NCBI RefSeq assembly: GCF_000519005.1
Contig: NZ_JAER01000012.1
Span: 1 to 64,000, forward strand
Origin: Nocardioides sp. J54
GTDB lineage: Bacteria > Actinomycetota > Actinomycetes > Propionibacteriales > Nocardioidaceae
Direction: 5' to 3'
Length of the DNA: 64,000 nucleotides
Positions within the stretch are counted from its first letter, which is position 1, and the number at the start of each line of letters is the position of its first letter. Position numbers and translations under genes: made by a program. This document shows positions 1 to 64,000 of this stretch, piece by piece. Below the pieces are notes generated by a model, which did not search any database, was not told the origin of the DNA, and was given only the letters and a program-made list of their open reading frames with translations.

Positions 1-97
1 CTCGGACAGGGCAGACTGGGGCAAGGCCATCGGTGGATCTCCTTCAGTGTGTCTCTTGGTCGTTTCACACCGAAGATCCCGCCGATGGCCGTCTACG
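1..97 (-). mobile_element. Edge of an IS256-family insertion sequence (transposase N-terminus, cut by window)
   Basis: Reading leftward, an ATG at 30-28 preceded by a GAAGGAGAT ribosome site opens the peptide MALPQSALSE and runs off the window. This N-terminus resembles the start of actinobacterial IS256-family transposases as I remember them. Only ten codons are visible, so the family call is tentative. The stretch between this start and the neighbouring regulator gene (31-97) would be the IS leader and terminal repeat, but I cannot place the exact end or a target duplication. The element probably ends close to, or inside, the 3' end of the CsoR-type gene. Confidence 0.5.
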
Positions 98-358
98 TCA
101 GGCAGCCTCGCCGTGGTCCCTCAAACCCCACCACTCCCGGGGACTCTTACGGCCGCCCTCGGTCAGACACTTCTCCAGGCCGGTGGCCACCAGCGCGTAG
201 CCACCTCGACTGATGGCCTTGTTGACGGCCGCAAGTTGCGTAAGGGCGTCTTCACACTCCGAGCCCTCCTCGAGCATCCGGATCACCGACGCGAGGTGTC
301 CATTGGCCCGCTTGAGGCGAGTGATGATCGCCTTGGTCTCCTCAGGTTCGAGCCGCAT
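98..358 (-). CDS. CsoR/CstR-family thiol-sensing transcriptional repressor
   Basis: An 86-residue all-helical DUF156-type repressor. The start at 358 (MRLEPEE) is preferred over an in-frame ATG at 376 because GGAGGG lies six bases upstream. Cys35 (in EEGSECED) and Cys64 (in LEKCLTE) match the two conserved cysteines of the family, but Gly60 occupies the position of the copper-ligand histidine of CsoR. Two Cys without the His is the pattern of CstR, the persulfide sensor that controls sulfurtransferase/persulfide dioxygenase operons. It overlaps the DUF302 gene upstream by 17 nt, so the two form one operon. The C-terminal tail after CLTEGG does not look like the usual family ending and may be altered by the adjacent IS. 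Likely operators are the C6/G6 palindromes at 788-839 and 49742-49796. Confidence 0.85.
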   Translation of the reverse strand: MRLEPEETKAIITRLKRANGHLASVIRMLEEGSECEDALTQLAAVNKAISRGGYALVATGLEKCLTEGGRKSPREWWGLRDHGEAA

Positions 359-758
359 CGGAACCCTCCATTTCACCGGTCAGAGCGTTCATCATCCCCG
401 ACAGCCGCTCGCGCGCCTCGCGCGCCACGTCGGCGAGGGCCGGACTGAACTCGGTCATCACCGCCGGGTCGAACACCTCGACCGTCGCCCCATCGCCGCT
501 GGCGGCCACCACCACATTGCAGGGCAGCATGGTCGCGACCCGCGGATCTGCGAGGAGCGCCTGGTGGGCCAGCTGTGGCCGGCAGGCGCCGAGGATGATC
601 CGCGGCTCGGTCTCGACGCCGAGCTTGGCCTGCAGCGTGGCGGCCATGTCGATCTCCGTGAGCACGCCGAAGCCGGCGTCGGCCAAGAGGCCACGGACGC
701 GCTCGACGGTGTCGTCGTACGGCGCCGCGACGGTGGCGCTGAGCGTGAAGTCAGTCAT
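342..758 (-). CDS. DUF302 domain protein
   Basis: A 138-residue single-domain DUF302 protein. The family hallmarks are present: a GACRPQLAHQAL segment near residue 57 and a MLPCNVVV segment near residue 77, giving two conserved cysteines. The biochemical role of DUF302 is not established; the domain often sits beside sulfur- or metal-stress genes. Start ATG at 758 is preceded by AAGGGAA. It is the first gene of a two-gene operon with the CsoR/CstR-type repressor and is transcribed away from the MMPL operon, so the palindromes at 788-839 could control both directions. Confidence 0.85.
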   Translation of the reverse strand: MTDFTLSATVAAPYDDTVERVRGLLADAGFGVLTEIDMAATLQAKLGVETEPRIILGACRPQLAHQALLADPRVATMLPCNVVVAASGDGATVEVFDPAVMTEFSPALADVAREARERLSGMMNALTGEMEGSDAART

Positions 759-787
759 TTCGTTCCCTTCGTCGCAGCCGACTCTAC

Positions 788-839
788 ATCCCCCCGGGGG
801 GTTATGCTAACGTCGGCCTGCATATCCCCCTGGGGGGTT
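788..839. promoter_or_regulatory. Paired C6/G6 palindromes, candidate CsoR/CstR operators
   Basis: Two near-identical palindromes sit in the divergent region: ATCCCCCCGGGGGGTT (788-803) and ATCCCCCTGGGGGGTT (824-839), centres about 36 bp apart. C-run/G-run dyads are typical of CsoR-family DNA targets. The sequence TATGCTAAC follows the first box and may be the -10 region of the MMPL operon. The same pair, with 38 bp spacing and the same TTNTGCTA follow-on, recurs at 49742-49796 before the rhodanese operon. Confidence 0.75.
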
Positions 840-862
840 CCGATCTGAAGGGTTCAACCACT

Positions 863-3019
863 GTGCAGACGACACGCGAGTCAGCCGACGTACACGTCGC
901 GACGACAACCGACACAGGGCCGCTGGGCCGACTGGGGATCTGGGTGACGAACCATCGGCGCCTCGTGACCGTGGCCTGGATCCTGATCGTCGTCGGCCTC
1001 GGGGTATTCGCACCCGCCGTGGAGAAGAACCTCTCCGGCGCCGGGTGGCAGGCCGATGGCTCGGAGTCGGTCGCGGTACGTGAGCTCGCCCAGGACCACT
1101 TCGGCGGCAACGCCAGCCACGCGATCCAGGTCGTCGTGCACAGCACCGACGGCCCGGTCACCGAGGGCGAGGGGCGGGACGTGCTCGCGGAGGTGACCCG
1201 CACCCTCGAGGAGGAGCCGCGCCTCGCGGAGGTCGTCGCCCCGATGCCCGGCGTCAGCCTCTCGGAGGACGGTCGGACCGCGATCGTCCTCGCCGGAGCC
1301 GGCGTGGACACAAACGAGATGGTCCGGGTCGCCACCGACCTCAAGGAAGGGCTTCAGGGCCTGTCTACCGACAGGGTGCAGGTCAACCCCACCGGATCCT
1401 CGCTGCTGTGGTCGGACTTCAACGAGGCGAACCTCGAGGCGATGTTGACCTCGGAGATGATCTCGTGGCCGGTCACCCTGGCCATCCTCGTCCTGGCGTT
1501 CGGCGCGCTGGTCGCCGCCGGCCTGCCGCTGATCCTGACCCTCGCCGGACTGGTCGCCTCGGCCGGTTCCCTGGTGCTCATCAACGAACTGGTTCCGGTC
1601 TCCATCTGGGCCATGAACTTCGCGATGATGTTCGCCCTCGCCCTGGGCATCGACTACGCCTTGTTCCTCGTGGTCCGCTACCGGGCGGCCCGCATGGGCC
1701 ACCACGAGACCGCCCGTGAGGCGATCGCCGAGACCATGGACACCGCAGGCAAAGCCGTTCTCCTCTCCGGCGCTACCGTCCTGATCTCGCTGTCCGCGGT
1801 GATGCTCGTCCCGTCGCCGTCGTTCCGGTCGATGGCGGGCGGCATCATGCTCTCGGTCGTGTTCGTGCTTGCGGCGACGCTGACCCTGCTTCCCCTGGTG
1901 TTGTTCAAGCTCGACCACAAGATCAACAAGTTCTCGCTCCCGTGGGTCAACGCCGGTGAGCATCGCTCCCCCGCGTTCGCCGCCTGGGGCGAGCGACTCT
2001 GGCGCCGCCCGGTCATCTTCGGTCTCGGCTCGCTGGTCGTGCTCGTCGCACTCGCCGCGCCGATCCTCGGCCTCAAGACCGCGATGCCCTCGATCAAGGT
2101 CCTCCCCGAGGACGCCAGCGCACGCATCGGCTATGACCAGGTCCAGGACGCGTTCGGCACCGGAGCACCCGGCATGCTGCAGGTCGTCACCGACAACGAC
2201 GACGCAGAGGAAGCCGCCCGCGTCCTGGAGGCGGACTCGGGCATCGGCGCCGTGCTGCCGGCAATGCCCGCAGCCGACAGGAGCGACCACGCGCTCATTC
2301 AGGCCGTCCCCACCGTCGATCCGTCCGACCCGGACCTCGGTGACACCGTCGAGCGCCTCCGCGCCGACCTGCCCAGGTCTGCACTGGTCGGCGGTGCCGC
2401 GGTGGAGAACATCGACCTCAAGACCCAGCTCGACGAGTCCACGCCCCTGGTTATCGGGGTCGTCCTCGTCCTCGGGTTCCTGTTGCTTCTCGTCGCGCTG
2501 CAGGCCCCGCTGATCTCGCTGCTCGGCACACTCGCCAGCCTGCTCTCGACCGCCGCCGCCTTCGGTGTCGCCCGACTGGTGTTCCAGGACGGCCACGGCG
2601 CCGGGCTGCTCGGGTTCGAGAGCCAAGGCTTCCTCGACGCTTGGGCTCCGGTGTTCTTCTTCGCGATGATCTTCGCCATCGCGATGGACTACACCGTCTT
2701 CCTGCTCGCCTCCGCCAAGGAACACTGGGAGAAGACCGGTGACCCCCGCGAGGCCATGGTCGGCGCAGTCGCGCACTCGGGGCGCGTCATCTTCGCCGCC
2801 GGCGGCGTGATGGTCGCCGTGTTCTTCACCTTCGCCCTCTCCGGCCCCCTGCCGCCCAAGGAGATGGGCGTCATCCTCGGCATCGCAGTTCTCCTCGACG
2901 CCTTCCTCGTCCGGCTCGTGCTGCTGCCCGTGATGCTCCGTCTCGCCGGACGCGCCGCCTGGGCCAGCCCGGCCTGGCTGCGCCGAATCCTCCCGAAGAT
3001 CACCTTCTCCCACGGCTGA
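863..3019 (+). CDS. MMPL-family RND transporter
   Basis: A 718-residue membrane exporter of the MMPL (actinobacterial RND) family. There is one transmembrane helix near the N-terminus, a periplasmic loop, a block of helices around residues 190-345, a second periplasmic loop, and a second block around 530-705. The proton-relay Asp-Tyr pairs are visible in GIDYALFL (about 262-269) and AMDYTVFL (about 607-614). Family members export lipids, siderophores or small toxic compounds; the substrate here is unknown. Start GTG at 863 lies directly after the paired palindromes. It heads an operon with an AhpD-like protein, a Cys-rich mini-protein and a DUF2892 protein, which suggests a stress-export role rather than cell-wall lipid export (inference). 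Confidence 0.9.
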   Translation: MQTTRESADVHVATTTDTGPLGRLGIWVTNHRRLVTVAWILIVVGLGVFAPAVEKNLSGAGWQADGSESVAVRELAQDHFGGNASHAIQVVVHSTDGPVTEGEGRDVLAEVTRTLEEEPRLAEVVAPMPGVSLSEDGRTAIVLAGAGVDTNEMVRVATDLKEGLQGLSTDRVQVNPTGSSLLWSDFNEANLEAMLTSEMISWPVTLAILVLAFGALVAAGLPLILTLAGLVASAGSLVLINELVPVSIWAMNFAMMFALALGIDYALFLVVRYRAARMGHHETAREAIAETMDTAGKAVLLSGATVLISLSAVMLVPSPSFRSMAGGIMLSVVFVLAATLTLLPLVLFKLDHKINKFSLPWVNAGEHRSPAFAAWGERLWRRPVIFGLGSLVVLVALAAPILGLKTAMPSIKVLPEDASARIGYDQVQDAFGTGAPGMLQVVTDNDDAEEAARVLEADSGIGAVLPAMPAADRSDHALIQAVPTVDPSDPDLGDTVERLRADLPRSALVGGAAVENIDLKTQLDESTPLVIGVVLVLGFLLLLVALQAPLISLLGTLASLLSTAAAFGVARLVFQDGHGAGLLGFESQGFLDAWAPVFFFAMIFAIAMDYTVFLLASAKEHWEKTGDPREAMVGAVAHSGRVIFAAGGVMVAVFFTFALSGPLPPKEMGVILGIAVLLDAFLVRLVLLPVMLRLAGRAAWASPAWLRRILPKITFSHG

Positions 3020-3030
3020 AAGGAACACCC

Positions 3031-3420
3031 ATGACCGCCATCCACGTGCACGGCTCACCGCACGGCAAGGCCGTCCTGCGCGATATCGGCCCGCTCCACC
3101 AGGAGCTGCGGCGCGCGATCCCAGAGGTCTACAAGGGCTTCGGCGAGCTGTCGAAGGCAGCCTTCGCCGACGGTGCCCTGGACCGCAAGACCAAGGAACT
3201 CATCGCCTTCGCGATCGGGGTCGTCGAGGGCTGCGACGGCTGCATCGCCTCCCACGGCCAGGCAGCCGCCCGCGCCGGCGCCACCCCGCAGGAGGCAGCC
3301 GAGGCGATCGGCGTCACCTTCCTGATGCACGGGGGCCCGGCGACCATCCACGGTGCACGCGCCTTCGACGCCTTCTGCGAGTTCGTCGACGCCATCGACG
3401 CCGGTGAAGCCCCGGCCTGA
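3031..3420 (+). CDS. AhpD-like carboxymuconolactone decarboxylase-family protein
   Basis: A 129-residue all-alpha protein of the CMD/AhpD family. The redox motif is complete: Cys68 and Cys71 in CDGC followed by His75, the CxxCxxxH arrangement of AhpD-type peroxidase partners and related disulfide reductases. It begins 11 nt after the MMPL stop with AAAGGAA upstream, so it is co-transcribed. In this operon it probably handles thiol or peroxide/persulfide chemistry; the reductant and substrate cannot be read from sequence. Confidence 0.85.
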   Translation: MTAIHVHGSPHGKAVLRDIGPLHQELRRAIPEVYKGFGELSKAAFADGALDRKTKELIAFAIGVVEGCDGCIASHGQAAARAGATPQEAAEAIGVTFLMHGGPATIHGARAFDAFCEFVDAIDAGEAPA

Positions 3421-3438
3421 CCCCGAGAGGAATCGACC

Positions 3439-3609
3439 ATGTGCCACCCGAAGAAGTGCCGCACCTGCGGCAAGACCACCTGGTCCGGCTGCGGCCAGCA
3501 CATTGACCAGGTCAAGGCTCGTGTGCCAGCCGAGCAGTGGTGCGCCGGCCACACCGCCGACGCCAACGACCCCAACGGCGGCTGGCTCAGCCGCATCCTC
3601 GGCCGCTGA
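3439..3609 (+). CDS. Cys-rich mini-protein (56 aa), possible zinc or metal binder
   Basis: A 56-codon gene between the AhpD-like gene and the DUF2892 gene. ATG at 3439 has GAGAGGAA upstream, and the reading frame has GC-rich third positions. Cysteines at 2, 7, 10, 18 and 35, with His at 3 and 21, form a CHPKKCRTCGKT..CGQH pattern resembling a zinc ribbon. The protein ends in GGWLSRILGR, a short amphipathic tail. I recognise no named family with certainty. Position and cysteine content suggest metal or sulfane-sulfur binding for the surrounding stress operon. Confidence 0.7.
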   Translation: MCHPKKCRTCGKTTWSGCGQHIDQVKARVPAEQWCAGHTADANDPNGGWLSRILGR

Positions 3610-3632
3610 CGGCCCAGACGAAAGTGAACGCA

Positions 3633-3836
3633 ATGAACGTCGACCGCGCCGTGTTCCTGATGGCTGGCACCATCACCCTCCTCGGCCTGCTGCTCGCCCT
3701 TATCGTCTCGCAGTGGTTCCTGCTCCTGCCCGCCTTCGTCGGAGCCAACATGCTCCAGGCCAGCATCACCGGCCTCTGCCCCGCCGCGATGATCTTCAAG
3801 CGCATGGGCATGCCAGCGGGCTGCGCGTTCAACTGA
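3633..3836 (+). CDS. DUF2892 (YgaP-type) small inner-membrane protein
   Basis: A 67-residue protein with two hydrophobic segments (about residues 8-24 and 27-52) separated by a short turn, ending in MPAGCAFN. The start MNVDRAV and the LLPAFVGANMLQASITGLCP segment match DUF2892, the membrane domain found fused to or next to rhodaneses such as YgaP. ATG at 3633 is preferred over longer upstream in-frame starts because those extend into the previous gene in another frame. Last gene of the MMPL operon. A DUF2892 protein here links this operon to sulfane-sulfur handling, as does the shared operator with the rhodanese operon. Confidence 0.8.
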   Translation: MNVDRAVFLMAGTITLLGLLLALIVSQWFLLLPAFVGANMLQASITGLCPAAMIFKRMGMPAGCAFN

Positions 3837-4691
3837 GGCCATCCGCAAGGGAGCCGATCGCATACGCTCGCTTGGCCGAGTGCAGGCACGTGAACTGACA
3901 CGACCGTCTCGAGGCGGAACCGGGCACGGAGGGAGATCTGAGATGCACGGTCCTACGATGCTTACGGGCTCGACATCTGCCAGCGTCTTCCGATGTCGTG
4001 CGTACCACCTGCACCCCACCGCCACCCTGAATCGGCATTTCCGCAGGTCAGATCACTAGCGGCATCAGAACTACGACATCTGATCCAGTGGGCGGAACCC
4101 GCCCCTGACCGCGATCACCGAACCCCCGTCGGCGTGTTCCCCTGGAGCGCCGGCGGGGGTTCGCGCTTGCCCGGCCCGGGGAGAAGCCGCCCGGTGGGCC
4201 CTCTGGTTGCGACCTGGGACCGCGACGGTCTGGGGAGCGGACCGACCAGACCTGTCGGCGGAGAGCGCCTCGTCGGGGCCACGCCAAGGCGCCGACGGCA
4301 CGGCCCGGCAGGATCTCCGGAGTTTGTGGCCGACACCAGCGGAACCGATAGGCCGCATCACCAGCGCGGACCCGTATGGCGGCCGATCCTCGAGGCACAG
4401 GTTGTCTGACAACGTGCGCCGAGATCGGGCGGCGCACCCGGGGAGGGCAGGAGGCCATGAGCTCCCGCGGTGCGCACCATGACTCCTTCCGCCGGCGTCG
4501 CCAGGCACGGCCGGTCGCGTGTGGGACCACGACCAAGGGACGCTCCCGGTGCCGTCGCCAGCGGCGCTGGCGGAAGGGCCTGCCGCACCGGCAGACAGCA
4601 GGAGCTGGACCCAGCTGCTTGCGACGGTTTCGTGCCGGCACCACGCAGGCAGCTCGCCACGATCCCCTCGCAGTCACCGAAGGGGATCGCC
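3837..4691. other. Long stretch with no convincing gene
   Basis: About 850 bases in which the open frames on both strands encode low-complexity Arg/Pro/Gly peptides without recognisable domains and without a good ribosome site. Codon-position bias is not clearly that of any frame. It may be decayed DNA between the stress operon and the next genes; I saw no transposase motif, tRNA or clear repeat in it. Confidence 0.5.
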
Positions 4692-4877
4692 GTGGTAGAC
4701 GACCACGCCGAGTCGATCAGGACGCTCACCTACAGCGTCGAACGCCTCGCGGACGCCCTCACGTACCTCGCCGAGAGGCACCAGGCCCTCGCCGAACGTG
4801 TCGAAGCGCTCGAGGCCACGGTCAGCGCCCTCGACGACATCTGCCATCGGAGCGTCCGGGACCGCCACCCAGGATGA
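4692..4877 (+). CDS. Small coiled-coil hypothetical protein (61 aa)
   Basis: A GTG start at 4692 with AAGGGGA six bases upstream opens a 61-codon frame. The peptide (VVDDHAESIRTLTYSVERLADAL onward, split for length) has leucines, valines and alanines in heptad spacing through about residue 52, as in a short coiled coil. A strong hairpin follows at 4931-4959. No family is recognised. Frame, ribosome site and terminator together make it plausible, but it could be spurious. Confidence 0.4.
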   Translation: MVDDHAESIRTLTYSVERLADALTYLAERHQALAERVEALEATVSALDDICHRSVRDRHPG

Positions 4878-4930
4878 GGCGTGGCCCCTGTGGTGCAGGT
4901 CGAGGACACGGTTCCCAGGACGCGACCGTC

Positions 4931-4959
4931 GCCGGCAGGGGTCCGAAGCCCCTGCCGGC
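4931..4959. terminator. Perfect 11-bp hairpin, bidirectional terminator candidate
   Basis: GCCGGCAGGGG and its exact complement CCCCTGCCGGC flank a 7-nt loop. It lies between the plus-strand mini-gene ending at 4877 and the minus-strand MscS-like gene ending at 4969, where a shared terminator is expected. There is no T-run, as is common in GC-rich actinobacteria. Confidence 0.65.
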
Positions 4960-4968
4960 ACTCGGGCG

Positions 4969-5799
4969 TCAGGGACGCTCGCCGCGGCCTTCTGTCGACC
5001 AGGTGGTCGTCGGGTCGAACTGTTGCGTACTGGTGCTGGGATCGGTGACGCCCGGAGGCGGCGTCGGCGGCGGCGTCTGGCGCGCGGGAGGTGCGGCGCT
5101 CGTGCTCGCCTGCCCGGCGTGACGTCGCGAACGAGTGCGCTCGGCCTCCTCACGGCCCTTCCGATAAGCGTCCTCGAGCATCGACTGGGCCACCGGGCGT
5201 CCCCCGAGCCCGAAGGCGAGCGCCAGACCCAGCGCGAGCGCCCCCATGGTGGCCGCGAACGCGATGCGGACGATCTCAGGTGCGATCTGGAGCTGCTCGA
5301 GGATCATGAACAGCGCAATGACCATCACCACGGCAGGAGCCACCGTCGCGACGATCCGCCCCGTGGGCGTGTCACCCATCGTCCGGGACACAGCGGCGGC
5401 GATGCCGCCGGAGACCAGGGCCGCGACGACGAAGATGGCGATCGCCACGAGGACGTTCGGCAGGTAGGCCAGGACCTCGTTCATGAACCTGGTGAGCTCC
5501 GGGATGTCCAGGGCGGTCACCGCAGCCACCGCGAAGAACACCAGCACGAACCAGAAGGCGACCAGCGCGACGGCGTGCGACACGCTGGCACCGGGCAGTG
5601 CCCGCTCGACGTAACTGTGCGCACGGGACCGCTGCATGTGACCGTCGATGCCCGTCATGGACAGGCCCTTGCGCACCGCGGTGCGGACGAGTCTCGCCAC
5701 GATCCACCCGATGACCAGCAGGACCAGGAAGCCGATCAGGTTCGGCAGGAAGCCGATGAACCTGTCCAGGGCATTCTGCAGGCTGTTCTCGATATCCAT
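4969..5799 (-). CDS. MscS-like TM-helix membrane protein (mechanosensitive channel family)
   Basis: A 276-residue integral membrane protein built from repeated conserved TM-helix units (PF05552-like): hydrophobic segments near residues 12-35, 77-100, 115-140, 155-175 and 183-205. The start MDIENSL at 5799 is preferred over an ATG 36 nt upstream because GGAGAG sits seven bases before it. The tail from about residue 215 is polar and Pro/Thr-rich and probably cytoplasmic. Relatives such as CmpX are linked to membrane-tension or envelope stress responses. The soluble beta domain of true MscS channels is not evident, so channel activity is uncertain. Monocistronic. Confidence 0.8.
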   Translation of the reverse strand: MDIENSLQNALDRFIGFLPNLIGFLVLLVIGWIVARLVRTAVRKGLSMTGIDGHMQRSRAHSYVERALPGASVSHAVALVAFWFVLVFFAVAAVTALDIPELTRFMNEVLAYLPNVLVAIAIFVVAALVSGGIAAAVSRTMGDTPTGRIVATVAPAVVMVIALFMILEQLQIAPEIVRIAFAATMGALALGLALAFGLGGRPVAQSMLEDAYRKGREEAERTRSRRHAGQASTSAAPPARQTPPPTPPPGVTDPSTSTQQFDPTTTWSTEGRGERP

Positions 5800-6266
5800 T
5801 TGTTCTCTCCCCCCGAAGGTCGCAGGACTCCCCACGACGTGCAGGAGCAGTACCTCCCGCGACCACCGTCACACGGGGCGGAGTCGTGCGACCGGCCCGC
5901 GCGTGGGGTCCTCTCGGTACGTCGACAACCGCGCTGAAGCCTGAGGAACTGGCTGCCTAGCCAGCGCCTATTGGGCACCTACCTCCACCAGGCGCAGGCG
6001 TACCGTCGCCAGATCCGCGCTGACCTGAGAAAACACTGCAACTCGAAGGGGTCGGCGAGGTGGCACCAGAGGTACTACGACATCCAGGCCCAGGTAGAGG
6101 AGAGCGGGCCGGACTCGTTCTCCTTGGTCGGCGGGTGGCGGCTGACCTGCGGAGCTCCCGCGGGTCAGCCGCCGCTCCCCGGTGGGGCGCACGCGAGGAG
6201 CATCTGAGGTCGCACGGATGCGGAGACCTGATCGAGCTCGGTCTCGCGAGATCGACCGCACGCCGG
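5800..6266. other. Intergenic stretch with promoter DNA and one hairpin
   Basis: This holds the upstream region of the MscS-like gene (reading leftward) and the downstream region of the TetR gene. A TTG-initiated frame at 5971-6207 encodes a peptide with no recognisable domain and runs through the terminator hairpin at 6137-6173, so I do not call it a gene. Confidence 0.5.
6137..6173 (-). terminator. Long stable hairpin downstream of the TetR gene
   Basis: GGCGGCTGACC (6137-6147) pairs with GGTCAGCCGCC (6163-6173), and the pairing continues inward through TGCGG/CCGCG to a 5-nt loop, giving about 16 paired bases with one G-T wobble. It lies 94 nt past the TetR stop codon at 6267 (reading leftward) and is its most likely terminator. 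Confidence 0.55.
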
Positions 6267-6815
6267 TCAGGTGGGACGGGTCCACTGCTCGGCTAGTCGC
6301 CTGCAGATCGCCTGCTGCTCCTCCTGGCTCAGCCCGTGGGTCAGGAGTCCTTCGACGGTGAAGACGCCGATCTTGACCTCGGCGTCGAGCCCGGCATGGT
6401 CGACGCCCGCCTGGGCGAGGGCCTCGCGGAACATGCCTTCTGCAATGGCGTGGAAACCGGTGTGCCACTCGTCGATGGCAGGTGAGTGCGCTGCCCGCGC
6501 GTGGACGGTGTTGACGAGACGCTGCATCTGCTGCAGCTGCCGAACCACCCAGACGACCTGGTCCTCCAACGGCGCGGTCGCGACGCGTTCGTAGTCACCC
6601 AGGGCTTCGGTCAGCACGTCGTCGAGCACGGCGAGAAGGACGTCGTCCTTGTCTGCGAAGTACCAGTAGATCGTGTTGCCGGCCACCCCCGCGGCCTTGG
6701 CGAGGCTCGCCATGGAGGTGTTCTCGTACCCGTGCTCGATGAACAGCCGGCGCGCCTCGACGAGCAGCTCTGCGCGCTTCTCCTCGCGGTCCTGGTGGCG
6801 CTTGTTCGCGGGCAT
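6267..6815 (-). CDS. TetR/AcrR-family transcriptional regulator
   Basis: A 182-residue regulator. The N-terminal helix-turn-helix spans about residues 12-58, with the family signature MASLAKAAGVAGNTIYWYF and a following KDDVLLAVLDDVL helix. The C-terminal ligand domain is unassigned. Start ATG at 6815 (MPANKRH) fits the usual TetR length; longer frames upstream would run through the divergent hydrolase. It is divergent from that hydrolase, and the 126-nt gap contains a 42-bp imperfect palindrome and a second dyad, so it very probably represses both itself and the hydrolase. Confidence 0.9.
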   Translation of the reverse strand: MPANKRHQDREEKRAELLVEARRLFIEHGYENTSMASLAKAAGVAGNTIYWYFADKDDVLLAVLDDVLTEALGDYERVATAPLEDQVVWVVRQLQQMQRLVNTVHARAAHSPAIDEWHTGFHAIAEGMFREALAQAGVDHAGLDAEVKIGVFTVEGLLTHGLSQEEQQAICRRLAEQWTRPT

Positions 6816-6834
6816 GGACGGGACCCTACCGCTC

Positions 6835-6916
6835 TCTTGATCATCGTTCCAGAGCGCTCTTGAACGGCAATCAAGATCGGTGCTACGGTCGCTCGAGATC
6901 CTTGAATGCGATTCAA
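6835..6916. promoter_or_regulatory. TetR operator region: 42-bp dyad plus a 15-bp dyad
   Basis: A long inverted repeat (6835-6876) centres between 6855 and 6856; its left arm TCTTGATCATCGTTCCAGAGC matches the reverse complement of the right arm at 17 of 21 positions. A second dyad TTGAATGCGATTCAA (6902-6916) lies 26 bp before the hydrolase start. The shared TTGA/TCAA elements suggest two sites for one regulator, the adjacent TetR protein. Confidence 0.65.
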
Positions 6917-6941
6917 CAGCAGTGCGAAGGGACCACCAGAG

Positions 6942-7853
6942 ATGACCGGCTACACCCGCGAGGACGTCACGTTCGACTCGCAAGGAACGGCATGCGCAGC
7001 GTGGCTGTACCGCCCGAGCGGGACGCAGAATCCGCCGATCGTCGTGATGGCGCACGGATTCGCAGCGATCCGGGCCCTCCGCCTGGACGCGTACGCCGCG
7101 CGCTTCGCCGAGGCCGGCTACGCCGTTCTCGTCTTCGACTACCGAGGGTGGGGCGACAGTGCGGGCGAACCGCGACGTGTGCTCGACATCCGCGCCCAGC
7201 ACCGCGACTGGCGCGCCGCCATCGCCCACGCCCGCAGCATCGAGGGCATCGACGCCAATCGCGTCGTGCTCTGGGGGACGTCGTTCGGTGGCGGTCACGC
7301 GTTGCGCCTGGCCGCAGAGGACCACACCCTCGCCGCTGTCATCGCGCAGGTCCCGCACATCAGCGGCCCGGCGTCGGCCTTTTCCCAGCCACCGGGGCTC
7401 GTCGCGCGGTTGATCGCTGCCGGTCTCTGGGACCAGCTGCGCGCGCTGCTCGGCCACCAGCCGTACCGGGTGGACGCTGCCGGCTATCCGGGCGACCTGG
7501 CGATGATGACCTCGCCGGACGCCGCGCCGATGGCGATGCGCCTGGCCGGCGACCGCTACGAGGAGCTGCTCCCGGAGAACAACGTGGCAGCACGTATCGC
7601 GCTGCGGGTGCCCTTCTACTCCCCCGGCCGTCTGGCCCCCAGGATCACAGCTCCCACCCTCGTGCAGATCGCCGAGCGCGACACCGTCACCCCGTTCAAG
7701 GTCGCGCAGCGGGCCGCCGCGAAGCTTCCCAACGGCGAGGTCCGCACCTACGACTGCCAGCACTTCGAGCCCTACCTCGACCCCTACTTCGACACCGTCG
7801 TCGGCGACCAGCTCGACTTCCTCAGGGCCCACGTGCCGCTAGCCGCATCCTGA
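6942..7853 (+). CDS. Alpha/beta hydrolase (YcjY/dienelactone-hydrolase-like)
   Basis: A 303-residue soluble hydrolase. The nucleophile elbow GTSFGG places Ser114; Asp247 in AERDTVTPF and His274 in CQHFEPY complete a plausible Ser-Asp-His triad. An oxyanion-region motif MAHGFAAIRA lies near residue 33. Start ATG at 6942 (MTGYTRED) with GAAGGGA upstream is preferred over an earlier ATG at 6906 that lies within the operator. The natural ester or thioester substrate is unknown. It is divergent from and probably controlled by the TetR regulator. Confidence 0.88.
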   Translation: MTGYTREDVTFDSQGTACAAWLYRPSGTQNPPIVVMAHGFAAIRALRLDAYAARFAEAGYAVLVFDYRGWGDSAGEPRRVLDIRAQHRDWRAAIAHARSIEGIDANRVVLWGTSFGGGHALRLAAEDHTLAAVIAQVPHISGPASAFSQPPGLVARLIAAGLWDQLRALLGHQPYRVDAAGYPGDLAMMTSPDAAPMAMRLAGDRYEELLPENNVAARIALRVPFYSPGRLAPRITAPTLVQIAERDTVTPFKVAQRAAAKLPNGEVRTYDCQHFEPYLDPYFDTVVGDQLDFLRAHVPLAAS

Positions 7854-7926
7854 GCTTCCGAGCCCGGCCACAGCAGGAGGCCGCAGCGCCCGGACCCGGC
7901 CGACGGCGCTCGGGTGCGGCGGTGGG

Positions 7927-8431
7927 TCAGAGGTCCAGCTCCCGCAACGTCAGGTCCGCCGGCAGCTCGCCGGTCTCGAACCAGTGCCGGAACACAGGGG
8001 TCACCGTCGCCGACGTCCAGACCTCGTGGGGAGACACCAGGGCGACGTGGTCGCTCCACTCGATCTCCTCGGTCGGGGCCGGCGCCCTCGCCTCGTCGCG
8101 GTCACCGACCGCGCGGCCGAGGACGTACTGCCGGAACCGACCACCCTCGGCCCGGCGTACCTCGGCCGTCAGGCGAACCCGGCGGCCCGCCACCTGGAGG
8201 TAACTCCTCCGGCCACTGGTCGAAGTCGATGGCGCTCAGGCTGGGATCACCGACGAGCGGAGCCGGCAGCGCCGCCCAGATCTCGGACCACTTCCGCTTG
8301 CCGTCGAGGTGCGTGAACCCGCTCGACCCGGCGAAGGGGTTGCCCGGGTTCAGCGGGTCCGGCAGCGGCATCGTCGTGCGCCCGTACCGGCCGTGGTTGA
8401 TCTTGACGTGGGTGAAGTTGGCGCTCGACAC
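7927..8431 (-). pseudogene. Hypothetical protein gene split by an apparent frameshift
   Basis: Two overlapping frames read as one protein. The first half starts with ATG at 8431 (MSSANFTHVKINHGRYG) and is sensible through AIDFDQWPEELPP near 8200, after which its frame becomes Gly/Pro/Arg-rich. The second frame picks up at about 8193 with AGRRVRLTAEVRRAEGG and runs to a stop at 7927. Removing one base near 8190-8205 would join them into about 167 residues. I recognise no domain. Alternatively, the second frame could be a separate gene, since a GGAGGAG lies 10 nt before a GTG at 8193. A sequencing error is also possible. Confidence 0.55.
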
Positions 8432-8467
8432 GCCCCCACCCTCGCACGGTGCTCCGGTGCGGAGGGC

Positions 8468-9543
8468 TCACCGCCCCGTCCCGGCCAGTGCCAGGCCGGT
8501 GTCGGCGTCGAAGAGGTGGGCGCGGTCGAGGTCGACGGCGACCGACATCCGCTCGCCGCGGGTCCCGGTGACGGTGGGGCGGGCCTTCACCTTGACCATC
8601 GCGTCGCCGATCTTGACGTCGACCAGCGCCCGGTCCCCCAGCGGCTCGAGGCCGTAGAGCTCGCCGTCCAGGGCCACGTCGCTGCGGCGCTCGACCGACA
8701 GGTCCTCGGCCCGCAGGCCCAGCAGGAGGGGGCGGCCGTCCTCGGCCGTCGCCCACTGCGGCCGCGGCAGCTTCCACCCCTCGGCGCCGATGAGCTGGTC
8801 GCCCTCGGCGTGGCAGGCGAGCAGGCTGATGCGGGGGCTGCCGACGAAGCCGGCGACCCACTTGTTCGCGGGGCGCTCGTACACCTCGGTCGGTGTGCCG
8901 ACCTGCTGCACCGTGCCGTCGCGCAGGACGGCGAGGTGGTCGGCCATCGAGAGGGCCTCGACCTGGTCGTTGGTGACGTAGACGAACGTGCCGCCGAGGC
9001 TGCGGTGGATGCGGGTGAGCTCGGTGCGCATCTCGACCCGGAGCTTGAGGTCGAGGTTGGTCAGCGGCTCGTCCATCAGGAACGCCCGTGGCCGTCGTAC
9101 GAGCGCACGTGCCAGCGCGACCCGCTGCATCTCGCCGCCGGACATCTGCGCGGGTCGCCGGTCCAGCAGCCGCTCGATGTGCAGGAGCTCGGCGACCTGC
9201 GCGACCGCGGTGCGGATCTCGTCCGCCGGCGCCTTGCGGGCGCGCAACGGCGAGGCGATGTTCTCGAACGCGGTCTGCCGGGGGTAGAGCGCGTAGCTCT
9301 GGAACACCATGGCCAGGTCGCGGGCGGCCGGCGGGTCGTGGGTGGCGTCGCGCCCGTCGAGGTGGACGGTCCCGGCGTCGAGCCGCTCCAGCCCGGCCAG
9401 CGCCCGCAGCGTCGTCGTCTTGCCCGCCCCGGACGGACCGAGCACGACGAAGAAGGACCCGTCGGGCACCTCCAGCGTCACGTCGTTCAGCGCCTGCACG
9501 TCTCCGAAGGACTTGCGCAGCCCCTGCGCGCTCACGGTTCCCA

Positions 9544-9544
<1 letters not shown>
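8468..9544 (-). CDS. ABC importer ATPase (UgpC/MalK type) with Asn in the H-loop
   Basis: A 358-residue carbohydrate-type ABC ATPase with a C-terminal TOBE/OB regulatory part from about residue 240. Walker A GPSGAGKT (36-43), Q-loop Gln82, signature MSGGE (134-138) and Walker B FLMDEP (155-160) are intact. The H-loop reads YVTNDQVEALS: Asn192 (codon 8969-8971, AAC) replaces the His needed for ATP hydrolysis in most ABC ATPases. The partner ATPase upstream keeps the His. Last gene of the transporter operon; its ATG overlaps the stop of that partner (ATGA). The two probably form a heterodimer with unequal sites, as in the two-ATPase glycerol importer GlpSTPQV (comparison from memory). Confidence 0.9.
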
Positions 9545-10610
<1,066 letters not shown>

Positions 10611-10611
<1 letters not shown>

Positions 10612-11528
10612 CAGCGACGCACCGCCCCGAGGGTCACGCCCGCCACCAGGTGCTTGCGGACGAGGTAGGTGAACACCAGCACCGGCAGCGCGAACACCAC
10701 GGCGGACGCAGCCACCAGGCCCCAGTCGACGGTCGTGCCGCCGATCAGACCGGCGATCGCCGGTGGTGCGGTCCGCACGTCCGAGCTGGAGGTGAGGAAG
10801 ATCGCGAAGACGAACTCGTTCCACGAGAAGATCAGGGCGAACACCGCGGTCGCTGCGATGCCCGGGACGAGCAGCGGGAGGGTGACCTTGTAGAACGCCT
10901 GGAACCGCGAGTAGCCGTCCAGCATCGCGGCGTCCTCGTACTCCGCGGGGACCTCGTCGATGAAGCCCTTCATCATCCAGATCGTGAACGGCACGTTGAA
11001 CGCCGTGTAGATCAGGACGAGGCCGAGCTTGGTGTTGATGAGCCCGAGGTCGCGGTACATGAGGAAGATCGGGATCACGACGACCACGGGCGGCATGAAC
11101 CGGGTCGAGAGGATGAAGAACAGCTGGTCCTTCTTCGCCTTCAGCGTGAAGCGCGAGTAGGCCCAGGCGGCCGGCACCCCGAGCAGCGTCGCCAGCGCCG
11201 TCGAGGCACCCGCGACGATGACGGAGTTGAGGAACGCGACCGAGAGGTCGGAGCGGCCACCGCCGGGCTTCACGAAGACGTCGCGGTAGTGGTCCAGCGT
11301 CGCGTCGAACCCGATGAACTGCGCGGGTACGGCGTAGACGTCGCGGCCGTCCTTGATGGAGGTCTCAACCATCCACAGGACGGGGAACAGCATGGCCACC
11401 GCCAGCAGGAGCAGCAGCCCGCCCTCGATCACCGCGCGGGCCCGGCTGCCGCCGCCGGTGCGGCGGCGGGCGTGCGGGGTCGGGTCGGAAGCCGGACCGG
11501 GGACGGCCTCGTCGACGGAGAGCGCCAT
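10611..11528 (-). CDS. ABC importer permease, MalG/UgpE type
   Basis: A 305-residue inner-membrane subunit with six predicted helices. The cytoplasmic EAA loop that docks to the ATPase is visible as EDAAMLDGYSRFQAFYKV near residues 205-222. The N-terminal 35 residues are polar and Arg-rich. Start ATG at 11528 overlaps the preceding permease stop (ATGA). It pairs with that MalF-type permease to form the transmembrane channel; the substrate is probably a sugar alcohol, diol or similar small polar compound, judged from the dehydrogenases in the same operon. Confidence 0.9.
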
Positions 11529-12466
11529 CACCCCTCCTTCAGCTTGTTGAGGTAGCGCAGGTAGAACTGCGCCAGGACGATGACGACGAGGACCATCAAG
11601 ATCCCGTACGCCGATGCGGTGCCGGTGTCGAAGCCGAGGAACGCGACCTTGTAGACGTGGAAGGACAGCGTCTCGGTCGACACCCCCGGACCGCCGTTGG
11701 TCAGGATGTAGACGGTGTCGAACTGGCGGAAGGCCTCGATCGCGCGGAACATCACGGCGATGAGCAGCAGCGGCCAGACCAGCGGCAGCGTGATGTAGCG
11801 GAAGCGGAACCACTCCGACGCCCGGTCGATCGCCGCCGCCTCGTAGAGGTACTTCGGGACGGCGGTCAGGCCGGCCAGTGCGATGAGCATGATGAACGGC
11901 GTCCACTGCCAGGTGTCGACCACGACCAGGGACAGCATCGCGGTCCGCTGCTGGGTCAGCCACTCGACCTGGCCGAGGCCCAGCGACCCGAGGAGGCTGT
12001 TGACGACGCCGAACTGGGTGTCGAGCATGAACCGCCAGAACAGACCGACGACGATCGGTGAGAGCATCATCGGCACCAGGAACATCGTGGTGAGGGCGCC
12101 CCGGCCGCGGGTCCGCCGCGAGATCAGGTAGGCGATGCTGAAACCCAGGACGGTCTGCAGGCCGACCGCCCCCACGACGTAGATCAAGGTCGTCAACGCC
12201 CGCTGACGCACCTGCGAGGAGGTCAGGACCTCCGCGTAGTTGTCGAAGCCCACGAAGCTGGCCGGCACGTCCCGCGCTGCCGAGTAGTCGGTGAACGACA
12301 GGTAGAGCGCCCACAGCAACGGGAAGACCGACATCGCCAGCAGCAGCAGCATGGCCGGCGAGATGAACCCGATCGCGAGCCATCGGTCGCCGAGGCGGGA
12401 GAGCCGCCCTGGAGCAGGAGGCGACACGGTCGCCTCCTGCTCCGGGGTCTCGAGCGTCGAGGTCAT
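11528..12466 (-). CDS. ABC importer permease, MalF/UgpA type
   Basis: A 312-residue inner-membrane permease with an N-terminal helix at about 31-51 and a binding-protein-dependent transport domain covering the rest. The EAA loop is EAAAIDRASEWFRF near residues 218-231. It starts 6 nt after the solute-binding protein stop and its own stop overlaps the MalG-type permease start. Together with the downstream permease and the two ATPases it makes a complete CUT1-type importer. Confidence 0.9.
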   Translation of the reverse strand: MTSTLETPEQEATVSPPAPGRLSRLGDRWLAIGFISPAMLLLLAMSVFPLLWALYLSFTDYSAARDVPASFVGFDNYAEVLTSSQVRQRALTTLIYVVGAVGLQTVLGFSIAYLISRRTRGRGALTTMFLVPMMLSPIVVGLFWRFMLDTQFGVVNSLLGSLGLGQVEWLTQQRTAMLSLVVVDTWQWTPFIMLIALAGLTAVPKYLYEAAAIDRASEWFRFRYITLPLVWPLLLIAVMFRAIEAFRQFDTVYILTNGGPGVSTETLSFHVYKVAFLGFDTGTASAYGILMVLVVIVLAQFYLRYLNKLKEG

Positions 12467-12472
12467 CGGCCG

Positions 12473-13879
12473 TCAGTCCAGCCCGCCGCTGGACTCCAGC
12501 ACGGACTGCTGCTGCCGGGCGATCTCGTCGAGAGCCTCACGCGGGTCCTTGGCGCCGTTGAGCGCGGCGTTCACGTTGGTGTTCTCGATGTCGATCAGGC
12601 GGGCGTACTCGGGCACGTTCCACATGTCGCGCAGGCGCGGGACCGACTCGGCGTACACCACGTTGAACGGTGCGGCGTCGAGGAACTCCGGCGACTGCAG
12701 CGCGTCGGTGCGCGAGGGCACGCCACCCGCGGCAGCCCACTTCTTCTGGACCTCCGGCTGCTGGAACCAGCGCATGAAGTTCAGCGCCTCGAGCTGCTCG
12801 GCCTCGGAGGTGTACGCCGAGACGTGCATCCCCATGCCGCCCAGCGGCACGAAGTCGGCGTCCTGGGACGGCAGGGTCGCGAAGCCGAGCTTGTCGAGGA
12901 TCTCCTCGCGGGTCTTGCCGAGCGTCGACTGGGCCGGGTCGAGCAGACCGCCGCTCGCGGCGATCCACTGGAAGGCGATGCACGCCTTGCCCTGGGCGAC
13001 GGCGGCGTTGACCTCGTCGATGAACCAGTTGCCCGAGCCCTTCGCGGTGAGCGGCTTCATCTGGTTGACGAGGACGTCCATGGCCTTGTGCCCGGCCTCG
13101 TCGTTGATGACGCCCTCGATCTTCCGGTCCTTGGACTCCCAGAGGTTGCCGCCGTACACGCCGTTCACCGTGTTGTAGGTGACGGCTGCTGCGTCGGAGC
13201 CGTTGGACTGGTGGAACGCGAGCCCGCTGACACCGGGGTTCTCGTCCTGGCAGGTCTTGGCCGCGGCGATCATCTCGTCCCAGGTCTTCGGCGGCTCCTC
13301 GCCGATGAGGTCCTTGCGGTAGATCATCGTCCACGTGTCGCCGAGCAACGGCAGGCCGTAGAGGCTCGCGTCCTCGTCGCGCTGACCGGTCTCGGCCTGG
13401 GGGTACTGGCCGTACGCCGCCAGGAGGTAGGGGTCGTAGGCATCGGTGTCGATGTTCTCCTCGACGAACTCGGTGATGTCGAGGATGTTGTCGTTCGTCA
13501 CGGCCTCACCGATGTGCTGCGAGTCCAGGACCGCGATGTCGAAGTCGGTCTGGCGCGCGGCGAACTGGGTGAACATGGCGTCGTGCCAGTTGGCGTTGGG
13601 CACCGTGTCGACCTTGATGGTCACGTTGGGGCGCTCCTTGGTGTACTCCGCGTTCGCGAAGTCCTCGAGCGCCTGCGCCGGCGGCCACTCGAACCAGATG
13701 AAGTTGAGGGTGACCGGGTCGTCGGTCAGGTCGTCGAGCTCGGACGGCGCCTCCTTGCTGGCGGGCTCGGAGTCGTCCCCGCACGCGGCGAGCCCGAGGC
13801 TCACCAGCATCGCGACGGCGGTGGCCCCCGCCAGCCGGGCGCGACGGGCCGGCCCTCGGGATCGGTTGGCGAATCGCAT
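12473..13879 (-). CDS. ABC importer extracellular solute-binding lipoprotein
   Basis: A 468-residue secreted lipoprotein. The signal peptide has a basic start (RFANRSRGPARRAR), a hydrophobic core and a lipobox LAAC with the lipidated Cys at 33. The mature part is a family-1 solute-binding protein, with LYGLPLLGDTWTMIYRKDL near residue 170 as a typical hinge-region segment. It is the binding component of the adjacent two-permease, two-ATPase importer. It follows the aldehyde dehydrogenase by 101 nt on the same strand. The ligand cannot be read from sequence. Confidence 0.9.
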   Translation of the reverse strand: MRFANRSRGPARRARLAGATAVAMLVSLGLAACGDDSEPASKEAPSELDDLTDDPVTLNFIWFEWPPAQALEDFANAEYTKERPNVTIKVDTVPNANWHDAMFTQFAARQTDFDIAVLDSQHIGEAVTNDNILDITEFVEENIDTDAYDPYLLAAYGQYPQAETGQRDEDASLYGLPLLGDTWTMIYRKDLIGEEPPKTWDEMIAAAKTCQDENPGVSGLAFHQSNGSDAAAVTYNTVNGVYGGNLWESKDRKIEGVINDEAGHKAMDVLVNQMKPLTAKGSGNWFIDEVNAAVAQGKACIAFQWIAASGGLLDPAQSTLGKTREEILDKLGFATLPSQDADFVPLGGMGMHVSAYTSEAEQLEALNFMRWFQQPEVQKKWAAAGGVPSRTDALQSPEFLDAAPFNVVYAESVPRLRDMWNVPEYARLIDIENTNVNAALNGAKDPREALDEIARQQQSVLESSGGLD

Positions 13880-13980
13880 TGTTGTCTCCTCGTTCCTTCG
13901 CGAGCGGGTGGTTCGGCTCGTGGTTCCTCAGGTTCTTGCGGGTGGTGGTGGTTGTGGGTGGTGCTGTTCTCGTTCGTGGA

Positions 13981-15459
13981 TCACCAGGACGTCGCGACGT
14001 ACTGGGCCTCCAGGAACTCGAGGAGCCCTTCGGTGCTCCCCTCGCGGCCGAGTCCGCTCTGCTTGGTGCCGCCGAAGGGGGCGGCAGGGTCCGAGACGAG
14101 GCCTCGGTTGAGGCCGACCATCCCGCTCTCGAGGCGCTCCGCCAGGCGGAGGCCACGGGCGAGGTCGGCCGAGTACAGGTAGCTGACGAGGCCGTACTCG
14201 GTGTCGTTGACGGAGCCGAGCACGGCCTCCACGTCGTCGAACCGGACGACCGGCGCCACGGGCCCGAAGATCTCCTCGCGCAGCAGGCGGGCGTCTGCGG
14301 GTACGTCGACCAGGACGGTGGGCGGGTAGAAGCAGCCGGGGCCCTCGCCCGGGCTGCCGCCGAGCAGGACGCGGGCGCCCCGGCTGACGGCGTCGGACAC
14401 CAGCTCGTCCACCTTGCGCACCGCCTCTGCGTTGACCAGAGGTCCGCAGTCGGTGACGTCGTCGGTGCCGGGGCCGACGGTGAGCGCACCCATCCGCTCG
14501 ACGAGACCGTCGACGAACGCGTCGTGGATCCCACCCTGGACGTAGAAGCGGTTGGCCGCCGTGCAGGCCTGGCCGCCGTTGCGCATCTTGGCCACCATCG
14601 CACCGTCGAGCGCGGCGTCGAGGTCGGCGTCGTCGAGGACGACGAACGGCGCGTTGCCGCCGAGCTCCATCGCGGTCTTGAGGACGCGGCCGGCGGCGAT
14701 CCCCAGCAGCACCCGGCCGACCTCGGTGGACCCGGTGAACGAGACCATCCGGGTGCGCTCGTGCGTCAGCATCGCCTCGACGACCGGACCGGGCGAGGAG
14801 GTGGTGACGACGTTGACCACGCCGGCGGGGAGGCCGGCCTCCTCGAGCAGCGCCGCGACCGCGAGTGCGGTGAGCGGTGTCTCCGCGGCCGGCTTGAGGA
14901 CGGTCGTGCAGCCCGCGGCCACCGCCGGCGCGATCTTCCTGGTCGCCATGGCCGCCGGGAAGTTCCAGGGCGTGACGAGCACGCTGACGCCGACCGGCTG
15001 GTAGGACACGAGCAGCCGGTTGGCGCCCGAGGGGGCCGTGCCGAGCTGGCCGCGCAGCCGCACCCCCTCCTCGGCGTACCACCGGAAGAACTCGGCGGCG
15101 TACGACACCTCCGCGCGGGCGTCGCCGAGCGCCTTGCCGTTCTCGAGGCTGATCAGCCGCGCGAGCGCCTCGCTGCGCTCCTGCATGAGGTCGAAGGCGC
15201 GCATCAGGACTCCGGCCCGGTGCCGGGGGGACGTCGCCGCCCACTCGGCCGCAGCCGCCGCGGCGGCGTCGACAGCGGCGACCCCGTCCTGCGGGTCGGC
15301 GTCGGCGACGGAGGTGAGCACCGTGCCGGTCGCCGGGTCGTTCACGTCGAGGCGGCGCCCGGTGGCCGAGCCGCGCCAGGCACCGCCGATGAGGAGGTCG
15401 GTCGGCTGGGCCAGCCCGGGCACGAGGGCCGGATGGACGGGCTGGGCGAACGCGGTCAT
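13981..15459 (-). CDS. NAD(P)-dependent aldehyde dehydrogenase (succinate-semialdehyde dehydrogenase-like)
   Basis: A 492-residue class I-type aldehyde dehydrogenase. The catalytic Cys is about residue 299 in GGQACTA and the general base Glu is in MELGGNAP. The motifs TPWNFPAAMATRK and SFTGSTEVG form the cofactor site and resemble GabD-type enzymes. ATG at 15459 overlaps the alcohol dehydrogenase stop (ATGA). In context it oxidises the aldehyde made by that dehydrogenase, so the operon imports an alcohol or polyol and converts it to the acid (inference). Confidence 0.9.
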   Translation of the reverse strand: MTAFAQPVHPALVPGLAQPTDLLIGGAWRGSATGRRLDVNDPATGTVLTSVADADPQDGVAAVDAAAAAAAEWAATSPRHRAGVLMRAFDLMQERSEALARLISLENGKALGDARAEVSYAAEFFRWYAEEGVRLRGQLGTAPSGANRLLVSYQPVGVSVLVTPWNFPAAMATRKIAPAVAAGCTTVLKPAAETPLTALAVAALLEEAGLPAGVVNVVTTSSPGPVVEAMLTHERTRMVSFTGSTEVGRVLLGIAAGRVLKTAMELGGNAPFVVLDDADLDAALDGAMVAKMRNGGQACTAANRFYVQGGIHDAFVDGLVERMGALTVGPGTDDVTDCGPLVNAEAVRKVDELVSDAVSRGARVLLGGSPGEGPGCFYPPTVLVDVPADARLLREEIFGPVAPVVRFDDVEAVLGSVNDTEYGLVSYLYSADLARGLRLAERLESGMVGLNRGLVSDPAAPFGGTKQSGLGREGSTEGLLEFLEAQYVATSW

Positions 15460-16739
15460 CGCGCACCTCCTGCTGCGGTGAGGTCGGGCTCGTCGAGGTC
15501 GTGCACGGTCGCGGAGGAGTCACGGAGCGCGGCGCGGTCGCCGGCGTACGCCGCCCGGACGATCTGCTCGACTGTGTCCACGTCGAGCGGCCGGGGGTTG
15601 TTGGCCACCAGCCGCTGGGCCCCCATCGCCTGCTCGGCGGTCCAGCGCAGCTGGTCGGCCGGCAGCCCGAGGTCGGCGAGGGAGGAAGGGATGCCGACCG
15701 CGTCGAGCAGCGCGGCGACCCGGTCGATCGCCTCGGTGGCGAGGTCCTCGGCGGAGGCGTCGGGCGAGGCGCCCATCGCCAGGGCGATCGCGGCGAGCTC
15801 GGGGATCCGGGCCGGACGGTTGAACTCCATCGCATAGGGCAGCAGTGCGCCCACCCCGAGGCCGTGCGCGGTGTGGGTCAGGGCCCCGACGGGGTACTGG
15901 ATGGCGTGCGCCACCGCGGTGCCGGCGCTGCCGAGCGCGAAGCCGCCGGCCGTCGCGCCGAGCATCATCGCCTCGCGGGCGACGAGGTCGTCCGGCGTGG
16001 ACCACGCTCGCTGCAGGTGGGCCGTGATGACGCGGACGCCGAGCAGCGCGAAGACGTCGGTCAGCTCGTTCTTGCCCACGAAGACCCGCTCGGTGCCGAC
16101 CTCCGCGACCACTGGACGTCGTACGGCGGTGAAGGCCTCGATCGCGTGGCAGAGCGCGTCGGCGCCGGCCGCCGCCGTGAGGCCGGGAGGGCAGCCGACG
16201 GTGAGCTCCGGGTCGCAGATCGCGGTGTGCGGGATCAGGTGCGGGCTCGAGATGCCCACCTTGCTGACCCGCTCGGGATCCGTCAGGACCGCGACCGGCG
16301 TGACCTCCGACCCGGTGCCGGCGGTGGTCGGGAGTGCGACGACCGGCACGACGGGGCCGGGGACGCGGAGCTCGCCGTAGTAGTCGGCAGGGTCACCGCC
16401 GTGGGTCAGGACGACGGCGACGGCCTTGGCGAGGTCCAGGCAGCTGCCGCCCCCCATCCCGACGATGACATCGGGCCCGATGCCGGCGGCCAGCTCGGCA
16501 CACTGGGCGACCTGGTGGACCGGGACGTCGGGCAGCACCTCGGTGTACGTCGTCACACCGACCCCCGCCTCCTCGAGGACCTGGACCAGCTCGGCGAACT
16601 CGGGGGTCGCGCCGAACCGGGCGTCGGTGCACACCAGGGCACGTCGGCCCAGGCCCGCAGTCATCGTCCCGAGCGCGCGCCGCTGCCCTGCTCCGAAGAG
16701 GACCTGACGCGGACCGCGCAGAACGCCGAGCATGCTCAC
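15456..16739 (-). CDS. Iron-containing alcohol dehydrogenase
   Basis: A 427-residue group III alcohol dehydrogenase. The nucleotide motif GMGGGSCLDLAK and the metal region GADALCHAIEAFTA followed by HTAHGLGVGALLP show the His ligands of the Fe-ADH fold. Start GTG at 16739 (VSMLGVLRG) is chosen because AAGGGAG lies seven bases upstream; ATG at 16733 is the alternative. First gene of the operon that continues into aldehyde dehydrogenase and the ABC importer, and divergent from the GntR-type regulator. Likely substrates are primary alcohols or diols. Confidence 0.9.
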   Translation of the reverse strand: MSMLGVLRGPRQVLFGAGQRRALGTMTAGLGRRALVCTDARFGATPEFAELVQVLEEAGVGVTTYTEVLPDVPVHQVAQCAELAAGIGPDVIVGMGGGSCLDLAKAVAVVLTHGGDPADYYGELRVPGPVVPVVALPTTAGTGSEVTPVAVLTDPERVSKVGISSPHLIPHTAICDPELTVGCPPGLTAAAGADALCHAIEAFTAVRRPVVAEVGTERVFVGKNELTDVFALLGVRVITAHLQRAWSTPDDLVAREAMMLGATAGGFALGSAGTAVAHAIQYPVGALTHTAHGLGVGALLPYAMEFNRPARIPELAAIALAMGASPDASAEDLATEAIDRVAALLDAVGIPSSLADLGLPADQLRWTAEQAMGAQRLVANNPRPLDVDTVEQIVRAAYAGDRAALRDSSATVHDLDEPDLTAAGGAR

Positions 16740-16804
16740 GGGGGGACTCCCTTGCGTGGTTCGGGATGGTGGGACCATCGGTCGTGGGAACCGGTTCGGA
16801 GGAA

Positions 16805-16826
16805 CGGCTACTTCTGGAAGTAGCCG
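16805..16826. promoter_or_regulatory. Perfect 10-bp inverted repeat, candidate GntR-family operator
   Basis: CGGCTACTTC and GAAGTAGCCG flank a TG spacer in the gap between the alcohol dehydrogenase operon and the GntR/FadR-type regulator. Its place in a divergent promoter next to a DNA-binding gene makes it the best operator candidate. A second motif, GATCCGATTT at 16838-16847, recurs as GATCGGATTT at 17788-17797. Confidence 0.6.
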
Positions 16827-16916
16827 ATTTCCTATACGATCCGATTTCGTGAACAATGCATGAACTGGAAGGCCGTGTCAACAGACTCGGGGGAAGATTC
16901 CATGGGAGGAATGCGC

Positions 16917-17696
16917 ATGGCTGGCGACCGACTGGTCCGGACCGATCCCGACTCCGCGACCGAGGCGAACGACCCCGAGCCGACCCGGCTCGGCAGCAGC
17001 TCGCCCCGCCACGGGAAGACCCGCGGCCGGATGGCGGACGAGGTGCACGCGACCTTGATGCGCGAGCTGATGTCGCTGCGGATCGTCCCGGGCGCCCGCC
17101 TCACCATCGACACGCTGGCCCGCGAGCTGGGCGTCTCGCAGACCCCGATCCGCGACGCGCTGAACCGCATGGAGGCGGACGGCCTGGTCGTCCGCGTGCC
17201 CAACGCGGGCTACCGCATCCCCCCGCAGATCACCCGCGACCGGTTCGAGGACATGGTCGAGGTACGACTGCTGCTCGAGCCCGCAGCGGCCCGCCGCGCG
17301 GCCGAACGAGCCACGAAAGCGCAGGTCAACGAGCTGCGGAGGATGATCGACGAGATGGCCGAGCTGGTCGAGGGCGGCGGCCAGGTGGCCTACGGGGACT
17401 TCGGCCTGCGCGACGCCGCGCTGCACGACCTGGTGGCCCAGGCGGCCGGCAACGAGCTGGTCCGGGAGGCGCTCGCCCGCCTGCACGCCCACGTCCACCT
17501 GTTCCGGCTCGTCTACGACACCCAGGTCACCTTCCTCGCGATGGGCGAGCACGAGGAGATCCTCAAGGCGATCGCCGCGCGCGACCCCGACGCGGCGGCG
17601 TACTCGATGCGGCAGCACATCCTGCTCTCGCGCGACCGCTTCCAGGTCCTCCTCGACCGCGCCGAGGCGTCCGCGGCATCGGCCGACGAGACCTGA
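16917..17696 (+). CDS. GntR-family regulator with FCD (FadR C-terminal) ligand domain
   Basis: A 259-residue regulator. The winged helix-turn-helix covers about residues 40-105 and contains IDTLARELGVSQTPIRDALN; the all-helical FCD domain follows, with metal/ligand-type positions in FGLRDAALHDLV and FLAMGEHEEIL. Start ATG at 16917 (MAGDRLV) has GGGAGGA six bases upstream; in-frame ATGs at 16902 and 16911 are possible. It is divergent from the alcohol dehydrogenase/ABC operon and probably represses it until an acid or alcohol intermediate binds. Confidence 0.88.
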   Translation: MAGDRLVRTDPDSATEANDPEPTRLGSSSPRHGKTRGRMADEVHATLMRELMSLRIVPGARLTIDTLARELGVSQTPIRDALNRMEADGLVVRVPNAGYRIPPQITRDRFEDMVEVRLLLEPAAARRAAERATKAQVNELRRMIDEMAELVEGGGQVAYGDFGLRDAALHDLVAQAAGNELVREALARLHAHVHLFRLVYDTQVTFLAMGEHEEILKAIAARDPDAAAYSMRQHILLSRDRFQVLLDRAEASAASADET

Positions 17697-17776
17697 GACA
17701 CCGGGGCGGCGCCCGCACACAACCCGGATCTGGGGGTTGACGCCGCGTAGGTGGAGCGGGATTCTTAGCCCAATCC

Positions 17777-17800
17777 GGGTTCGATCGGATCGGATTTGAT
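17777..17800 (+). promoter_or_regulatory. Candidate promoter/operator before the DJ-1-type gene
   Basis: The region before the gene at 17828 carries GATCGGATTT (17788-17797), nearly the GATCCGATTT found in the GntR divergent promoter at 16838-16847. It is embedded in an AATCCG...CGGATT dyad. This hints that the GntR regulator also controls the DJ-1/hydrolase genes, but the match is short. Confidence 0.3.
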
Positions 17801-17827
17801 ACCAGCCCACCTCCCGAGGAGAGAGAC

Positions 17828-18397
17828 GTGCCCAGAGCGCTGCTCCTGGCCGGCGACGCCGCCGAAGAGCTCGACACCATGTACCCCTACTACCGCGTCC
17901 AGGAGGGCGGCTGGCAGGTCGACGTCGCCAACCGCTCGATGCGGCCCATCCAGCTCGTCATCCACGAGTTCGACCCCGAGTGCGACGCCTACGTCGAGAA
18001 GGACGGCCGCAAGCTGCCCGTCGACGTCTTGTGGTCCGAGGTCGACGTCGAGGCGTACGACGCGCTGATCATCCCGGGCGGTCGCGCCCCGGAGTGGATC
18101 CGCGACGACGCCGACGTACGCCGGATCACCGAGCACTTCTTCGCCCGCGACCTGCCGATCGCGCTGATCTGCCACGGCGCCCAGGTGCCGGCCGTCTACG
18201 GCTTGCTGAAGGGCCGCCAGACCGCCTGCTTCCCGCCGATCACCGGTGACATGGAGAACGCCGGCGCCACCGTCGTCGACGCCCCCGACGTGGTCGACGG
18301 CAACCTGGTCTCGTGCCGCGGGTGGCCCGACATGCCGCAGTTCGGCCGGGTGCTGATGGAGGTCTTCGACAAGTCCGTCAGCTCCGCGACCGCGTGA
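17828..18397 (+). CDS. DJ-1/PfpI-family protein
   Basis: A 189-residue class I glutamine-amidotransferase-like protein. Nucleophile Cys115 with His116 lies in LICHGAQV, and Glu15 fits the conserved acidic partner. The region ALIIPGGRAPEW is the family loop before the elbow. Members act as glyoxalases, chaperones or proteases, so the exact role is open; a glyoxalase or aldehyde-stress function fits the dehydrogenase neighbourhood. Start GTG at 17828 has GAGGAGAGAG upstream. Its stop overlaps the next gene start (GTGA). Confidence 0.85.
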   Translation: MPRALLLAGDAAEELDTMYPYYRVQEGGWQVDVANRSMRPIQLVIHEFDPECDAYVEKDGRKLPVDVLWSEVDVEAYDALIIPGGRAPEWIRDDADVRRITEHFFARDLPIALICHGAQVPAVYGLLKGRQTACFPPITGDMENAGATVVDAPDVVDGNLVSCRGWPDMPQFGRVLMEVFDKSVSSATA

Positions 18398-19224
18398 GCG
18401 CCGGGACTCCTGCGCTCACGGCAGGGGGGCGCACGGTCGTCGTCGGGGGCCTTCCGGTCTCGCTCCTCGACGTAGGCGACGGTCCGTTCGTGCTCCTCCT
18501 GCACGGCTCCGGCCCCGGCACCACCGGGGCCGGAGCCTGGTCGGCGACGGCCACGGCGCTCGCGGGCCGGGTCCGCTGCATCGCGCCCGACCAGGCCGGC
18601 TTCGGCCACTCGCCGCTCCCGCACGGGTCCCGCGGCGGCCTGCAGGTGTGGACCGAGCGCGCCGCCGCGCTGATGGACGAGCTCGGTGCGACGGCGTACT
18701 CCGTCGTCGGCCACTCGATGGGCGGCGCGGTCGCCCTCGCCCTCGCCGCCGCGCTCCCCGAGAGGGTCACCCGCGCCGTCGCCGTCTCCACGATGGGGGC
18801 GCCCGGCGCTCCCCTCTCCCCCGACCTCGACGCCTTGTGGGGCGCTCCCCCGGGTCCGCACGGCGCCCGGGACATGCTGGGTCGGCTCCTCCACGACCCC
18901 GCCCTCGTCACCGACGCCGCCGTCGCCGCCAGGGCCGAGGCCATGGAGGCCGGCAAGGACTCCTTCGCCGCGCTCTTCCCGCCGCCGCGCGAGCGCTGGG
19001 TCGACGACCTCACCCTCTCCCCGACCATCCTCGCGGCCATCCGCGCGCCGGTCCTCCTCGTCCACGGCGCCCGGGACCGCGTCACCCCGCTCGCCGAGTC
19101 GGCACTCCCCCTCCTCGACCACGTCCCCGACGTGCGCCTCCACGTCTTCGGGCGGTGCGGCCACGTGCCCGCCGTCGAGCACCCCGGGGAGCTCCGCCGG
19201 CTGCTGCTGGACTTCCTGACCTGA
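18394..19224 (+). CDS. Alpha/beta hydrolase, meta-cleavage-product hydrolase type
   Basis: A 276-residue hydrolase. The oxyanion motif LLHGSGPGTTG resembles the HGxGPG signature of MhpC/BphD-type C-C hydrolases; nucleophile Ser108 is in GHSMGG, Asp228 in ARDRVTP and His257 in GHVPAVEHP. Start GTG at 18394 overlaps the DJ-1 stop (GTGA), making the pair translationally coupled. No extradiol dioxygenase is nearby, so action on an aromatic ring-cleavage product is only a suggestion. Confidence 0.87.
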   Translation: MSAGTPALTAGGRTVVVGGLPVSLLDVGDGPFVLLLHGSGPGTTGAGAWSATATALAGRVRCIAPDQAGFGHSPLPHGSRGGLQVWTERAAALMDELGATAYSVVGHSMGGAVALALAAALPERVTRAVAVSTMGAPGAPLSPDLDALWGAPPGPHGARDMLGRLLHDPALVTDAAVAARAEAMEAGKDSFAALFPPPRERWVDDLTLSPTILAAIRAPVLLVHGARDRVTPLAESALPLLDHVPDVRLHVFGRCGHVPAVEHPGELRRLLLDFLT

Positions 19225-19272
19225 GGGCGCACCGCTGCTCGCGAGGTTGGCTCGCACTGAGACCATTCCGGG

Positions 19273-20346
19273 GTGTCCGCCCTCTCCGACAGCCTTCGTC
19301 CCGCCCACGGCCCCGCCTGGCGCAACCGCTTGGCCCTCGCGCCCCTCACCAACACCCAGAGCAACGACGACGGCACCCTGTCCGACGACGAGCTCGACTG
19401 GCTGGTGGCCCGGGGGCGCGGGGGCTTCGGGCTGACCGTGACCTGCGCTGCGTACGTCTCCCCCGAGGGCCGGGCGTGGCGTGGCCAGCTCGGCATCGCG
19501 AGCGACGACCACCTCCCCGGCCTCACCCGACTCGCCGCGGGGCTGCGGGCCACGGGCACCCGCTCGGCGGTGCAGCTGCACCACGCCGGGATGCGCGCCG
19601 ACGCCGGCCTCAACGGGACGGCCAACGTGGCCCCCTGGGACGAGCCGCGCAAGGACGCCGTCGCCCTGACCACCGAGGGCGTGGACCGGGTCGTCACCGA
19701 CTTCGTCGACGCCGCCGTGCGGGCGGAGCAGGCCGGGTTCGACGGCGTGCAGGTCCACGGCGCCCACGGCTACCTGCTGGGCCAGTTCCTCGACGGCCGC
19801 TCCAACCACCGCGCCGACGGCTACGGTGGCCCGCTGGAGCACCGGATGCGGGCCCTGCTCGAGGTGGTCAGCGGGATCCGTGCCGCCACCGGACCCGATT
19901 TCCAGCTCGGCCTCCGGCTCAGCCCGGAGGGCTACGGCATCACGGTCGCGGAGGGCCGCGAGACCGCGCGCACCCTGCTCGCGACCGGCGTGCTGGACTA
20001 CCTCGACATCTCGCTGTGGGACGTGCGGATGCGCTCCCGCGACACGTCGTACGACGGCCTGCTGATCGACCACTTCACCGACCTGCCCCGGCACGGGGCG
20101 CTGCTGAGCGTCGCCGGCAAGGTCACCTCGGCCGCCGACGCCCGGTGGTGCCTGGACAAGGGCGCCGACGTCGTCTCGGTCGGCATCGGCGCGATCCTGC
20201 ACCACGACTTCGCCGCCCGGGCCATCGCGGACCCCGGGTTCGAGGTGCGCGCGCGTCCCGTGCCCGCCGAGGTCCTGGCCGCGGAGCACGTCGGCCCCGC
20301 CTTCGTCGACTACCTCGCGGCGGGCTGGGACGACCTCGTCGCCTGA
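19273..20346 (+). CDS. NADH:flavin oxidoreductase, old yellow enzyme family
   Basis: A 357-residue FMN-dependent TIM-barrel enzyme. The family signatures are visible: LAPLTNTQSNDDG near the N-terminus, QLHHAGMRA (substrate/FMN region) near residue 97 and HGAHGYLLGQFLDGRSN near 160, with RADGYGG after it. Such enzymes reduce activated alkenes or open unsaturated acyl chains. GTG at 19273 follows the hydrolase by 48 nt, so it is likely in the same transcript. Substrate not identifiable. Confidence 0.88.
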   Translation: MSALSDSLRPAHGPAWRNRLALAPLTNTQSNDDGTLSDDELDWLVARGRGGFGLTVTCAAYVSPEGRAWRGQLGIASDDHLPGLTRLAAGLRATGTRSAVQLHHAGMRADAGLNGTANVAPWDEPRKDAVALTTEGVDRVVTDFVDAAVRAEQAGFDGVQVHGAHGYLLGQFLDGRSNHRADGYGGPLEHRMRALLEVVSGIRAATGPDFQLGLRLSPEGYGITVAEGRETARTLLATGVLDYLDISLWDVRMRSRDTSYDGLLIDHFTDLPRHGALLSVAGKVTSAADARWCLDKGADVVSVGIGAILHHDFAARAIADPGFEVRARPVPAEVLAAEHVGPAFVDYLAAGWDDLVA

Positions 20347-20431
20347 CCTCTCGTGGGCACGGCGCGGCGGCAGGTGGGCCGGGTGGGCCGGGTCCCGCCG
20401 GCGACCGATGCTCCGTGCGAGACTCCCGGCC

Positions 20432-20797
20432 ATGGCGATCGATCCCAGCGGCAAGGACGTGAAGCGCTTCCTCGAGGAGGACCCGGACGGACCGGTGGTG
20501 ATGCTCAACCTGCTGCGGTTCGCCGAGGGCGGGCGCGAGCTCTACGACCAGTACGCCGAGGCCGTCACCACGACCTTCCTCCCGCGGTACGGCGGCAAGG
20601 TCGTCTACGCCGGCAGTGGCTCGACCGCGCTCGTGGCCGAGGACGGCCAGGCGTGGGACGCCGTGCTGCTGGTCCGCTACCCGTCGCGGGCGGCGTTCTG
20701 CCAGATGGTCGCCGACCCGGAGTACCAGCAGGTCACGCAGCTGCGGACCCGGGCGCTCGCCGAGGCCGTGCTCCAGCCCACCTCCGCCTGGGCGTAG
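20432..20797 (+). CDS. DUF1330-domain protein
   Basis: A 121-residue ferredoxin-like alpha/beta-barrel protein. The pattern VVMLNLLRFAEGG near residue 23, VVYAGSGST near 58 and LLVRYPSRAAFCQMVADPEYQ near 78 matches DUF1330. The function of this domain is unknown. ATG at 20432 (MAIDPSG) is preferred; an ATG 24 nt upstream is possible, and neither has a strong ribosome site. It probably ends the operon that starts at 17828. Confidence 0.75.
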   Translation: MAIDPSGKDVKRFLEEDPDGPVVMLNLLRFAEGGRELYDQYAEAVTTTFLPRYGGKVVYAGSGSTALVAEDGQAWDAVLLVRYPSRAAFCQMVADPEYQQVTQLRTRALAEAVLQPTSAWA

Positions 20798-20812
20798 CGG
20801 TAACCGGGCGAG

Positions 20813-20959
20813 TCAGGAGGTCGCGGCCAGGCCGATCAGCAGCGCGACAGCGGCAGCGCCGAGCGTCAGCCAGCACGCTTGGGACACACCACACGTCGGC
20901 GCCTGCCGGTGGCCCTCCGCCGACGCGTCGGTGCGGGCGGACGCCGCGTGGGCTGGCAT
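20813..20959 (-). CDS. Possible small membrane protein (48 aa)
   Basis: A 48-residue frame ending in a single hydrophobic helix (CWLTLGAAAVALLIGLAATS) after a polar, His/Ala-rich start. The ATG at 20959 lacks a good ribosome site. It would be downstream of the fused desaturase gene on the minus strand. The hydrophobic tail is the only coding-like feature. Confidence 0.3.
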   Translation of the reverse strand: MPAHAASARTDASAEGHRQAPTCGVSQACWLTLGAAAVALLIGLAATS

Positions 20960-21089
20960 CCTGCGTGGGGCGCGCGACCGGGGCGCGCCGGCGGAGGGGG
21001 TCTGCGAGGAGGGTCTCGACGAGCGGACGGGCGGCCAGGTGCTCCCTCGCACCCAGCCACCCCGGTCCGCGCTCCCCTCCGCGACGCCG

Positions 21090-23087
21090 TCAGGCGTCGT
21101 AGTCCACGCGGACCTCCTCGCTGACCGGGTGCGCCTGGCAGGTCAGCACGTAGCCGTCCGCCACCTCGGCGTCGTCGAGGGCGTGGTTCTGGTCCATGAC
21201 GGCCTTGCCGAGGAGGACCTTGGCGCGGCAGGTCCCGCAGGCGCCGCCTGCGCAGGAGTACGGCGGGTCGATGCCGGCCTGCAGCGCGGCGTCGAGGATC
21301 GACTCGCCGGTCGACGCGAGCTCGAAGGTCGATTCGACCCCACCCACGGACACGATGACCTGGCTGGTGATCTCCACGTCGACGGCCGACTCGGCCTCGG
21401 CGAGGTGGAAGACCTCCGAGAGGACCTGCCCCCGGGCGGTGGGTGCGAGGGCACCGCGCACGTCGTCGACCATCTCCTGCGGTCCGCAGAGGAACCAGGC
21501 GTCGACGTCGGCCGCGTCGGGCACGAGGCTCGTGACCAGCGCCGGCGAGATGCGGCCCGCCAGCGCGGCCCCGGGCTCGCGGGACAGGACGCGGTGGACG
21601 ACGAGGCGCTCGCCGTACCGCTCCTCCCATGCGCGGATCTCGGCGTCGAACATGGTCGAGTCGGCGGTGCGGTTGCCGTAGACGAGGGTGAACCGGCTCC
21701 GCGGCTCGCAGTCGAGCGTGGTGGGGATCGTCGACATCATCGGCGTGATGCCCGAGCCGGCGACCACCGCGACGTGGTGGCGCGCCTGCCCGGCGTCGAG
21801 CGGCACGTTGAAGGATCCGGTCGGCGTCATCACGTCGAGGAGCTCGTCGACGGCGAGATCCTGGTTGACGTAGGTCGAGAACACGCCGCCCTCGATCTGC
21901 TTGACGGCGACGCGCAGGGTGTTGGCCTCGACCGGCTCGACGAGCGAGTAGCTGCGCCGCACCTCGACGCCGCCGACCACGGCCCGCAGGGTGATGTGCT
22001 GGCCCTGTGTGTAGCGGTACTCCGCCGCCAGGTCGGCCGGGACGTCGAAGGTGACCACCGTGCTGTCGTCGGTCAGTCGCTCCACCGCGGAGACCCGCAG
22101 CGGGTGGAAGACCGGCCGGCGGGTGGTGCCGTCGCCGGCGCTCGGGGCGAGCTCATCGGTGAGGCGGCGCCACGTCCGGTACTCGCTGGCCGTCAGCGAC
22201 CGGCCGAACCAGGTCGAGATCGCCGCGTTGCGGTCGAGGTAGGCCTGCTCGTTGCGCCGCCAGGCGCGGACGTAGCGGTAGAACGGGATGCTCGGGTGCA
22301 GGTGGTGCACCAGGTGGTAGTTCTGGTAGACGAACAGCGGCGTGAGCAGCGCCTCGCCGCCGACACGGACGCGGGTTGCCTGGTACCTGTCCTCGCGCTG
22401 CGTCCGGGTCAGGCCGTGGTGCGGCAGGTAGTCGAACCACCAGGCGAGGAACATGATCCCGATCCGCTGCGGGATGAACCACGCCCACAGCAGCTCGTGG
22501 CCGTAGCCCGCGGCGGCGACAGCGGCGAAGGCACCGGCGACGACCGTGAACACCAGCAGGACCGAGACCACCTCGCGCCGCGGCCGGTCGTTGATCCGGC
22601 GCAGGTAGTAGACGATGTACCAGATGTCGATGGTCGCCCACCGGAACGGGTACTGCCAGGCCGGACCCTCGTCGCACCACTTGTCCGGGTCGATCGACTT
22701 CGGCTCGTTGGTGTTGCGGTGGTGCTCGATGTGGATGAACTTCACCAGCGGGAAGGTCGCCCACGGCACCACCAGCGGCACGGACAGGTGACCCAGCGCG
22801 TCGTTGACGCGGGTGTTGGTGCTGATGGCGTGGTGGGTCGCCTCGTGCAGCACGCTGAACATCAGGAACGTGACCGCGGCCCCCATGGGCACCGTCACCC
22901 ACGGCGACCAGCCCCAGGCCAGGGCGCCGGCCAGCTCGATCCCGAAGAGCGCCAGCGTGCCGACGTACAGGGCCAGCGTGGGCCAGGCCATCCGCGGCAC
23001 GCGCTCGCCGGGATCCGGCAGCCCGGTGACCGGCTGGCGCAGCTGCGGCCGGGCGGTGTCTTCACGGAGTCCGGTTGACGTGTCCAT
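21090..23087 (-). CDS. Self-contained membrane desaturase/hydroxylase fused to FNR-type reductase and 2Fe-2S ferredoxin
   Basis: A 665-residue three-part enzyme. The N-terminal membrane part (about 1-320) has the three His boxes of the fatty-acid desaturase/carotene hydroxylase superfamily: HEATHH (81-86), HIEHH (119-123) and HLVHH (258-262), with helices between. An FNR-type reductase follows (about 335-560): RRSYSLVEP for FAD and VVAGSGITPMMS plus FLCGPQEMV for NAD(P)H. A plant-type ferredoxin ends the protein, with CAGGACGTC and a later Cys in LTCQAHP. Start ATG at 23087 (MDTSTGL). The fusion lets NAD(P)H drive the di-iron centre without separate partners. The acyl-CoA ligase and aldehyde dehydrogenase genes diverge from it, suggesting a lipid or hydrocarbon substrate. 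Confidence 0.9.
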   Translation of the reverse strand: MDTSTGLREDTARPQLRQPVTGLPDPGERVPRMAWPTLALYVGTLALFGIELAGALAWGWSPWVTVPMGAAVTFLMFSVLHEATHHAISTNTRVNDALGHLSVPLVVPWATFPLVKFIHIEHHRNTNEPKSIDPDKWCDEGPAWQYPFRWATIDIWYIVYYLRRINDRPRREVVSVLLVFTVVAGAFAAVAAAGYGHELLWAWFIPQRIGIMFLAWWFDYLPHHGLTRTQREDRYQATRVRVGGEALLTPLFVYQNYHLVHHLHPSIPFYRYVRAWRRNEQAYLDRNAAISTWFGRSLTASEYRTWRRLTDELAPSAGDGTTRRPVFHPLRVSAVERLTDDSTVVTFDVPADLAAEYRYTQGQHITLRAVVGGVEVRRSYSLVEPVEANTLRVAVKQIEGGVFSTYVNQDLAVDELLDVMTPTGSFNVPLDAGQARHHVAVVAGSGITPMMSTIPTTLDCEPRSRFTLVYGNRTADSTMFDAEIRAWEERYGERLVVHRVLSREPGAALAGRISPALVTSLVPDAADVDAWFLCGPQEMVDDVRGALAPTARGQVLSEVFHLAEAESAVDVEITSQVIVSVGGVESTFELASTGESILDAALQAGIDPPYSCAGGACGTCRAKVLLGKAVMDQNHALDDAEVADGYVLTCQAHPVSEEVRVDYDA

Positions 23088-23327
23088 GGCGCCACCGTAG
23101 GGCGCGCCGCCGGGGCGTGGCCTGTGCAGAAGTACAACGCTGGGCGGAGCGCTTGGACGGGCCACCGAGCCGGGAGCGCCCGCGCTGTCGTCGGCCTCCC
23201 CGACGCCGCCGCCCGGGTGGGCATTGGGCGGGCGACCAACGCCCCGCTGCAGATTTGGCCCTGCGCACGTATCGCCCCGGTGTGGCGTTGCCGACACTCG
23301 TCGTCACCATCCCGAGAAGGAGCTTCG

Positions 23328-24800
23328 ATGACGAACCTGGGCGCACTGCTCACCACGACCGCCGCGGCCCACCCCGAGCGCGCCGCCATCCGCATGGACG
23401 ACGCCGTGCTGTCCTACAGCGCGCTGGACGCCGCGAGCGCCCGCATGGCCGGCCACCTGGTCGCCGCGGGGGTCCGCCCGGGCGACCGCGTCGGCGTGAT
23501 GCTGCCCAACGTGCCGTACTTCCCCGTCGTCTACTACGCCGTGCTCCGCGCCGGCGGCGTCGTGGTGCCGATGAACGTGCTGCTCAAGGAGCGCGAGACC
23601 GGCTTCTACCTCAGCGACTCGGGCGCGAAGCTCGTCGTCGCGTGGCACGACTTCCTGCCGGCCGCCCAGGCGGGCGCCGCCGAGGCCGGTGCCGAGTGCC
23701 TGTCCGTCGTGCCCGGCGAGCTCGAGAAGCTGCTGGCCGCCGCCACGCCGGCCCCCGAGGTCGTCGACCGCGACGACAGCGACACGGCCGTGATCCTCTA
23801 CACCTCCGGCACCACCGGCAAGCCCAAGGGTGCCGAGCTCACCCACGCCAACCTCCGCAGCAACGTCGAGACGGTCGTCGCGATGCTCGAGCTGACCCCG
23901 GAGGACGTGATCCTGGGCGCGCTCCCCTTGTTCCACTCCTTCGGCCAGACCGCCGGCCTCAACGCCGCCATCGCCTCCGGCGCGTGCCTGAGCGTGATCC
24001 CGCGCTTCGACCCCGCCAAGGCCGTGGAGATGCTGGACCGCGACGACGTCACGATCTTCGAGGGCGTGCCGACCATGTTCTCCGCCATGCTGCACACGCC
24101 CGGGCGCCCCACGCACGGCTCCCTGCGCCTGTGCGTCTCGGGCGGCGCGGCCATGCCGGTCGAGGTCATGCGCGGCTTCGAGGAGGCGTTCGGCTGCATG
24201 GTCCTCGAGGGCTACGGCCTGTCCGAGACCTCGCCCGTGGCGTCATTCAACCACCCCGACCGCGAGCGCAAGGCCGGGTCGATCGGCACCCCGATCGCCG
24301 GGGTCGAGATGAAGCTCGTCGACGTCCGCGACGACGGCGTGGGCGAGATCGCGATCCGCGGCGCCAACGTGATGCGCGGCTACTGGCACCGCCCCGACGC
24401 GACCGCCGAGGCGATCGACGCCGACGGGTGGTTCCGCAGCGGCGACCTCGCCCGTGTCGACGAGGACGGCTACTTCTTCATCGTCGACCGCTCGAAGGAC
24501 ATGATCATCCGCGGCGGCTACAACGTCTACCCGCGCGAGGTCGAGGAGGTCCTCTACGAGCACCCGGCGATCGCCGAGGCGGCGGTCGTCGGCATCCCGG
24601 ACGCCGAGCTCGGTGAGGAGGTCGTCGCGGTGGTCGCCTTCCGCCCCGGCGCGGAGGCGGACCCCGACGAGGTCCAGCGCTTCGTGCAGGACCGGGTCGC
24701 TGCCTACAAGTACCCCCGCAAGGTCTTCGTCCGCGACGAGCTGCCGAAGGGGCCCACGGGCAAGATCCTGAAGCGCGACATCCAGGTGGTGCCGGCGTGA
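23328..24800 (+). CDS. Long-chain acyl-CoA ligase (AMP-forming)
   Basis: A 490-residue ANL-superfamily ligase that activates a carboxylic acid to its CoA thioester via an acyl-AMP. The phosphate loop YTSGTTGKPKG starts at residue 158, the adenylation motif GYGLSETSPV is near 298, and the C-terminal lysine motif GPTGKILKRDI is at the end. ATG at 23328 (MTNLGAL) has GAGAAGGAG upstream. Its stop overlaps the aldehyde dehydrogenase start (GTGA). The 240-nt divergent gap with the fused desaturase carries both promoters. Confidence 0.9.
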   Translation: MTNLGALLTTTAAAHPERAAIRMDDAVLSYSALDAASARMAGHLVAAGVRPGDRVGVMLPNVPYFPVVYYAVLRAGGVVVPMNVLLKERETGFYLSDSGAKLVVAWHDFLPAAQAGAAEAGAECLSVVPGELEKLLAAATPAPEVVDRDDSDTAVILYTSGTTGKPKGAELTHANLRSNVETVVAMLELTPEDVILGALPLFHSFGQTAGLNAAIASGACLSVIPRFDPAKAVEMLDRDDVTIFEGVPTMFSAMLHTPGRPTHGSLRLCVSGGAAMPVEVMRGFEEAFGCMVLEGYGLSETSPVASFNHPDRERKAGSIGTPIAGVEMKLVDVRDDGVGEIAIRGANVMRGYWHRPDATAEAIDADGWFRSGDLARVDEDGYFFIVDRSKDMIIRGGYNVYPREVEEVLYEHPAIAEAAVVGIPDAELGEEVVAVVAFRPGAEADPDEVQRFVQDRVAAYKYPRKVFVRDELPKGPTGKILKRDIQVVPA

Positions 24801-26335
24801 CGACCACGACGAAGGCCAGGAAGCGCGCCGCGGCGGCGCAGCCGGAGCAGATCCGGGTCGACAACCCCGCCACCGGCGAGGTCCTCACCCACGTGCCGAA
24901 CCTGACCGCGGCCGAGGTGGCCGAGGTCGCCGCGCGCGCCAGGGCGGCACAGCCGGGCTGGGAGCAGCTCGGCTTCGAGGGCCGGGCCGCCGTGCTGCGT
25001 CGGATGCAGCGCTGGGTCGTCGACCACGCCGACGAGGTCGCGCGCACGATCTGCTCCGAGACGGGCAAGGCCTACGAGGACGCGCTGCTCGCCGAGATCA
25101 ACTACGGGGCGGCAGCGTTCGGCTTCTGGGCGAAGCAGGCCCCGTCGTACCTCGCCGAGACCCGGGTGCGCTCCGCGCAGCCGCTGGTCGCCGGGAAGAA
25201 GCTGGTCCAGCGCTACCGCCCGATGGGCCTCGTCGGCGTCATCGGCCCGTGGAACTACCCGCTGACCAACTCCTTCGGTGACTGCATCCCGGCGCTGGCC
25301 GCCGGCAACGCCGTGCTGCTCAAGCCGTCCGAGCTGACGCCCCTGACCTCGCTGCTGCTGGCCGAGGGCCTGGCTGCGAGCGGGCTGCCGGACGGCGTGT
25401 TCAACGTCGTGACCGGCACCGGCGCGACCGGGTCGGCGCTCGTCGACGAGGTCGACATGGTGATGTTCACCGGCTCCACCGCGACCGGGCGCAAGGTCGC
25501 GGCCCAGGCGGCGCAGCGGCTCGTCCCGGTGTCGCTGGAGCTCGGGGGCAAGGACCCGATGATCGTGCTGGCCGACGCCGACCTCGAGCGGGCGGCCACG
25601 CACGCGGCGTACTACTCGATGTTCAACTGCGGGCAGACCTGCATCTCCATCGAGCGCTGCTACGTCGAGGCACCCGTGTACGACGAGTTCGTCGACCTGG
25701 TCACGAAGAAGGTCACGGCGCTGCGCCAGGGTGTCCCGGGCGGCCCGGGGAGCGTGGACGTCGGCTCGCTCACCTCGCCCGCGCAGGTGGACATCGTCGA
25801 GCGCCACGTCCGTGACGCCGTCGCTGCCGGCGCGCGGGCGCTGACCGGCGGGCAGCGGCCCCACCGTGAGGGCCTCTGGTTCCCGCCCACCGTCCTGGTG
25901 GACGTGGACCACGACATGACCATCATGCGCGAGGAGACCTTCGGCCCGACCCTGCCCGTCATGAAGGTCGCCGACGCCCAGGAGGCTGTGCGGCTGGCCA
26001 ACGACAGCGAGTACGGGCTGTGCGGGTCGGTGTTCGGCCGTGACCTCGAGCGTGCCGAGGCCGTCGCACGTCGGCTCGAGGTCGGGGCGGTCACGGTCAA
26101 CGACGCCCTGGTGAACTACACCGCGCTGGAGCTGCCGATGGGTGGCGCCAAGCCGGCGTCCGGGATCGGGCGCCGCCACGGCAAGGAGGGCATCACCAAG
26201 TACTGCCGTCAGCAGTCGGTGCTCGTCTCCCGCTGGCACCTGCGCCGCGACCTGCACACCTACCCCTACCGGGCGAGCCGCACCCGCGTGCTGGCGCGGC
26301 TCCTGGCCGTCCTCAACCGGGGTGCGAAGGACTAG
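24797..26335 (+). CDS. Aldehyde dehydrogenase, long-chain/fatty aldehyde type
   Basis: A 512-residue NAD(P)-dependent aldehyde dehydrogenase. Catalytic Cys282 lies in NCGQTCIS and Glu248 in LELGGKDP. The C-terminal extension after about 455 is basic (YPYRASRTRVLARLLAVL) and could be a membrane-associating tail, as in membrane-linked fatty aldehyde dehydrogenases. GTG at 24797 overlaps the ligase stop. With the ligase it would convert a fatty aldehyde to acid and then acyl-CoA. Followed by a strong terminator hairpin. Confidence 0.9.
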   Translation: MTTTTKARKRAAAAQPEQIRVDNPATGEVLTHVPNLTAAEVAEVAARARAAQPGWEQLGFEGRAAVLRRMQRWVVDHADEVARTICSETGKAYEDALLAEINYGAAAFGFWAKQAPSYLAETRVRSAQPLVAGKKLVQRYRPMGLVGVIGPWNYPLTNSFGDCIPALAAGNAVLLKPSELTPLTSLLLAEGLAASGLPDGVFNVVTGTGATGSALVDEVDMVMFTGSTATGRKVAAQAAQRLVPVSLELGGKDPMIVLADADLERAATHAAYYSMFNCGQTCISIERCYVEAPVYDEFVDLVTKKVTALRQGVPGGPGSVDVGSLTSPAQVDIVERHVRDAVAAGARALTGGQRPHREGLWFPPTVLVDVDHDMTIMREETFGPTLPVMKVADAQEAVRLANDSEYGLCGSVFGRDLERAEAVARRLEVGAVTVNDALVNYTALELPMGGAKPASGIGRRHGKEGITKYCRQQSVLVSRWHLRRDLHTYPYRASRTRVLARLLAVLNRGAKD

Positions 26336-26366
26336 CCGGCACCGCCGCGGCTGAGCCGACGACAGC

Positions 26367-26410
26367 AGGACGCCGCAGGACCCCACGTCGGTGGGGCCCT
26401 GCGGCGTCCT
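26367..26410 (+). terminator. Terminator hairpin after the ligase/aldehyde dehydrogenase operon
   Basis: AGGACGCCGCAGG pairs with CCTGCGGCGTCCT, and CCCCAC pairs with GTGGGG inside it, around a GTCG loop, giving 19 base pairs. It begins 32 nt after the aldehyde dehydrogenase stop. Confidence 0.8.
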
Positions 26411-26479
26411 CGTCGTTGCACGCTGCTGCAACCGCTGCAGCCGCTGCCGCCGCAGCCAGCAGCTGCGGGCACGCCGAAA

Positions 26480-26521
26480 GGGGCACCGTCCGGCGTCCCC
26501 CCTGCCGCCGGACGATGCCCC
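26480..26521 (-). terminator. Terminator hairpin after the GMC oxidoreductase gene
   Basis: A 16-bp stem with one mismatch: GGGGCACCGTCCGGCG (26480-26495) against CGCCGGACGATGCCCC (26506-26521), with a 10-nt loop. It lies just past the GMC gene stop (26541, reading leftward), facing the terminator at 26367-26410 in a convergent gap. Confidence 0.75.
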
Positions 26522-26540
26522 TGCTCGAGGGCGGGTCGGG

Positions 26541-28292
26541 CTACGCCTTCGCGTCCTTGCCGCCCACCACGAAGAGCGGGAGCCGCAGCGCGGCCGGTGC
26601 GGTCGGCGGCACCACCGGGCGGGCCGGGGCCACCGGGGCGAGGCGCTCGTACGACGAGCCGAGGGCCGGCCGCTGGTCTGCCTCTCCCTTGTTGGGCCAC
26701 AGCGACATGGCGCGCTCGGCCTGGGCGGTGATCGTGAGGCTCGGGTTGACCCCCAGGTTCGCCGAGATCGCGGCCCCGTCGACGACGTGCAGCCCGGGGT
26801 GCCCGTAGACCCGGTGGTACGGGTCGATGACGCCCGTCCGAGCGGAGTCGCCGATGGGGCAGCCGCCGAGGAAGTGCGCGGTCATGGGGATGTTGAAGAT
26901 CTCGCCCGTGGTCGAGTAGGAGCCACCGTCGATCCTGGCGCTGATCCGGCGCACGACGTCGTTGGCCACCGGCAGCCACGTCGGGTTCGGCGCGCCGTGC
27001 CCCTGCCGGGAGGTGAGCCGGGCACGCTTGCCCTTGCGCCCCTTCTTCGGGAACACGGTGATCGAGTTGTCGCTGGTCTGCATGACCAGGGCGATGATGG
27101 TCCGCTCCGGCCAGCTGCCCAGTCCCAGCACGGTGGAGGCCAGCAGGCCGGGGTGGCGCACCGCCTGGCCGATCCACCTGACCCAGCGCGGCACGCGACC
27201 ACCACCGTCGGTCATCAGCGTCAGCAGCAGGCCCATGAGGCCCGACCCCTTGCCGTAGCGGACCGGCTCGACGTGGGTGACGTCGTCGGGGTGGATCGAC
27301 GACGTGATCGCGACTCCGTGGTGGAAGTCGTACTTGTCCTTGTTGCGCATCTTCGTGCTGGACGCGCACAGCGCCTCGGAGTTGGTCCGGGTCAGGTAGC
27401 CCAGCCGGTCCGAGAGGTTCGGCAGGTCTCCGGAGCGCCGCATGCCGTGCAGGAGCTCCTGCGTCCCCCACGTCCCGGCGGCGAGCACGACCTGGCCCGC
27501 GGTGATCGTCGTCGTACGACTCGCGGATCGTCCCGTCCGGTGCGTCACCACGTCGTAGCCGCCGTCCGGGCGCTGGCGGACCGCGCGGACCGTGGTGCGC
27601 TCGCGCACCTCCGCCCCGGCCCGCTCAGCCAGGTAGAGGTAGTTCTTGAGCAGCGTGTTCTTCGCGTTGTGGCGACAGCCCGTCATGCACTCGCCGCACT
27701 CCAGGCAGCCGCGGCGCTCCGGACCGGCGCCGCCGAAGTACGGGTCCGGCACCGCCTGGCCGGGCTGCTTGGTGCCGTCCGCACCGAAGCAGACCCCGAT
27801 CGGCGTGGGCCGGTAGGTGTGGCCGACGCCCATGTCCTCGGCGACCTGCTTCATGATGTCGTCCGACGGGGTGACCGTGGGGTTCTCGACGACGCCGAGC
27901 ATCCGCTTGGCCTGGTCGTAGTAGGGCGCGAGCTCCGACTTCCAGTCGGTGATGTGCGCCCACTGCGCGTCCTCGTAGAAGGCCGGCGACTTCGGCTCGT
28001 ACAGGGTGTTGGCGTAGTTGAGGGAACCACCGCCGACACCGGCGCCGGCCAGCACGACGACGTCGCGCAGCAGGCGGATCCGCTGGATGCCGAAGCAGCC
28101 CAGGCGCGGTGCGAAGAGGAAGCGCCGCACGTCCCACGACGTCCTGGCGAACTCGTCGTCCTCGAAGCGGCGGCCCGCCTCCAGCACGCAGACGCGGTAC
28201 CCCTTCTCCGTCAGCCGCAGCGCGGTGACCGATCCGCCGAACCCGGAACCGACGACGACGACGTCGTAGTCGTTGGCCTGGTTGCCCTTCAT
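26541..28292 (-). CDS. GMC-family flavoprotein oxidoreductase, ChoD (cholesterol oxidase)-like
   Basis: A 583-residue FAD enzyme. The dinucleotide motif VVVVGSGFGGS lies at residues 11-21 and the GMC signature GAGVGGGSLNYANTLY at 83-98; the C-terminal TAHFLGGCPIGDS and NLGVNPSLTITA segments contain the expected catalytic His/Asn region. Cys196, 199, 202 and 206 form a CxxCxxCxxxC pattern in CLECGECMTGC, also present in mycobacterial ChoD as I recall. Members oxidise sterols or long-chain alcohols. It sits downstream of the mce operon on the same strand after a 161-nt gap, fitting a steroid or alcohol oxidation role. Substrate unproven. Confidence 0.85.
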   Translation of the reverse strand: MKGNQANDYDVVVVGSGFGGSVTALRLTEKGYRVCVLEAGRRFEDDEFARTSWDVRRFLFAPRLGCFGIQRIRLLRDVVVLAGAGVGGGSLNYANTLYEPKSPAFYEDAQWAHITDWKSELAPYYDQAKRMLGVVENPTVTPSDDIMKQVAEDMGVGHTYRPTPIGVCFGADGTKQPGQAVPDPYFGGAGPERRGCLECGECMTGCRHNAKNTLLKNYLYLAERAGAEVRERTTVRAVRQRPDGGYDVVTHRTGRSASRTTTITAGQVVLAAGTWGTQELLHGMRRSGDLPNLSDRLGYLTRTNSEALCASSTKMRNKDKYDFHHGVAITSSIHPDDVTHVEPVRYGKGSGLMGLLLTLMTDGGGRVPRWVRWIGQAVRHPGLLASTVLGLGSWPERTIIALVMQTSDNSITVFPKKGRKGKRARLTSRQGHGAPNPTWLPVANDVVRRISARIDGGSYSTTGEIFNIPMTAHFLGGCPIGDSARTGVIDPYHRVYGHPGLHVVDGAAISANLGVNPSLTITAQAERAMSLWPNKGEADQRPALGSSYERLAPVAPARPVVPPTAPAALRLPLFVVGGKDAKA

Positions 28293-28453
28293 CCCACTAC
28301 CTCCTGACCGGCATGACCCTCGTCACGTCCGCAACCTCATCCCACCGCGCCCGGCGCAGCCGGTTCTCGTTCCGCGCGCCAATGCCGATCAACCGGTTTG
28401 GGCAGCCGGACAACCCGGTCGGGGAGGGCACCTGGGCGCCTCGGACGGGTCCG

Positions 28454-29029
28454 TCAGACCGGGTCGAGGCCGGCGATGAGCCACTCGCCGTCGACCTCGA
28501 CCATGGTGACCTCGACCCGACTGCCGGTGACGGCGGGCACGGACTTCCCGGCGGTGGTGGTCTGGGTCAGGAAGACGAGGACGACGACCCGGTCGCGGTC
28601 CGCCGAGACGACGCCGGCCGCACTGACGACGGCCGCCGTGCTGATCTTCCGCTTCCTCGCCGTCGGCTCGACGGCGTCCTCCAGGATGCGCTGGTAGTCG
28701 GCGGTGAAGTCTCCCGTGGTCTGGGCCAGCGCGCGGTCGAGGTCCTCCTCGAGCGACGCGGCCCGGTAGCTGAGCAGGTCGGGCACGCGGGCAGTCGCCG
28801 CGGCCAGTGCGTCCGCCCTGGCCGTGGTCAGGCCGGCGGCGCGGTGGGCGCCGAACGCCGCGGTGCCCGCCAGGGCAGCGGCGAGGACCAGGGCGACGAC
28901 GGGAGCGAGGCGGCGCACTGCGGCCGTACGACGTGCGCCGTCGCCGGCGTCCTGCTCCACGTCCTGCCCGGCGTCGTTCCCGGTGTCCTTCCCGGTGTCC
29001 TTCCCGGTGTCTGCGTCCAGTGCGCTCAC
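28454..29029 (-). CDS. Mce-associated membrane protein (Mas), distal
   Basis: A 191-residue protein with one transmembrane helix (about 42-66) and an extracytoplasmic domain typical of Mce-associated proteins, ending in VEVTMVEVDGEWLIAGLDPV. The N-terminus has an Asp/Gly/Thr repeat (DTGKDTGKDTGND) from a 12-nt tandem repeat. GTG at 29029 overlaps the stop of the preceding Mas gene (GTGA). Such proteins are thought to stabilise Mce complexes. Last gene of the mce operon. Confidence 0.85.
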   Translation of the reverse strand: MSALDADTGKDTGKDTGNDAGQDVEQDAGDGARRTAAVRRLAPVVALVLAAALAGTAAFGAHRAAGLTTARADALAAATARVPDLLSYRAASLEEDLDRALAQTTGDFTADYQRILEDAVEPTARKRKISTAAVVSAAGVVSADRDRVVVLVFLTQTTTAGKSVPAVTGSRVEVTMVEVDGEWLIAGLDPV

Positions 29030-29529
29030 GACACGAACTCCAGTCCCGAGACCAGCCACTTCTCGTCCACCTCGCTGAGCTCGACCCGCAGGCGGTAGTT
29101 GCGCGGTTCGGCCTTCTTCGTCGACTTGTTCCTCACCGACCCGGCGGCGGCAACGATCACCGTCGCCCGGTCCTCGCCCAGCTCCACCACACCGGCGGAG
29201 ACGACCTCACCGGTGGCGGTCACCTTGTTGTCCACGAGGGCCTTCCTGAGCTGCTCGGCCTGCGCCTCGAGCTCGGTCCGGAACCCGGCCGTGGCGCCGT
29301 CGAGCAGTGCGTCCAGGTCGGCCTCGGAGGTCGAGGAGCTGATGTCGACCAGCCCGGCGACCTCGGCGCTCGCCGCCGCGACGACCTCCTCCGCGTCGGA
29401 CGCGCGCTGGCGCTCGTCGGACCACGCCAGGCCCCGCTCGACCGACAGCCCCAGCAGCACCAGCGTCGCCGCCAGCAGGACCAGGCTGCGTCGGCTGGCA
29501 CCGGTGATCCAGCCGCGCACGGCGCTCAT
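29026..29529 (-). CDS. Mce-associated membrane protein (Mas), proximal
   Basis: A 167-residue protein with one N-terminal helix (about 13-30) and an exported domain ending in LSEVDEKWLVSGLEFVS, parallel to the paralogue downstream. ATG at 29529 (MSAVRGW) overlaps the MceF-type stop (ATGA). The two Mas proteins share the order helix, helical linker, small alpha/beta domain, which fits a pair made by duplication. Confidence 0.85.
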   Translation of the reverse strand: MSAVRGWITGASRRSLVLLAATLVLLGLSVERGLAWSDERQRASDAEEVVAAASAEVAGLVDISSSTSEADLDALLDGATAGFRTELEAQAEQLRKALVDNKVTATGEVVSAGVVELGEDRATVIVAAAGSVRNKSTKKAEPRNYRLRVELSEVDEKWLVSGLEFVS

Positions 29530-30866
29530 CGACGTCCTCCCACGGTCAGGGGGCCCAGGACCAGGAGGGTCCACAGGTCGTCCGCCGAGGTGGTCTCGTC
29601 GTCGACGGTGATCGAGCCGGACGAGTCGTCGCCGCCCTTGCCGACCGCGAGGTCGTAGGCGACCTTCCCGCTGGTCTCGGGCCAGACCCCGGCGCCGAAC
29701 TCCAGCCCGCACGAGGCCGGGAGCGGTCCGCGGAGGTCACCCTCGGGACACGGCAGGTTGCGGGCGCCCCGGACGGCTGCGGGGTTGTCGGGCGCGATCT
29801 TGCAGTGGGCGAGGTGGTCCACGTCGCGGGTGGTCAGCCGCGAGGGGCTGCGACGCTGGTCCGGAGGCACGTAGCCCGTGATGCAGGTCGGCGGGTCGTT
29901 GAGCGTCCCGCGCAGGTCGAGCTGGACGTCGCCGAACTCGGCGCGCGGGTTGACCGCGCTCTGCACCCTGGCGACCGTCGCCGGGTAGACCACCAGCGTC
30001 TGCCGCAGCTCGGGCAGGTAGGTGTTGAGCACCTCGGCGTTCGTGGTCAGGTTGGCCAGCAGCATCGGCAGCACCTCCTGCTGGTCGGAGATCGCGCCGG
30101 TGGCCGCGTCCAGCCCGCCGGGGCCGTCGGCCAGCAGCGCACGCAGGTCGGCACTGTCGTCCCGGGCCAGCTCGGCGGTCACGTCGTCGAGCGAGTCCGC
30201 CCACGAGCGCGTCGACGGCCCCAGGTCGCGCTGCGTCTCCAGGACGGGTTGCAGCGCCGAGATCAGCTCCCGCGTGGCGCGGACGTTGGTCTGCGCCTCG
30301 GCGAGGAGGGTCGCGGACGACTGGACCAGCTCGTTGAGCTCCGGGCCGGTGCCGCCCAGGCCGTCGTCGACCTGCGCCAGCACCGCCCGCGTCTCCTCCC
30401 TGGGGACCGACTCGAGGAGCCGGTTGAGCGAGTCGAGCACGGGTGCGATCTGGGGAAGGTCGGTGGCGCGCTCGCGCGGGATGCTCGCGCCCTGGGCGAG
30501 GAGGTCGCCCGTCACGTCACCCTCGTGGACGAGGTCGACGTACTGCTCCCCGATGGCGGAGGTGCTGTGCAGCTCGGCGCGCACGTCCGCGGGGATGTCG
30601 ATCCCGTTGTCGATGCGCAGCGTGGCGACGGCACCTGCGTCGCTGACCTCGAGGTCGGAGACGATGCCGACCTTCACCCCGCGGTAGGTCACCGACGCCT
30701 TCGGGTAGAGCCCGCTCGCGTCGGCGAACTCGACGCTCACGTCGTACACGCCGATGCCGAGCATGGCCGGCACCCGGGCGTAGTTGAAGAACGCCATGCC
30801 CAGGGCGACCACCGCGAGCACCGCGAAGATGCGCAGCTGGCGCTTGATGAGAGGAGTCAGCAGCAT
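29526..30866 (-). CDS. mceF: Mce protein, sixth of the operon (MceF-type)
   Basis: A 446-residue Mce-family protein: transmembrane anchor at about 10-28, MlaD/MCE domain at about 37-115 (VSVEFADASGLYPKASVTYRG region), then a long helical tube-forming region and a C-terminal Cys-containing domain (CITGYVPPDQR, CKIAPDN, CPEGDLRG). ATG at 30866 overlaps the MceE stop as TGATG. Six such subunits assemble into a tunnel that carries lipids across the envelope to the YrbE permease. Confidence 0.9.
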   Translation of the reverse strand: MLLTPLIKRQLRIFAVLAVVALGMAFFNYARVPAMLGIGVYDVSVEFADASGLYPKASVTYRGVKVGIVSDLEVSDAGAVATLRIDNGIDIPADVRAELHSTSAIGEQYVDLVHEGDVTGDLLAQGASIPRERATDLPQIAPVLDSLNRLLESVPREETRAVLAQVDDGLGGTGPELNELVQSSATLLAEAQTNVRATRELISALQPVLETQRDLGPSTRSWADSLDDVTAELARDDSADLRALLADGPGGLDAATGAISDQQEVLPMLLANLTTNAEVLNTYLPELRQTLVVYPATVARVQSAVNPRAEFGDVQLDLRGTLNDPPTCITGYVPPDQRRSPSRLTTRDVDHLAHCKIAPDNPAAVRGARNLPCPEGDLRGPLPASCGLEFGAGVWPETSGKVAYDLAVGKGGDDSSGSITVDDETTSADDLWTLLVLGPLTVGGRR

Positions 30867-32191
30867 CAGCACAGCCCCAGGATCCGGAGCAGGCAACCCC
30901 TGGCCTGCTCCTGCTCGTCGTTCTTCCCCGACTGCCCGGACTTGCCGGACTTGCCGGACTTGGGCGACAGCAGGTCCTCGAGGAGGCTCGGGGCCCGTGC
31001 GTCGCCCTCGTCCGCCGTCTCGTCCGCCGGCTTCCCCTCGGGCTTGGTCCCCTCCTTGCCCTTCGGTGCGGTCCCGGGCGTCGTGAGCGGCCCCTGCACG
31101 GGGTCGCCGGCCTGCATCGAGGGCGTCAGGCCGCCGAGCCACGCGTCGACGAGGCCGTCGGTGCGCAGGTCGATGGTGGCGAAGAGGTTGGCGAAGTCAC
31201 CCCTCACGGCCTCGGTCGTGGTCATCGCCGGGAACGGGATCGTGGCGCCGATCTTCAGGGCCTCGGGCAGCTTGTTGCTGGCCTTGCCGAGGTTCGTCAG
31301 GATCGGGCCGAGCGAGTCCAGGTTGGCGAGGAGCGCGCTCTGGCTGGCACGCACCACCTTCACGGCCCGGTTGCCGGTCCGGCCGGTCTCCGTGACCGCC
31401 CTGACCAGGGCGGCTCGCTCCTCCTCCAGCGCCTCGAGCCCCGGGGTGATCTGGTCGATCGCCTTCGCGATGCGCTTCTCGTCCTTGCGCAGGCCAGCGG
31501 CGAGGTCGTTCAGCGACTCCAGCGCCGCCACGATCTCGCCCTTGTTGGCGTCGAGCACCGCGAGCAGGCGGTTGGTACGACGGACCAGGCTCCGGGTGTC
31601 CGGCACCCGGTCCCGCAGGGCCGTCGACAGCTCGCCGGTGATGGTGCTGATCTGGGAGAGGCCGCCGTTGTTGAGCAACAGGGCGACCGCGCCCAGGACC
31701 TGCTCGGTGGCCGGGTAGGTGCCGGTCTGCTCGACACCGACCACGTCGCCGTCGGCCAGCAGGCCATCGGTCCCGGCCGTCGCGGACGCCGGCAGCACGG
31801 CTCCCTCCCCCGTGCTCCCGTCGCCCTCGACGGTGTCGTCGGTCGTCGTGACCTCGACGTACTGGGCCCCGAGCAGCGTCTTCTGGCCGATCGAGAACAC
31901 CGAGTCCTTCGGCAGTGCCACGTCGTCCAGGAGGCGCAGCTCGACGACGGCCTCCCAGTCCTCGACATCGATCTTCGCGACCGTGCCGATCACCACGTTG
32001 TCCTTCTGGACGGTGGAGTTCGGGACGAGGTTCTCGATCTGGTCGAAGTGCACGGTGACGCTGTAGCCGTCGTCACCCACACCGGCCTGGCCGGGCAGGG
32101 TGTTGTCGTTGGGCTGGATCTCGCACCCGGTGGCGACGAGGGCCGCAGCGAGCAGCCCCGGCACCGCGAGCCGGCGCAGCTGGTGGTTCAT
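30866..32191 (-). CDS. mceE: Mce lipoprotein (MceE-type)
   Basis: A 441-residue Mce subunit anchored as a lipoprotein: signal peptide with lipobox VATGC, lipidated Cys23. MCE domain at about 43-125, helical region to about 330. The C-terminus is unusual: a Pro/Lys/Gly linker, then SPKSGKSGKSGQSGKN and a terminal CLLRILGLC with two cysteines. The lipobox at this operon position is the usual mark of MceE. ATG overlaps the MceD stop (ATGA). Confidence 0.92.
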   Translation of the reverse strand: MNHQLRRLAVPGLLAAALVATGCEIQPNDNTLPGQAGVGDDGYSVTVHFDQIENLVPNSTVQKDNVVIGTVAKIDVEDWEAVVELRLLDDVALPKDSVFSIGQKTLLGAQYVEVTTTDDTVEGDGSTGEGAVLPASATAGTDGLLADGDVVGVEQTGTYPATEQVLGAVALLLNNGGLSQISTITGELSTALRDRVPDTRSLVRRTNRLLAVLDANKGEIVAALESLNDLAAGLRKDEKRIAKAIDQITPGLEALEEERAALVRAVTETGRTGNRAVKVVRASQSALLANLDSLGPILTNLGKASNKLPEALKIGATIPFPAMTTTEAVRGDFANLFATIDLRTDGLVDAWLGGLTPSMQAGDPVQGPLTTPGTAPKGKEGTKPEGKPADETADEGDARAPSLLEDLLSPKSGKSGKSGQSGKNDEQEQARGCLLRILGLC

Positions 32192-33303
32192 CGGGTCCCT
32201 CCCGGCAGGTTCGGCAGCAGGCCGATGCCGCCGTTGTCGCCCTTGTTGAGCAGCCCGATCAGCGGCTGCAGCGCGCTGGTGCACGCCTCCTCCGTGCCGC
32301 CGGCGCCGAGGAGTGCGCCGCACAGCAGCATCGCCAGGTTGTCGAAGCCGGTGAGGCTGGCACGGCCGGTGAGGGCCTGGTCCTCGACGGTGTTGTGCAG
32401 GCCGATCAGCGAGTGGGGCGCGACGTGCAGCACGCCGGCGAGCTCGTTGGACTTGTCAGCCAGGGTGGCCGCCAGGGCGTTGAGGTCGGTGGTGGCCTCG
32501 GTGAGACGACCCCGGTGCTTCTTGAAGTAGGCCTCGGTCTCGTCGAGGACCACGGCGAGGTCGCGAATGGCGCCACTCAGGCTGGTCCGGTTCGCCGACA
32601 GGACCCCGGAGACCGCGTCGAGCTCGGCGGTGAAGCCGCGCACGGCCGCGTCGTTGAGTGCGAGGTTGCGGGTGAAGTCGTTGAGGTTGCTGATCGTGCT
32701 GAACAGGTCCGACCGACCGTCGGCGAGCGCGGTGGCAGCAGCCCTCAGCTCGCGGATCGACGTGCGCAGCTGATCGGCGTTGCCCGTGCGCAGGCTGGCG
32801 TCCATGGTCCGGATCGCCTCGGCGAGCGGCCCGTCCTTCCTCCCCCGGCCCGGGCCCAGGGTCGTCGACAGGTCGATCAGCTCCTGCTTGACGTCGTCGA
32901 AGGTGACCGGGACCGCGGTCCGCTCGACATCGATCGTGTCACCGTCCCGGAGCCGGTCCCCGCCGGTGAAGACGGGCGAGAGCTGCACGAACCGGCCGCT
33001 GACCAGGCTGGGCGAGACGATCGCTGCGCGGGCGTCCGCCGGGATCGGCTGGCCGGCGTCGACCTTCATGCTCACCAGCACGCCGTCGCCATCGTTCTCG
33101 ACACCGGTGATCTCACCGACCCGGACGCCGAGCACCTTCACGTCGTCGCCCACGTAGAGCCCCTCGGCGCTCGTGAAGCGCGCCGTGAGCTCGGTGCTGC
33201 TGGAGTCCCGCGTCCAAACGAGGGCAGCTGCACCGAGGGCTGCGACGAGCAGCAGGGCCACCAGGGTGCGGCCACGCGGAAGGAAACGCATCAGCGACGT
33301 CAC
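32188..33303 (-). CDS. mceD: Mce protein (MceD-type)
   Basis: A 371-residue Mce subunit with an N-terminal anchor helix (about 13-30), MCE domain at about 37-115 (LYVGDDVKVLGVRVGEI) and a long helical region. Two Cys lie near the C-terminus in LLCGALLGAGGTEEACTS. GTG at 33303 overlaps the MceC stop (GTGA) and is chosen for that; an ATG at 33291 is possible. Confidence 0.9.
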   Translation of the reverse strand: MTSLMRFLPRGRTLVALLLVAALGAAALVWTRDSSSTELTARFTSAEGLYVGDDVKVLGVRVGEITGVENDGDGVLVSMKVDAGQPIPADARAAIVSPSLVSGRFVQLSPVFTGGDRLRDGDTIDVERTAVPVTFDDVKQELIDLSTTLGPGRGRKDGPLAEAIRTMDASLRTGNADQLRTSIRELRAAATALADGRSDLFSTISNLNDFTRNLALNDAAVRGFTAELDAVSGVLSANRTSLSGAIRDLAVVLDETEAYFKKHRGRLTEATTDLNALAATLADKSNELAGVLHVAPHSLIGLHNTVEDQALTGRASLTGFDNLAMLLCGALLGAGGTEEACTSALQPLIGLLNKGDNGGIGLLPNLPGGTR

Positions 33304-34304
33304 TGGAGCACCCCGGAGAGGATCGGAACCAGCGTCGAGGGCGACGTGAGGTTCTGGATGTAGGCGTCGAACCACGGCCCGGTGGCGAGCGCCTCGCCGA
33401 AGCCGGTGGCGTAGCCCTGGAGCCCGTCGATCGCGGCTTGCAGGTCGACCTTGTTGGCGTTGAGGACGTCGACGACGCCGTCGAGCTGGTCGAGCGCCGG
33501 CCCGATCACGTCGTCGGTCGTGGTCAGCAGCGCGCGCAGCTCGGTGGCCAGCTCGCGGGCGCCCTCGAGCAGGCTGACCACCACGGCCTGGCGCTTGTCG
33601 AGCTCCGCCAGCAGGGAGCGTCCGGACCCGAGCAGCGAGGCGATCTGCCGGTCCCGGCTGGCCAGCACACCGGTGACCCGGTCCGCCCGGTCGACGAGCG
33701 AGAGCAGCTCGTCGTCGTTGGCCGAGATGGCACGCGACAGGGCGGTGATGCCGTCGAGCGCCGGACGCAGGTCGGGATTCGAGGCCTTGAGGGTCGCCGA
33801 CGCCTGATCGAGCGCCTCCGCGAGCTGCGCCTTGTCGATCTCGGCGCTGGTCTCGGTCAGCTCGTTCAGGGTGGCGGTCAGGTTGTACGGCGCGGACGTC
33901 CGCTCGACCGGGATCGAGTCACCCGCGCCGAGCGCACCCGTGCCGCGCGGCTCCAGCTCGAGCGCGGCCCTGCCGAGCAGCGTGATGGTGATGATCCGCG
34001 CCTCGGTGAGGTCACCCAGGCTGATGTCCTCGTCGGTGATCACGACGTCGGCGACGACCTTGTCGCCGTCGATCCGGACGTCGCGCACCTTGCCCACCGA
34101 CGCCCCGGACACCTGCACGTCGTCCCCGCCCCGGAGACCGCCGGACTCGGCGAACTCGACGTGCAGGACCTCGTTGTTGCCGACCAGCGGCAGCCGGTTG
34201 ATGTTCAGCGCAGCCAGGACGACGAGCGCGATGGTCAGCGTGCCCGCGAGGCCGCGCACGGCGAGCCGCTCGGGGCTGGCGTCCCTGCGCCGACGGCGGC
34301 TCAT
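33300..34304 (-). CDS. mceC: Mce protein (MceC-type)
   Basis: A 334-residue Mce subunit: basic cytoplasmic start (MSRRRRRDASPERL), anchor helix at about 20-38, MCE domain at about 46-125 (GGLRGGDDVQVSGASVGKV), then helical coils with LNELTETSAEIDKAQLAEAL. It is the shortest of the six subunits and lacks the Pro-rich tail common in some MceC proteins. Stop overlaps the MceD start; start overlaps the MceB stop. Confidence 0.9.
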   Translation of the reverse strand: MSRRRRRDASPERLAVRGLAGTLTIALVVLAALNINRLPLVGNNEVLHVEFAESGGLRGGDDVQVSGASVGKVRDVRIDGDKVVADVVITDEDISLGDLTEARIITITLLGRAALELEPRGTGALGAGDSIPVERTSAPYNLTATLNELTETSAEIDKAQLAEALDQASATLKASNPDLRPALDGITALSRAISANDDELLSLVDRADRVTGVLASRDRQIASLLGSGRSLLAELDKRQAVVVSLLEGARELATELRALLTTTDDVIGPALDQLDGVVDVLNANKVDLQAAIDGLQGYATGFGEALATGPWFDAYIQNLTSPSTLVPILSGVLQ

Positions 34305-35359
34305 CGGTCACACCTCGGCGCGTCGCTGTAGATCCACGGCGTGAGGACGCCGGGACCGCTGCCGATGCCGGTCTGGACCCGCACCCCGCAGAGGAAGAAG
34401 TTGAAGAAGTTGCCGTACGACGACGTGTTGGCCAGCGTCCGGTAGTGGGTGGGCAGCTTCTGCAGGACCGCCTCCAGGGTCTCCTTCTCGCTGTTGACTC
34501 CCCTGGCGGCGACAGCGAGCGCGCGCAGGTCCGTACGCACGTCCGACCGGGCGTCAGCCACCAGGTTCGACGTCGTGCGGGCGAACCGGTCGATCCGCGC
34601 CGCGGCGTCGAGGACCTGCGTGTCCTGCTTGTCGAGCGAGGTCAGCAGCACGTCGAGGCGGTCGAGCAGCAGCCCGACGGTGTCCCGGCGCGCGTCGACG
34701 GTGCCGAGCACGCTGTTGAGGTTCCCGATGACCTCGCCGATGAGCTGCTCGCGGTTGCCGATGGTGGTGGTGAAGGACCCGACCTGCCGCACGAGGGTGG
34801 CGACGGACGACTGCTGGCCCTGCAGCACACGGACCAGCTGATTGGACAGCTCGTTGACCTGGGTGGGGTTGAGCCCCGCGAAGAGCGGCTTGAAGCCGTT
34901 GAGCAGGGTGTCGAGGTCGAGGGCCGAGGCCGTCTGGTTGGCGGGGATCGTGTCCCCGGGAGCCAGCGGTTCTGCCTTCCTCGCACCGGCGCCCCTGGTG
35001 AGCTGCAGGATCCGGTCGCCGATCAGGTTGCGGTACTGGATCGTGGCCCGGGTGGCGGAGGTGAGCTGCTGCCCCTCCGTGACGTCGAACCCGACGAGCA
35101 CGGTGTTGTCGGGCTGGACGTCGATCTCCTTGACCTTCCCGACGTCGACCCCGGCGATGCGGACCTTGTCACCGACGGAGAGGCCGGACACGTCGTCGAA
35201 GCTGGCGCGGTAGAGCGCCTTCTCCCCGCCCCGGTACTCGCCGGTGATGGCGGCGATCCAGAACGTGAACACGGCGGCCATGGCGAGGAACGCCGTGAAC
35301 TTCAGCAGGTCGTTGCGCTGGCGGCGTCGTTCGGGACTCACGGATCTCCTCTCGCTCAT
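34301..35359 (-). CDS. mceB: Mce protein (MceB-type)
   Basis: A 352-residue Mce subunit with anchor helix at about 20-40, MCE domain at about 49-130 (VSGLSVGDKVRIAGVDVGKV) and the characteristic C-terminal segment YGNFFNFFLCGVRVQTG seen in many actinobacterial MceB proteins. ATG at 35359 overlaps the MceA stop (ATGA). Confidence 0.92.
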   Translation of the reverse strand: MSERRSVSPERRRQRNDLLKFTAFLAMAAVFTFWIAAITGEYRGGEKALYRASFDDVSGLSVGDKVRIAGVDVGKVKEIDVQPDNTVLVGFDVTEGQQLTSATRATIQYRNLIGDRILQLTRGAGARKAEPLAPGDTIPANQTASALDLDTLLNGFKPLFAGLNPTQVNELSNQLVRVLQGQQSSVATLVRQVGSFTTTIGNREQLIGEVIGNLNSVLGTVDARRDTVGLLLDRLDVLLTSLDKQDTQVLDAAARIDRFARTTSNLVADARSDVRTDLRALAVAARGVNSEKETLEAVLQKLPTHYRTLANTSSYGNFFNFFLCGVRVQTGIGSGPGVLTPWIYSDAPRCDR

Positions 35360-36540
35360 GGCAGGTTCACCGCACCCTTGAGCAGCCCCAGGAGCGTGGT
35401 GAGCGCTGCCTCGTCCGGGGTGGGCTGGGGACCGTGGTGCGGGTTGGCGCCGGTGCCGAACGCCGGCGGCGGCACCTGGGCCTCCTCGGCGTCGACGTAG
35501 GGCAGGCCGTGGCACACGGGGCCCCGGTCGTCGGTCTGCACCGGCAGGTTCTCCTCGTAGGTGTAGGCCTTGCGCCCCGGCACCAGCCGGGTGATGGTCG
35601 TGACGCCGGGGTTCGTGCCGCCGACGGCGGCCTCCGCGAGCTTGTTGGCGTTGGCGAGGCCCAGCAGCAGGCACGGCAGCTCCGGCGAGTAGCGCTCCAG
35701 CACACCCGTGACCGGCCGCAGCAGGGTCAGGCTGGTGACCAGGCCCTCGCGAGAGCTGCGCAGCAGGACGTCGGCCTCGTTGCTGAAGCCGGTCAGGCTG
35801 CGGCTCAGCGCGCGCAGCGACGCCTGCTGCCGGACCGCGGTCTCCGAGATGGTCCCCGCCTGGGTGAGCGAGGCGACGAGGTCGGGCCGGGCCGCGGCGT
35901 ACACGTCGGCGACGTCGTCGGCGACCGCCAGGTCCTGGCTGAGGGTGCGCAGGGCGGGGTTGAAGGACCGCAGGTAGTCGTCGGTCTGCGAGATCAGCTC
36001 GCCGATCAGCTCGCCGCGCTCGTCGAGGGCCCCCGCGACCGCGGTCAGCGCGGAGTTGACCTCCGCCGGGCGGGCGACCTCGAGGACGGCGGTGAGGTTC
36101 TCGAACGCCTCGTCGATCTCGACCGTCACCCGGTCGCCGCGGAGCACTGCGCCTGCGCGGATGGGTCCGGCCGTGCTGCTGGCTGGCTCGGTGAGCTGGA
36201 CGTACTTCGCGCCGAACGCGGTCGGGGGAACGATCTGGGCGGTGACGTCCGCCCGGACGCGGTCGGCCTTGTCGGTGTCGAGGAGCAGCTCGACGCGGAC
36301 CCGGTCGCCCTCCCCCTCGATCTGCCCCACGGAGCCGACCTCGACGCCGCGGAGCTTGACGGGCGCGCCGGCGGCGAGCGTGAGCCCGGCGCGGTCGGTC
36401 TCGACCGTCACCGCGATGTTGTCGTCGAAGGCCCCGCGGTAGGTCGCGATGGTGCCGGCGATGACGGCCAGGACGAGCCCGACGAACAGGAAGCCGTAGA
36501 CGACCTGGCGGTCGACGTGGTGTGCGTGCTTGGCGGTCAT
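35356..36540 (-). CDS. mceA: Mce protein (MceA-type)
   Basis: A 394-residue Mce subunit: anchor helix at about 14-32, MCE domain at about 40-120 (LTLAAGAPVKLRGVEVGSV), and the PTAFGAKYVQL segment typical of the family. C-terminal part contains LPCLLLGLANANKLAE and a His/Pro-rich end. ATG at 36540 (MTAKHAHHVDRQ) lies 7 nt after the YrbEB stop, the largest gap within the operon. Confidence 0.92.
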   Translation of the reverse strand: MTAKHAHHVDRQVVYGFLFVGLVLAVIAGTIATYRGAFDDNIAVTVETDRAGLTLAAGAPVKLRGVEVGSVGQIEGEGDRVRVELLLDTDKADRVRADVTAQIVPPTAFGAKYVQLTEPASSTAGPIRAGAVLRGDRVTVEIDEAFENLTAVLEVARPAEVNSALTAVAGALDERGELIGELISQTDDYLRSFNPALRTLSQDLAVADDVADVYAAARPDLVASLTQAGTISETAVRQQASLRALSRSLTGFSNEADVLLRSSREGLVTSLTLLRPVTGVLERYSPELPCLLLGLANANKLAEAAVGGTNPGVTTITRLVPGRKAYTYEENLPVQTDDRGPVCHGLPYVDAEEAQVPPPAFGTGANPHHGPQPTPDEAALTTLLGLLKGAVNLP

Positions 36541-36547
36541 GTGGTGA

Positions 36548-37399
36548 TCACCCCGCGATGTGGACCGACGGACCGCCCCAGATGGCAATCGCGAAGATCA
36601 GGTCGATGAACATCGTGACGATGAGGGCGGAGCGAACTGCCGAGCCGACCGCCTTGCCGACGCCCGCGGGGCCGCCGGCCGCGCGGAAGCCGTGGTAGCA
36701 ACAGATCGAGACGATCGCGAGGGCCATCAGCACGACCTTGACGATCGCGAGGAAGAGGTCCTCCGGGATCAGGAAGGTGTCGAAGTAGTGCTGGTAGGTG
36801 CCCGGCGCCTGGTCGTAGCCGACGGTCACCACGACGTACGTCGCGAGCCAGCACATCATCAGGGCGATCGCGAAGAGCGGGACGACGGCGATCAGCCCGG
36901 CGATGATCCGGGTCGTGACGAGGAAGGGCACCGGGTGGACGGCCATGACCTCGAGGGCGTCGATCTCCTCGCTGACCCGCATCGCGCCGATCTGCGCGGT
37001 GAAGCCGGCCCCGACGGTCGCGGTCAGCGCGATGCCGGCGATGATCGGCGCGACCTCGCGGGTGTTGAAGTAGGCGGAGAAGAACCCGGAGAGGGTCGAG
37101 ACGCCGATGTTGTCGAACGACGTGTAGGCCTGGAGCCCGACCTCGATCCCGGCCGCGGTGGTGAGGAAGCCGATGACGAGCACCGTGCCGCCGATGAGGG
37201 CCAGCGCACCGGAGCCGAGGGAGACCTCCGCGAGCAGCCGCACGACCTCCTTCGGGTAGTGCTTGATCGTGCGCGGCATGTGCGCGTAGGCGTTGCCGTG
37301 GAAGCTGAGCTGGTCCCCGAGCCGCCGCAGCGAGGAGACCGGCTTCGCCACCTGGCGCGCGAGCGCGCCGGGCTCACGGGCGGGTGCGTCACTGGCCAC
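36548..37399 (-). CDS. yrbEB: YrbE-type MlaE permease, second copy
   Basis: A 283-residue MlaE-family permease with about six helices. The conserved loop AQIGAMRVSEEIDALEVMAVHP near residue 150 (here split for length: AQIGAMRVSEEIDALE, VMAVHP) is the ATPase-coupling signature. GTG at 37399 follows the YrbEA stop by one base. It forms the membrane pore with YrbEA; an MceG-type ATPase would be encoded elsewhere. Confidence 0.92.
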   Translation of the reverse strand: MASDAPAREPGALARQVAKPVSSLRRLGDQLSFHGNAYAHMPRTIKHYPKEVVRLLAEVSLGSGALALIGGTVLVIGFLTTAAGIEVGLQAYTSFDNIGVSTLSGFFSAYFNTREVAPIIAGIALTATVGAGFTAQIGAMRVSEEIDALEVMAVHPVPFLVTTRIIAGLIAVVPLFAIALMMCWLATYVVVTVGYDQAPGTYQHYFDTFLIPEDLFLAIVKVVLMALAIVSICCYHGFRAAGGPAGVGKAVGSAVRSALIVTMFIDLIFAIAIWGGPSVHIAG

Positions 37400-37400
37400 G

Positions 37401-38258
37401 TCAGGCTCCCAGCTTGATCTGGAGGAACAGGGCACTGATCACGCTGTTCGCGGCGAAGAGCAGCATGAAGGAGAAGACGACGGTCTGGTTCACCGCGTCG
37501 CCCACGCCCTTGGGCCCGCCCTTCGCGTTGAGGCCCAGGTAGCAGGCCGTGAGCCCGGCGAGCAGTCCGAAGACGAGGGCCTTCGCCTCGGAGGCGAGGA
37601 AGTCGGGCAGGCCCACCAAGAGCGTGAGGTCGGAGAGGTAGAGGCCGGGGGTGGCACCCTGCAGCACCACGGAGAAGAAGTAGCCGCCCGTCAGGCCGAC
37701 CATCGTGACCATGCCGTTGAGCGCGAGCCCCACCAGCATCGACGCCACCACCCTCGGCACCACGAGGCGCTCGATCGGATCGATGCCCAGGGTGACCATG
37801 GCGTCGATCTCCTCCCGGATCTTCCGGGAGCCCAGGTCCGCGCAGACCGCGGTCGCGCCCGCACCGGCGACCACCAGCACGCTGACGATGGGCCCGATCT
37901 CACGGACCACCGCGACGGCCGCGCCGGCACCGGCGAGGTCGACCGCGCCGATCTGGATGAGCAGCTGGTTGACCTGGAAGATGATCACGACGCAGAACGG
38001 GATCGAGACCAGCATCGCCGGCCAGAACGACACGGTCGTGATGAACCACGCCTGCGAGATGAACTCCCGGAAGTGGAACTTGCGGGTGAACATCTGCTTG
38101 AAGACGGTTCCGACGAAGCCGTAGAAGTCGCCGAAGGTCCCCATCACCTTGAACGGCAGGGTGCTGCGCACGGCGTCCCGGGCCAGCTGGCGCGACTCCT
38201 CGGACATGCCGGCCGGCGCCGGCCGCTCCTCGACGGGCCGGTCCTGGGTGGTCGTCAC
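37401..38258 (-). CDS. yrbEA: YrbE-type MlaE permease, first copy
   Basis: A 285-residue MlaE-family permease and first gene of the operon yrbEA-yrbEB-mceABCDEF-mas-mas. The signature GSRKIREEIDAMVTLGIDP is near residue 142. GTG at 38258. The 240-nt region to the divergent PucR-type gene must hold the operon promoter. Together these genes encode an Mce importer for sterols, fatty acids or other lipids; the substrate is not readable from sequence. Confidence 0.92.
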   Translation of the reverse strand: MTTTQDRPVEERPAPAGMSEESRQLARDAVRSTLPFKVMGTFGDFYGFVGTVFKQMFTRKFHFREFISQAWFITTVSFWPAMLVSIPFCVVIIFQVNQLLIQIGAVDLAGAGAAVAVVREIGPIVSVLVVAGAGATAVCADLGSRKIREEIDAMVTLGIDPIERLVVPRVVASMLVGLALNGMVTMVGLTGGYFFSVVLQGATPGLYLSDLTLLVGLPDFLASEAKALVFGLLAGLTACYLGLNAKGGPKGVGDAVNQTVVFSFMLLFAANSVISALFLQIKLGA

Positions 38259-38449
38259 GCGGCGCCACCGCCGAGGTCCGGTGTCCGGCGACCACGGCGC
38301 TGTGCCGCACGGTGCTCGGCAGTCATCGCAGAAGGCCTCCTGGCATCACGCTGGGATCGGGCACCGCTGTCCGCGCGACGCCGTCGTCAGGCCATCTAAG
38401 TTCGTTGCGACCGTCACACTCTCGGTCGTTCGTCCAACAATTCGCCGCG

Positions 38450-38467
38450 GGTTTGGTCACCCGAACC
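38450..38467. promoter_or_regulatory. Inverted repeat between yrbEA and the PucR-type gene
   Basis: GGTTTGG (38450-38456) and CCGAACC (38461-38467) form 7-nt arms with one mismatch across a TCAC spacer, 32 nt before the PucR-type start. Candidate site for that regulator, controlling itself and possibly the mce operon. Confidence 0.4.
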
Positions 38468-38498
38468 ACACGCGCCGGCATTGGTTACCGTGAGGATC

Positions 38499-39734
38499 AT
38501 GAGCAACGACGTGCTGCCCTCCGGCATCGAGCCCTGGCTGCTGGCCTACGTCGCCGAGCAGGCCCAGCCCGCCCGGGTCGAGGAGTGGTCCGCCCAGGTG
38601 ACGGCGGGGATCCTCCGGGAGATGCCGGACGCCCGCCGCTTCGACGGCGTCGTGGACCTCCTGCAGACCGCCGTGCGGGACCACTGGGTGGCCTTCCTCG
38701 CCGACTTCGCCCGGCCGGAGCAGCACTTCTACCTCGTCGACACGGCCGCCGAGCTGGCGCGCGTCGTCGCCCAGCAGCAGGTCCCGGCGGAGACGTTGAT
38801 CCAGTTCTACCGCGTCGCCCAGCAGGAGGTCTGGGTCTACGTGCGCGAGGTGACGACGAAGCTGAGCACCGACGAGGTCGACCGCGCCGAGCTGCTCGTC
38901 TACTTCTGGAACCGCGCGGGGGTCTGGCTGGACAAGTCGATCGGGGCGTCCATCGAGATCTACCACGCCGAGCGGAACCGGGTGCTGGCCGGCGCCGCCG
39001 CTCAGCGCTACGAGTCGGTCAAGGCGATCCTCGCCGGCGAGGTGACCGACCCGCGGGCCGCCTCCGCCGCCCTCGGCGGCTACCCCATCTCCGTCTTCCA
39101 CACCGCCTTCGTCCTGTCCGTCGACGACCCCGAGCGCGCCGGCAGCCTCGAGGCGCTGGCCAGCGAGCTGGTCCGGGTGGTGGGCGGCAACAAGCCGCTC
39201 CTGGTCAAGCCCGGTGGCCGCCAGCTGTGGCTGTGGGTGGCGACGCGGGACGCCCTCGACCTGGCGGACCTCGCCGACGCCGCGTCGGGCTCCGCCCACG
39301 AGGGCATCCGGGTCGGTGTCGGCTCCCCCGAGCAGGGCCTGCGGGGCTTCGCCTCCAGCCACGCCGAGGCGATGGGCGCCCTGGAGGTGACCTCGTCGGA
39401 CCGGAACTGGCTCGCGACGTACGTCGACGTGGAGCTGCCCGTGCTGCTCGGCTGCAGCCCCGAGGTCGACCGGTTCATGGAGCGCCAGCTCGGCCCGCTG
39501 CTCGGCGAGGACGAGTCGACCGAGCGCGTCCGCGAGACGGTGGTCGCCTTCCTCGCCTGCGGCGGCAGCGCCGAGGAGGCCGCGCGCACGCTGGTGGTGC
39601 ACCGCAACACGGTGCGCTACCGCCTGGGCCAGGCCGAGGAGCTGCTCGGGCGGCCGGTCACGAAGGTCAGCCCCGACCTCGCGGTGGCGCTGCGGCACCA
39701 CGAGCTCTTCCACCAGAGGGCCCCCCGCAGCTAG
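38499..39734 (+). CDS. PucR/CdaR-type helix-turn-helix regulator
   Basis: A 411-residue regulator: N-terminal RsbRD-like helical sensor (about 10-165), a GGDEF-like CdaR middle domain (about 180-300) and a C-terminal PucR helix-turn-helix with AARTLVVHRNTVRYRLGQAE near residues 362-381. ATG at 38499 (MSNDVLP) is chosen; a GTG at 38490 is possible. It is divergent from the mce operon, so regulation of lipid import is likely. Shares architecture with the PucR-type gene at 48408. Confidence 0.88.
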   Translation: MSNDVLPSGIEPWLLAYVAEQAQPARVEEWSAQVTAGILREMPDARRFDGVVDLLQTAVRDHWVAFLADFARPEQHFYLVDTAAELARVVAQQQVPAETLIQFYRVAQQEVWVYVREVTTKLSTDEVDRAELLVYFWNRAGVWLDKSIGASIEIYHAERNRVLAGAAAQRYESVKAILAGEVTDPRAASAALGGYPISVFHTAFVLSVDDPERAGSLEALASELVRVVGGNKPLLVKPGGRQLWLWVATRDALDLADLADAASGSAHEGIRVGVGSPEQGLRGFASSHAEAMGALEVTSSDRNWLATYVDVELPVLLGCSPEVDRFMERQLGPLLGEDESTERVRETVVAFLACGGSAEEAARTLVVHRNTVRYRLGQAEELLGRPVTKVSPDLAVALRHHELFHQRAPRS

Positions 39735-39762
39735 GTCGCGGAGGCTCCTCCCCCGGCCGGCG

Positions 39763-41001
39763 TCAGCCGACTGCGACGGGCCGGGCCAGGAGTGCCTTCA
39801 GGTCCGTCCGGGGATCGGCGAGCAGCTCCCGCTGGGGCGCGAGCCCGTCTGCTATCGCCCGCTTGCTGAACATGAACTCCTGCGGCCGGTTGACGCAGTC
39901 CGCGGCGATGATCCGACCCCGGGAGAGGTAGAAGCAGGCGAAGTCGCGGGCCGTCGTCGGGTCACCGCGGAGCACCACCTCGTCGTGCCCCGTGCTGAGG
40001 CCGGCGATCTGGAGCTTGAGGTCGTACTGGTCCGACCAGAACCAGGGCAGTGCGGCGATCTCCTTCTCCCTGCCGCAGATGGCGGCGGCGACGCTCTTGG
40101 CGTGCTCGACGGCGTTGGGGACCGACTCGAGGCGGAGCCGACGACCGTAGCGCCGGTCGGGGAAGCTCGCGCAGTCGCCAGCGGCGAAGACGTCGGGCGC
40201 GCTGGTCCGCCCGCAGGCGTCGATGGCGATGCCGTTGTCGACGTGCAGCCCGGCCTCGGCCGCGAGCTCGACGTTCGGGACGACGCCGATGCCGACGACC
40301 ACGAGGTCGGCGACGACGAGCTCGCCATCGGCCAGCCTGACCCCGGTGACCCGGCCCTCGCCCTCGAGGGCGGCGACGCCCGTGCCCACCCGGAGGTCGA
40401 CGCCCTCCTCGCGGTGGACCCGGTCGTAGAACGCGGACACCTCCGGGGCGGTGACCCGCTGCAGGACCCGGTCGGCTGCCTCGACGACCGTCACGGGGAT
40501 GCCCAGCTGCCTGAGGGAGGCCGCGGTCTCGAGTCCGATGTAGCCGGCCCCGATGATGACGGCGTGCCGCGTGGTGGGCAGGTCCGCCCGGATGCCCTCG
40601 ATGTCCTCCGCCGTGCGGAGGTGGTGCACGCCGGCGAGGTCGGCACCGGGGAGGTCGAACCGGCGCGGGCGTGCCCCGAGGCAGAGGACGAGCTTGTCGT
40701 AGGCGAGCGCCTCGCCACCGTCCAGCGTGACCTGCCGGGCGCCGGTGTCGATGCTGGTGACCCGCCCCTGGCGGACGTCGACCTGCTGCTTGTCGTAGAA
40801 GTCCGGCTTGCGGATCAACAGCTCGTCCAGGCTCGTCCTGCCCGCGAGGTAGGTCTTGGACAGCGGTGGTCGCTGGTACGGCAGGGAGGGCTCGTCCCCG
40901 ACGAGGAGCACCTCCCCCGTCCACCCCTCCTGCCGCAGGCTCGCGCACAGCTGGGCGCTCGCGTGGCTGGCCCCGACGATGATCACTCGTGGGCTGGTCA
41001 T
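39763..41001 (-). CDS. Ferredoxin/rubredoxin-type NAD(P)H reductase of the P450 system
   Basis: A 412-residue FAD oxidoreductase of the putidaredoxin-reductase type. FAD motif VIIVGASHAS (6-15), NAD(P)H motif VIIGAGYIGLETA (about 148-160), FAD-binding FAAGDCASFPD near 270, and a Reductase_C domain at the end. It transfers electrons from NAD(P)H to the [2Fe-2S] ferredoxin at 42561. Last gene of the ferredoxin-P450-reductase set, 43 nt after the P450 stop. Confidence 0.9.
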   Translation of the reverse strand: MTSPRVIIVGASHASAQLCASLRQEGWTGEVLLVGDEPSLPYQRPPLSKTYLAGRTSLDELLIRKPDFYDKQQVDVRQGRVTSIDTGARQVTLDGGEALAYDKLVLCLGARPRRFDLPGADLAGVHHLRTAEDIEGIRADLPTTRHAVIIGAGYIGLETAASLRQLGIPVTVVEAADRVLQRVTAPEVSAFYDRVHREEGVDLRVGTGVAALEGEGRVTGVRLADGELVVADLVVVGIGVVPNVELAAEAGLHVDNGIAIDACGRTSAPDVFAAGDCASFPDRRYGRRLRLESVPNAVEHAKSVAAAICGREKEIAALPWFWSDQYDLKLQIAGLSTGHDEVVLRGDPTTARDFACFYLSRGRIIAADCVNRPQEFMFSKRAIADGLAPQRELLADPRTDLKALLARPVAVG

Positions 41002-41044
41002 GGTGCCTCTCCTCGCCGCTGCTGGCTGGGCTGGGTGGTGTGGT

Positions 41045-42445
41045 TCAGCTCGCCGCCTTCGGCGTGAGCCGGACCATCATCGACTCGTAGCCCTTCACGA
41101 AGTTGGACTGCACGTAGGTGGGCTCGTCGAGGACCTCGATCCGGTCGAAGCGGGCGAGGATCTCCTCCCACAGGATGCGCAGCTGCATCTCCGCGAGCCG
41201 GTTGCCCATGCACCGGTGGACGCCGAAGCCGAAGGACATGTGGTTGCGCGCGTTCGGCCGGTCGATGATGAAGTCGTCCGGGTTCTCGAACTGACGCTCG
41301 TCGCGGTTGCCCGAGCAGTACCACATCACGACCTTGTCGCCCTTGCGGATGAACTGGCCACCGAAGTGGACGTCCTTCTTCGCGACCCGGCGCATGTAAG
41401 CGAGCGGCGTCTGCCAGCGGATGGTCTCCGAGACCATGTTGGGGATCAGCGACGGGTCCGCCTTGAGCTTCTCGAACTGGTCGGGATTCTGGTGCAGGGC
41501 CAGGACGCTGCCGGACATCGAGTTGCGGGTGGTGTCGTTGCCGCCGACGATCAGCAGCGTCAGGTTGCCGAGGAACTCCATCGGCCGGTGGATGAGGTCC
41601 TTGGTGTCCTCCGAGGACTGCATCAGGCTGATCAGGTCGAAGCCCGTCTCCCCCTCCTCCCGGCGGGCGGCCTTGTCGTGCCACAGCGCGATGAAGCTCC
41701 GGGCCATGTCGCCGACGGCCTCGTAGAAGGTGTCCTGGTCAGTGGTCCCGCCGGTCGCCTCGGCGGTGCCGCTCATCGTGTCCGACCAGTACGGCAGCTT
41801 GTGGCGCTCCTCGTAGGGGAAGTCGAGCAGCGTCGCAAGCATCCGCGCGGTGATCTCCTTGGAGACCCGCTCCACCCAGTCGAACGGACGATCCGTGGGG
41901 AGGTTGTCCAGCACGTCCTGGACGCGCTCGCGGATGAGCGACTCCATCTCCTTGAGGTTGCGCGGTGCCACGACGCCCTGGACGGCCTTGCGCTGGACGT
42001 CATGCTTCGGCGGGTCCATCGCGATGAACATCTCGACGTTGATCGGGGCGTGCCCGAGGATGATGAAGGGCTCCGCGGAGAACGTGTCCGGGTCCAGGTC
42101 GACGGCGCGGATGTCCTCGTACCGGGTGATCGACCAGAACGGGCCGAAGGGGCTGTCGGCCAGGTAGTGCACCGGGGCCTCGTCGCGCAGTCGCCTGAAG
42201 TACGAGTGCCACTTGCCCTGGCGGAACAGGAACGGGTTGCTGACGTCGAGCTCGGTCAGCGGCACGTCGGCGGCGTCCGGGACAGGGCGCTCGGTGAAGA
42301 CGACCTGGTCGCCCATCCCGACGAGGCGCTTGGCCTTGTCGACGAGGTACGCCGCCTGGACCTGCCGGTCGACGGGCACGGTCGCCTGGACCTTGCGCTG
42401 GACGGTGGCCTTCGCGCGCTCGAGCACGCTCTCGGTGGTGGTCAT
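41045..42445 (-). CDS. Cytochrome P450, CYP153-like (alkane/fatty acid terminal hydroxylase)
   Basis: A 466-residue bacterial class I P450. Heme-ligand Cys412 lies in FGFGVHRCMG, the K-helix ExxR is Glu340-Arg343 (SETIR), and the I-helix motif is GGNDTTRNSM at 301-310. That I-helix sequence is characteristic of CYP153 alkane hydroxylases as I remember them; CYP124/125/142 relatives are the main alternatives. ATG at 42445 (MTTTESV); a longer His/Arg-rich start is unlikely. Flanked by its own ferredoxin and reductase, giving a complete electron-transfer chain. Confidence 0.9.
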   Translation of the reverse strand: MTTTESVLERAKATVQRKVQATVPVDRQVQAAYLVDKAKRLVGMGDQVVFTERPVPDAADVPLTELDVSNPFLFRQGKWHSYFRRLRDEAPVHYLADSPFGPFWSITRYEDIRAVDLDPDTFSAEPFIILGHAPINVEMFIAMDPPKHDVQRKAVQGVVAPRNLKEMESLIRERVQDVLDNLPTDRPFDWVERVSKEITARMLATLLDFPYEERHKLPYWSDTMSGTAEATGGTTDQDTFYEAVGDMARSFIALWHDKAARREEGETGFDLISLMQSSEDTKDLIHRPMEFLGNLTLLIVGGNDTTRNSMSGSVLALHQNPDQFEKLKADPSLIPNMVSETIRWQTPLAYMRRVAKKDVHFGGQFIRKGDKVVMWYCSGNRDERQFENPDDFIIDRPNARNHMSFGFGVHRCMGNRLAEMQLRILWEEILARFDRIEVLDEPTYVQSNFVKGYESMMVRLTPKAAS

Positions 42446-42560
42446 GTCTGTGTGCCGCCTCGGTGTCGTTCGGGTGGTCGTTCGCTGGTGTCGGTGACGT
42501 CGGTGACGTCGGTGCAATCGGTGGCCGGGACCGCGGCGCCCGGACTGCGGTGGCGCGGAC

Positions 42561-42881
42561 CTACATCTGGAACTCGGGCAGGCGGACGCGCAACCCGTCC
42601 AGGGCCCCGGACGCGACGACCTGGCAGGCCAGCCGGGAGCTCGTCACGCACTCGGGCGACATCTCGAGCATCTGGCTCTCCCGGTCCGTGCGGAGGCCCG
42701 TCGTGCCGACCCACTCGTCGCTGACGATGATGTGGCACGTGCCGCAGGCGGCCTCGCCGCCGCAGTCCCCCTCGATGCCGGGGACCGCACTGCTGGTCGC
42801 GAGCTCCATGAGCGACTCGCCCTCGACGATGTCCACGTCGTGCGAGGTGCCGTCGTGCTCGACAAAGGTGACCGTTGCCAT
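42561..42881 (-). CDS. [2Fe-2S] ferredoxin of the P450 system (adrenodoxin type)
   Basis: A 106-residue ferredoxin. Cluster ligands are in DCGGEAACGTCHI (CX5CX2C) with the fourth Cys in SSRLACQVV, the spacing of putidaredoxin/adrenodoxin-type proteins. ATG at 42881 has GGAGAGAAG upstream. It shuttles electrons from the reductase at 39763 to the P450 at 41045. The 115-nt gap before the P450 contains a short TCGGTGACG direct repeat. Confidence 0.92.
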   Translation of the reverse strand: MATVTFVEHDGTSHDVDIVEGESLMELATSSAVPGIEGDCGGEAACGTCHIIVSDEWVGTTGLRTDRESQMLEMSPECVTSSRLACQVVASGALDGLRVRLPEFQM

Positions 42882-43096
42882 CTTCTCTCCCCTAACCGCG
42901 GCGGCAGGTGTGCTGCTCCGCCACCGTTGATCTGCCGGTGCCTTCCGGTGGCAGTGACCCTGCTCACCGGGTGCTCCCAGCGTGACAAGGGAGGACGCCC
43001 GCCTTCTTGGGCGAGCGGACAAGGGTTCGCGGTGCGCTCGGGCATCCGTCACAACGACGGGGCCCACCTGGCCACCCCGGCCCCGCACCGAACCAC

Positions 43097-43288
43097 CTAC
43101 TCCGCGGTGGCGAGGCCGTAGGACGCGGTCCGGGCCCGCTTGCCCGCGACGCGCCGGCCGGGGGCCGCCGACCGCCGCGGCCGTACGACGTCGAGGACGG
43201 CGCCGAACGTCACCGCGATCAGCGGGATCCAGATCGGCAGCAGCATGAACAGGTACATCGGCAGGAGTGCCTCGAGCGCTTCCTTCAT
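43097..43288 (-). CDS. Small membrane protein (63 aa)
   Basis: A 63-residue protein with one long hydrophobic segment (residues 9-34, LPMYLFMLLPIWIPLIAV then TFGAVL) and a basic tail. ATG at 43288 has GAAGGGA eight bases upstream. It precedes the ferredoxin on the same strand and could anchor or assist the P450 system; no family is recognised. Confidence 0.55.
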   Translation of the reverse strand: MKEALEALLPMYLFMLLPIWIPLIAVTFGAVLDVVRPRRSAAPGRRVAGKRARTASYGLATAE

Positions 43289-43476
43289 CGGCTCGCTTCC
43301 CTTCGGCTGTCTCGGTGGACGTTCCGGGTGCGGCGACCGTCGACCCCGTCACACGGCCAGGCCTTCAGCGGTGTGACCGTCGCCACACGGGACGGTAGGT
43401 CGGACGCTGGACGCGTGGCCTGTGCCGGCCGCACAGCATTCAGCGCGGGAGTTGTGCCCTGGGACGACCCCGCGGG

Positions 43477-44898
43477 TCAGGCCTCCGTGCCGAGCCAGCG
43501 GAGTGCCCTGGCCGCGGCGTGGGCGCCGCACATGCCGTGGGCGCCGGGGCCGGGGGGCGTCGCGGCAGAGCAGATGAAGTGCCCGGGCACCCCGACGTCG
43601 TACGGCTGGACGCCGGGGCGCGGTCCCAGCAGGAGCTGGCGCACGTCCTTGGCGCCGGTGAGGATGTCACCACCGACGTAGTTGGGGTTGTCCTCGGCGA
43701 AGGCCGCAGCCGAGCGCACCTGCAGGCCGACGACCCGGTCCCTGAAGCCCGGCGCGAAGCGCTCGACCTGTCGCACGATGGCCTCCGTCGCATCACCGGT
43801 GTAGCCGTGCGGGACGTGTGCGTAGGTGTAGAGCGGGTGCACGTCGCCCACCGACCGGGTGGGGTCGGCGAGGTACTGCTGGCCGACCAGGACGAAGGGG
43901 CGCTCGGGCATGCGCCCCCGGTGCACGGCCCGCTCGTTCGCCACGACCTCCGCCAGGGGCCCACCGAGGTGGAGGGTGCCGGCCCTCCGCGCGGCCTCCG
44001 CGGTCCACGGCACCCCGCCCTCCACGGCGAAGTCGACCTTGAAGGCAGCCGGACCGTGGCGGAACCTCCGGTAGGCCCGCGCGACCCGGGCAGGCAGCCG
44101 GTTGCCGAGGATGTCCGCGACCGCTGCCGGGGCGAGGTCGTAGAGCACGACGTCGCTCGCCGGGAGCTCGGCGGCCGACGTGACGCGCACACCGGTCTCG
44201 ATCCGACCGCCGTTGGCCCGGACCACCGCAGCCATCGCCCGGGTGATCGCCTGCGAGCCACCCTCCGCCACGGCCCAGCCGTTGGCGTGACCGGCGGTGA
44301 GGATCCCCATCCCGATCGCCGAGCTCAGCGGCCTGCCGAGCGGGTGGAACGCGTGCGCCGCCACCCCGGCGAAGAGTGCCCGGCCCTCCTCCGTCCGGAA
44401 GAGGCGCGCGAGCACGGTGGCCGGCAGGAGGGTCGGTGCCCCGAAGCGGGCCAGCCGCACAGGGTGCCGCGGCACCCGGACCAGCGGACCGAGGATGTCG
44501 TCCGACAGCTCGTCGTACCAGGACGCCGGACGGCGGAACAACCGTCGCCACGCCTCCCCGTCGGGTCCCAGCCCTCGCGCCGTCTCCTCGACGGAGCGGT
44601 GGAGCACCCCGGCACCGCCGCCGTCCAGCGGGTGCGCGCAGTCGACCTCCGGCAACCTCCAGACCAGGCCGTGCTCCTCCAGGCCGAGGTCGCGGAGGAA
44701 CTTCGAGCCGGCCGCCATGGGGTGGATCGCGGCACAGTGGTCGTGCAGGAGCCCCGGGAGGATGCCCTCGCTGGTCCGGGTCCCTCCCCCGATCTCGTCG
44801 GACGCCTCCAGCACCGTGACGGACACACCGCGACGACTCAGCGCGGCGGCAGCGGCCAGCCCGTTGGGGCCGCTGCCGACCACGACCGCACTGCTCAT
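43477..44898 (-). CDS. FAD-dependent phytoene-dehydrogenase-like oxidoreductase
   Basis: A 473-residue flavoprotein of the CrtI/COG1233 type. FAD motif VVVGSGPNGLAAAAAL (5-20), VLEASDEIGGGTRT after it, and a C-terminal GPGAHGMCGAHAAARALR segment matching the family end. Members desaturate or isomerise polyenes and other hydrophobic compounds. ATG at 44898 overlaps the DUF3556 stop (ATGA), so it belongs to the operon started by the acyl-CoA ligase at 48213. Confidence 0.87.
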   Translation of the reverse strand: MSSAVVVGSGPNGLAAAAALSRRGVSVTVLEASDEIGGGTRTSEGILPGLLHDHCAAIHPMAAGSKFLRDLGLEEHGLVWRLPEVDCAHPLDGGGAGVLHRSVEETARGLGPDGEAWRRLFRRPASWYDELSDDILGPLVRVPRHPVRLARFGAPTLLPATVLARLFRTEEGRALFAGVAAHAFHPLGRPLSSAIGMGILTAGHANGWAVAEGGSQAITRAMAAVVRANGGRIETGVRVTSAAELPASDVVLYDLAPAAVADILGNRLPARVARAYRRFRHGPAAFKVDFAVEGGVPWTAEAARRAGTLHLGGPLAEVVANERAVHRGRMPERPFVLVGQQYLADPTRSVGDVHPLYTYAHVPHGYTGDATEAIVRQVERFAPGFRDRVVGLQVRSAAAFAEDNPNYVGGDILTGAKDVRQLLLGPRPGVQPYDVGVPGHFICSAATPPGPGAHGMCGAHAAARALRWLGTEA

Positions 44899-46745
44899 GC
44901 CACGGGGCTGTCGACGCCGGTCCGCGGTGCCGCCGGGTCACCGTCCGCGCGCCACTGCACCTGCAGCGGGACCGGGCCGTTCGGCAGCCACGGCTGCTCG
45001 CGGACGCAGTCGCGGACGTCCCACGTGCCCCGCTCGACCACTCCCAGGGCGGCGTCGATCACCCGGTAGTGCTGGGGACGGCTCGTGCGCCAGGGCGTCG
45101 CCTGGGACTCGCAGTAGACGACCACCAGGTCACCCGGGGCGAGGTGGAGCCGGTCCTGGACCGCACGCACGAGGCGCTCGTCGTGGAGGTGGCCGTCGCC
45201 GAAGTTCCAGCCGAGGATGGTGTTGCAGACGAACTCACCCTCGCGGACCGTCCGGCTCTCGAGGTCGTCCAGCCGCTCGCAGAGCACCGAGAGCAGGCCC
45301 CGGCCCTGGCTGTGCATCGCCCGCCACGCGATGGCCTTCTGGATCGCCATCTCGGCGTCCTCGGCCGTGTACGGCATCGGCTTCATGCGCTGGAGCTGGT
45401 CGACCTGGCTCTCGGTGAGCGGGAGCTCGTTGAGCCGCTCCTCCACGCCGGGCTTCATGGCCCACACCGAGCACGCCCAGTTGCCGGCGTACTGGCGCAT
45501 CGACGGGAGGAAGGAGACGAGGTCCGGGCGCAGGTTGCCCAGCACGGGACCGAAGCACAGCAGCGCGATGATCGGGACGAGCCACAGCGGCTCGGAGAAC
45601 TCCCAGATGTTGTAGACCGACGCGGTGAAGCCGTCACCGATGCCGCACCACAGCACGATCGCGATATAGCCGAAGTACACGTTCCACTCGAGCGGGACCG
45701 CCAGCGGGAACGTGGAGGTGATGAAGAGGTGGAAGACCAGCATCGCGACCGCACCCACGGCAGCGACCGTCGGGCTGGTGGTGAGCAGGAGGACCACCGG
45801 GATGAGGATCTCGAGCGTGGTGCCTCCGACGTGCGCCATGAACCACGCGCCGCGGCTGGGGCGCAGGTCGTCCGGGGCGTTGCGGTAGTGCAGCTTCTTG
45901 ATCCAGCCGAGCTGGCCGGGGCTGTTCGACACCATGGGCGGGACGACGTTGACGAAGTGCTCGCCCACCTTGGAGATGCCGGCGCCGATCCACACCACGC
46001 AGATGATGATCTTGAAGACCACGACGAGGTCGACGAAGTCGGCCGGGTCGCTGGAGGACAGCACGACCGCGCCGAGCACGGCGGAGAAGAACATGATCGG
46101 GTAGTACTGCTCCGACCTGGCGGCCAGGAAGACCACCTTGTCGCGCAGGCCCATCAGGGGCATGACCACCAGGATGGGCAGGAAGGCGGCGGGCGGCACG
46201 AGCTCCTGCGGCCCCGTTCCCAGCGGGACCGCGTCGACCTCCACCGCGGGCAGCGCCAGCGGGACGACGAGGCTGGCCAGGACGGCCCCGTACAGCACCA
46301 CGTCCGCCACCGTCCGGACGTCGCCACCCGTGAGCGGGACCCGGCCCGCCCAGGGGGCCATCCGGACGGTGCCGGGCCGCAGCCAGTAGCGGATGTTGCC
46401 CACCATGGGGACGAAGTGCCCGCACAGCGGCCCGAACGTGCCGCCCAGGCCGACGACCTCGAGGAGCATCAGCCAGATCGCCAGCTTCTGGTAGACCACG
46501 ATGTTGTCGAACCAGGTGCCGGGGTCGGTCAGGTGGACGTACTCGGTGGTCAGCGACGTGATCGCCAGGCCGAGGGCGAAGTAGAGGCCCAGCATCTTCA
46601 GGATGTAGACGACGTGGAGGACCCGGGGGGTCCCGAAGCCGTCGAGGACCCAGTTGGTCGTCAGGACGCGGACCCGCTCCAGGAAGGGCAGCGCGAAGAA
46701 CTCGGCCGGCTCCATCGGCGGAGACGAGGGGTTGATGAAGCCCAT
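44895..46745 (-). CDS. DUF3556 multi-pass membrane protein
   Basis: A 616-residue membrane protein with about ten hydrophobic segments up to residue 440 and a soluble C-terminal part. The start MGFINPSSPPMEP and the motif LTTNWVLDGFGTPRVLH match the actinobacterial DUF3556 family known from mycobacteria; no activity is established. It lies between an acyl-CoA ligase (one-base gap) and a phytoene-dehydrogenase-like gene (4-nt overlap), which suggests a role in a lipid or hydrocarbon pathway. Confidence 0.85.
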   Translation of the reverse strand: MGFINPSSPPMEPAEFFALPFLERVRVLTTNWVLDGFGTPRVLHVVYILKMLGLYFALGLAITSLTTEYVHLTDPGTWFDNIVVYQKLAIWLMLLEVVGLGGTFGPLCGHFVPMVGNIRYWLRPGTVRMAPWAGRVPLTGGDVRTVADVVLYGAVLASLVVPLALPAVEVDAVPLGTGPQELVPPAAFLPILVVMPLMGLRDKVVFLAARSEQYYPIMFFSAVLGAVVLSSSDPADFVDLVVVFKIIICVVWIGAGISKVGEHFVNVVPPMVSNSPGQLGWIKKLHYRNAPDDLRPSRGAWFMAHVGGTTLEILIPVVLLLTTSPTVAAVGAVAMLVFHLFITSTFPLAVPLEWNVYFGYIAIVLWCGIGDGFTASVYNIWEFSEPLWLVPIIALLCFGPVLGNLRPDLVSFLPSMRQYAGNWACSVWAMKPGVEERLNELPLTESQVDQLQRMKPMPYTAEDAEMAIQKAIAWRAMHSQGRGLLSVLCERLDDLESRTVREGEFVCNTILGWNFGDGHLHDERLVRAVQDRLHLAPGDLVVVYCESQATPWRTSRPQHYRVIDAALGVVERGTWDVRDCVREQPWLPNGPVPLQVQWRADGDPAAPRTGVDSPVA

Positions 46746-46746
46746 G

Positions 46747-48213
46747 TCAGGCCTCCGCCATCTGTGCCCGCAGCCGGGGCTTGTCGATCTTGCCCACGGG
46801 GTTCTTGGGGATCTCTGCCAGCAGGTGGATGCGGGCCGGGACCTTGACCTTGGTGAGCTGCTCGGCGCAGTGGGCGCGGAGCTCGTCCTCGCCGACCTCC
46901 GTGCCGGGGCGGGCCGAGACGTAGGCGACCGGGATCTCGCCGTACGTCGCGTCGGGTGCGCCGACGACCGCCGCCTCCAGCACCACCGGGTGCGCGTGGA
47001 GGACGGCCTCGATCTCCTTGGGGTAGATGTTCTCGCCACCGCGGATGATCATGTCCTTGATCCGGTCGACGATGGTCAGGTAGCCGTCCTCGTCGAGCAC
47101 CCCGACGTCGCCGGTGTGCAGCCAGCCGTCGCCCAGCGCCTCGGCCGTGGCCGACGGGTTGTTCAGGTAGCCCTGCATCACCGTCGGCCCCTGGATGACG
47201 ACCTCTCCCCGCTCGCCCGCAGGCAGCAGGTTGCCGTCCGGGTCCATCACGGCGACCGTCTGCCCGGGCAGGGCGATGCCGACCGTGCCGGCCTTGCGAG
47301 GACCGTCGACGGGGTTGGCCGTGGAGGCGCACGTGCCCTCGGACAGGCCGTAGCCCTCGACCACCGGGAAGCCGAACCTGCTCTCGACCGCAGCCAGGAG
47401 GTCGGCCGGGGCGGGGGCCGCGCCGCAGATCCCTACCCGGACCGACGAGGTGTCGGCCTCGACCTCGGCCGGCAGGGAGACCAGGACCTGGTAGATCGTC
47501 GGGACGGCCGAGAAGTACGTCGGCCTCAGCCGGGCGACCTGCTCGAGGAAGCCCGTCGGGTGGAAGCGCTCGAGCAGGGAGACCTGCGCACCGTTGCGCA
47601 GGGGCGTCAGCACGCTCACGCAGATCGCGTTGACGTGGAAGAGCGGCAGGACCAGGAGGCAGTGGTCGTCCGGCGTCACCCGCAGCGCCTCGCCCATCGA
47701 CGCGGTCATCGCGTCGATGTTCGCGTGGCTCAGCATCACGCCCTTGGGCCGTCCCGTGGAACCGCTGGTGTAGATGAGCAGCGCCAGGTCGCTGGCCCGG
47801 GTGGCCGGCGCCGGCACGGCGCCGAGGGCGCCCTCGGGGCGCAGGCGGAGCTGGTCGGCCAGGAGGGCGGGTCGACCAGCGGTCGGTGCGCCGTCCTGCC
47901 CCACGACGACGACCGTCGCGTCCGCGTCGGCGATCTGGTACTCGGCCTCGTTGGCCGTGAAGGTGGGGTTGACGGGCGTCGCTGCCGCGCCCAGGCGCCA
48001 CGCGGCCACCATCGCCACGAGGAGCTCGACCCGGTTCGGCAGCATGATCGCCACGACCGAGCCCGTGCCGACACCCCGCTCGGCGAGCTGCTCGGCGGCT
48101 CCCTCGACACGCTCGGCGAACTCGGCGTAGGTCAGCTCGACCCGCTCGTCGCGCACGCAGGGACGGTCGGAGTACGCGGCCGGGCGCGTCCAGGGCAGGT
48201 AGTCCAGGGTCAT
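46747..48213 (-). CDS. Acyl-CoA ligase (AMP-forming)
   Basis: A 488-residue ANL-superfamily ligase. Phosphate loop YTSGSTGRPKG starts at residue 148, GYGLSEGTCAS near 283, and the C-terminal lysine motif NPVGKIDKPRL near 474. ATG at 48213 (MTLDYLPW) has GGAG at good spacing; longer frames have poor starts. First gene of the operon ligase-DUF3556-CrtI-like, divergent from a PucR-type regulator. Activates a medium/long-chain or aromatic acid. Confidence 0.9.
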   Translation of the reverse strand: MTLDYLPWTRPAAYSDRPCVRDERVELTYAEFAERVEGAAEQLAERGVGTGSVVAIMLPNRVELLVAMVAAWRLGAAATPVNPTFTANEAEYQIADADATVVVVGQDGAPTAGRPALLADQLRLRPEGALGAVPAPATRASDLALLIYTSGSTGRPKGVMLSHANIDAMTASMGEALRVTPDDHCLLVLPLFHVNAICVSVLTPLRNGAQVSLLERFHPTGFLEQVARLRPTYFSAVPTIYQVLVSLPAEVEADTSSVRVGICGAAPAPADLLAAVESRFGFPVVEGYGLSEGTCASTANPVDGPRKAGTVGIALPGQTVAVMDPDGNLLPAGERGEVVIQGPTVMQGYLNNPSATAEALGDGWLHTGDVGVLDEDGYLTIVDRIKDMIIRGGENIYPKEIEAVLHAHPVVLEAAVVGAPDATYGEIPVAYVSARPGTEVGEDELRAHCAEQLTKVKVPARIHLLAEIPKNPVGKIDKPRLRAQMAEA

Positions 48214-48316
48214 GGTCAGCTCCGTGGTCAGGGATCGGGCGAAGGCTGACGCTAGGGACTGACCGACCGCGCCGACTTGTGCTGGCGGTACGAAACGCAG
48301 GCCACATTTCGGATGC

Positions 48317-48340
48317 GTGGCACCGGGAAGCCCGTGGCAC
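48317..48340. promoter_or_regulatory. Direct repeat GTGGCAC in PucR/ligase divergent promoter
   Basis: Two GTGGCAC copies start 17 bp apart (48317 and 48334) in the shared upstream region of the PucR-type regulator and the acyl-CoA ligase. Candidate regulator site; short and unproven. Confidence 0.3.
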
Positions 48341-48407
48341 AATCCGGGGTCGCTGGCCCGGTAGTCCACATCAGGTCGCACACCAGATCGCGAGGAGCGA
48401 GGTAGCC

Positions 48408-49697
48408 ATGGCTCTGCGTCCGTCCCCCGACGGGGCGATCGACCCCCGGGTCGACCGACGGGTCCAGCAGGTGGGCGCCCTGCTGGCCGGCCACCTGCCC
48501 GACATCGCCAGCGCCATCTACGCCGAGCTGACCAACCGGGTCACCCACCTGAAGGGCGACCCCGTCATCGAGGAGCTGCTGCTGGCCAGCACGCTCGGCA
48601 ACCTCGAGAACGTCGCCCACCTCATCCAGGGCCACACCCAGCCGGAGGACATCCAGCCGCCCGCCCCTGCGGTGGAGTACGCCCGGCGCCTGGCCCAGCG
48701 CGAGGTCCCCCTCGGCGCCTTGCTGCGCGCCTACCGGCTCGGGCAGCGGCAGTTCATCGACTGGGCCAACGACCAGCTGACGAGGCTCGAGGACGACGCC
48801 GACCTTGCCTACGCAGCGTCCCGGGAGCTGACGACCTTCGGCTTCGAGTACATCGACCGGGTCTCCGAGGCCCTGGTCGAGGTCTACCAGGTCGAGCGCG
48901 ACCTGTGGCTGGCCAACCGGAACACGGTCCGGCTGGAGGTCGTGGAGAAGCTGGTCGCAGGACAGCCCGTCGACGTCGGCGCTGCGGAGGCCGCGCTCGG
49001 GCACCGACTGCGCCAGCACCACCTCGGAGTCGTCGTGTGGCGCGCACAGCCGGACACCCGTATGGCTGGCGACCTCGACCAGGTCGTGGACGCCATCGCC
49101 CGGAGCACCTCCGGGACGGGCAGACCGCTCGTCATCCCGCAGGACACCGGGACAGCGTGGGCCTGGATCCCCCTGGGCCGCCAGACGTCCACGCCGTCAC
49201 CCTCCGCCGTGGCTGCCGCCGTGGAGGCGTGCGGCCCCGGCGTCCGGGCGGCCCTCGGCGTCACCGCAGCAGGGGAAGGTGGCTTCCGCACCTCGATCCT
49301 GGATGCCCGGAGGGCACACGAGGTCGCGATGGTCGCCGGCGGCCACGCCCGGGCCGTGACGTCGTACGACGACCCCGAGGTGCGCACGGCCTGGCTCCTC
49401 ACCCAGGACCTGGAGAGCACGCGCCGCCTGGTGGCGTCGTCACTCCGGGGCCTCGCCGAGGACTCGGAGGGCGCCGAGCGGCTCCGGGCGACCCTGCACG
49501 CCTTCCTGCGAGCCGCAGAGAGCTACGTGGTCACCGCCGAGCGGCTCCACCTGCACAAGAACACTGTTCGTTACCGCGTCGCCAAGGCGCTCGAGAGCCG
49601 CGGGGTCCCCCTGACCGAGGACAGGCTGGAGCTCGAGCTCGCCCTGGTCGCCGCCCACCACCTCGGCCCGAGGGTCCTCCAGGCACCGGGCGACTGA
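48408..49697 (+). CDS. PucR/CdaR-type helix-turn-helix regulator
   Basis: A 429-residue regulator with the same layout as the one at 38499: helical RsbRD-like sensor, CdaR middle domain, and C-terminal PucR helix-turn-helix with AERLHLHKNTVRYRVAKALE near residues 380-399. ATG at 48408 has GAGGAGCGAGG upstream. Divergent from the acyl-CoA ligase operon. The 194-nt gap holds a direct repeat GTGGCAC (48317-48323 and 48334-48340) that may be its binding site. Confidence 0.88.
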   Translation: MALRPSPDGAIDPRVDRRVQQVGALLAGHLPDIASAIYAELTNRVTHLKGDPVIEELLLASTLGNLENVAHLIQGHTQPEDIQPPAPAVEYARRLAQREVPLGALLRAYRLGQRQFIDWANDQLTRLEDDADLAYAASRELTTFGFEYIDRVSEALVEVYQVERDLWLANRNTVRLEVVEKLVAGQPVDVGAAEAALGHRLRQHHLGVVVWRAQPDTRMAGDLDQVVDAIARSTSGTGRPLVIPQDTGTAWAWIPLGRQTSTPSPSAVAAAVEACGPGVRAALGVTAAGEGGFRTSILDARRAHEVAMVAGGHARAVTSYDDPEVRTAWLLTQDLESTRRLVASSLRGLAEDSEGAERLRATLHAFLRAAESYVVTAERLHLHKNTVRYRVAKALESRGVPLTEDRLELELALVAAHHLGPRVLQAPGD

Positions 49698-49741
49698 CGG
49701 CACGGCTCGATCGTCACATCGCCGCGAACCAAGGGGAGACT

Positions 49742-49796
49742 AACCCCCCGGGGGGTTGTGCTACTGTTGCCGAAGGATGATCCCCCCGGGGGGATC
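49742..49796 (+). promoter_or_regulatory. Paired C6/G6 palindromes, candidate CstR-type operators
   Basis: AACCCCCCGGGGGGTT (49742-49757) and GATCCCCCCGGGGGGATC (49779-49796) are perfect palindromes with centres 38 bp apart, ending 36 nt before the rhodanese start. They reproduce the boxes at 788-839, including the GGTTNTGCTA sequence after the first box. No CsoR-type gene lies nearby here, so the regulator at 98-358 is the natural candidate. Confidence 0.8.
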
Positions 49797-49832
49797 ACGG
49801 CCTTTGCTGGAGCCACGAAGGAGAATCCACCC

Positions 49833-50138
49833 ATGCGCGAGATCGACATCGACCAGCTCGCAGACGCGATCGACGGCGGTGCCGTGGTCGTGGACGTGCG
49901 CGAGACCAGCGAGTACGCCGATGGGCACGTGCCCGGCGCGCGCAACATCCCGATGGGCCAGCTGCCCGGGCGCCTCGACGAGCTCGACCGCTCCGCCGTC
50001 GTGCACGTAGTCTGCGCGAGCGGCAACCGCAGCTCCGCGATGACCGACGTGCTCGTGGCGCAGGGCTTCGACGCCGTCAACGTGGCCGGCGGGACCCGCG
50101 CCTGGATCAGCTCCGGACGCCCGGTCGAGCAGGGCTGA
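49833..50138 (+). CDS. Single-domain rhodanese sulfurtransferase
   Basis: A 101-residue rhodanese. The active-site Cys lies in the loop CASGNRS near residue 62, and the start IDIDQLADAIDGGAVVVDVRE is typical. It transfers sulfane sulfur between thiols. ATG at 49833 has GAAGGAGAA upstream. First gene of an operon with the metallo-beta-lactamase/rhodanese protein (3-nt gap) and a TauE exporter, the same set of functions as the S. aureus cst operon. Confidence 0.9.
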   Translation: MREIDIDQLADAIDGGAVVVDVRETSEYADGHVPGARNIPMGQLPGRLDELDRSAVVHVVCASGNRSSAMTDVLVAQGFDAVNVAGGTRAWISSGRPVEQG

Positions 50139-50141
50139 GCG

Positions 50142-51548
50142 ATGACCACGCCGTCCTCCCCCGCCGACCTGACGATCGTCCCGATCGAGACGCCGACGCT
50201 CGGCGACCGCAGCTACCTGGTCCACGACGGCGACGTCGCCTTCGTCGTCGACCCGCAGCGCGACATCGACCGTGTCACGGACCTGCTGGCCGAGCACGGC
50301 GTGCGGCTGACGCACGTCCTCGAGACCCACATCCACAACGACTACGTCACCGGCGGCTTCGCGCTGGCCCGGGCGACCGGTGCGGCGTACCTGGTGAACG
50401 CGGCCGACGACGTGTCCTTCGAGCGGACCCCGATCAGCGACGGCGACGTCGTCGAGGTCGGCGACCGCATGCGCCTGACCGCCCTCGCGACGCCGGGCCA
50501 CACGTTCACCCACCTCTCCTACGCGCTGCGCGACCTCGGTCCGGAGGCCGACTCCCCCAGGCGCGACGTCGGCGTCTTCTCCGGCGGCTCGCTGCTCTTC
50601 GGTGCGACGGGACGTCCCGACCTCCTCGGGCCGGAGCACACCGACGAGCTGGTCCGCCACCAGCACGCCTCGGCCCACCGCCTGGCCGAGCTGCTCCCGG
50701 ACGACGCCGGCGTCTTCCCGACGCACGGCTTCGGCTCCTTCTGCAGCGCGACCCAGTCCGACGCCACGTCGTCGACCATCGGCCGCGAGAAGCAGGCCAA
50801 CCCGGTCCTGACCCAGGACGAGGAGACCTACGTCCGCGAGCTGCTCGCCGGGCTCGGCGCCTGGCCGGCGTACTACGCCCACATGGCGCCCGCCAACGCC
50901 GCCGGCCCCGCGGCGCCCGACCTCAGCCCGCCCGCACTGGCCGACGCCACCGACCTGCGGCGTCGCATCGAGGCCGGCGAGTGGGTCGTCGACCTGCGCA
51001 ACCGCACCGTGTTCGCCGCCGGCCACGCCGCCGGCACGCTCAACTTCGGCCTGGACGGCTCGTTCGCGACCTACCTCGGCTGGCTGGTGCCGTGGGGCAC
51101 GCCGATCACGCTGCTGGGCGAGACCGCCGAGGACGTCGCCGAGGCGCAGCGCGAGCTCGTCCGGATCGGCATCGACCGACCCGCGGCCCACGCCACCGGC
51201 GGCCCCGAGGACTGGAGCACCCGGGCACCGGTCAGCTTCCCGACCGCGACCTTCGCCGACCTGGCCCAGGTTCGCCACCACCGCGACGTCGTGGTCCTCG
51301 ATGTCCGCCGCGCCGACGAGCACGCCGCGGGCGCCATCGACGGCGCCGAGAACGTCCCCCTGCACGAGCTGTGGAACCGCATCGACGAGGTCCCGGCCGG
51401 CGAGGTCTGGGTGCACTGCGCGAGCGGCTACCGCGCCTCGATCGCTGCGTCCGTGCTGCACGCGCGGGGGCGGACGACGGTGGCGGTCGACGACAGCTTC
51501 GCCGACGCCGCCGCGGCGGGCCTGGACCTGGTGGGACCCGAGTCCTGA
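50142..51548 (+). CDS. Metallo-beta-lactamase fold persulfide-dioxygenase-like protein with two rhodanese domains
   Basis: A 468-residue CstB-like protein. The N-terminal MBL domain (1-240) has His63 and His65 in THIHNDYVTGG, His120 in TPGH and His195 in PTHGFGSFC. In ETHE1-type persulfide dioxygenases an Asp in an FTGDALL-like motif completes the iron site; here the matching place is FSGGSLL with Gly149. A middle rhodanese-like domain (about 265-345) lacks a catalytic Cys; the C-terminal rhodanese has Cys426 in CASGYRAS. The expected role is persulfide oxidation to sulfite or thiosulfate, with sulfite leaving by TauE, but the ligand change makes dioxygenase activity uncertain. Confidence 0.85.
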   Translation: MTTPSSPADLTIVPIETPTLGDRSYLVHDGDVAFVVDPQRDIDRVTDLLAEHGVRLTHVLETHIHNDYVTGGFALARATGAAYLVNAADDVSFERTPISDGDVVEVGDRMRLTALATPGHTFTHLSYALRDLGPEADSPRRDVGVFSGGSLLFGATGRPDLLGPEHTDELVRHQHASAHRLAELLPDDAGVFPTHGFGSFCSATQSDATSSTIGREKQANPVLTQDEETYVRELLAGLGAWPAYYAHMAPANAAGPAAPDLSPPALADATDLRRRIEAGEWVVDLRNRTVFAAGHAAGTLNFGLDGSFATYLGWLVPWGTPITLLGETAEDVAEAQRELVRIGIDRPAAHATGGPEDWSTRAPVSFPTATFADLAQVRHHRDVVVLDVRRADEHAAGAIDGAENVPLHELWNRIDEVPAGEVWVHCASGYRASIAASVLHARGRTTVAVDDSFADAAAAGLDLVGPES

Positions 51549-51549
51549 C

Positions 51550-52368
51550 ATGACCCTCGTCCTCGCCGTCGTCGCGGGAGCGCTCATCGGGCTCAGCCTG
51601 GGCTCCCTCGGCGGCGGCGGATCGATCCTCGCGGTGCCGGTCCTCGTCTTCCTCCTCGACCAGGGCCCCACCCAGGCGACGACCGGGTCCCTGGTCGTCG
51701 TGGGCGTCACGGCGCTGACCGGTGCCGTGGCCGCGGCTCGAGCGGGCCACGCGATGGTGGGACGCGGGGTCGTCTTCGGCCTCGTGGCCGTCGGCGGCGC
51801 CGTGCTCGGAGCACGCGCGTCGTCCCTCGTCGACGGGGACGTGCTGCTCGCCACCTTCGCGGCCCTGATGCTGCTGGTGGGCATCCTCATGGCCCTGCGG
51901 CAGCTGCGTCACCGCACCGGCCCCCAGCACGCGGCACGACCGACCCTCGACGACCCGATCATCACCTTCAGCCCGACCTTCGCGTGCGCCTGCCCGCGGG
52001 CCCTCAAGGTGCTCGTGACCGCGACGCTGGTCGGCCTGCTCACCGGGTTCCTCGGCGTGGGAGGCGGGTTCCTCGTCGTACCCGCCCTGGTGCTGGGCCT
52101 CGCCCTCCCGCTCCCCCACGCCGCCGGCACCTCGCTCGTGGTCATCACGATCACCAGCACCACCGCCCTCGCGGCCCGCGCGGGAGCCGGCACGAGCCCC
52201 GACTGGGGCCCCGTCCTCGTCCTCACTGCGTCCTCGGCCCTGGCCGCGGTCGCCGGCGCCCGCGTCGCGGCCCGGGTCGACGCTCGCGTGCTGTCCGGCG
52301 CCTTCACCGTGCTGGTGCTCGCCGTCGCCGCCTACACCGCCACCCGGGCGGTGCCCGCCCTCCTCTGA
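51550..52368 (+). CDS. TauE/SafE-family sulfite/anion exporter
   Basis: A 272-residue membrane protein with two repeated blocks of helices. The paired Gly-rich motifs GLSLGSLGGGGSILAVP (repeat 1) and GFLGVGGGFLVVPAL (repeat 2) are the TauE signatures. ATG at 51550 follows the preceding stop by one base. In this operon it would export sulfite or a related sulfur anion produced by the upstream enzymes (inference). Confidence 0.88.
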   Translation: MTLVLAVVAGALIGLSLGSLGGGGSILAVPVLVFLLDQGPTQATTGSLVVVGVTALTGAVAAARAGHAMVGRGVVFGLVAVGGAVLGARASSLVDGDVLLATFAALMLLVGILMALRQLRHRTGPQHAARPTLDDPIITFSPTFACACPRALKVLVTATLVGLLTGFLGVGGGFLVVPALVLGLALPLPHAAGTSLVVITITSTTALAARAGAGTSPDWGPVLVLTASSALAAVAGARVAARVDARVLSGAFTVLVLAVAAYTATRAVPALL

Positions 52369-52508
52369 CAGCGCGCCGTCAGGTGGTGGGCGAGTGGGAG
52401 CGCGCGGATGTGCTGGTCCACCCGGTCGGCGGCGAGCGCGCCGTCGCCGCCCTCGATGGCCGCGAAGATGCCACGGTGCTCGGTGAGCACGACCTGCGTC
52501 CGATCTGT
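52332..52508 (-). pseudogene. Remnant of a GntR/FCD regulator C-terminus
   Basis: On the minus strand, a frame reads TDRTQVVLTEHRGIFAAIEG, then GDGALAADRVDQHIRALPL, closely like the last helices of an FCD domain (EHRxIxxAIExxD..AA). No start codon, DNA-binding domain or upstream part remains, and the end overlaps the TauE gene. It lies just before lutA, where an LldR/LutR-type GntR regulator is often encoded, so it may be the decayed lactate regulator. Confidence 0.6.
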
Positions 52509-52607
52509 CGGCCTTGACGCTGGGCCGAGGGCCACCCCACTGTCGATCGTGTGGCCCGACCACAGGATGGCCAGCCAACGAATCGCCGACGACCCTCGGG
52601 AGGTCCC

Positions 52608-53438
52608 GTGACTTCGCTCCCCGGCAGCGGCCTGCGCGTCGCGCTGTTCGCCACCTGCTTCAACGACACGATGTGGCCCGAGACGCCCAGGGCGGTGGTG
52701 ACGGTCCTCGAGCGGCTCGGTGTGAGCGTCGACTTCCCGCTCGAGCAGACCTGCTGCGGGCAGATGTTCACCAACACGGGCTACGCCCGCGAGGCGCTGC
52801 CGCTGGTCGAGCGCTTCGCCGACGTCTTCGAGGAGTACGACGCCGTGGTGGCTCCCTCGGGCTCCTGCGTCGGCAGCGTGCGGCACCAGCACGCCGGGGT
52901 CGCGCGGGGCTGCGGCCGGCCGGCGCTGGCCGACCGTGCGACGGCGGCGGCCGGGAAGGTCTACGAGCTCAGCGAGCTGCTGATCGACGTCCTGGGGGTG
53001 ACCGACGTGGGCGCGACCTTCCCGCACCGGGTGACCTACCACCCGACCTGCCACTCGCTGCGGATGCTGCGCGTGGCCGACAAGCCGCTGCGGTTGCTGC
53101 GCGAGGTGCGCGGCATCGAGCTGGTCGACCTGCCCGAGGCCGAGGAGTGCTGCGGCTTCGGCGGCACCTTCGCGATGAAGAACTCCGACACCTCGGTGGC
53201 GATGGGGGCCGACAAGGCCCAGCACGTCCGCGAGACCCGCGCCGAGGTCCTGGTCGCCGGTGACAACAGCTGCCTCGCCCACATCGGCGGCCTCCTCACC
53301 CGCCAGCGCTCCGGCACCCGTGTCATGCACCTGGCCGAGGTGCTGGCGTCCACCGAGCGCGACTTCGCCGCCGCGAACGAGCTCGGCGGTCCGCCGTACG
53401 CGGCCGGTGCGCGCGACGGCAGGGAGGCGACGGCATGA
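52608..53438 (+). CDS. lutA: LutA/LldE-type Fe-S oxidoreductase subunit
   Basis: A 276-residue protein with two CCG domains that bind iron-sulfur clusters: Cys49-Cys50 in QTCCGQMF and Cys181-Cys182 in ECCGFGGTF, plus CHS near 148. This is the LutA component of the LutABC L-lactate oxidation complex. GTG at 52608 has GGGAGGT upstream. Stop overlaps lutB (ATGA). Confidence 0.93.
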   Translation: MTSLPGSGLRVALFATCFNDTMWPETPRAVVTVLERLGVSVDFPLEQTCCGQMFTNTGYAREALPLVERFADVFEEYDAVVAPSGSCVGSVRHQHAGVARGCGRPALADRATAAAGKVYELSELLIDVLGVTDVGATFPHRVTYHPTCHSLRMLRVADKPLRLLREVRGIELVDLPEAEECCGFGGTFAMKNSDTSVAMGADKAQHVRETRAEVLVAGDNSCLAHIGGLLTRQRSGTRVMHLAEVLASTERDFAAANELGGPPYAAGARDGREATA

Positions 53439-54883
53439 GCGGCACCTTCCTCGGCATGCCGTCGTTCCAGGCCGCGGCAAAGGAGGCGCTGGGCAACGCC
53501 CAGCAGCGGCGCAACCTCGAGCACGCCACCCGCACGATCCGCGGCAAGCGGGCGCAGGTCGTCGCCGAGCTCGATGACTGGGAGGGCCTGCGGCGCACGG
53601 CCGCGGCGATCAAGGACAACGTCCTCACCCACCTCGACTCCTACCTGCTGCAGCTGGAGGAGTCGCTCACCCGCGCCGGCGCGACGGTGCACTGGGCGTC
53701 CGACGCCGAGGAGGCCAACCGGATCATCACCGGCCTGGTCCGGGCGACGGGTACCGACGAGGTCGTCAAGGTCAAGTCGATGGCGACCCAGGAGATCGGC
53801 CTCAACGAGGCGCTCGAGGAGGCCGGCATCCGTGCGTGGGAGACCGACCTGGCCGAGCTGATCGTCCAGCTGGGGCACGACCGTCCCAGCCACATCCTGG
53901 TGCCGGCCGTCCACCGCAACCGCGCGGAGATCCGCGAGATCTTCCTGCGCGAGATGGGCCAGGTCGGCGCGCCTCCCCCGGCCGTCCTCACCTCCGACCC
54001 GCGCGAGCTCGCGGAGGCGGCGCGGGTGCACCTGCGCGAGAAGTTCCTGCGCGCGAGGGTCGCCGTCTCGGGGGCGAACTTCGCCGTCGCCGACACCGGC
54101 ACCCTCGTGGTGGTGGAGTCGGAGGGCAACGGCCGGATGTGCCTCACCCTGCCCGAGACGCTGATCAGCGTCGTCGGCATCGAGAAGGTCGTGCCGCGCC
54201 TGGAGGACCTCGAGGTCTTCCTGCAGCTCCTGCCGCGCAGCTCCACCGGGGAGCGGATGAATCCCTACACGTCCACGTGGACGGGCGTCACCCCCGGCGA
54301 CGGGCCGCAGGACGTGCACGTCGTGCTGCTCGACAACGGCCGCACGGACGCGCTCGCCGACAGCGTCGGGCGGCAGGCCCTGCGCTGCATCCGCTGCTCG
54401 GCGTGCCTCAACGTCTGCCCCGTCTACCAGCGCGTCGGCGGCCACGCCTACGGCTCGGTCTACCCCGGCCCGATCGGCGCGATCCTCAACCCGCAGCTGC
54501 GCGGGACGACCAGCGAGGTCGACCAGTCGCTGCCCTACGCGTCGTCGCTGTGCGGCGCGTGCGGCGACGTCTGCCCGGTGGGGATCGAGATCCCCGACCT
54601 CATCGTCCACCTGCGCACCCGGGTCGTCGACGAGCACCGCGGCGGCGTCCCGTCCGGCGAGCAGCTCGCCATGAAGGGCGCCGCGTGGCTCTTCGCCGAC
54701 CACCGGCGCTGGGAGAAGGCGCAGAAGGGCGCCGAGCTCGGCGGTCGGGTCCTCGGGGGCAAGGACACCATCGGCCGCCTGCCGGGCCCGCTGGCGGCCT
54801 GGAGCGATGCCCGCGACGCCCCGACCCCACCTGCGGAGACCTTCCGGACGTGGTGGAAGCGGGAGAAGGGAGGCCGGCGATGA
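53435..54883 (+). CDS. lutB: LutB/LldF-type Fe-S lactate utilization subunit
   Basis: A 482-residue subunit: N-terminal LutB domain (about 60-290) and two [4Fe-4S] sites, Cys318/321/324/328 in CIRCSACLNVC and Cys373/376/380 in CGACGDVC. It carries electrons from lactate oxidation. ATG at 53435 overlaps the lutA stop; its stop overlaps lutC. Confidence 0.93.
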   Translation: MSGTFLGMPSFQAAAKEALGNAQQRRNLEHATRTIRGKRAQVVAELDDWEGLRRTAAAIKDNVLTHLDSYLLQLEESLTRAGATVHWASDAEEANRIITGLVRATGTDEVVKVKSMATQEIGLNEALEEAGIRAWETDLAELIVQLGHDRPSHILVPAVHRNRAEIREIFLREMGQVGAPPPAVLTSDPRELAEAARVHLREKFLRARVAVSGANFAVADTGTLVVVESEGNGRMCLTLPETLISVVGIEKVVPRLEDLEVFLQLLPRSSTGERMNPYTSTWTGVTPGDGPQDVHVVLLDNGRTDALADSVGRQALRCIRCSACLNVCPVYQRVGGHAYGSVYPGPIGAILNPQLRGTTSEVDQSLPYASSLCGACGDVCPVGIEIPDLIVHLRTRVVDEHRGGVPSGEQLAMKGAAWLFADHRRWEKAQKGAELGGRVLGGKDTIGRLPGPLAAWSDARDAPTPPAETFRTWWKREKGGRR

Positions 54884-55530
54884 GCAGCCGCGCAGCGATC
54901 CTCGGCAGGGTCAGCGCCGCCCTGGCCGGCGCCGACCGGGTGCCCCCGCCCCGGCAGGAGTACGGCGCTCCGGCCGCCGTGCCCGACGTCGTCGGCCTGT
55001 TCGTCGAGCGGGTCGAGGACTACCGCGCCGTCGTCGAGCAGGTCGCACCGCAGGAGCTCGCCGCCGCCGTGGCCCGCGCGCTGGGCGGGACCGACCGGGT
55101 CGTCGTACCCCCGGGGCTGGAGGGGGCGTGGCTCTCCGCGCTCGACGGGGCCGAGGTGCTCGTCGACGACGGGGACCTCTCCCCCGACGACCTGGACCGG
55201 TGCGGCGCGGTCGTCACCGCAGCGGCCGTCGGCATCGCCACGACTGGCACGATCGTGCTCGACCACCGACCCGACCAGGGCCGCCGGGCGCTGTCGCTGG
55301 TGCCCGACCTGCACGTGTGCGTGGTGCGGGAGTCACAGCTCGTCGGCGACGTCCCCGAGTCGGTCACGCTGCTGCGCGCCGCCGTCGACGCCGGCCGTCC
55401 GTCGACGTGGATCAGCGGTCCCTCGGCGACCAGCGACATCGAGCTGGAGCGGGTCGAGGGCGTCCACGGTCCGAGAACCCTGCACGTGCTGCTCGTCCGT
55501 GACGGGGACGGTCTACAGTCACCGGCATGA
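54880..55530 (+). CDS. lutC: LutC/LldG-type lactate utilization subunit
   Basis: A 216-residue LUD-domain protein. The end pattern [19 protein letters not shown] followed by VHGPRTL is typical of LutC. ATG at 54880 overlaps the lutB stop and has GGGAGG upstream. With lutAB it oxidises L-lactate to pyruvate. Its stop overlaps the next gene, ppsR, which ties lactate oxidation to PEP formation. Confidence 0.92.
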
Positions 55531-56437
55531 CGACGGCCGGCAGGGCGAACCGCGGGGCTGCGGACGACGTGGTGCCGGTCTTCTTCCTGTCCGACAGCAC
55601 CGGCATCAGTGCCGAGACGATGGGCAACGCGCTGCTCATCCAGTTCCCCGAGCTGCGCTTCGAGCGGACGGTCATCCCGTTCATCTCCACCGTCGAGGAC
55701 GCGCGCGAGGTGGTCGCCCGCCTCGACCGGACGCTGGACGAGAGCCCGCGCACGCCCCTGGTGTTCACGACGGCGGCGAGCGACGAGGTCCGGCTCGAGC
55801 TGCAGCGCACCCGCTGCCCGGTCATCGACTTCTTCGACATGCACATGCAGCGGGTGGAGTCGATCCTCGACACCCGCGGCGTGCGGCTGCCGGCCCGGCT
55901 GCACGGCGTGGGCGACGTCCAGCGCTACAACAGCCGGATGCAGGCGATCGAGTACGCCATCGAGCACGACGACGGCCAGAGCCTGCGCAGCCTGGAGAAG
56001 GCCGACGTGATCCTCGTGGCGCCCTCGCGCTGCGGCAAGACACCGACGTCGATGTACCTCGCCCTGCAGCACGGGCTGTTCGTCGCGAACTACCCGATCG
56101 TCGAGGACGACCTCGACCACACCGACCTGCCGCGTCCCGTCCGGCACCTGCGCGAGCGGTGCTTCGGGCTGACCACCTCCCCGCAACGCCTCGCAGCGGT
56201 GCGCGAGGAGCGCCGGCCCGGGTCGCGTTACGCCTCCCTCGAGCAGTGCACCTTCGAGCTGCGCCGCACCGCCGAGATGTTCCGGCGCCACGACCTCCCG
56301 GTCGTCGACTCCTCGACCAAGTCGGTCGAGGAGATCTCGACGATCATCCTGCAGCGGCTGAAGACCATGAAGGCTCTGCCCCCGTCGGTCGCGCGTCCAC
56401 CGAGCTCACCCGTCCCCGGAACCCCGAGGAGTCGTCC

Positions 56438-56441
<4 letters not shown>
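55527..56441 (+). CDS. ppsR: PEP synthase regulatory kinase/pyrophosphorylase (PSRP, DUF299)
   Basis: A 304-residue bifunctional regulator that phosphorylates and dephosphorylates PEP synthase on a Thr next to the catalytic His. Motifs [13 protein letters not shown] near residue 19, [19 protein letters not shown] near 127 and the P-loop APSRCGKT (165-172) define the family. ATG overlaps the lutC stop, and its stop overlaps ppsA. Confidence 0.92.
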
Positions 56442-58813
<2,372 letters not shown>

Positions 58814-58841
58814 CCGGCTGACGGGGCTGACGGACGGCTGC

Positions 58842-58871
58842 GAGCCGCGGCTGGGGTGCCGGCCGCGGCTC
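58842..58871 (+). terminator. Perfect 10-bp hairpin after ppsA
   Basis: GAGCCGCGGC (58842-58851) and GCCGCGGCTC (58862-58871) flank a 10-nt loop, 28 nt after the ppsA stop. Likely ends the lut-pps operon. Confidence 0.7.
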
Positions 58872-58879
58872 AGCCGGCG

Positions 58880-59071
58880 TCAGGAGTCGCGCTCGCCGAT
58901 CGCGGCGACGACGAGGCGGACCCGGTCGTCGTCGTACTCGAGCTGCAGGTAGTCCGGCCCGACCTCGAACCGGTCGGACGCCTCCTGCTGCCAGACCGGC
59001 TCGCCGAAGCGTGCCCGGACCTCGGCCCGGGTGGGCGTCGCGGACAGCCCGTCGTCCGCGACGGTCTGCAC
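58880..59071 (-). CDS. Small hypothetical protein, possibly a frameshifted longer gene
   Basis: A 63-residue frame starting with GTG at 59071 and ending FEVGPDYLQLEYDDDRVRL and VVAAIGERDS, acidic and well formed. Directly upstream, another frame reads ARIAEQRSAEYIVDEDV up to about 59095, which would join to LQSVIVQTVADDG with one base changed. No family is recognised. It lies convergent with ppsA behind the hairpin. Confidence 0.4.
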   Translation of the reverse strand: MQTVADDGLSATPTRAEVRARFGEPVWQQEASDRFEVGPDYLQLEYDDDRVRLVVAAIGERDS

Positions 59072-59177
59072 GATGACGGACTGCAGACGTCCTCGTCGAC
59101 GATGTACTCCGCGGACCTCTGCTCGGCGATCCGTGCCGGTGCTACTGCCCCTGCCGAGCGTGCTGAGACGTGCGGGG

Positions 59178-59216
59178 TGTGACGTGCGTCAAATAATCGG
59201 GGGTGCCGGGACCCCC
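59178..59216 (+). promoter_or_regulatory. CRP/GlxR-like site and 5'-leader hairpin before mqo
   Basis: TGTGACGTGCGTCAAA (59178-59193) matches the TGTGAN6TCACA consensus of CRP/GlxR regulators at all but one position. It is followed by an unusually A/T-rich AAATAAT and a hairpin GGGGGT-GCCGGG-ACCCCC (59199-59216), then the mqo start at 59239. Confidence 0.4.
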
Positions 59217-59238
59217 CGCTGCTTGTGAATGATTTCCC

Positions 59239-60762
59239 ATGCTGGATAACAGGAGGGTGCACACCTCTGTAGCGCAGCCGCCCGCGGAGCAGACCACCGA
59301 CGTGCTCCTCATCGGCGGCGGGATCATGAGCGCCACCCTCGCCTCCCTCATCGCCGAGCTCGAGCCGACCTGGTCGATCCGGGTCCTCGAGCGGCTCGAC
59401 CGCCCCGCGCGGGAGAGCTCGAACCCGTGGAACAACGCGGGCACCGGCCACGCCGCCCTCTGCGAGCTGAACTACACGCCGCAGGCCGAGGACGGCACGG
59501 TCGACATCTCCAAGGCCGTGACCGTGAACGAGCAGTTCGCGGTCTCGCGCCAGCTGTGGTCCTTCCTCGTGGAGGCGGGCCGGATCCCGGACCCCGAGGC
59601 CTTCATCCACGCGACCCCGCACATGAGCTTCGTCTGGGGCGAGGAGAACGTCGCCTACCTGCGCGAGCGCCACGCCCTGCTGTCGGCGCACCCGCTGTTC
59701 GAGGGCATGGAGTACTCCGAGGACCCGGCGCAGATCGCGCAGTGGGCCCCGCTGCTGGGAGCCGGGCGCACCGGCGACGAGCCGATCGCGGCGACGTACT
59801 CCCCCGAGGGCACCGACGTCGACTTCGGCGCGCTCACCGAGCTGCTGCTGCAGTCGGTCGCCGAGCGCGGCGCGAGCATCGACTACGACGCGCACGTCAA
59901 GCTGGTCCACCGCACCATGGACGGCACCTGGCACGTCATGGGCAAGCAGGGTGGCGAGAAGTTCCACCACCGCGCCCGCTTCGTGTTCGTCGGCGCCGGT
60001 GGACAGGCGCTGACGCTGCTGCAGAAGTCGCGGATCCCCGAAATCAAGGGCTTCGGCGGCTTCCCCGTCAGCGGCGAGTTCCTGCGCACCAGCAACCCCG
60101 ACGTGGTGGCCCGCCACCACGCCAAGGTCTACGGCAAGGCCGCGGTCGGCGCTCCCCCGATGTCGGTGCCGCACCTGGACACCCGCGTCGTGGACGGCAA
60201 GGCCAGCCTGATGTTCGGCCCGTACGCCGGCTTCAGCCCCCGCTTCCTCAAGCACGGCTCGCTGCTCGACCTGTTCCGCTCGCTGCGCGGGCACAACATC
60301 GTGCCGATGATCCGCGCCGGCCTCGCGAACATCCCGCTGACCGTCTACCTGGTCACCCAGCTGCTCGCGTCGGCGAAGAAGAAGTTCACCGAGCTGAAGG
60401 CCTTCTTCCCCGACGCCGACCCCGCCGACTGGGAGAAGATCACCGCCGGCCAGCGGGTCCAGGTGATCCGCCCCGACGGCGTGCTGCAGTTCGGCACCGA
60501 GGTGATCACGCACCGCGACGGCACGATCGCGGGCCTGCTGGGCGCCTCGCCGGGCGCCTCGACCGCGGCCCCGATCATGCTCGAGGTCCTCGAGCGCTGC
60601 TTCCCTGAGCGCTGGGAGGCCTGGCAGCCGCAGCTGCGGGAGATCGTGCCGAGCCACGGCAGCGCACTCTCGGACGACCCGGACTTCGCCCGCGAGGTCC
60701 GCGACCGCACCGCGAAGGTGCTCGGCCTGGACGCCGACGCCGCTGTGCGGGGCGCTGCCTGA
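59239..60762 (+). CDS. mqo: Malate:quinone oxidoreductase
   Basis: A 507-residue FAD enzyme that oxidises malate to oxaloacetate and reduces quinone at the membrane. FAD motif LLIGGGIMSATLA near residue 24; family motifs SSNPWNNAGTGHAALCELNYT near 66 (shown in part), GGFPVSGEFLR near 275 and GLLGASPGASTAAPIML near 434. Preceded by a candidate CRP/GlxR site and followed by a perfect terminator hairpin; monocistronic. Confidence 0.95.
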   Translation: MLDNRRVHTSVAQPPAEQTTDVLLIGGGIMSATLASLIAELEPTWSIRVLERLDRPARESSNPWNNAGTGHAALCELNYTPQAEDGTVDISKAVTVNEQFAVSRQLWSFLVEAGRIPDPEAFIHATPHMSFVWGEENVAYLRERHALLSAHPLFEGMEYSEDPAQIAQWAPLLGAGRTGDEPIAATYSPEGTDVDFGALTELLLQSVAERGASIDYDAHVKLVHRTMDGTWHVMGKQGGEKFHHRARFVFVGAGGQALTLLQKSRIPEIKGFGGFPVSGEFLRTSNPDVVARHHAKVYGKAAVGAPPMSVPHLDTRVVDGKASLMFGPYAGFSPRFLKHGSLLDLFRSLRGHNIVPMIRAGLANIPLTVYLVTQLLASAKKKFTELKAFFPDADPADWEKITAGQRVQVIRPDGVLQFGTEVITHRDGTIAGLLGASPGASTAAPIMLEVLERCFPERWEAWQPQLREIVPSHGSALSDDPDFAREVRDRTAKVLGLDADAAVRGAA

Positions 60763-60774
60763 GCCCCACCTGCC

Positions 60775-60803
60775 TGGCGCGCCCGGTATGAGCGGGCGCG
60801 CCA
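60775..60803 (+). terminator. Perfect 11-bp hairpin after mqo
   Basis: TGGCGCGCCCG and CGGGCGCGCCA flank the loop GTATGAG, 12 nt after the mqo stop. Confidence 0.8.
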
Positions 60804-60870
60804 CGGGGTAACTCCCGGTCCCCTCGGCGCGGCGTCCCACCGCGCCCTCTGCCGGCCCGAGGAGCGCACC

Positions 60871-61071
60871 ATGTACTTCGACACCAAGCCCTGCCAGGTG
60901 TGCGGCTCCCAGGTCGAGCTGCGGGCGGGCGGCCCCGAGAGAGCCGACCTGTCCGAGCCGGTCGGTCCGGCCGACGGCGTCGTCGGCGACGGCGACTCCA
61001 CCCCGGACGAGCGGGTCTGCACCAACGCCGACTGCCCGACCAACCAGGCGGGCAGCAGCGACCAGCCCTGA
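60871..61071 (+). CDS. Small zinc-ribbon-like protein (66 aa)
   Basis: A 66-residue protein with two Cys pairs, CQVC (8-11) and CTNADC near residue 50, separated by an acidic Gly/Asp linker. The spacing suggests one zinc site. ATG at 60871 has GAGGAGCGCA upstream. Role unknown. Confidence 0.6.
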   Translation: MYFDTKPCQVCGSQVELRAGGPERADLSEPVGPADGVVGDGDSTPDERVCTNADCPTNQAGSSDQP

Positions 61072-61100
61072 GGCCAGGTCCGGCTCGGCTGCGCCGGCGC

Positions 61101-61277
61101 TCAGGCTCCTCCGTCGCGACGGCCGCCACGGCGGCGGCCCCGCTGACGCGTGGTCCGCGGCGCCTGCTCACGGAGGTCGTGCTCGATCTCGCGGGCGCGA
61201 CGGCGCTCGAACAGCAGGATCGCCAACGCGATGCCCAGCATCACGACGACGGTGAGGACGAGCCCGAAGAGGTCCAT
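61101..61277 (-). CDS. Small single-pass membrane protein (58 aa)
   Basis: A 58-residue protein starting MDLFGLVLTVVVMLGIALAI (one helix) followed by a basic Arg-rich cytoplasmic tail. ATG at 61277; it follows the membrane protein gene at 61669-61313 by 35 nt on the same strand. No family recognised. Confidence 0.55.
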   Translation of the reverse strand: MDLFGLVLTVVVMLGIALAILLFERRRAREIEHDLREQAPRTTRQRGRRRGGRRDGGA

Positions 61278-61312
61278 GCCCGGGCGGTACCCAGCACCGC
61301 CGCGAGCACCGG

Positions 61313-61669
61313 TCACAGGGTGAGCGCGATGAGCACCGGCGCCACGAGGAGCAGCGCGACCACCCAGGCCCGGATCACGGCCTGCTCGTAGCGGGGCCAC
61401 CGGACCCCGACGAGGGCGAGCAGCCCGAGGAGCGTGAGGAAGGGGATGAGCCACCAGAAGAAGCTCTGCCCGAGGAGGACTAGCTTGCCGAAGATCGGCA
61501 GGAAGCCGATGACCAGCAGCACCTCCCACCAGGACGCCTTCTGGGTGAGCTTTCCCTCGGCACCCGGGTGGGTCGCCTGCAGGTGCTCGAAGAACTCCCC
61601 CGTCGCCGCCTGGGACGCAGCGGCTGCGTCCTCGCCCGGACGGTCGCCCGCCAGTCGCACGACCGGCAC
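61313..61669 (-). CDS. Small multi-pass membrane protein (118 aa)
   Basis: A 118-residue protein: soluble N-terminal 45 residues (with FFEHLQATHPGAEGKL), then two to three hydrophobic helices (about 48-65, 70-86, 97-116). GTG start at 61669 is uncertain; inner starts are possible. Function unknown. Confidence 0.55.
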   Translation of the reverse strand: MPVVRLAGDRPGEDAAAASQAATGEFFEHLQATHPGAEGKLTQKASWWEVLLVIGFLPIFGKLVLLGQSFFWWLIPFLTLLGLLALVGVRWPRYEQAVIRAWVVALLLVAPVLIALTL

Positions 61670-61794
61670 CAGACGTCGGCAGCACTCACCGCACCACCGT
61701 CCACCACCTGCGGACGGCTGTAGCGCCCGCGCACCCGCTCCACGTCAGCGACCCACCTTCGGTCCGAGCACCACCCGTCCCGGGTGGGGCCGGC

Positions 61795-61917
61795 TCAGTA
61801 GCAGGGCGCGCCCTCGCAGCACGGGCGGATGTAGCCGCAGCCGTCGCACCGCTCGTGGGAGGTCTCCCACCGCATCATCGTCTGGCAGTTGGGGCAGGGC
61901 TCGGTCAGGTCAGCCAC
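61795..61917 (-). CDS. Zinc-finger-like mini-protein (40 aa)
   Basis: A 40-residue protein with CPNC (8-11), a His at 22, CDGC near 25 and a CCEGAPCY end, seven Cys in all. GTG at 61917 is the best start. Likely binds one or two metal ions; no function is assigned. It lies in the leader region between the small membrane genes and the divergent permease. Confidence 0.55.
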   Translation of the reverse strand: MADLTEPCPNCQTMMRWETSHERCDGCGYIRPCCEGAPCY

Positions 61918-62058
61918 AGACCCCAGCGTAGGTGGGGCGGCTGCGGCTGCGGCGGAGGCACGACGGTCCTTGCAGGAGGACCAGCGAAGCGTCGTACTCA
62001 TGTTTCCGGCGGTTCGGGGAACCGGGGAGTCGCACATCCCCCAGCTCCGGAGGCTGAC

Positions 62059-63504
62059 ATGACGTCGTCCCAGACCGCGGACCGGTCGAGTCCCGACGCG
62101 GAGGTGGAGCTCACCCGGAGCATCACCGGCCGCCTGCTCTTCTTCTACGTGCTCGGGGACGTCCTCGGCTCGGGCATCTACGTCCTCATCGGGTCGGTCG
62201 CCGGGGAGGTCGGCGGTGCGTTCTGGATCGCCTTCGCCGTGGGCGTCTCGGTCGCCGCGATCACCGGGCTCGCGTACGCCGAGCTCGCGACGAAGTACCC
62301 CAAGGCAGCGGGGGCAGCGCTCTACCTCTACAAGGCGTTCGGGAACCGGCCGCTGGCATTCCTCGTGACGGTGTCCTTCCTGTCCGCCAGCTTCGCTGCG
62401 GCGGGGTCGCTCTCGGTCGGGTTCGCGCGCTACTTCCTCGAGCTGTGGGACGTCCCGCCCGCGCTCCTGGTGGCGCTGCTCTTCCTGCTGGTGCTGACGA
62501 TCATCAACTTCATCGGCATCACCGAGTCGGTCGTGGTCAACATGGTGATGACCATCGTCGAGCTCTCCGGCCTCGTCATCGTGGTCGGGATCGGGATCTG
62601 GTTCGTCGCCCAGGGCGACGCCGACTTCGGCCGGATCACCGAGTTCGAGACCACGACGACCCCGATCTTCGCGATCATCGCGGGCGTCGCGCTCGCCTTC
62701 TTCGCCATGACCGGCTTCGAGAACGTCGCCAACGTCGCGGAGGAGACGGTCGACCCGCAGCGCTCGTTCCCGCGGGCCCTCATCGGCGGCATGGTCGCTG
62801 CGGGCGTCATCTACGTGCTGGTCGCGATCACCGCGTCCCTGGTCGTCGGCGCCAAGGACCTCGCCGCGTCCGACGCCGCCCTGCTGGAGGTCGTGAAGGC
62901 GGACATCATCCCGGTGCCGCTGGGCTTCATGACGACGCTGTTCGCGATCATCGCGTGCATCGCGATCACCAACACGACCCTGGTCGCGGTGGTCACCCAG
63001 CCACGCATCCTCTACGGCATGGCTCGCGAGGACGTCGTCCCCGGCGTGTTCGCGAAGCTGCACCCCGGCCGCCGCAGCCCGTGGGTCGGGCTGATCTTCT
63101 CCGCGCTCGTCGTCGCCGCCCTGCTGGTCATCGGCACGCTGGTGGTCGAGGCCGGCGGCGGCATCGACCTGATCGCGCGGCTGGCGACGGTCACCGTCGT
63201 GCTGCTGCTCTTCATCTACTTCCTCGTGATCCTCGCGGCGCTCAAGCTGTCCGGCCAGGACGTCACCGACCAGACCTTCCGCGCGCCGCGGCCGCTGCTC
63301 TACGTCGGCCTGATCGGCAACATCGTGCTGCTGGGGTACGTCGTCGTGGACGACCCGACGTCCGTGGTGTGGTGCGCGGGCCTGCTCGCCATCGGCGGGG
63401 TGCTGTTCCTCCTCGAGCACTTCTTCGGTCGCCGCAACCGTCCACCGACGGCCGCCCCGGGTGACCCGACGACCACCACGACCACCGGCGCGGAAGGAGC
63501 CTGA
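62059..63504 (+). CDS. APC-family amino acid/polyamine permease
   Basis: A 481-residue permease with about twelve helices. The N-terminal GDVLGSGIYVLIGSVAG (about 34-50) is the substrate-binding TM1 of the APC fold, and ITNTTLVAVVTQPRILYGMAR near residue 303 is the TM8 region (partly shown). ATG at 62059 has CGGAGG upstream. A UspA-type stress protein follows after one base, a common pairing for APC permeases. Confidence 0.9.
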   Translation: MTSSQTADRSSPDAEVELTRSITGRLLFFYVLGDVLGSGIYVLIGSVAGEVGGAFWIAFAVGVSVAAITGLAYAELATKYPKAAGAALYLYKAFGNRPLAFLVTVSFLSASFAAAGSLSVGFARYFLELWDVPPALLVALLFLLVLTIINFIGITESVVVNMVMTIVELSGLVIVVGIGIWFVAQGDADFGRITEFETTTTPIFAIIAGVALAFFAMTGFENVANVAEETVDPQRSFPRALIGGMVAAGVIYVLVAITASLVVGAKDLAASDAALLEVVKADIIPVPLGFMTTLFAIIACIAITNTTLVAVVTQPRILYGMAREDVVPGVFAKLHPGRRSPWVGLIFSALVVAALLVIGTLVVEAGGGIDLIARLATVTVVLLLFIYFLVILAALKLSGQDVTDQTFRAPRPLLYVGLIGNIVLLGYVVVDDPTSVVWCAGLLAIGGVLFLLEHFFGRRNRPPTAAPGDPTTTTTTGAEGA

Positions 63505-63505
63505 C

Positions 63506-63979
63506 ATGCACGTCCTCGTCACGACGGACGGCTCGCGCCAGTCCCTGCAGGCCGCCCGCACGTTCCTCGGCTTCGCCGACCCGACGAAGGTCACCGACGT
63601 GTCCGTGGTCGCCGTCGTCCGGCCGCTGTCCTCGGTCGCCTTCGCGGACGAGATCTCCGGCGCCTCCCCCGCCTCGTCCGGTCCCGAGCGCACCTTCCGC
63701 GCCGAGGCCGAGCGGGCCGTCGCCACGGTCGCCGCCGAGTTCGACGGCTGGGGCCCCAAGGTGCACCAGCGGATCCGCAGCGGCTCGCCGGCCAACGAGA
63801 TCATCAAGGCGGCCCGCCAGCTCGGTGCCGGCCTGGTCGTCATCGCGGCGGGTGGTCGCGGGCTCAGCGAGTCGGTGCTGATGGGCAGCACGGCCCAGCG
63901 GGTCCAGCACTACGCGCCGTGCCCGGTGCTCGTCGTACGGCCGCAGCCGCGGGCGCGCAAGAAGGCGCCGAAGCGCTAG
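63506..63979 (+). CDS. Universal stress protein (UspA family)
   Basis: A 157-residue UspA-fold protein. The ATP-binding motif near the C-terminus, GGRGLSESVLMGSTAQRVQH (here near 118-137), has the G2xG9GS pattern of the ATP-binding class. ATG at 63506 has GGAAGGAG upstream and follows the permease by one base. Possibly regulates the permease by nucleotide binding (inference). Confidence 0.9.
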   Translation: MHVLVTTDGSRQSLQAARTFLGFADPTKVTDVSVVAVVRPLSSVAFADEISGASPASSGPERTFRAEAERAVATVAAEFDGWGPKVHQRIRSGSPANEIIKAARQLGAGLVVIAAGGRGLSESVLMGSTAQRVQHYAPCPVLVVRPQPRARKKAPKR

Positions 63980-64000
63980 CCCGTTACATCCCGATCCCCG

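Follow-up and report, generated by a model that had tools for sequence, protein, structure and literature searches.

Membrane hydroxylases with three domains in one chain are not unprecedented. AlkB with an N-terminal ferredoxin and ferredoxin reductase (ferr_ferrR_AlkB) is described as expressed and active (PMC8918992), is cited as needing NADH only and preferring C10-C12 alkanes (PMC12903215), and has Leptospira, Limnobacter and Polaromonas as named hosts (PMC10113152). The Pseudomonas putida EM2-4 fusion of an oxidoreductase (residues 1-333 of 754) to a membrane oxygenase (334-754) is described as active on n-octane and n-decane, and its authors call it a hydroxylase and desaturase (PMC12903215). 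AlkB also occurs fused to rubredoxin (AlkBG); in FtAlkBG the iron ligand Glu271 is next to the ligand His272 (PMC10113152). As for ferredoxin-fused desaturases, a review, citing a 2001 source, states that none had been found (PMC8918992). Among haem enzymes, the CYP116B P450s unite an oxygenase, a flavin reductase and a [2Fe-2S] ferredoxin within a single polypeptide, and CYP116B46 uses FMN (PMC7260179).

The gene described here lies in a stretch of 64,000 nucleotides from Nocardioides sp. J54 (contig NZ_JAER01000012.1, positions 1 to 64,000; hereafter the window). Like ferr_ferrR_AlkB, its product combines a ferredoxin and its reductase with a domain of the membrane diiron hydroxylase kind in one polypeptide; however, the redox domains are N-terminal in the former and C-terminal here (in the order oxygenase, reductase, ferredoxin), and the catalytic domain, which is AlkB by the published description there, is CrtR-like here, with a proline at the glutamate position. 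The initial annotation would have counted a known characterised enzyme of the same architecture against its reading; ferr_ferrR_AlkB comes near to being one, but domain order and catalytic family differ. The EM2-4 fusion likewise has an oxidoreductase and a membrane oxygenase in one chain, although, by its published description, the oxidoreductase comes first and AlkB last. The AlkB-rubredoxin fusions share a membrane diiron hydroxylase with a fused electron carrier, as well as a fold match (8f6t), but they carry rubredoxin only and have the Glu ligand in an EHYG motif. CYP116B (6laa, and 6kbh, labelled 'type IV self-sufficient') has the same C-terminal order and a closely matching reductase fold (Z 25-26), with a haem P450 in place of the membrane diiron domain, and FAD is presumed here rather than FMN. 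The new fusion would join known kinds, a three-domain AlkB of reversed order having been published and CYP116B being the haem analogue. No description of a fusion of the window's type was found in the open-licence PMC literature.

The fusion gene and its domains

21090..23087 (-), three-domain fusion: membrane diiron oxygenase, FAD/NAD reductase, [2Fe-2S] ferredoxin (translation, Pfam, NCBIfam, alignment)
22137..23027 (-), catalytic His-box membrane domain, residues 21-317, with FA_desaturase at 59-291 (Pfam; fold match of the domain alone)
21093..22109 (-), PaaE-like reductase and ferredoxin, residues 327-665 (TIGR02160 and fold matches)

The initial annotation's account of one 665-residue gene with His boxes, an FAD/NAD(P)H module and a C-terminal plant-type ferredoxin is borne out by the translation, Pfam and invariant motifs, and the fusion is continuous, with no frameshift, as had been claimed: a single frame of 665 codons ends in one stop. 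Pfam places FA_desaturase (PF00487) at residues 59-291 (104 bits), FAD_binding_6 at 330-427 (45 bits), NAD_binding_1 at 442-544 (52 bits) and Fer2 at 583-654 (62 bits), all four above their own curated cut-offs. Invariant in 29 of 29 aligned fusions are the His-box residues (H81, H85; H119, H122, H123; H223, H224; H258, H261, H262), the flavin motif R378-x-Y380-S381, G444-S-G-x-T448 and the ferredoxin cysteines C612, C617, C620 and C650, while position 86, in the first box, has His in the clade A rows and Tyr in the clade B rows (the two clades of fusions described below). The three His boxes in a multi-helix membrane domain, with these ten histidines and a PHH motif in 29/29, are those of the membrane FA_desaturase/hydroxylase superfamily (class III diiron), and the protein has the architecture of a self-sufficient oxygenase, since it joins an oxygenase to a flavin reductase and a ferredoxin whose cofactor motifs are intact.

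A start at the ATG at 23087 agrees with the N. luteus copy, which begins MDTT...; the 735-codon open reading frame from 23297 is the mechanical maximum of the same frame, and the long antisense frame at 20616-23078 (+) presumably reflects nothing more than high G+C. The full-length model has a pTM of 0.47, so the docking of the domains is not confidently predicted.

The catalytic domain

Because matches to the reductase half crowded the fold search with the whole protein, the catalytic domain was folded separately. Alone, it matches AlkB-AlkG 8f6t (Z 12.2, rmsd 4.6, 252 residues aligned) and SCD1 4ymk (Z 6.2, rmsd 5.3, 183 aligned). Foldseek returned two matches only at E < 0.01, 8xks_K and 8xqw_M, listed as chains of chloroplast Ycf2/Orf2971-FtsHi complexes, with structural Z (17.6 and 16.7) higher than that of AlkB; a profile search against PDB sequences gave nothing at E up to 10. 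Among NCBIfam profiles CrtR (NF045688) scores best at 122 bits, followed by GntB hydroxylase (60), CrtW (22) and the desaturase DesA (22), all below cut-off.

In a MAFFT alignment, P222-H223-H224 (DYLPHHG) of the fusion sits under E-H-Y of NYLEHYG in the same genome's AlkB, putting Pro in place of the Glu iron ligand of the AlkB motif NYxEHYG; hhalign gave no useful alignment of the catalytic domain with AlkB, so this difference comes from a single sequence alignment. The domain thus appears neither AlkB-like in its ligand motif nor, by profile score, near the acyl desaturases.

The CrtR match invites the reading that the fusion hydroxylates beta-carotene, the more so as the same profile is the top match for the three stand-alone relatives that were scanned (L114, L116, L036). 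The score falls far below the cut-off of 475 bits, however, and a search for the carotenoid precursor enzyme phytoene/squalene synthase (PF00494), positive in 7 of 14 control genomes, found no match in this genome, rated 100% complete. For want of that enzyme the carotenoid reading, the most improbable of those considered, was rejected.

The contrast drawn by the initial annotation with desaturases that depend on separate reductases holds within this very genome, where two other FA_desaturase genes (L003, L004) each lie downstream, by 79 or 27 bp, of a separate FAD/NAD/Fer2 reductase gene. These pairs, presumably of the Rv3229c/Rv3230c type, have the same domains as the fusion but in two genes, reductase first, and both halves lie far from the fusion in trees. 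A third further FA_desaturase gene has no reductase partner within the short stretch examined. The genome also encodes an AlkB-rubredoxin fusion (C68, L001), a protein without a reductase detected by Pfam.

The protein could instead be a self-sufficient acyl-lipid or acyl-CoA desaturase, introducing a double bond into a fatty acid, a reading to which the Pfam name points. We think it unlikely: the FA_desaturase domain, the presence of SCD1 among the fold matches and the long-chain-type CoA ligase divergent from the fusion all suit it, but DesA scores low beside CrtR and GntB, the genome is already provided with those two desaturases with their own reductases as well as the third, and the neighbourhood is one of oxidative catabolism. 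Hydroxylation rather than desaturation is what the profile scores, all of them below cut-off, would suggest.

The reductase-ferredoxin half

Residues 327-664 score 370.7 bits against the profile of PaaE, the phenylacetyl-CoA epoxidase reductase (TIGR02160), short of its cut-off of 420.8. Fold matches include GcoB (5ogx), phthalate dioxygenase reductase (2pia) and the self-sufficient P450s 6kbh (Z 25.9, rmsd 4.7, 315 aligned) and 6laa (Z 25.3, rmsd 5.6, 317 aligned). Unlike PaaE, this tail is joined to an oxygenase, and PaaA/PaaC (PF05138) were not found in the genome by a search that was positive in 4 of 14 control genomes, so that the PaaE-like tail has no paa partner. That absence also tells against the idea that the tail is a general reductase for other oxygenases and its fusion incidental. 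PaaE is itself a stand-alone reductase subunit, and the tail is close to it, but the P450 of the window has its own reductase and ferredoxin alongside, and the fusion has been kept across two clades at about 47% identity; we consider the idea highly improbable.

The island around the fusion

23328..24800 (+), acyl-CoA ligase, divergent from the fusion (AMP-binding 314.8 bits)
24797..26335 (+), aldehyde dehydrogenase, its start overlapping the ligase end (Aldedh 481 bits)
26541..28292 (-), GMC oxidoreductase, cholesterol-oxidase-like, candidate alcohol oxidase (profile matches)
28454..38258 (-), mce lipid-import operon (MlaE permease 37401-38258, MlaD/Mce4_CUP1 29526-31142)
38499..39734 (+), PucR-type regulator (HTH_30 and GGDEF_2)
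39763..40986 (-), ferredoxin reductase adjoining the P450 (79% identity to its counterpart beside the N. luteus fusion)
41045..42445 (-), CYP153A-type P450, of the alkane / fatty-acid omega-hydroxylase family (phmmer; 89% identity to its counterpart beside the N. luteus fusion)
42561..42881 (-), [2Fe-2S] ferredoxin adjoining the P450 (Fer2 37.6 bits)
46747..48213 (-), second acyl-CoA ligase of the island (AMP-binding 314.7 bits)
48408..49697 (+), second PucR-type regulator (31-34% identical to PucRs directly upstream of three clade B fusions)

The fatty acid activation genes from which the fusion had been said to diverge are indeed there, as a CoA ligase/aldehyde dehydrogenase pair; the ligase is nearest to a long-chain fatty acid CoA ligase subfamily of NCBIfam (471 bits, cut-off 476). 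Six Mce4_CUP1 matches, some below cut-off, fall within 29979-36168 of the mce operon, whose second permease and two small genes were placed by position alone. The P450 gene, 18 kb from the fusion, scores 699 bits by phmmer to 5fyf (labelled 'cytochrome P450', and which we take to be a CYP153A), 666 to 8b2p ('cytochrome P450 alkane hydroxylase') and 476 to 3rwl (CYP153A7). With its CoA ligase, aldehyde dehydrogenase, GMC enzyme, Mce importer, PucR regulators and CYP153A-type system, the window looks like a terminal-oxidation island, and the wider set of CYP153A-type trio, GMC gene, mce operon and PucR genes, on which the initial annotation had not drawn, fits its putative self-sufficient lipid or hydrocarbon oxidase.

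Of the curated families, cholesterol oxidase (NF058674) is the nearest to the GMC gene, at 548 bits where the cut-off is 850, which makes steroids as plausible as fatty alcohols. The fusion itself might then hydroxylate the side chain or ring of a sterol or other steroid imported by Mce. Mce4_CUP1, matched by the window's Mce proteins and by those of the genome's other mce operons, is the 'cholesterol uptake porter' domain; a KshA is encoded beside a reductase in the genome (KshA_C 277.5 bits), and two clade B loci have, just after the fusion, a gene matching DUF1295 and 5-alpha-steroid-dehydrogenase. (NCBIfam at E 1e-40 gave no match for the KshA-like protein or for three L003/L004 proteins, all matched by Pfam.) On the other side, CYP153 is an alkane/fatty-acid family, the main text of two N. 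simplex steroid transcriptome papers does not contain the word 'desaturase', and the window has no exact KstR-type site (consensus from general knowledge), a weak test given that only 0.04 would be expected by chance. A steroid substrate strikes us as improbable, a little more so than desaturation.

Distribution and neighbourhoods in other genomes

The fusion is present in 21 of 98 genomes sampled from the genus, in two clades (A and B), and is scarcer farther out (29 of 198 family genomes and 7 of 394 class genomes, the genome itself being counted in both, and both counts being lower bounds). A scan of genome contigs matched it almost from end to end at 28 of 36 loci. Left out of the locus counts were 12 repeated loci, L019 (under 6000 bases, with a full clade A fusion) and the short loci L042-L051. 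The same fusion in two clades across genomes is no assembly accident. Rows of the two clades, chosen as fusions, are about 47% identical to each other, and a single origin is not rejected (AU p 0.565). The N. luteus copy is 82% identical to the window's, and between them dN/dS pairs are 0.070/0.416 for the His-box domain, 0.153/0.465 for FAD/NAD and 0.041/0.561 for Fer2; with dN well below dS, each domain is under purifying selection.

A first His-box tree that took in AlkB and further distant sequences contained branches of more than 7 changes per column and was excluded from placement; in the rebuilt tree, with five rows removed and one very long row (S_L137) kept, the branching among clade A, clade B and the nearest stand-alone relatives lacks resolution. 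Around five close stand-alone relatives, of 42-49% identity (L114, L116-L119), no PaaE-like protein was found among open reading frames called in the stretches examined (blastp, E 1e-5), and no gene order ancestral to the fusion was found.

In N. luteus, the fusion is immediately preceded, on its own strand, by the ferredoxin, P450 and reductase genes, the only case found of a CYP153A-type gene adjoining it. In N. daejeonensis mce genes, fusion and GMC gene follow each other on one strand with gaps of 11 and 16 bp. Of the 30 clade A loci, 8 have an aldehyde dehydrogenase divergent from the fusion; a CoA ligase adjoins it only in the window. In other genomes, 9 of 17 regions have a GMC homologue upstream of the same type of mce operon on the same strand. 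Across the 98 genomes, fusion and window-type mce occur together in 16, fusion only in 5, mce only in 3 and neither in 74, as raw counts with kinship ignored. The flanks examined held no mce genes in 21 of 30 clade A loci (L006, L011 and L023 being cut upstream by contig ends), and the tree gathers its six mce-linked clade A loci in a single branch of eight rows (100/99), so the mce link may be one event. Most of the 20 neighbours scanned at 16 clade A loci are mutually unrelated, a PucR (L010), a GMC (L012) and a ferredoxin reductase (L006) being the only ones that fit the island. These neighbour calls are uncurated, with some starts shortened and a single gene called in L033.

Proposed function

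We favour, as somewhat the more probable reading, a putative self-sufficient, membrane-bound non-haem diiron hydroxylase acting on an aliphatic lipid or hydrocarbon, as suggested by domains, motifs and neighbourhood. Electrons from NAD(P)H would enter at FAD in the middle module and pass to the C-terminal [2Fe-2S] ferredoxin, which, on a flexible linker, would dock at the cytosolic face of the N-terminal helical domain, where the His-ligated diiron centre would activate O2 and hydroxylate the aliphatic chain. In the presumed pathway the Mce importer would take up the lipid or hydrocarbon, the fusion, alongside the CYP153A-type system, would yield the alcohol, and the GMC enzyme, aldehyde dehydrogenase and CoA ligase would in turn make the aldehyde, the acid and the activated acid for beta-oxidation. 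Such a scheme would run like the alk system (AlkB, AlkJ, AlkH, AlkK), built from other parts.

Whatever the reaction, this family carries a ferredoxin fused to a desaturase-type domain. Membrane diiron hydroxylases are awkward to use, as they need redox partners that have to be identified and provided, and a one-gene, non-AlkB enzyme of this kind would be a ready tool. The link between this Mce type, the CYP153A-type P450, the GMC enzyme and the fusion also suggests aliphatic lipids or hydrocarbons as a substrate class that can be tested for an actinobacterial Mce system. More tentatively, and with rather less confidence than in the hydroxylase itself, the fusions may constitute a non-AlkB membrane diiron family, mainly of Nocardioidaceae, made self-sufficient by a PaaE-type module and acting as a third terminal-oxidation enzyme beside AlkB-rubredoxin and CYP153A, with its substrates delivered by a particular Mce importer, its expression switched by PucR, and clades A and B being two substrate-specialised enzymes of one new self-sufficient family.

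Architecture of the fusion

The initial annotation's three-in-one gene, with His boxes, an FAD/NAD(P)H module and a C-terminal ferredoxin, is borne out by four Pfam domains, all above cut-off, and is continuous, a single reading frame at window 21090-23087 (minus strand) translating to 665 residues:

Residues 59-291, FA_desaturase
Residues 330-427, FAD_binding_6
Residues 442-544, NAD_binding_1
Residues 583-654, Fer2

The Nocardioides luteus homologue supports the same start ATG, and codon comparison of that copy with the window's places each module under purifying selection. In all 29 aligned fusions the His-box histidines, including H223 and H224 of a PHH motif, the R-x-Y-S flavin motif and the G-S-G-x-T nucleotide motif are invariant and the four ferredoxin cysteines unchanged; in clade B of the fusions (the window copy belongs to clade A) the same alignment has Tyr replacing the third His of box 1. 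The full-length model has a pTM of 0.47, and its low confidence at residues 281-324 is consistent with a flexible linker there.

The reductase half scores 370.7 bits against the PaaE profile (cut-off 420.8). Its fold matches GcoB (5ogx; Z 27.2, rmsd 2.4, 236 aligned), phthalate dioxygenase reductase (2pia; 27.1, 4.9, 315) and the self-sufficient P450s 6kbh (25.9, 4.7, 315) and 6laa (25.3, 5.6, 317), with many further ferredoxin and flavin reductases scoring nearly equally. Both 6kbh and 6laa share the fusion's order of oxygenase, reductase and ferredoxin. CYP116B is the haem analogue (PMC7260179).

Identity of the catalytic domain

NCBIfam ranks the catalytic domain nearest the CrtR hydroxylase (122 bits), ahead of the GntB hydroxylase (60), CrtW (22) and DesA (22), all below cut-off. 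Modelled alone (pLDDT 77.8, pTM 0.79), it aligns with 8xks_K (Z 17.6, rmsd 3.5, 250 aligned), AlkB-AlkG 8f6t (12.2, 4.6, 252) and SCD1 4ymk (6.2, 5.3, 183). The iron ligands of AlkB are nine His and one Glu (PMC10113152), and since Pro222 of the fusion stands at the Glu-ligand position in the sequence alignment, we do not file the fusion as AlkB. The window's genome yielded no phytoene/squalene synthase and no PaaA/PaaC in searches positive in 7 and 4, respectively, of 14 control genomes.

An active AlkB of three domains, the redox ones N-terminal, has been published (PMC8918992), and PMC12903215 cites it as needing NADH only; the latter paper also describes a 754-residue oxidoreductase-AlkB fusion of P. 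putida as acting on octane and decane. In the window fusion the redox domains are C-terminal, and no description of a CrtR-like domain carrying a PaaE-type tail at its C-terminus emerged from the open-licence literature searched.

Distribution and origin

One scan of genome contigs gave 36 loci: the full fusion is present at 28, and no more than one half of it at the other 8. They come from Nocardioides, Pimelobacter, Marmoricola, Aeromicrobium, Amycolatopsis, Mycolicibacterium and two higher-rank bins. The fusion occurs in 21 of 98 genomes sampled from the window's genus, clade A in 16 (65-75% identity, the window's own copy aside), clade B in 11 (47-49%) and both in six. With an alignment query at E 1e-150, 29/198 genomes of the family draw match and 7/394 of the class draw, two of these seven outside the family; the phylum draw of 396 genomes has the full fusion only in the window's genome and the stand-alone domain in four. 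These three draws include the window's genome, and their counts are lower bounds because only 3 to 6 candidates were scored per genome.

The closest tail-less relatives of the catalytic domain are stand-alone "fatty acid desaturases" (42-49% identity), one of them carried by plasmids of Mycobacterium intracellulare and M. avium; around five of these genes the called ORFs include nothing PaaE-like. In the catalytic domain A and B may be sisters, since a tree holding them together is not rejected (AU p 0.565); in the reductase tree the two join at a support of 92/47, which is not firm. In the window's genome two other FA_desaturase genes follow separate FAD/NAD/Fer2 reductase genes (gaps 79 and 27 bp), and both form long separate branches in the catalytic-domain and reductase trees; a fourth gene of the type is an AlkB-rubredoxin (L001, on contig C68), and a fifth has no reductase ORF in the 3.7 kb fetched.

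The M. intracellulare plasmid relative (L114, 2262-3233; about 47-49% identical) sits in a row with annotated 1-aminocyclopropane-1-carboxylate synthase, glycosyltransferase and NRPS genes, and is a possible lipopeptide tailoring enzyme. On a Nostoc plasmid a distant relative (L137, 4968-5780) belongs to a row of genes that also includes a nitric oxide synthase oxygenase, an SDR and an aminotransferase and looks like a natural-product cluster.

Neighbourhood

Also as initially annotated, the fusion is divergent from fatty acid activation genes; the divergent pair encodes a CoA ligase and, after it, aldehyde dehydrogenase. Beyond these lie a GMC oxidoreductase (nearest family cholesterol oxidase, 548 bits, cut-off 850), an mce operon, a PucR regulator, a ferredoxin reductase, P450 and ferredoxin, then an FAD oxidoreductase, a DUF3556 protein, a second CoA ligase and a second PucR regulator:

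39763-42881, minus strand, CYP153A-type P450 plus a reductase and ferredoxin of its own, adjoining the mce operon
44895-46745, minus strand, DUF3556 membrane protein (711.8 bits), between the FAD oxidoreductase and CoA ligase

By sequence the P450 is CYP153A-type, scoring 699 bits against 5fyf, 666 against 8b2p ("alkane hydroxylase") and 476 against 3rwl (CYP153A7). On the fusion's other side, window 11528-17696 holds ABC transporter genes with a solute-binding protein, an aldehyde dehydrogenase, an iron alcohol dehydrogenase and a divergent GntR regulator, whose closest NCBIfam family, a phosphonate regulator, scores below cut-off. A DUF1330 protein (20408-20797, plus strand) adjoins the fusion, and plasmid pNL1 also carries a DUF1330 gene, 2.7 kb away from a distantly related catalytic domain. 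The 4.75 Mb genome has 37 Mce4_CUP1 matches on six contigs (C13, C18, C24, C27, C46 and the window, C4), which would correspond to six or seven mce operons.

N. luteus has a ferredoxin, P450 (89% identical to the window's) and reductase (79%) immediately upstream of its fusion, all on the fusion's strand, and in Nocardioides daejeonensis mce genes, fusion and GMC form a one-strand run with gaps of 11 and 16 bp. The fetched flanks contain mce genes at 9/30 clade A and 1/12 clade B loci. The window's mce type can be told apart by its first permease, which shows 74% identity or more where the listed paralogues reach 57% at most. In 7/16 genomes it lies, by coordinates, no more than 15 kb from the clade A gene; for clade B, across 11 genomes, it is within 4 kb in one and 33-34 kb away in two. 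Among the 98 genomes 16 have fusion and mce type, 5 the fusion only, 3 the mce type only and 74 neither (Fisher p 1.7e-11, ignoring relatedness and genome size). Of 17 regions with this mce type sampled from other genomes, six adjoin a clade A gene, viewed from the far side; PucR is present in 14, GMC in 9 and a CYP153 trio in 4, and one further region, L154, has the trio as well. A trio like the window's adjoins the same mce type in G016, G065, G037, G014 (C6) and G034 (C39), the P450s being 66-68% identical. At 11/12 clade B loci a PucR gene immediately precedes the fusion on its own strand; at the twelfth the match is weaker (26%) and on the opposite strand. The domains were identified on one example from each clade. 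Two results weigh against a meaningful neighbourhood: most of the 20 neighbouring genes scanned around 16 clade A loci are unrelated, and the six mce-linked clade A loci present in the tree share one branch, so the signal may be partly a single event.

Proposed role

Domains, motifs and neighbourhood are observed, whereas we infer the fusion's chemistry, substrate and self-sufficiency: electrons would pass from NAD(P)H through FAD and the [2Fe-2S] cluster to a histidine-bound diiron site hydroxylating an aliphatic substrate, and GMC, ALDH and ligase enzymes would take the alcohol to aldehyde, acid and CoA ester. The fusion, the CYP153A-type P450 and the AlkB-rubredoxin would give this genome at least three coexisting candidate aliphatic oxygenases. 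The persistence of the fusion gene in many different neighbourhoods is not proof of a self-sufficient enzyme, but is what such an enzyme would allow.
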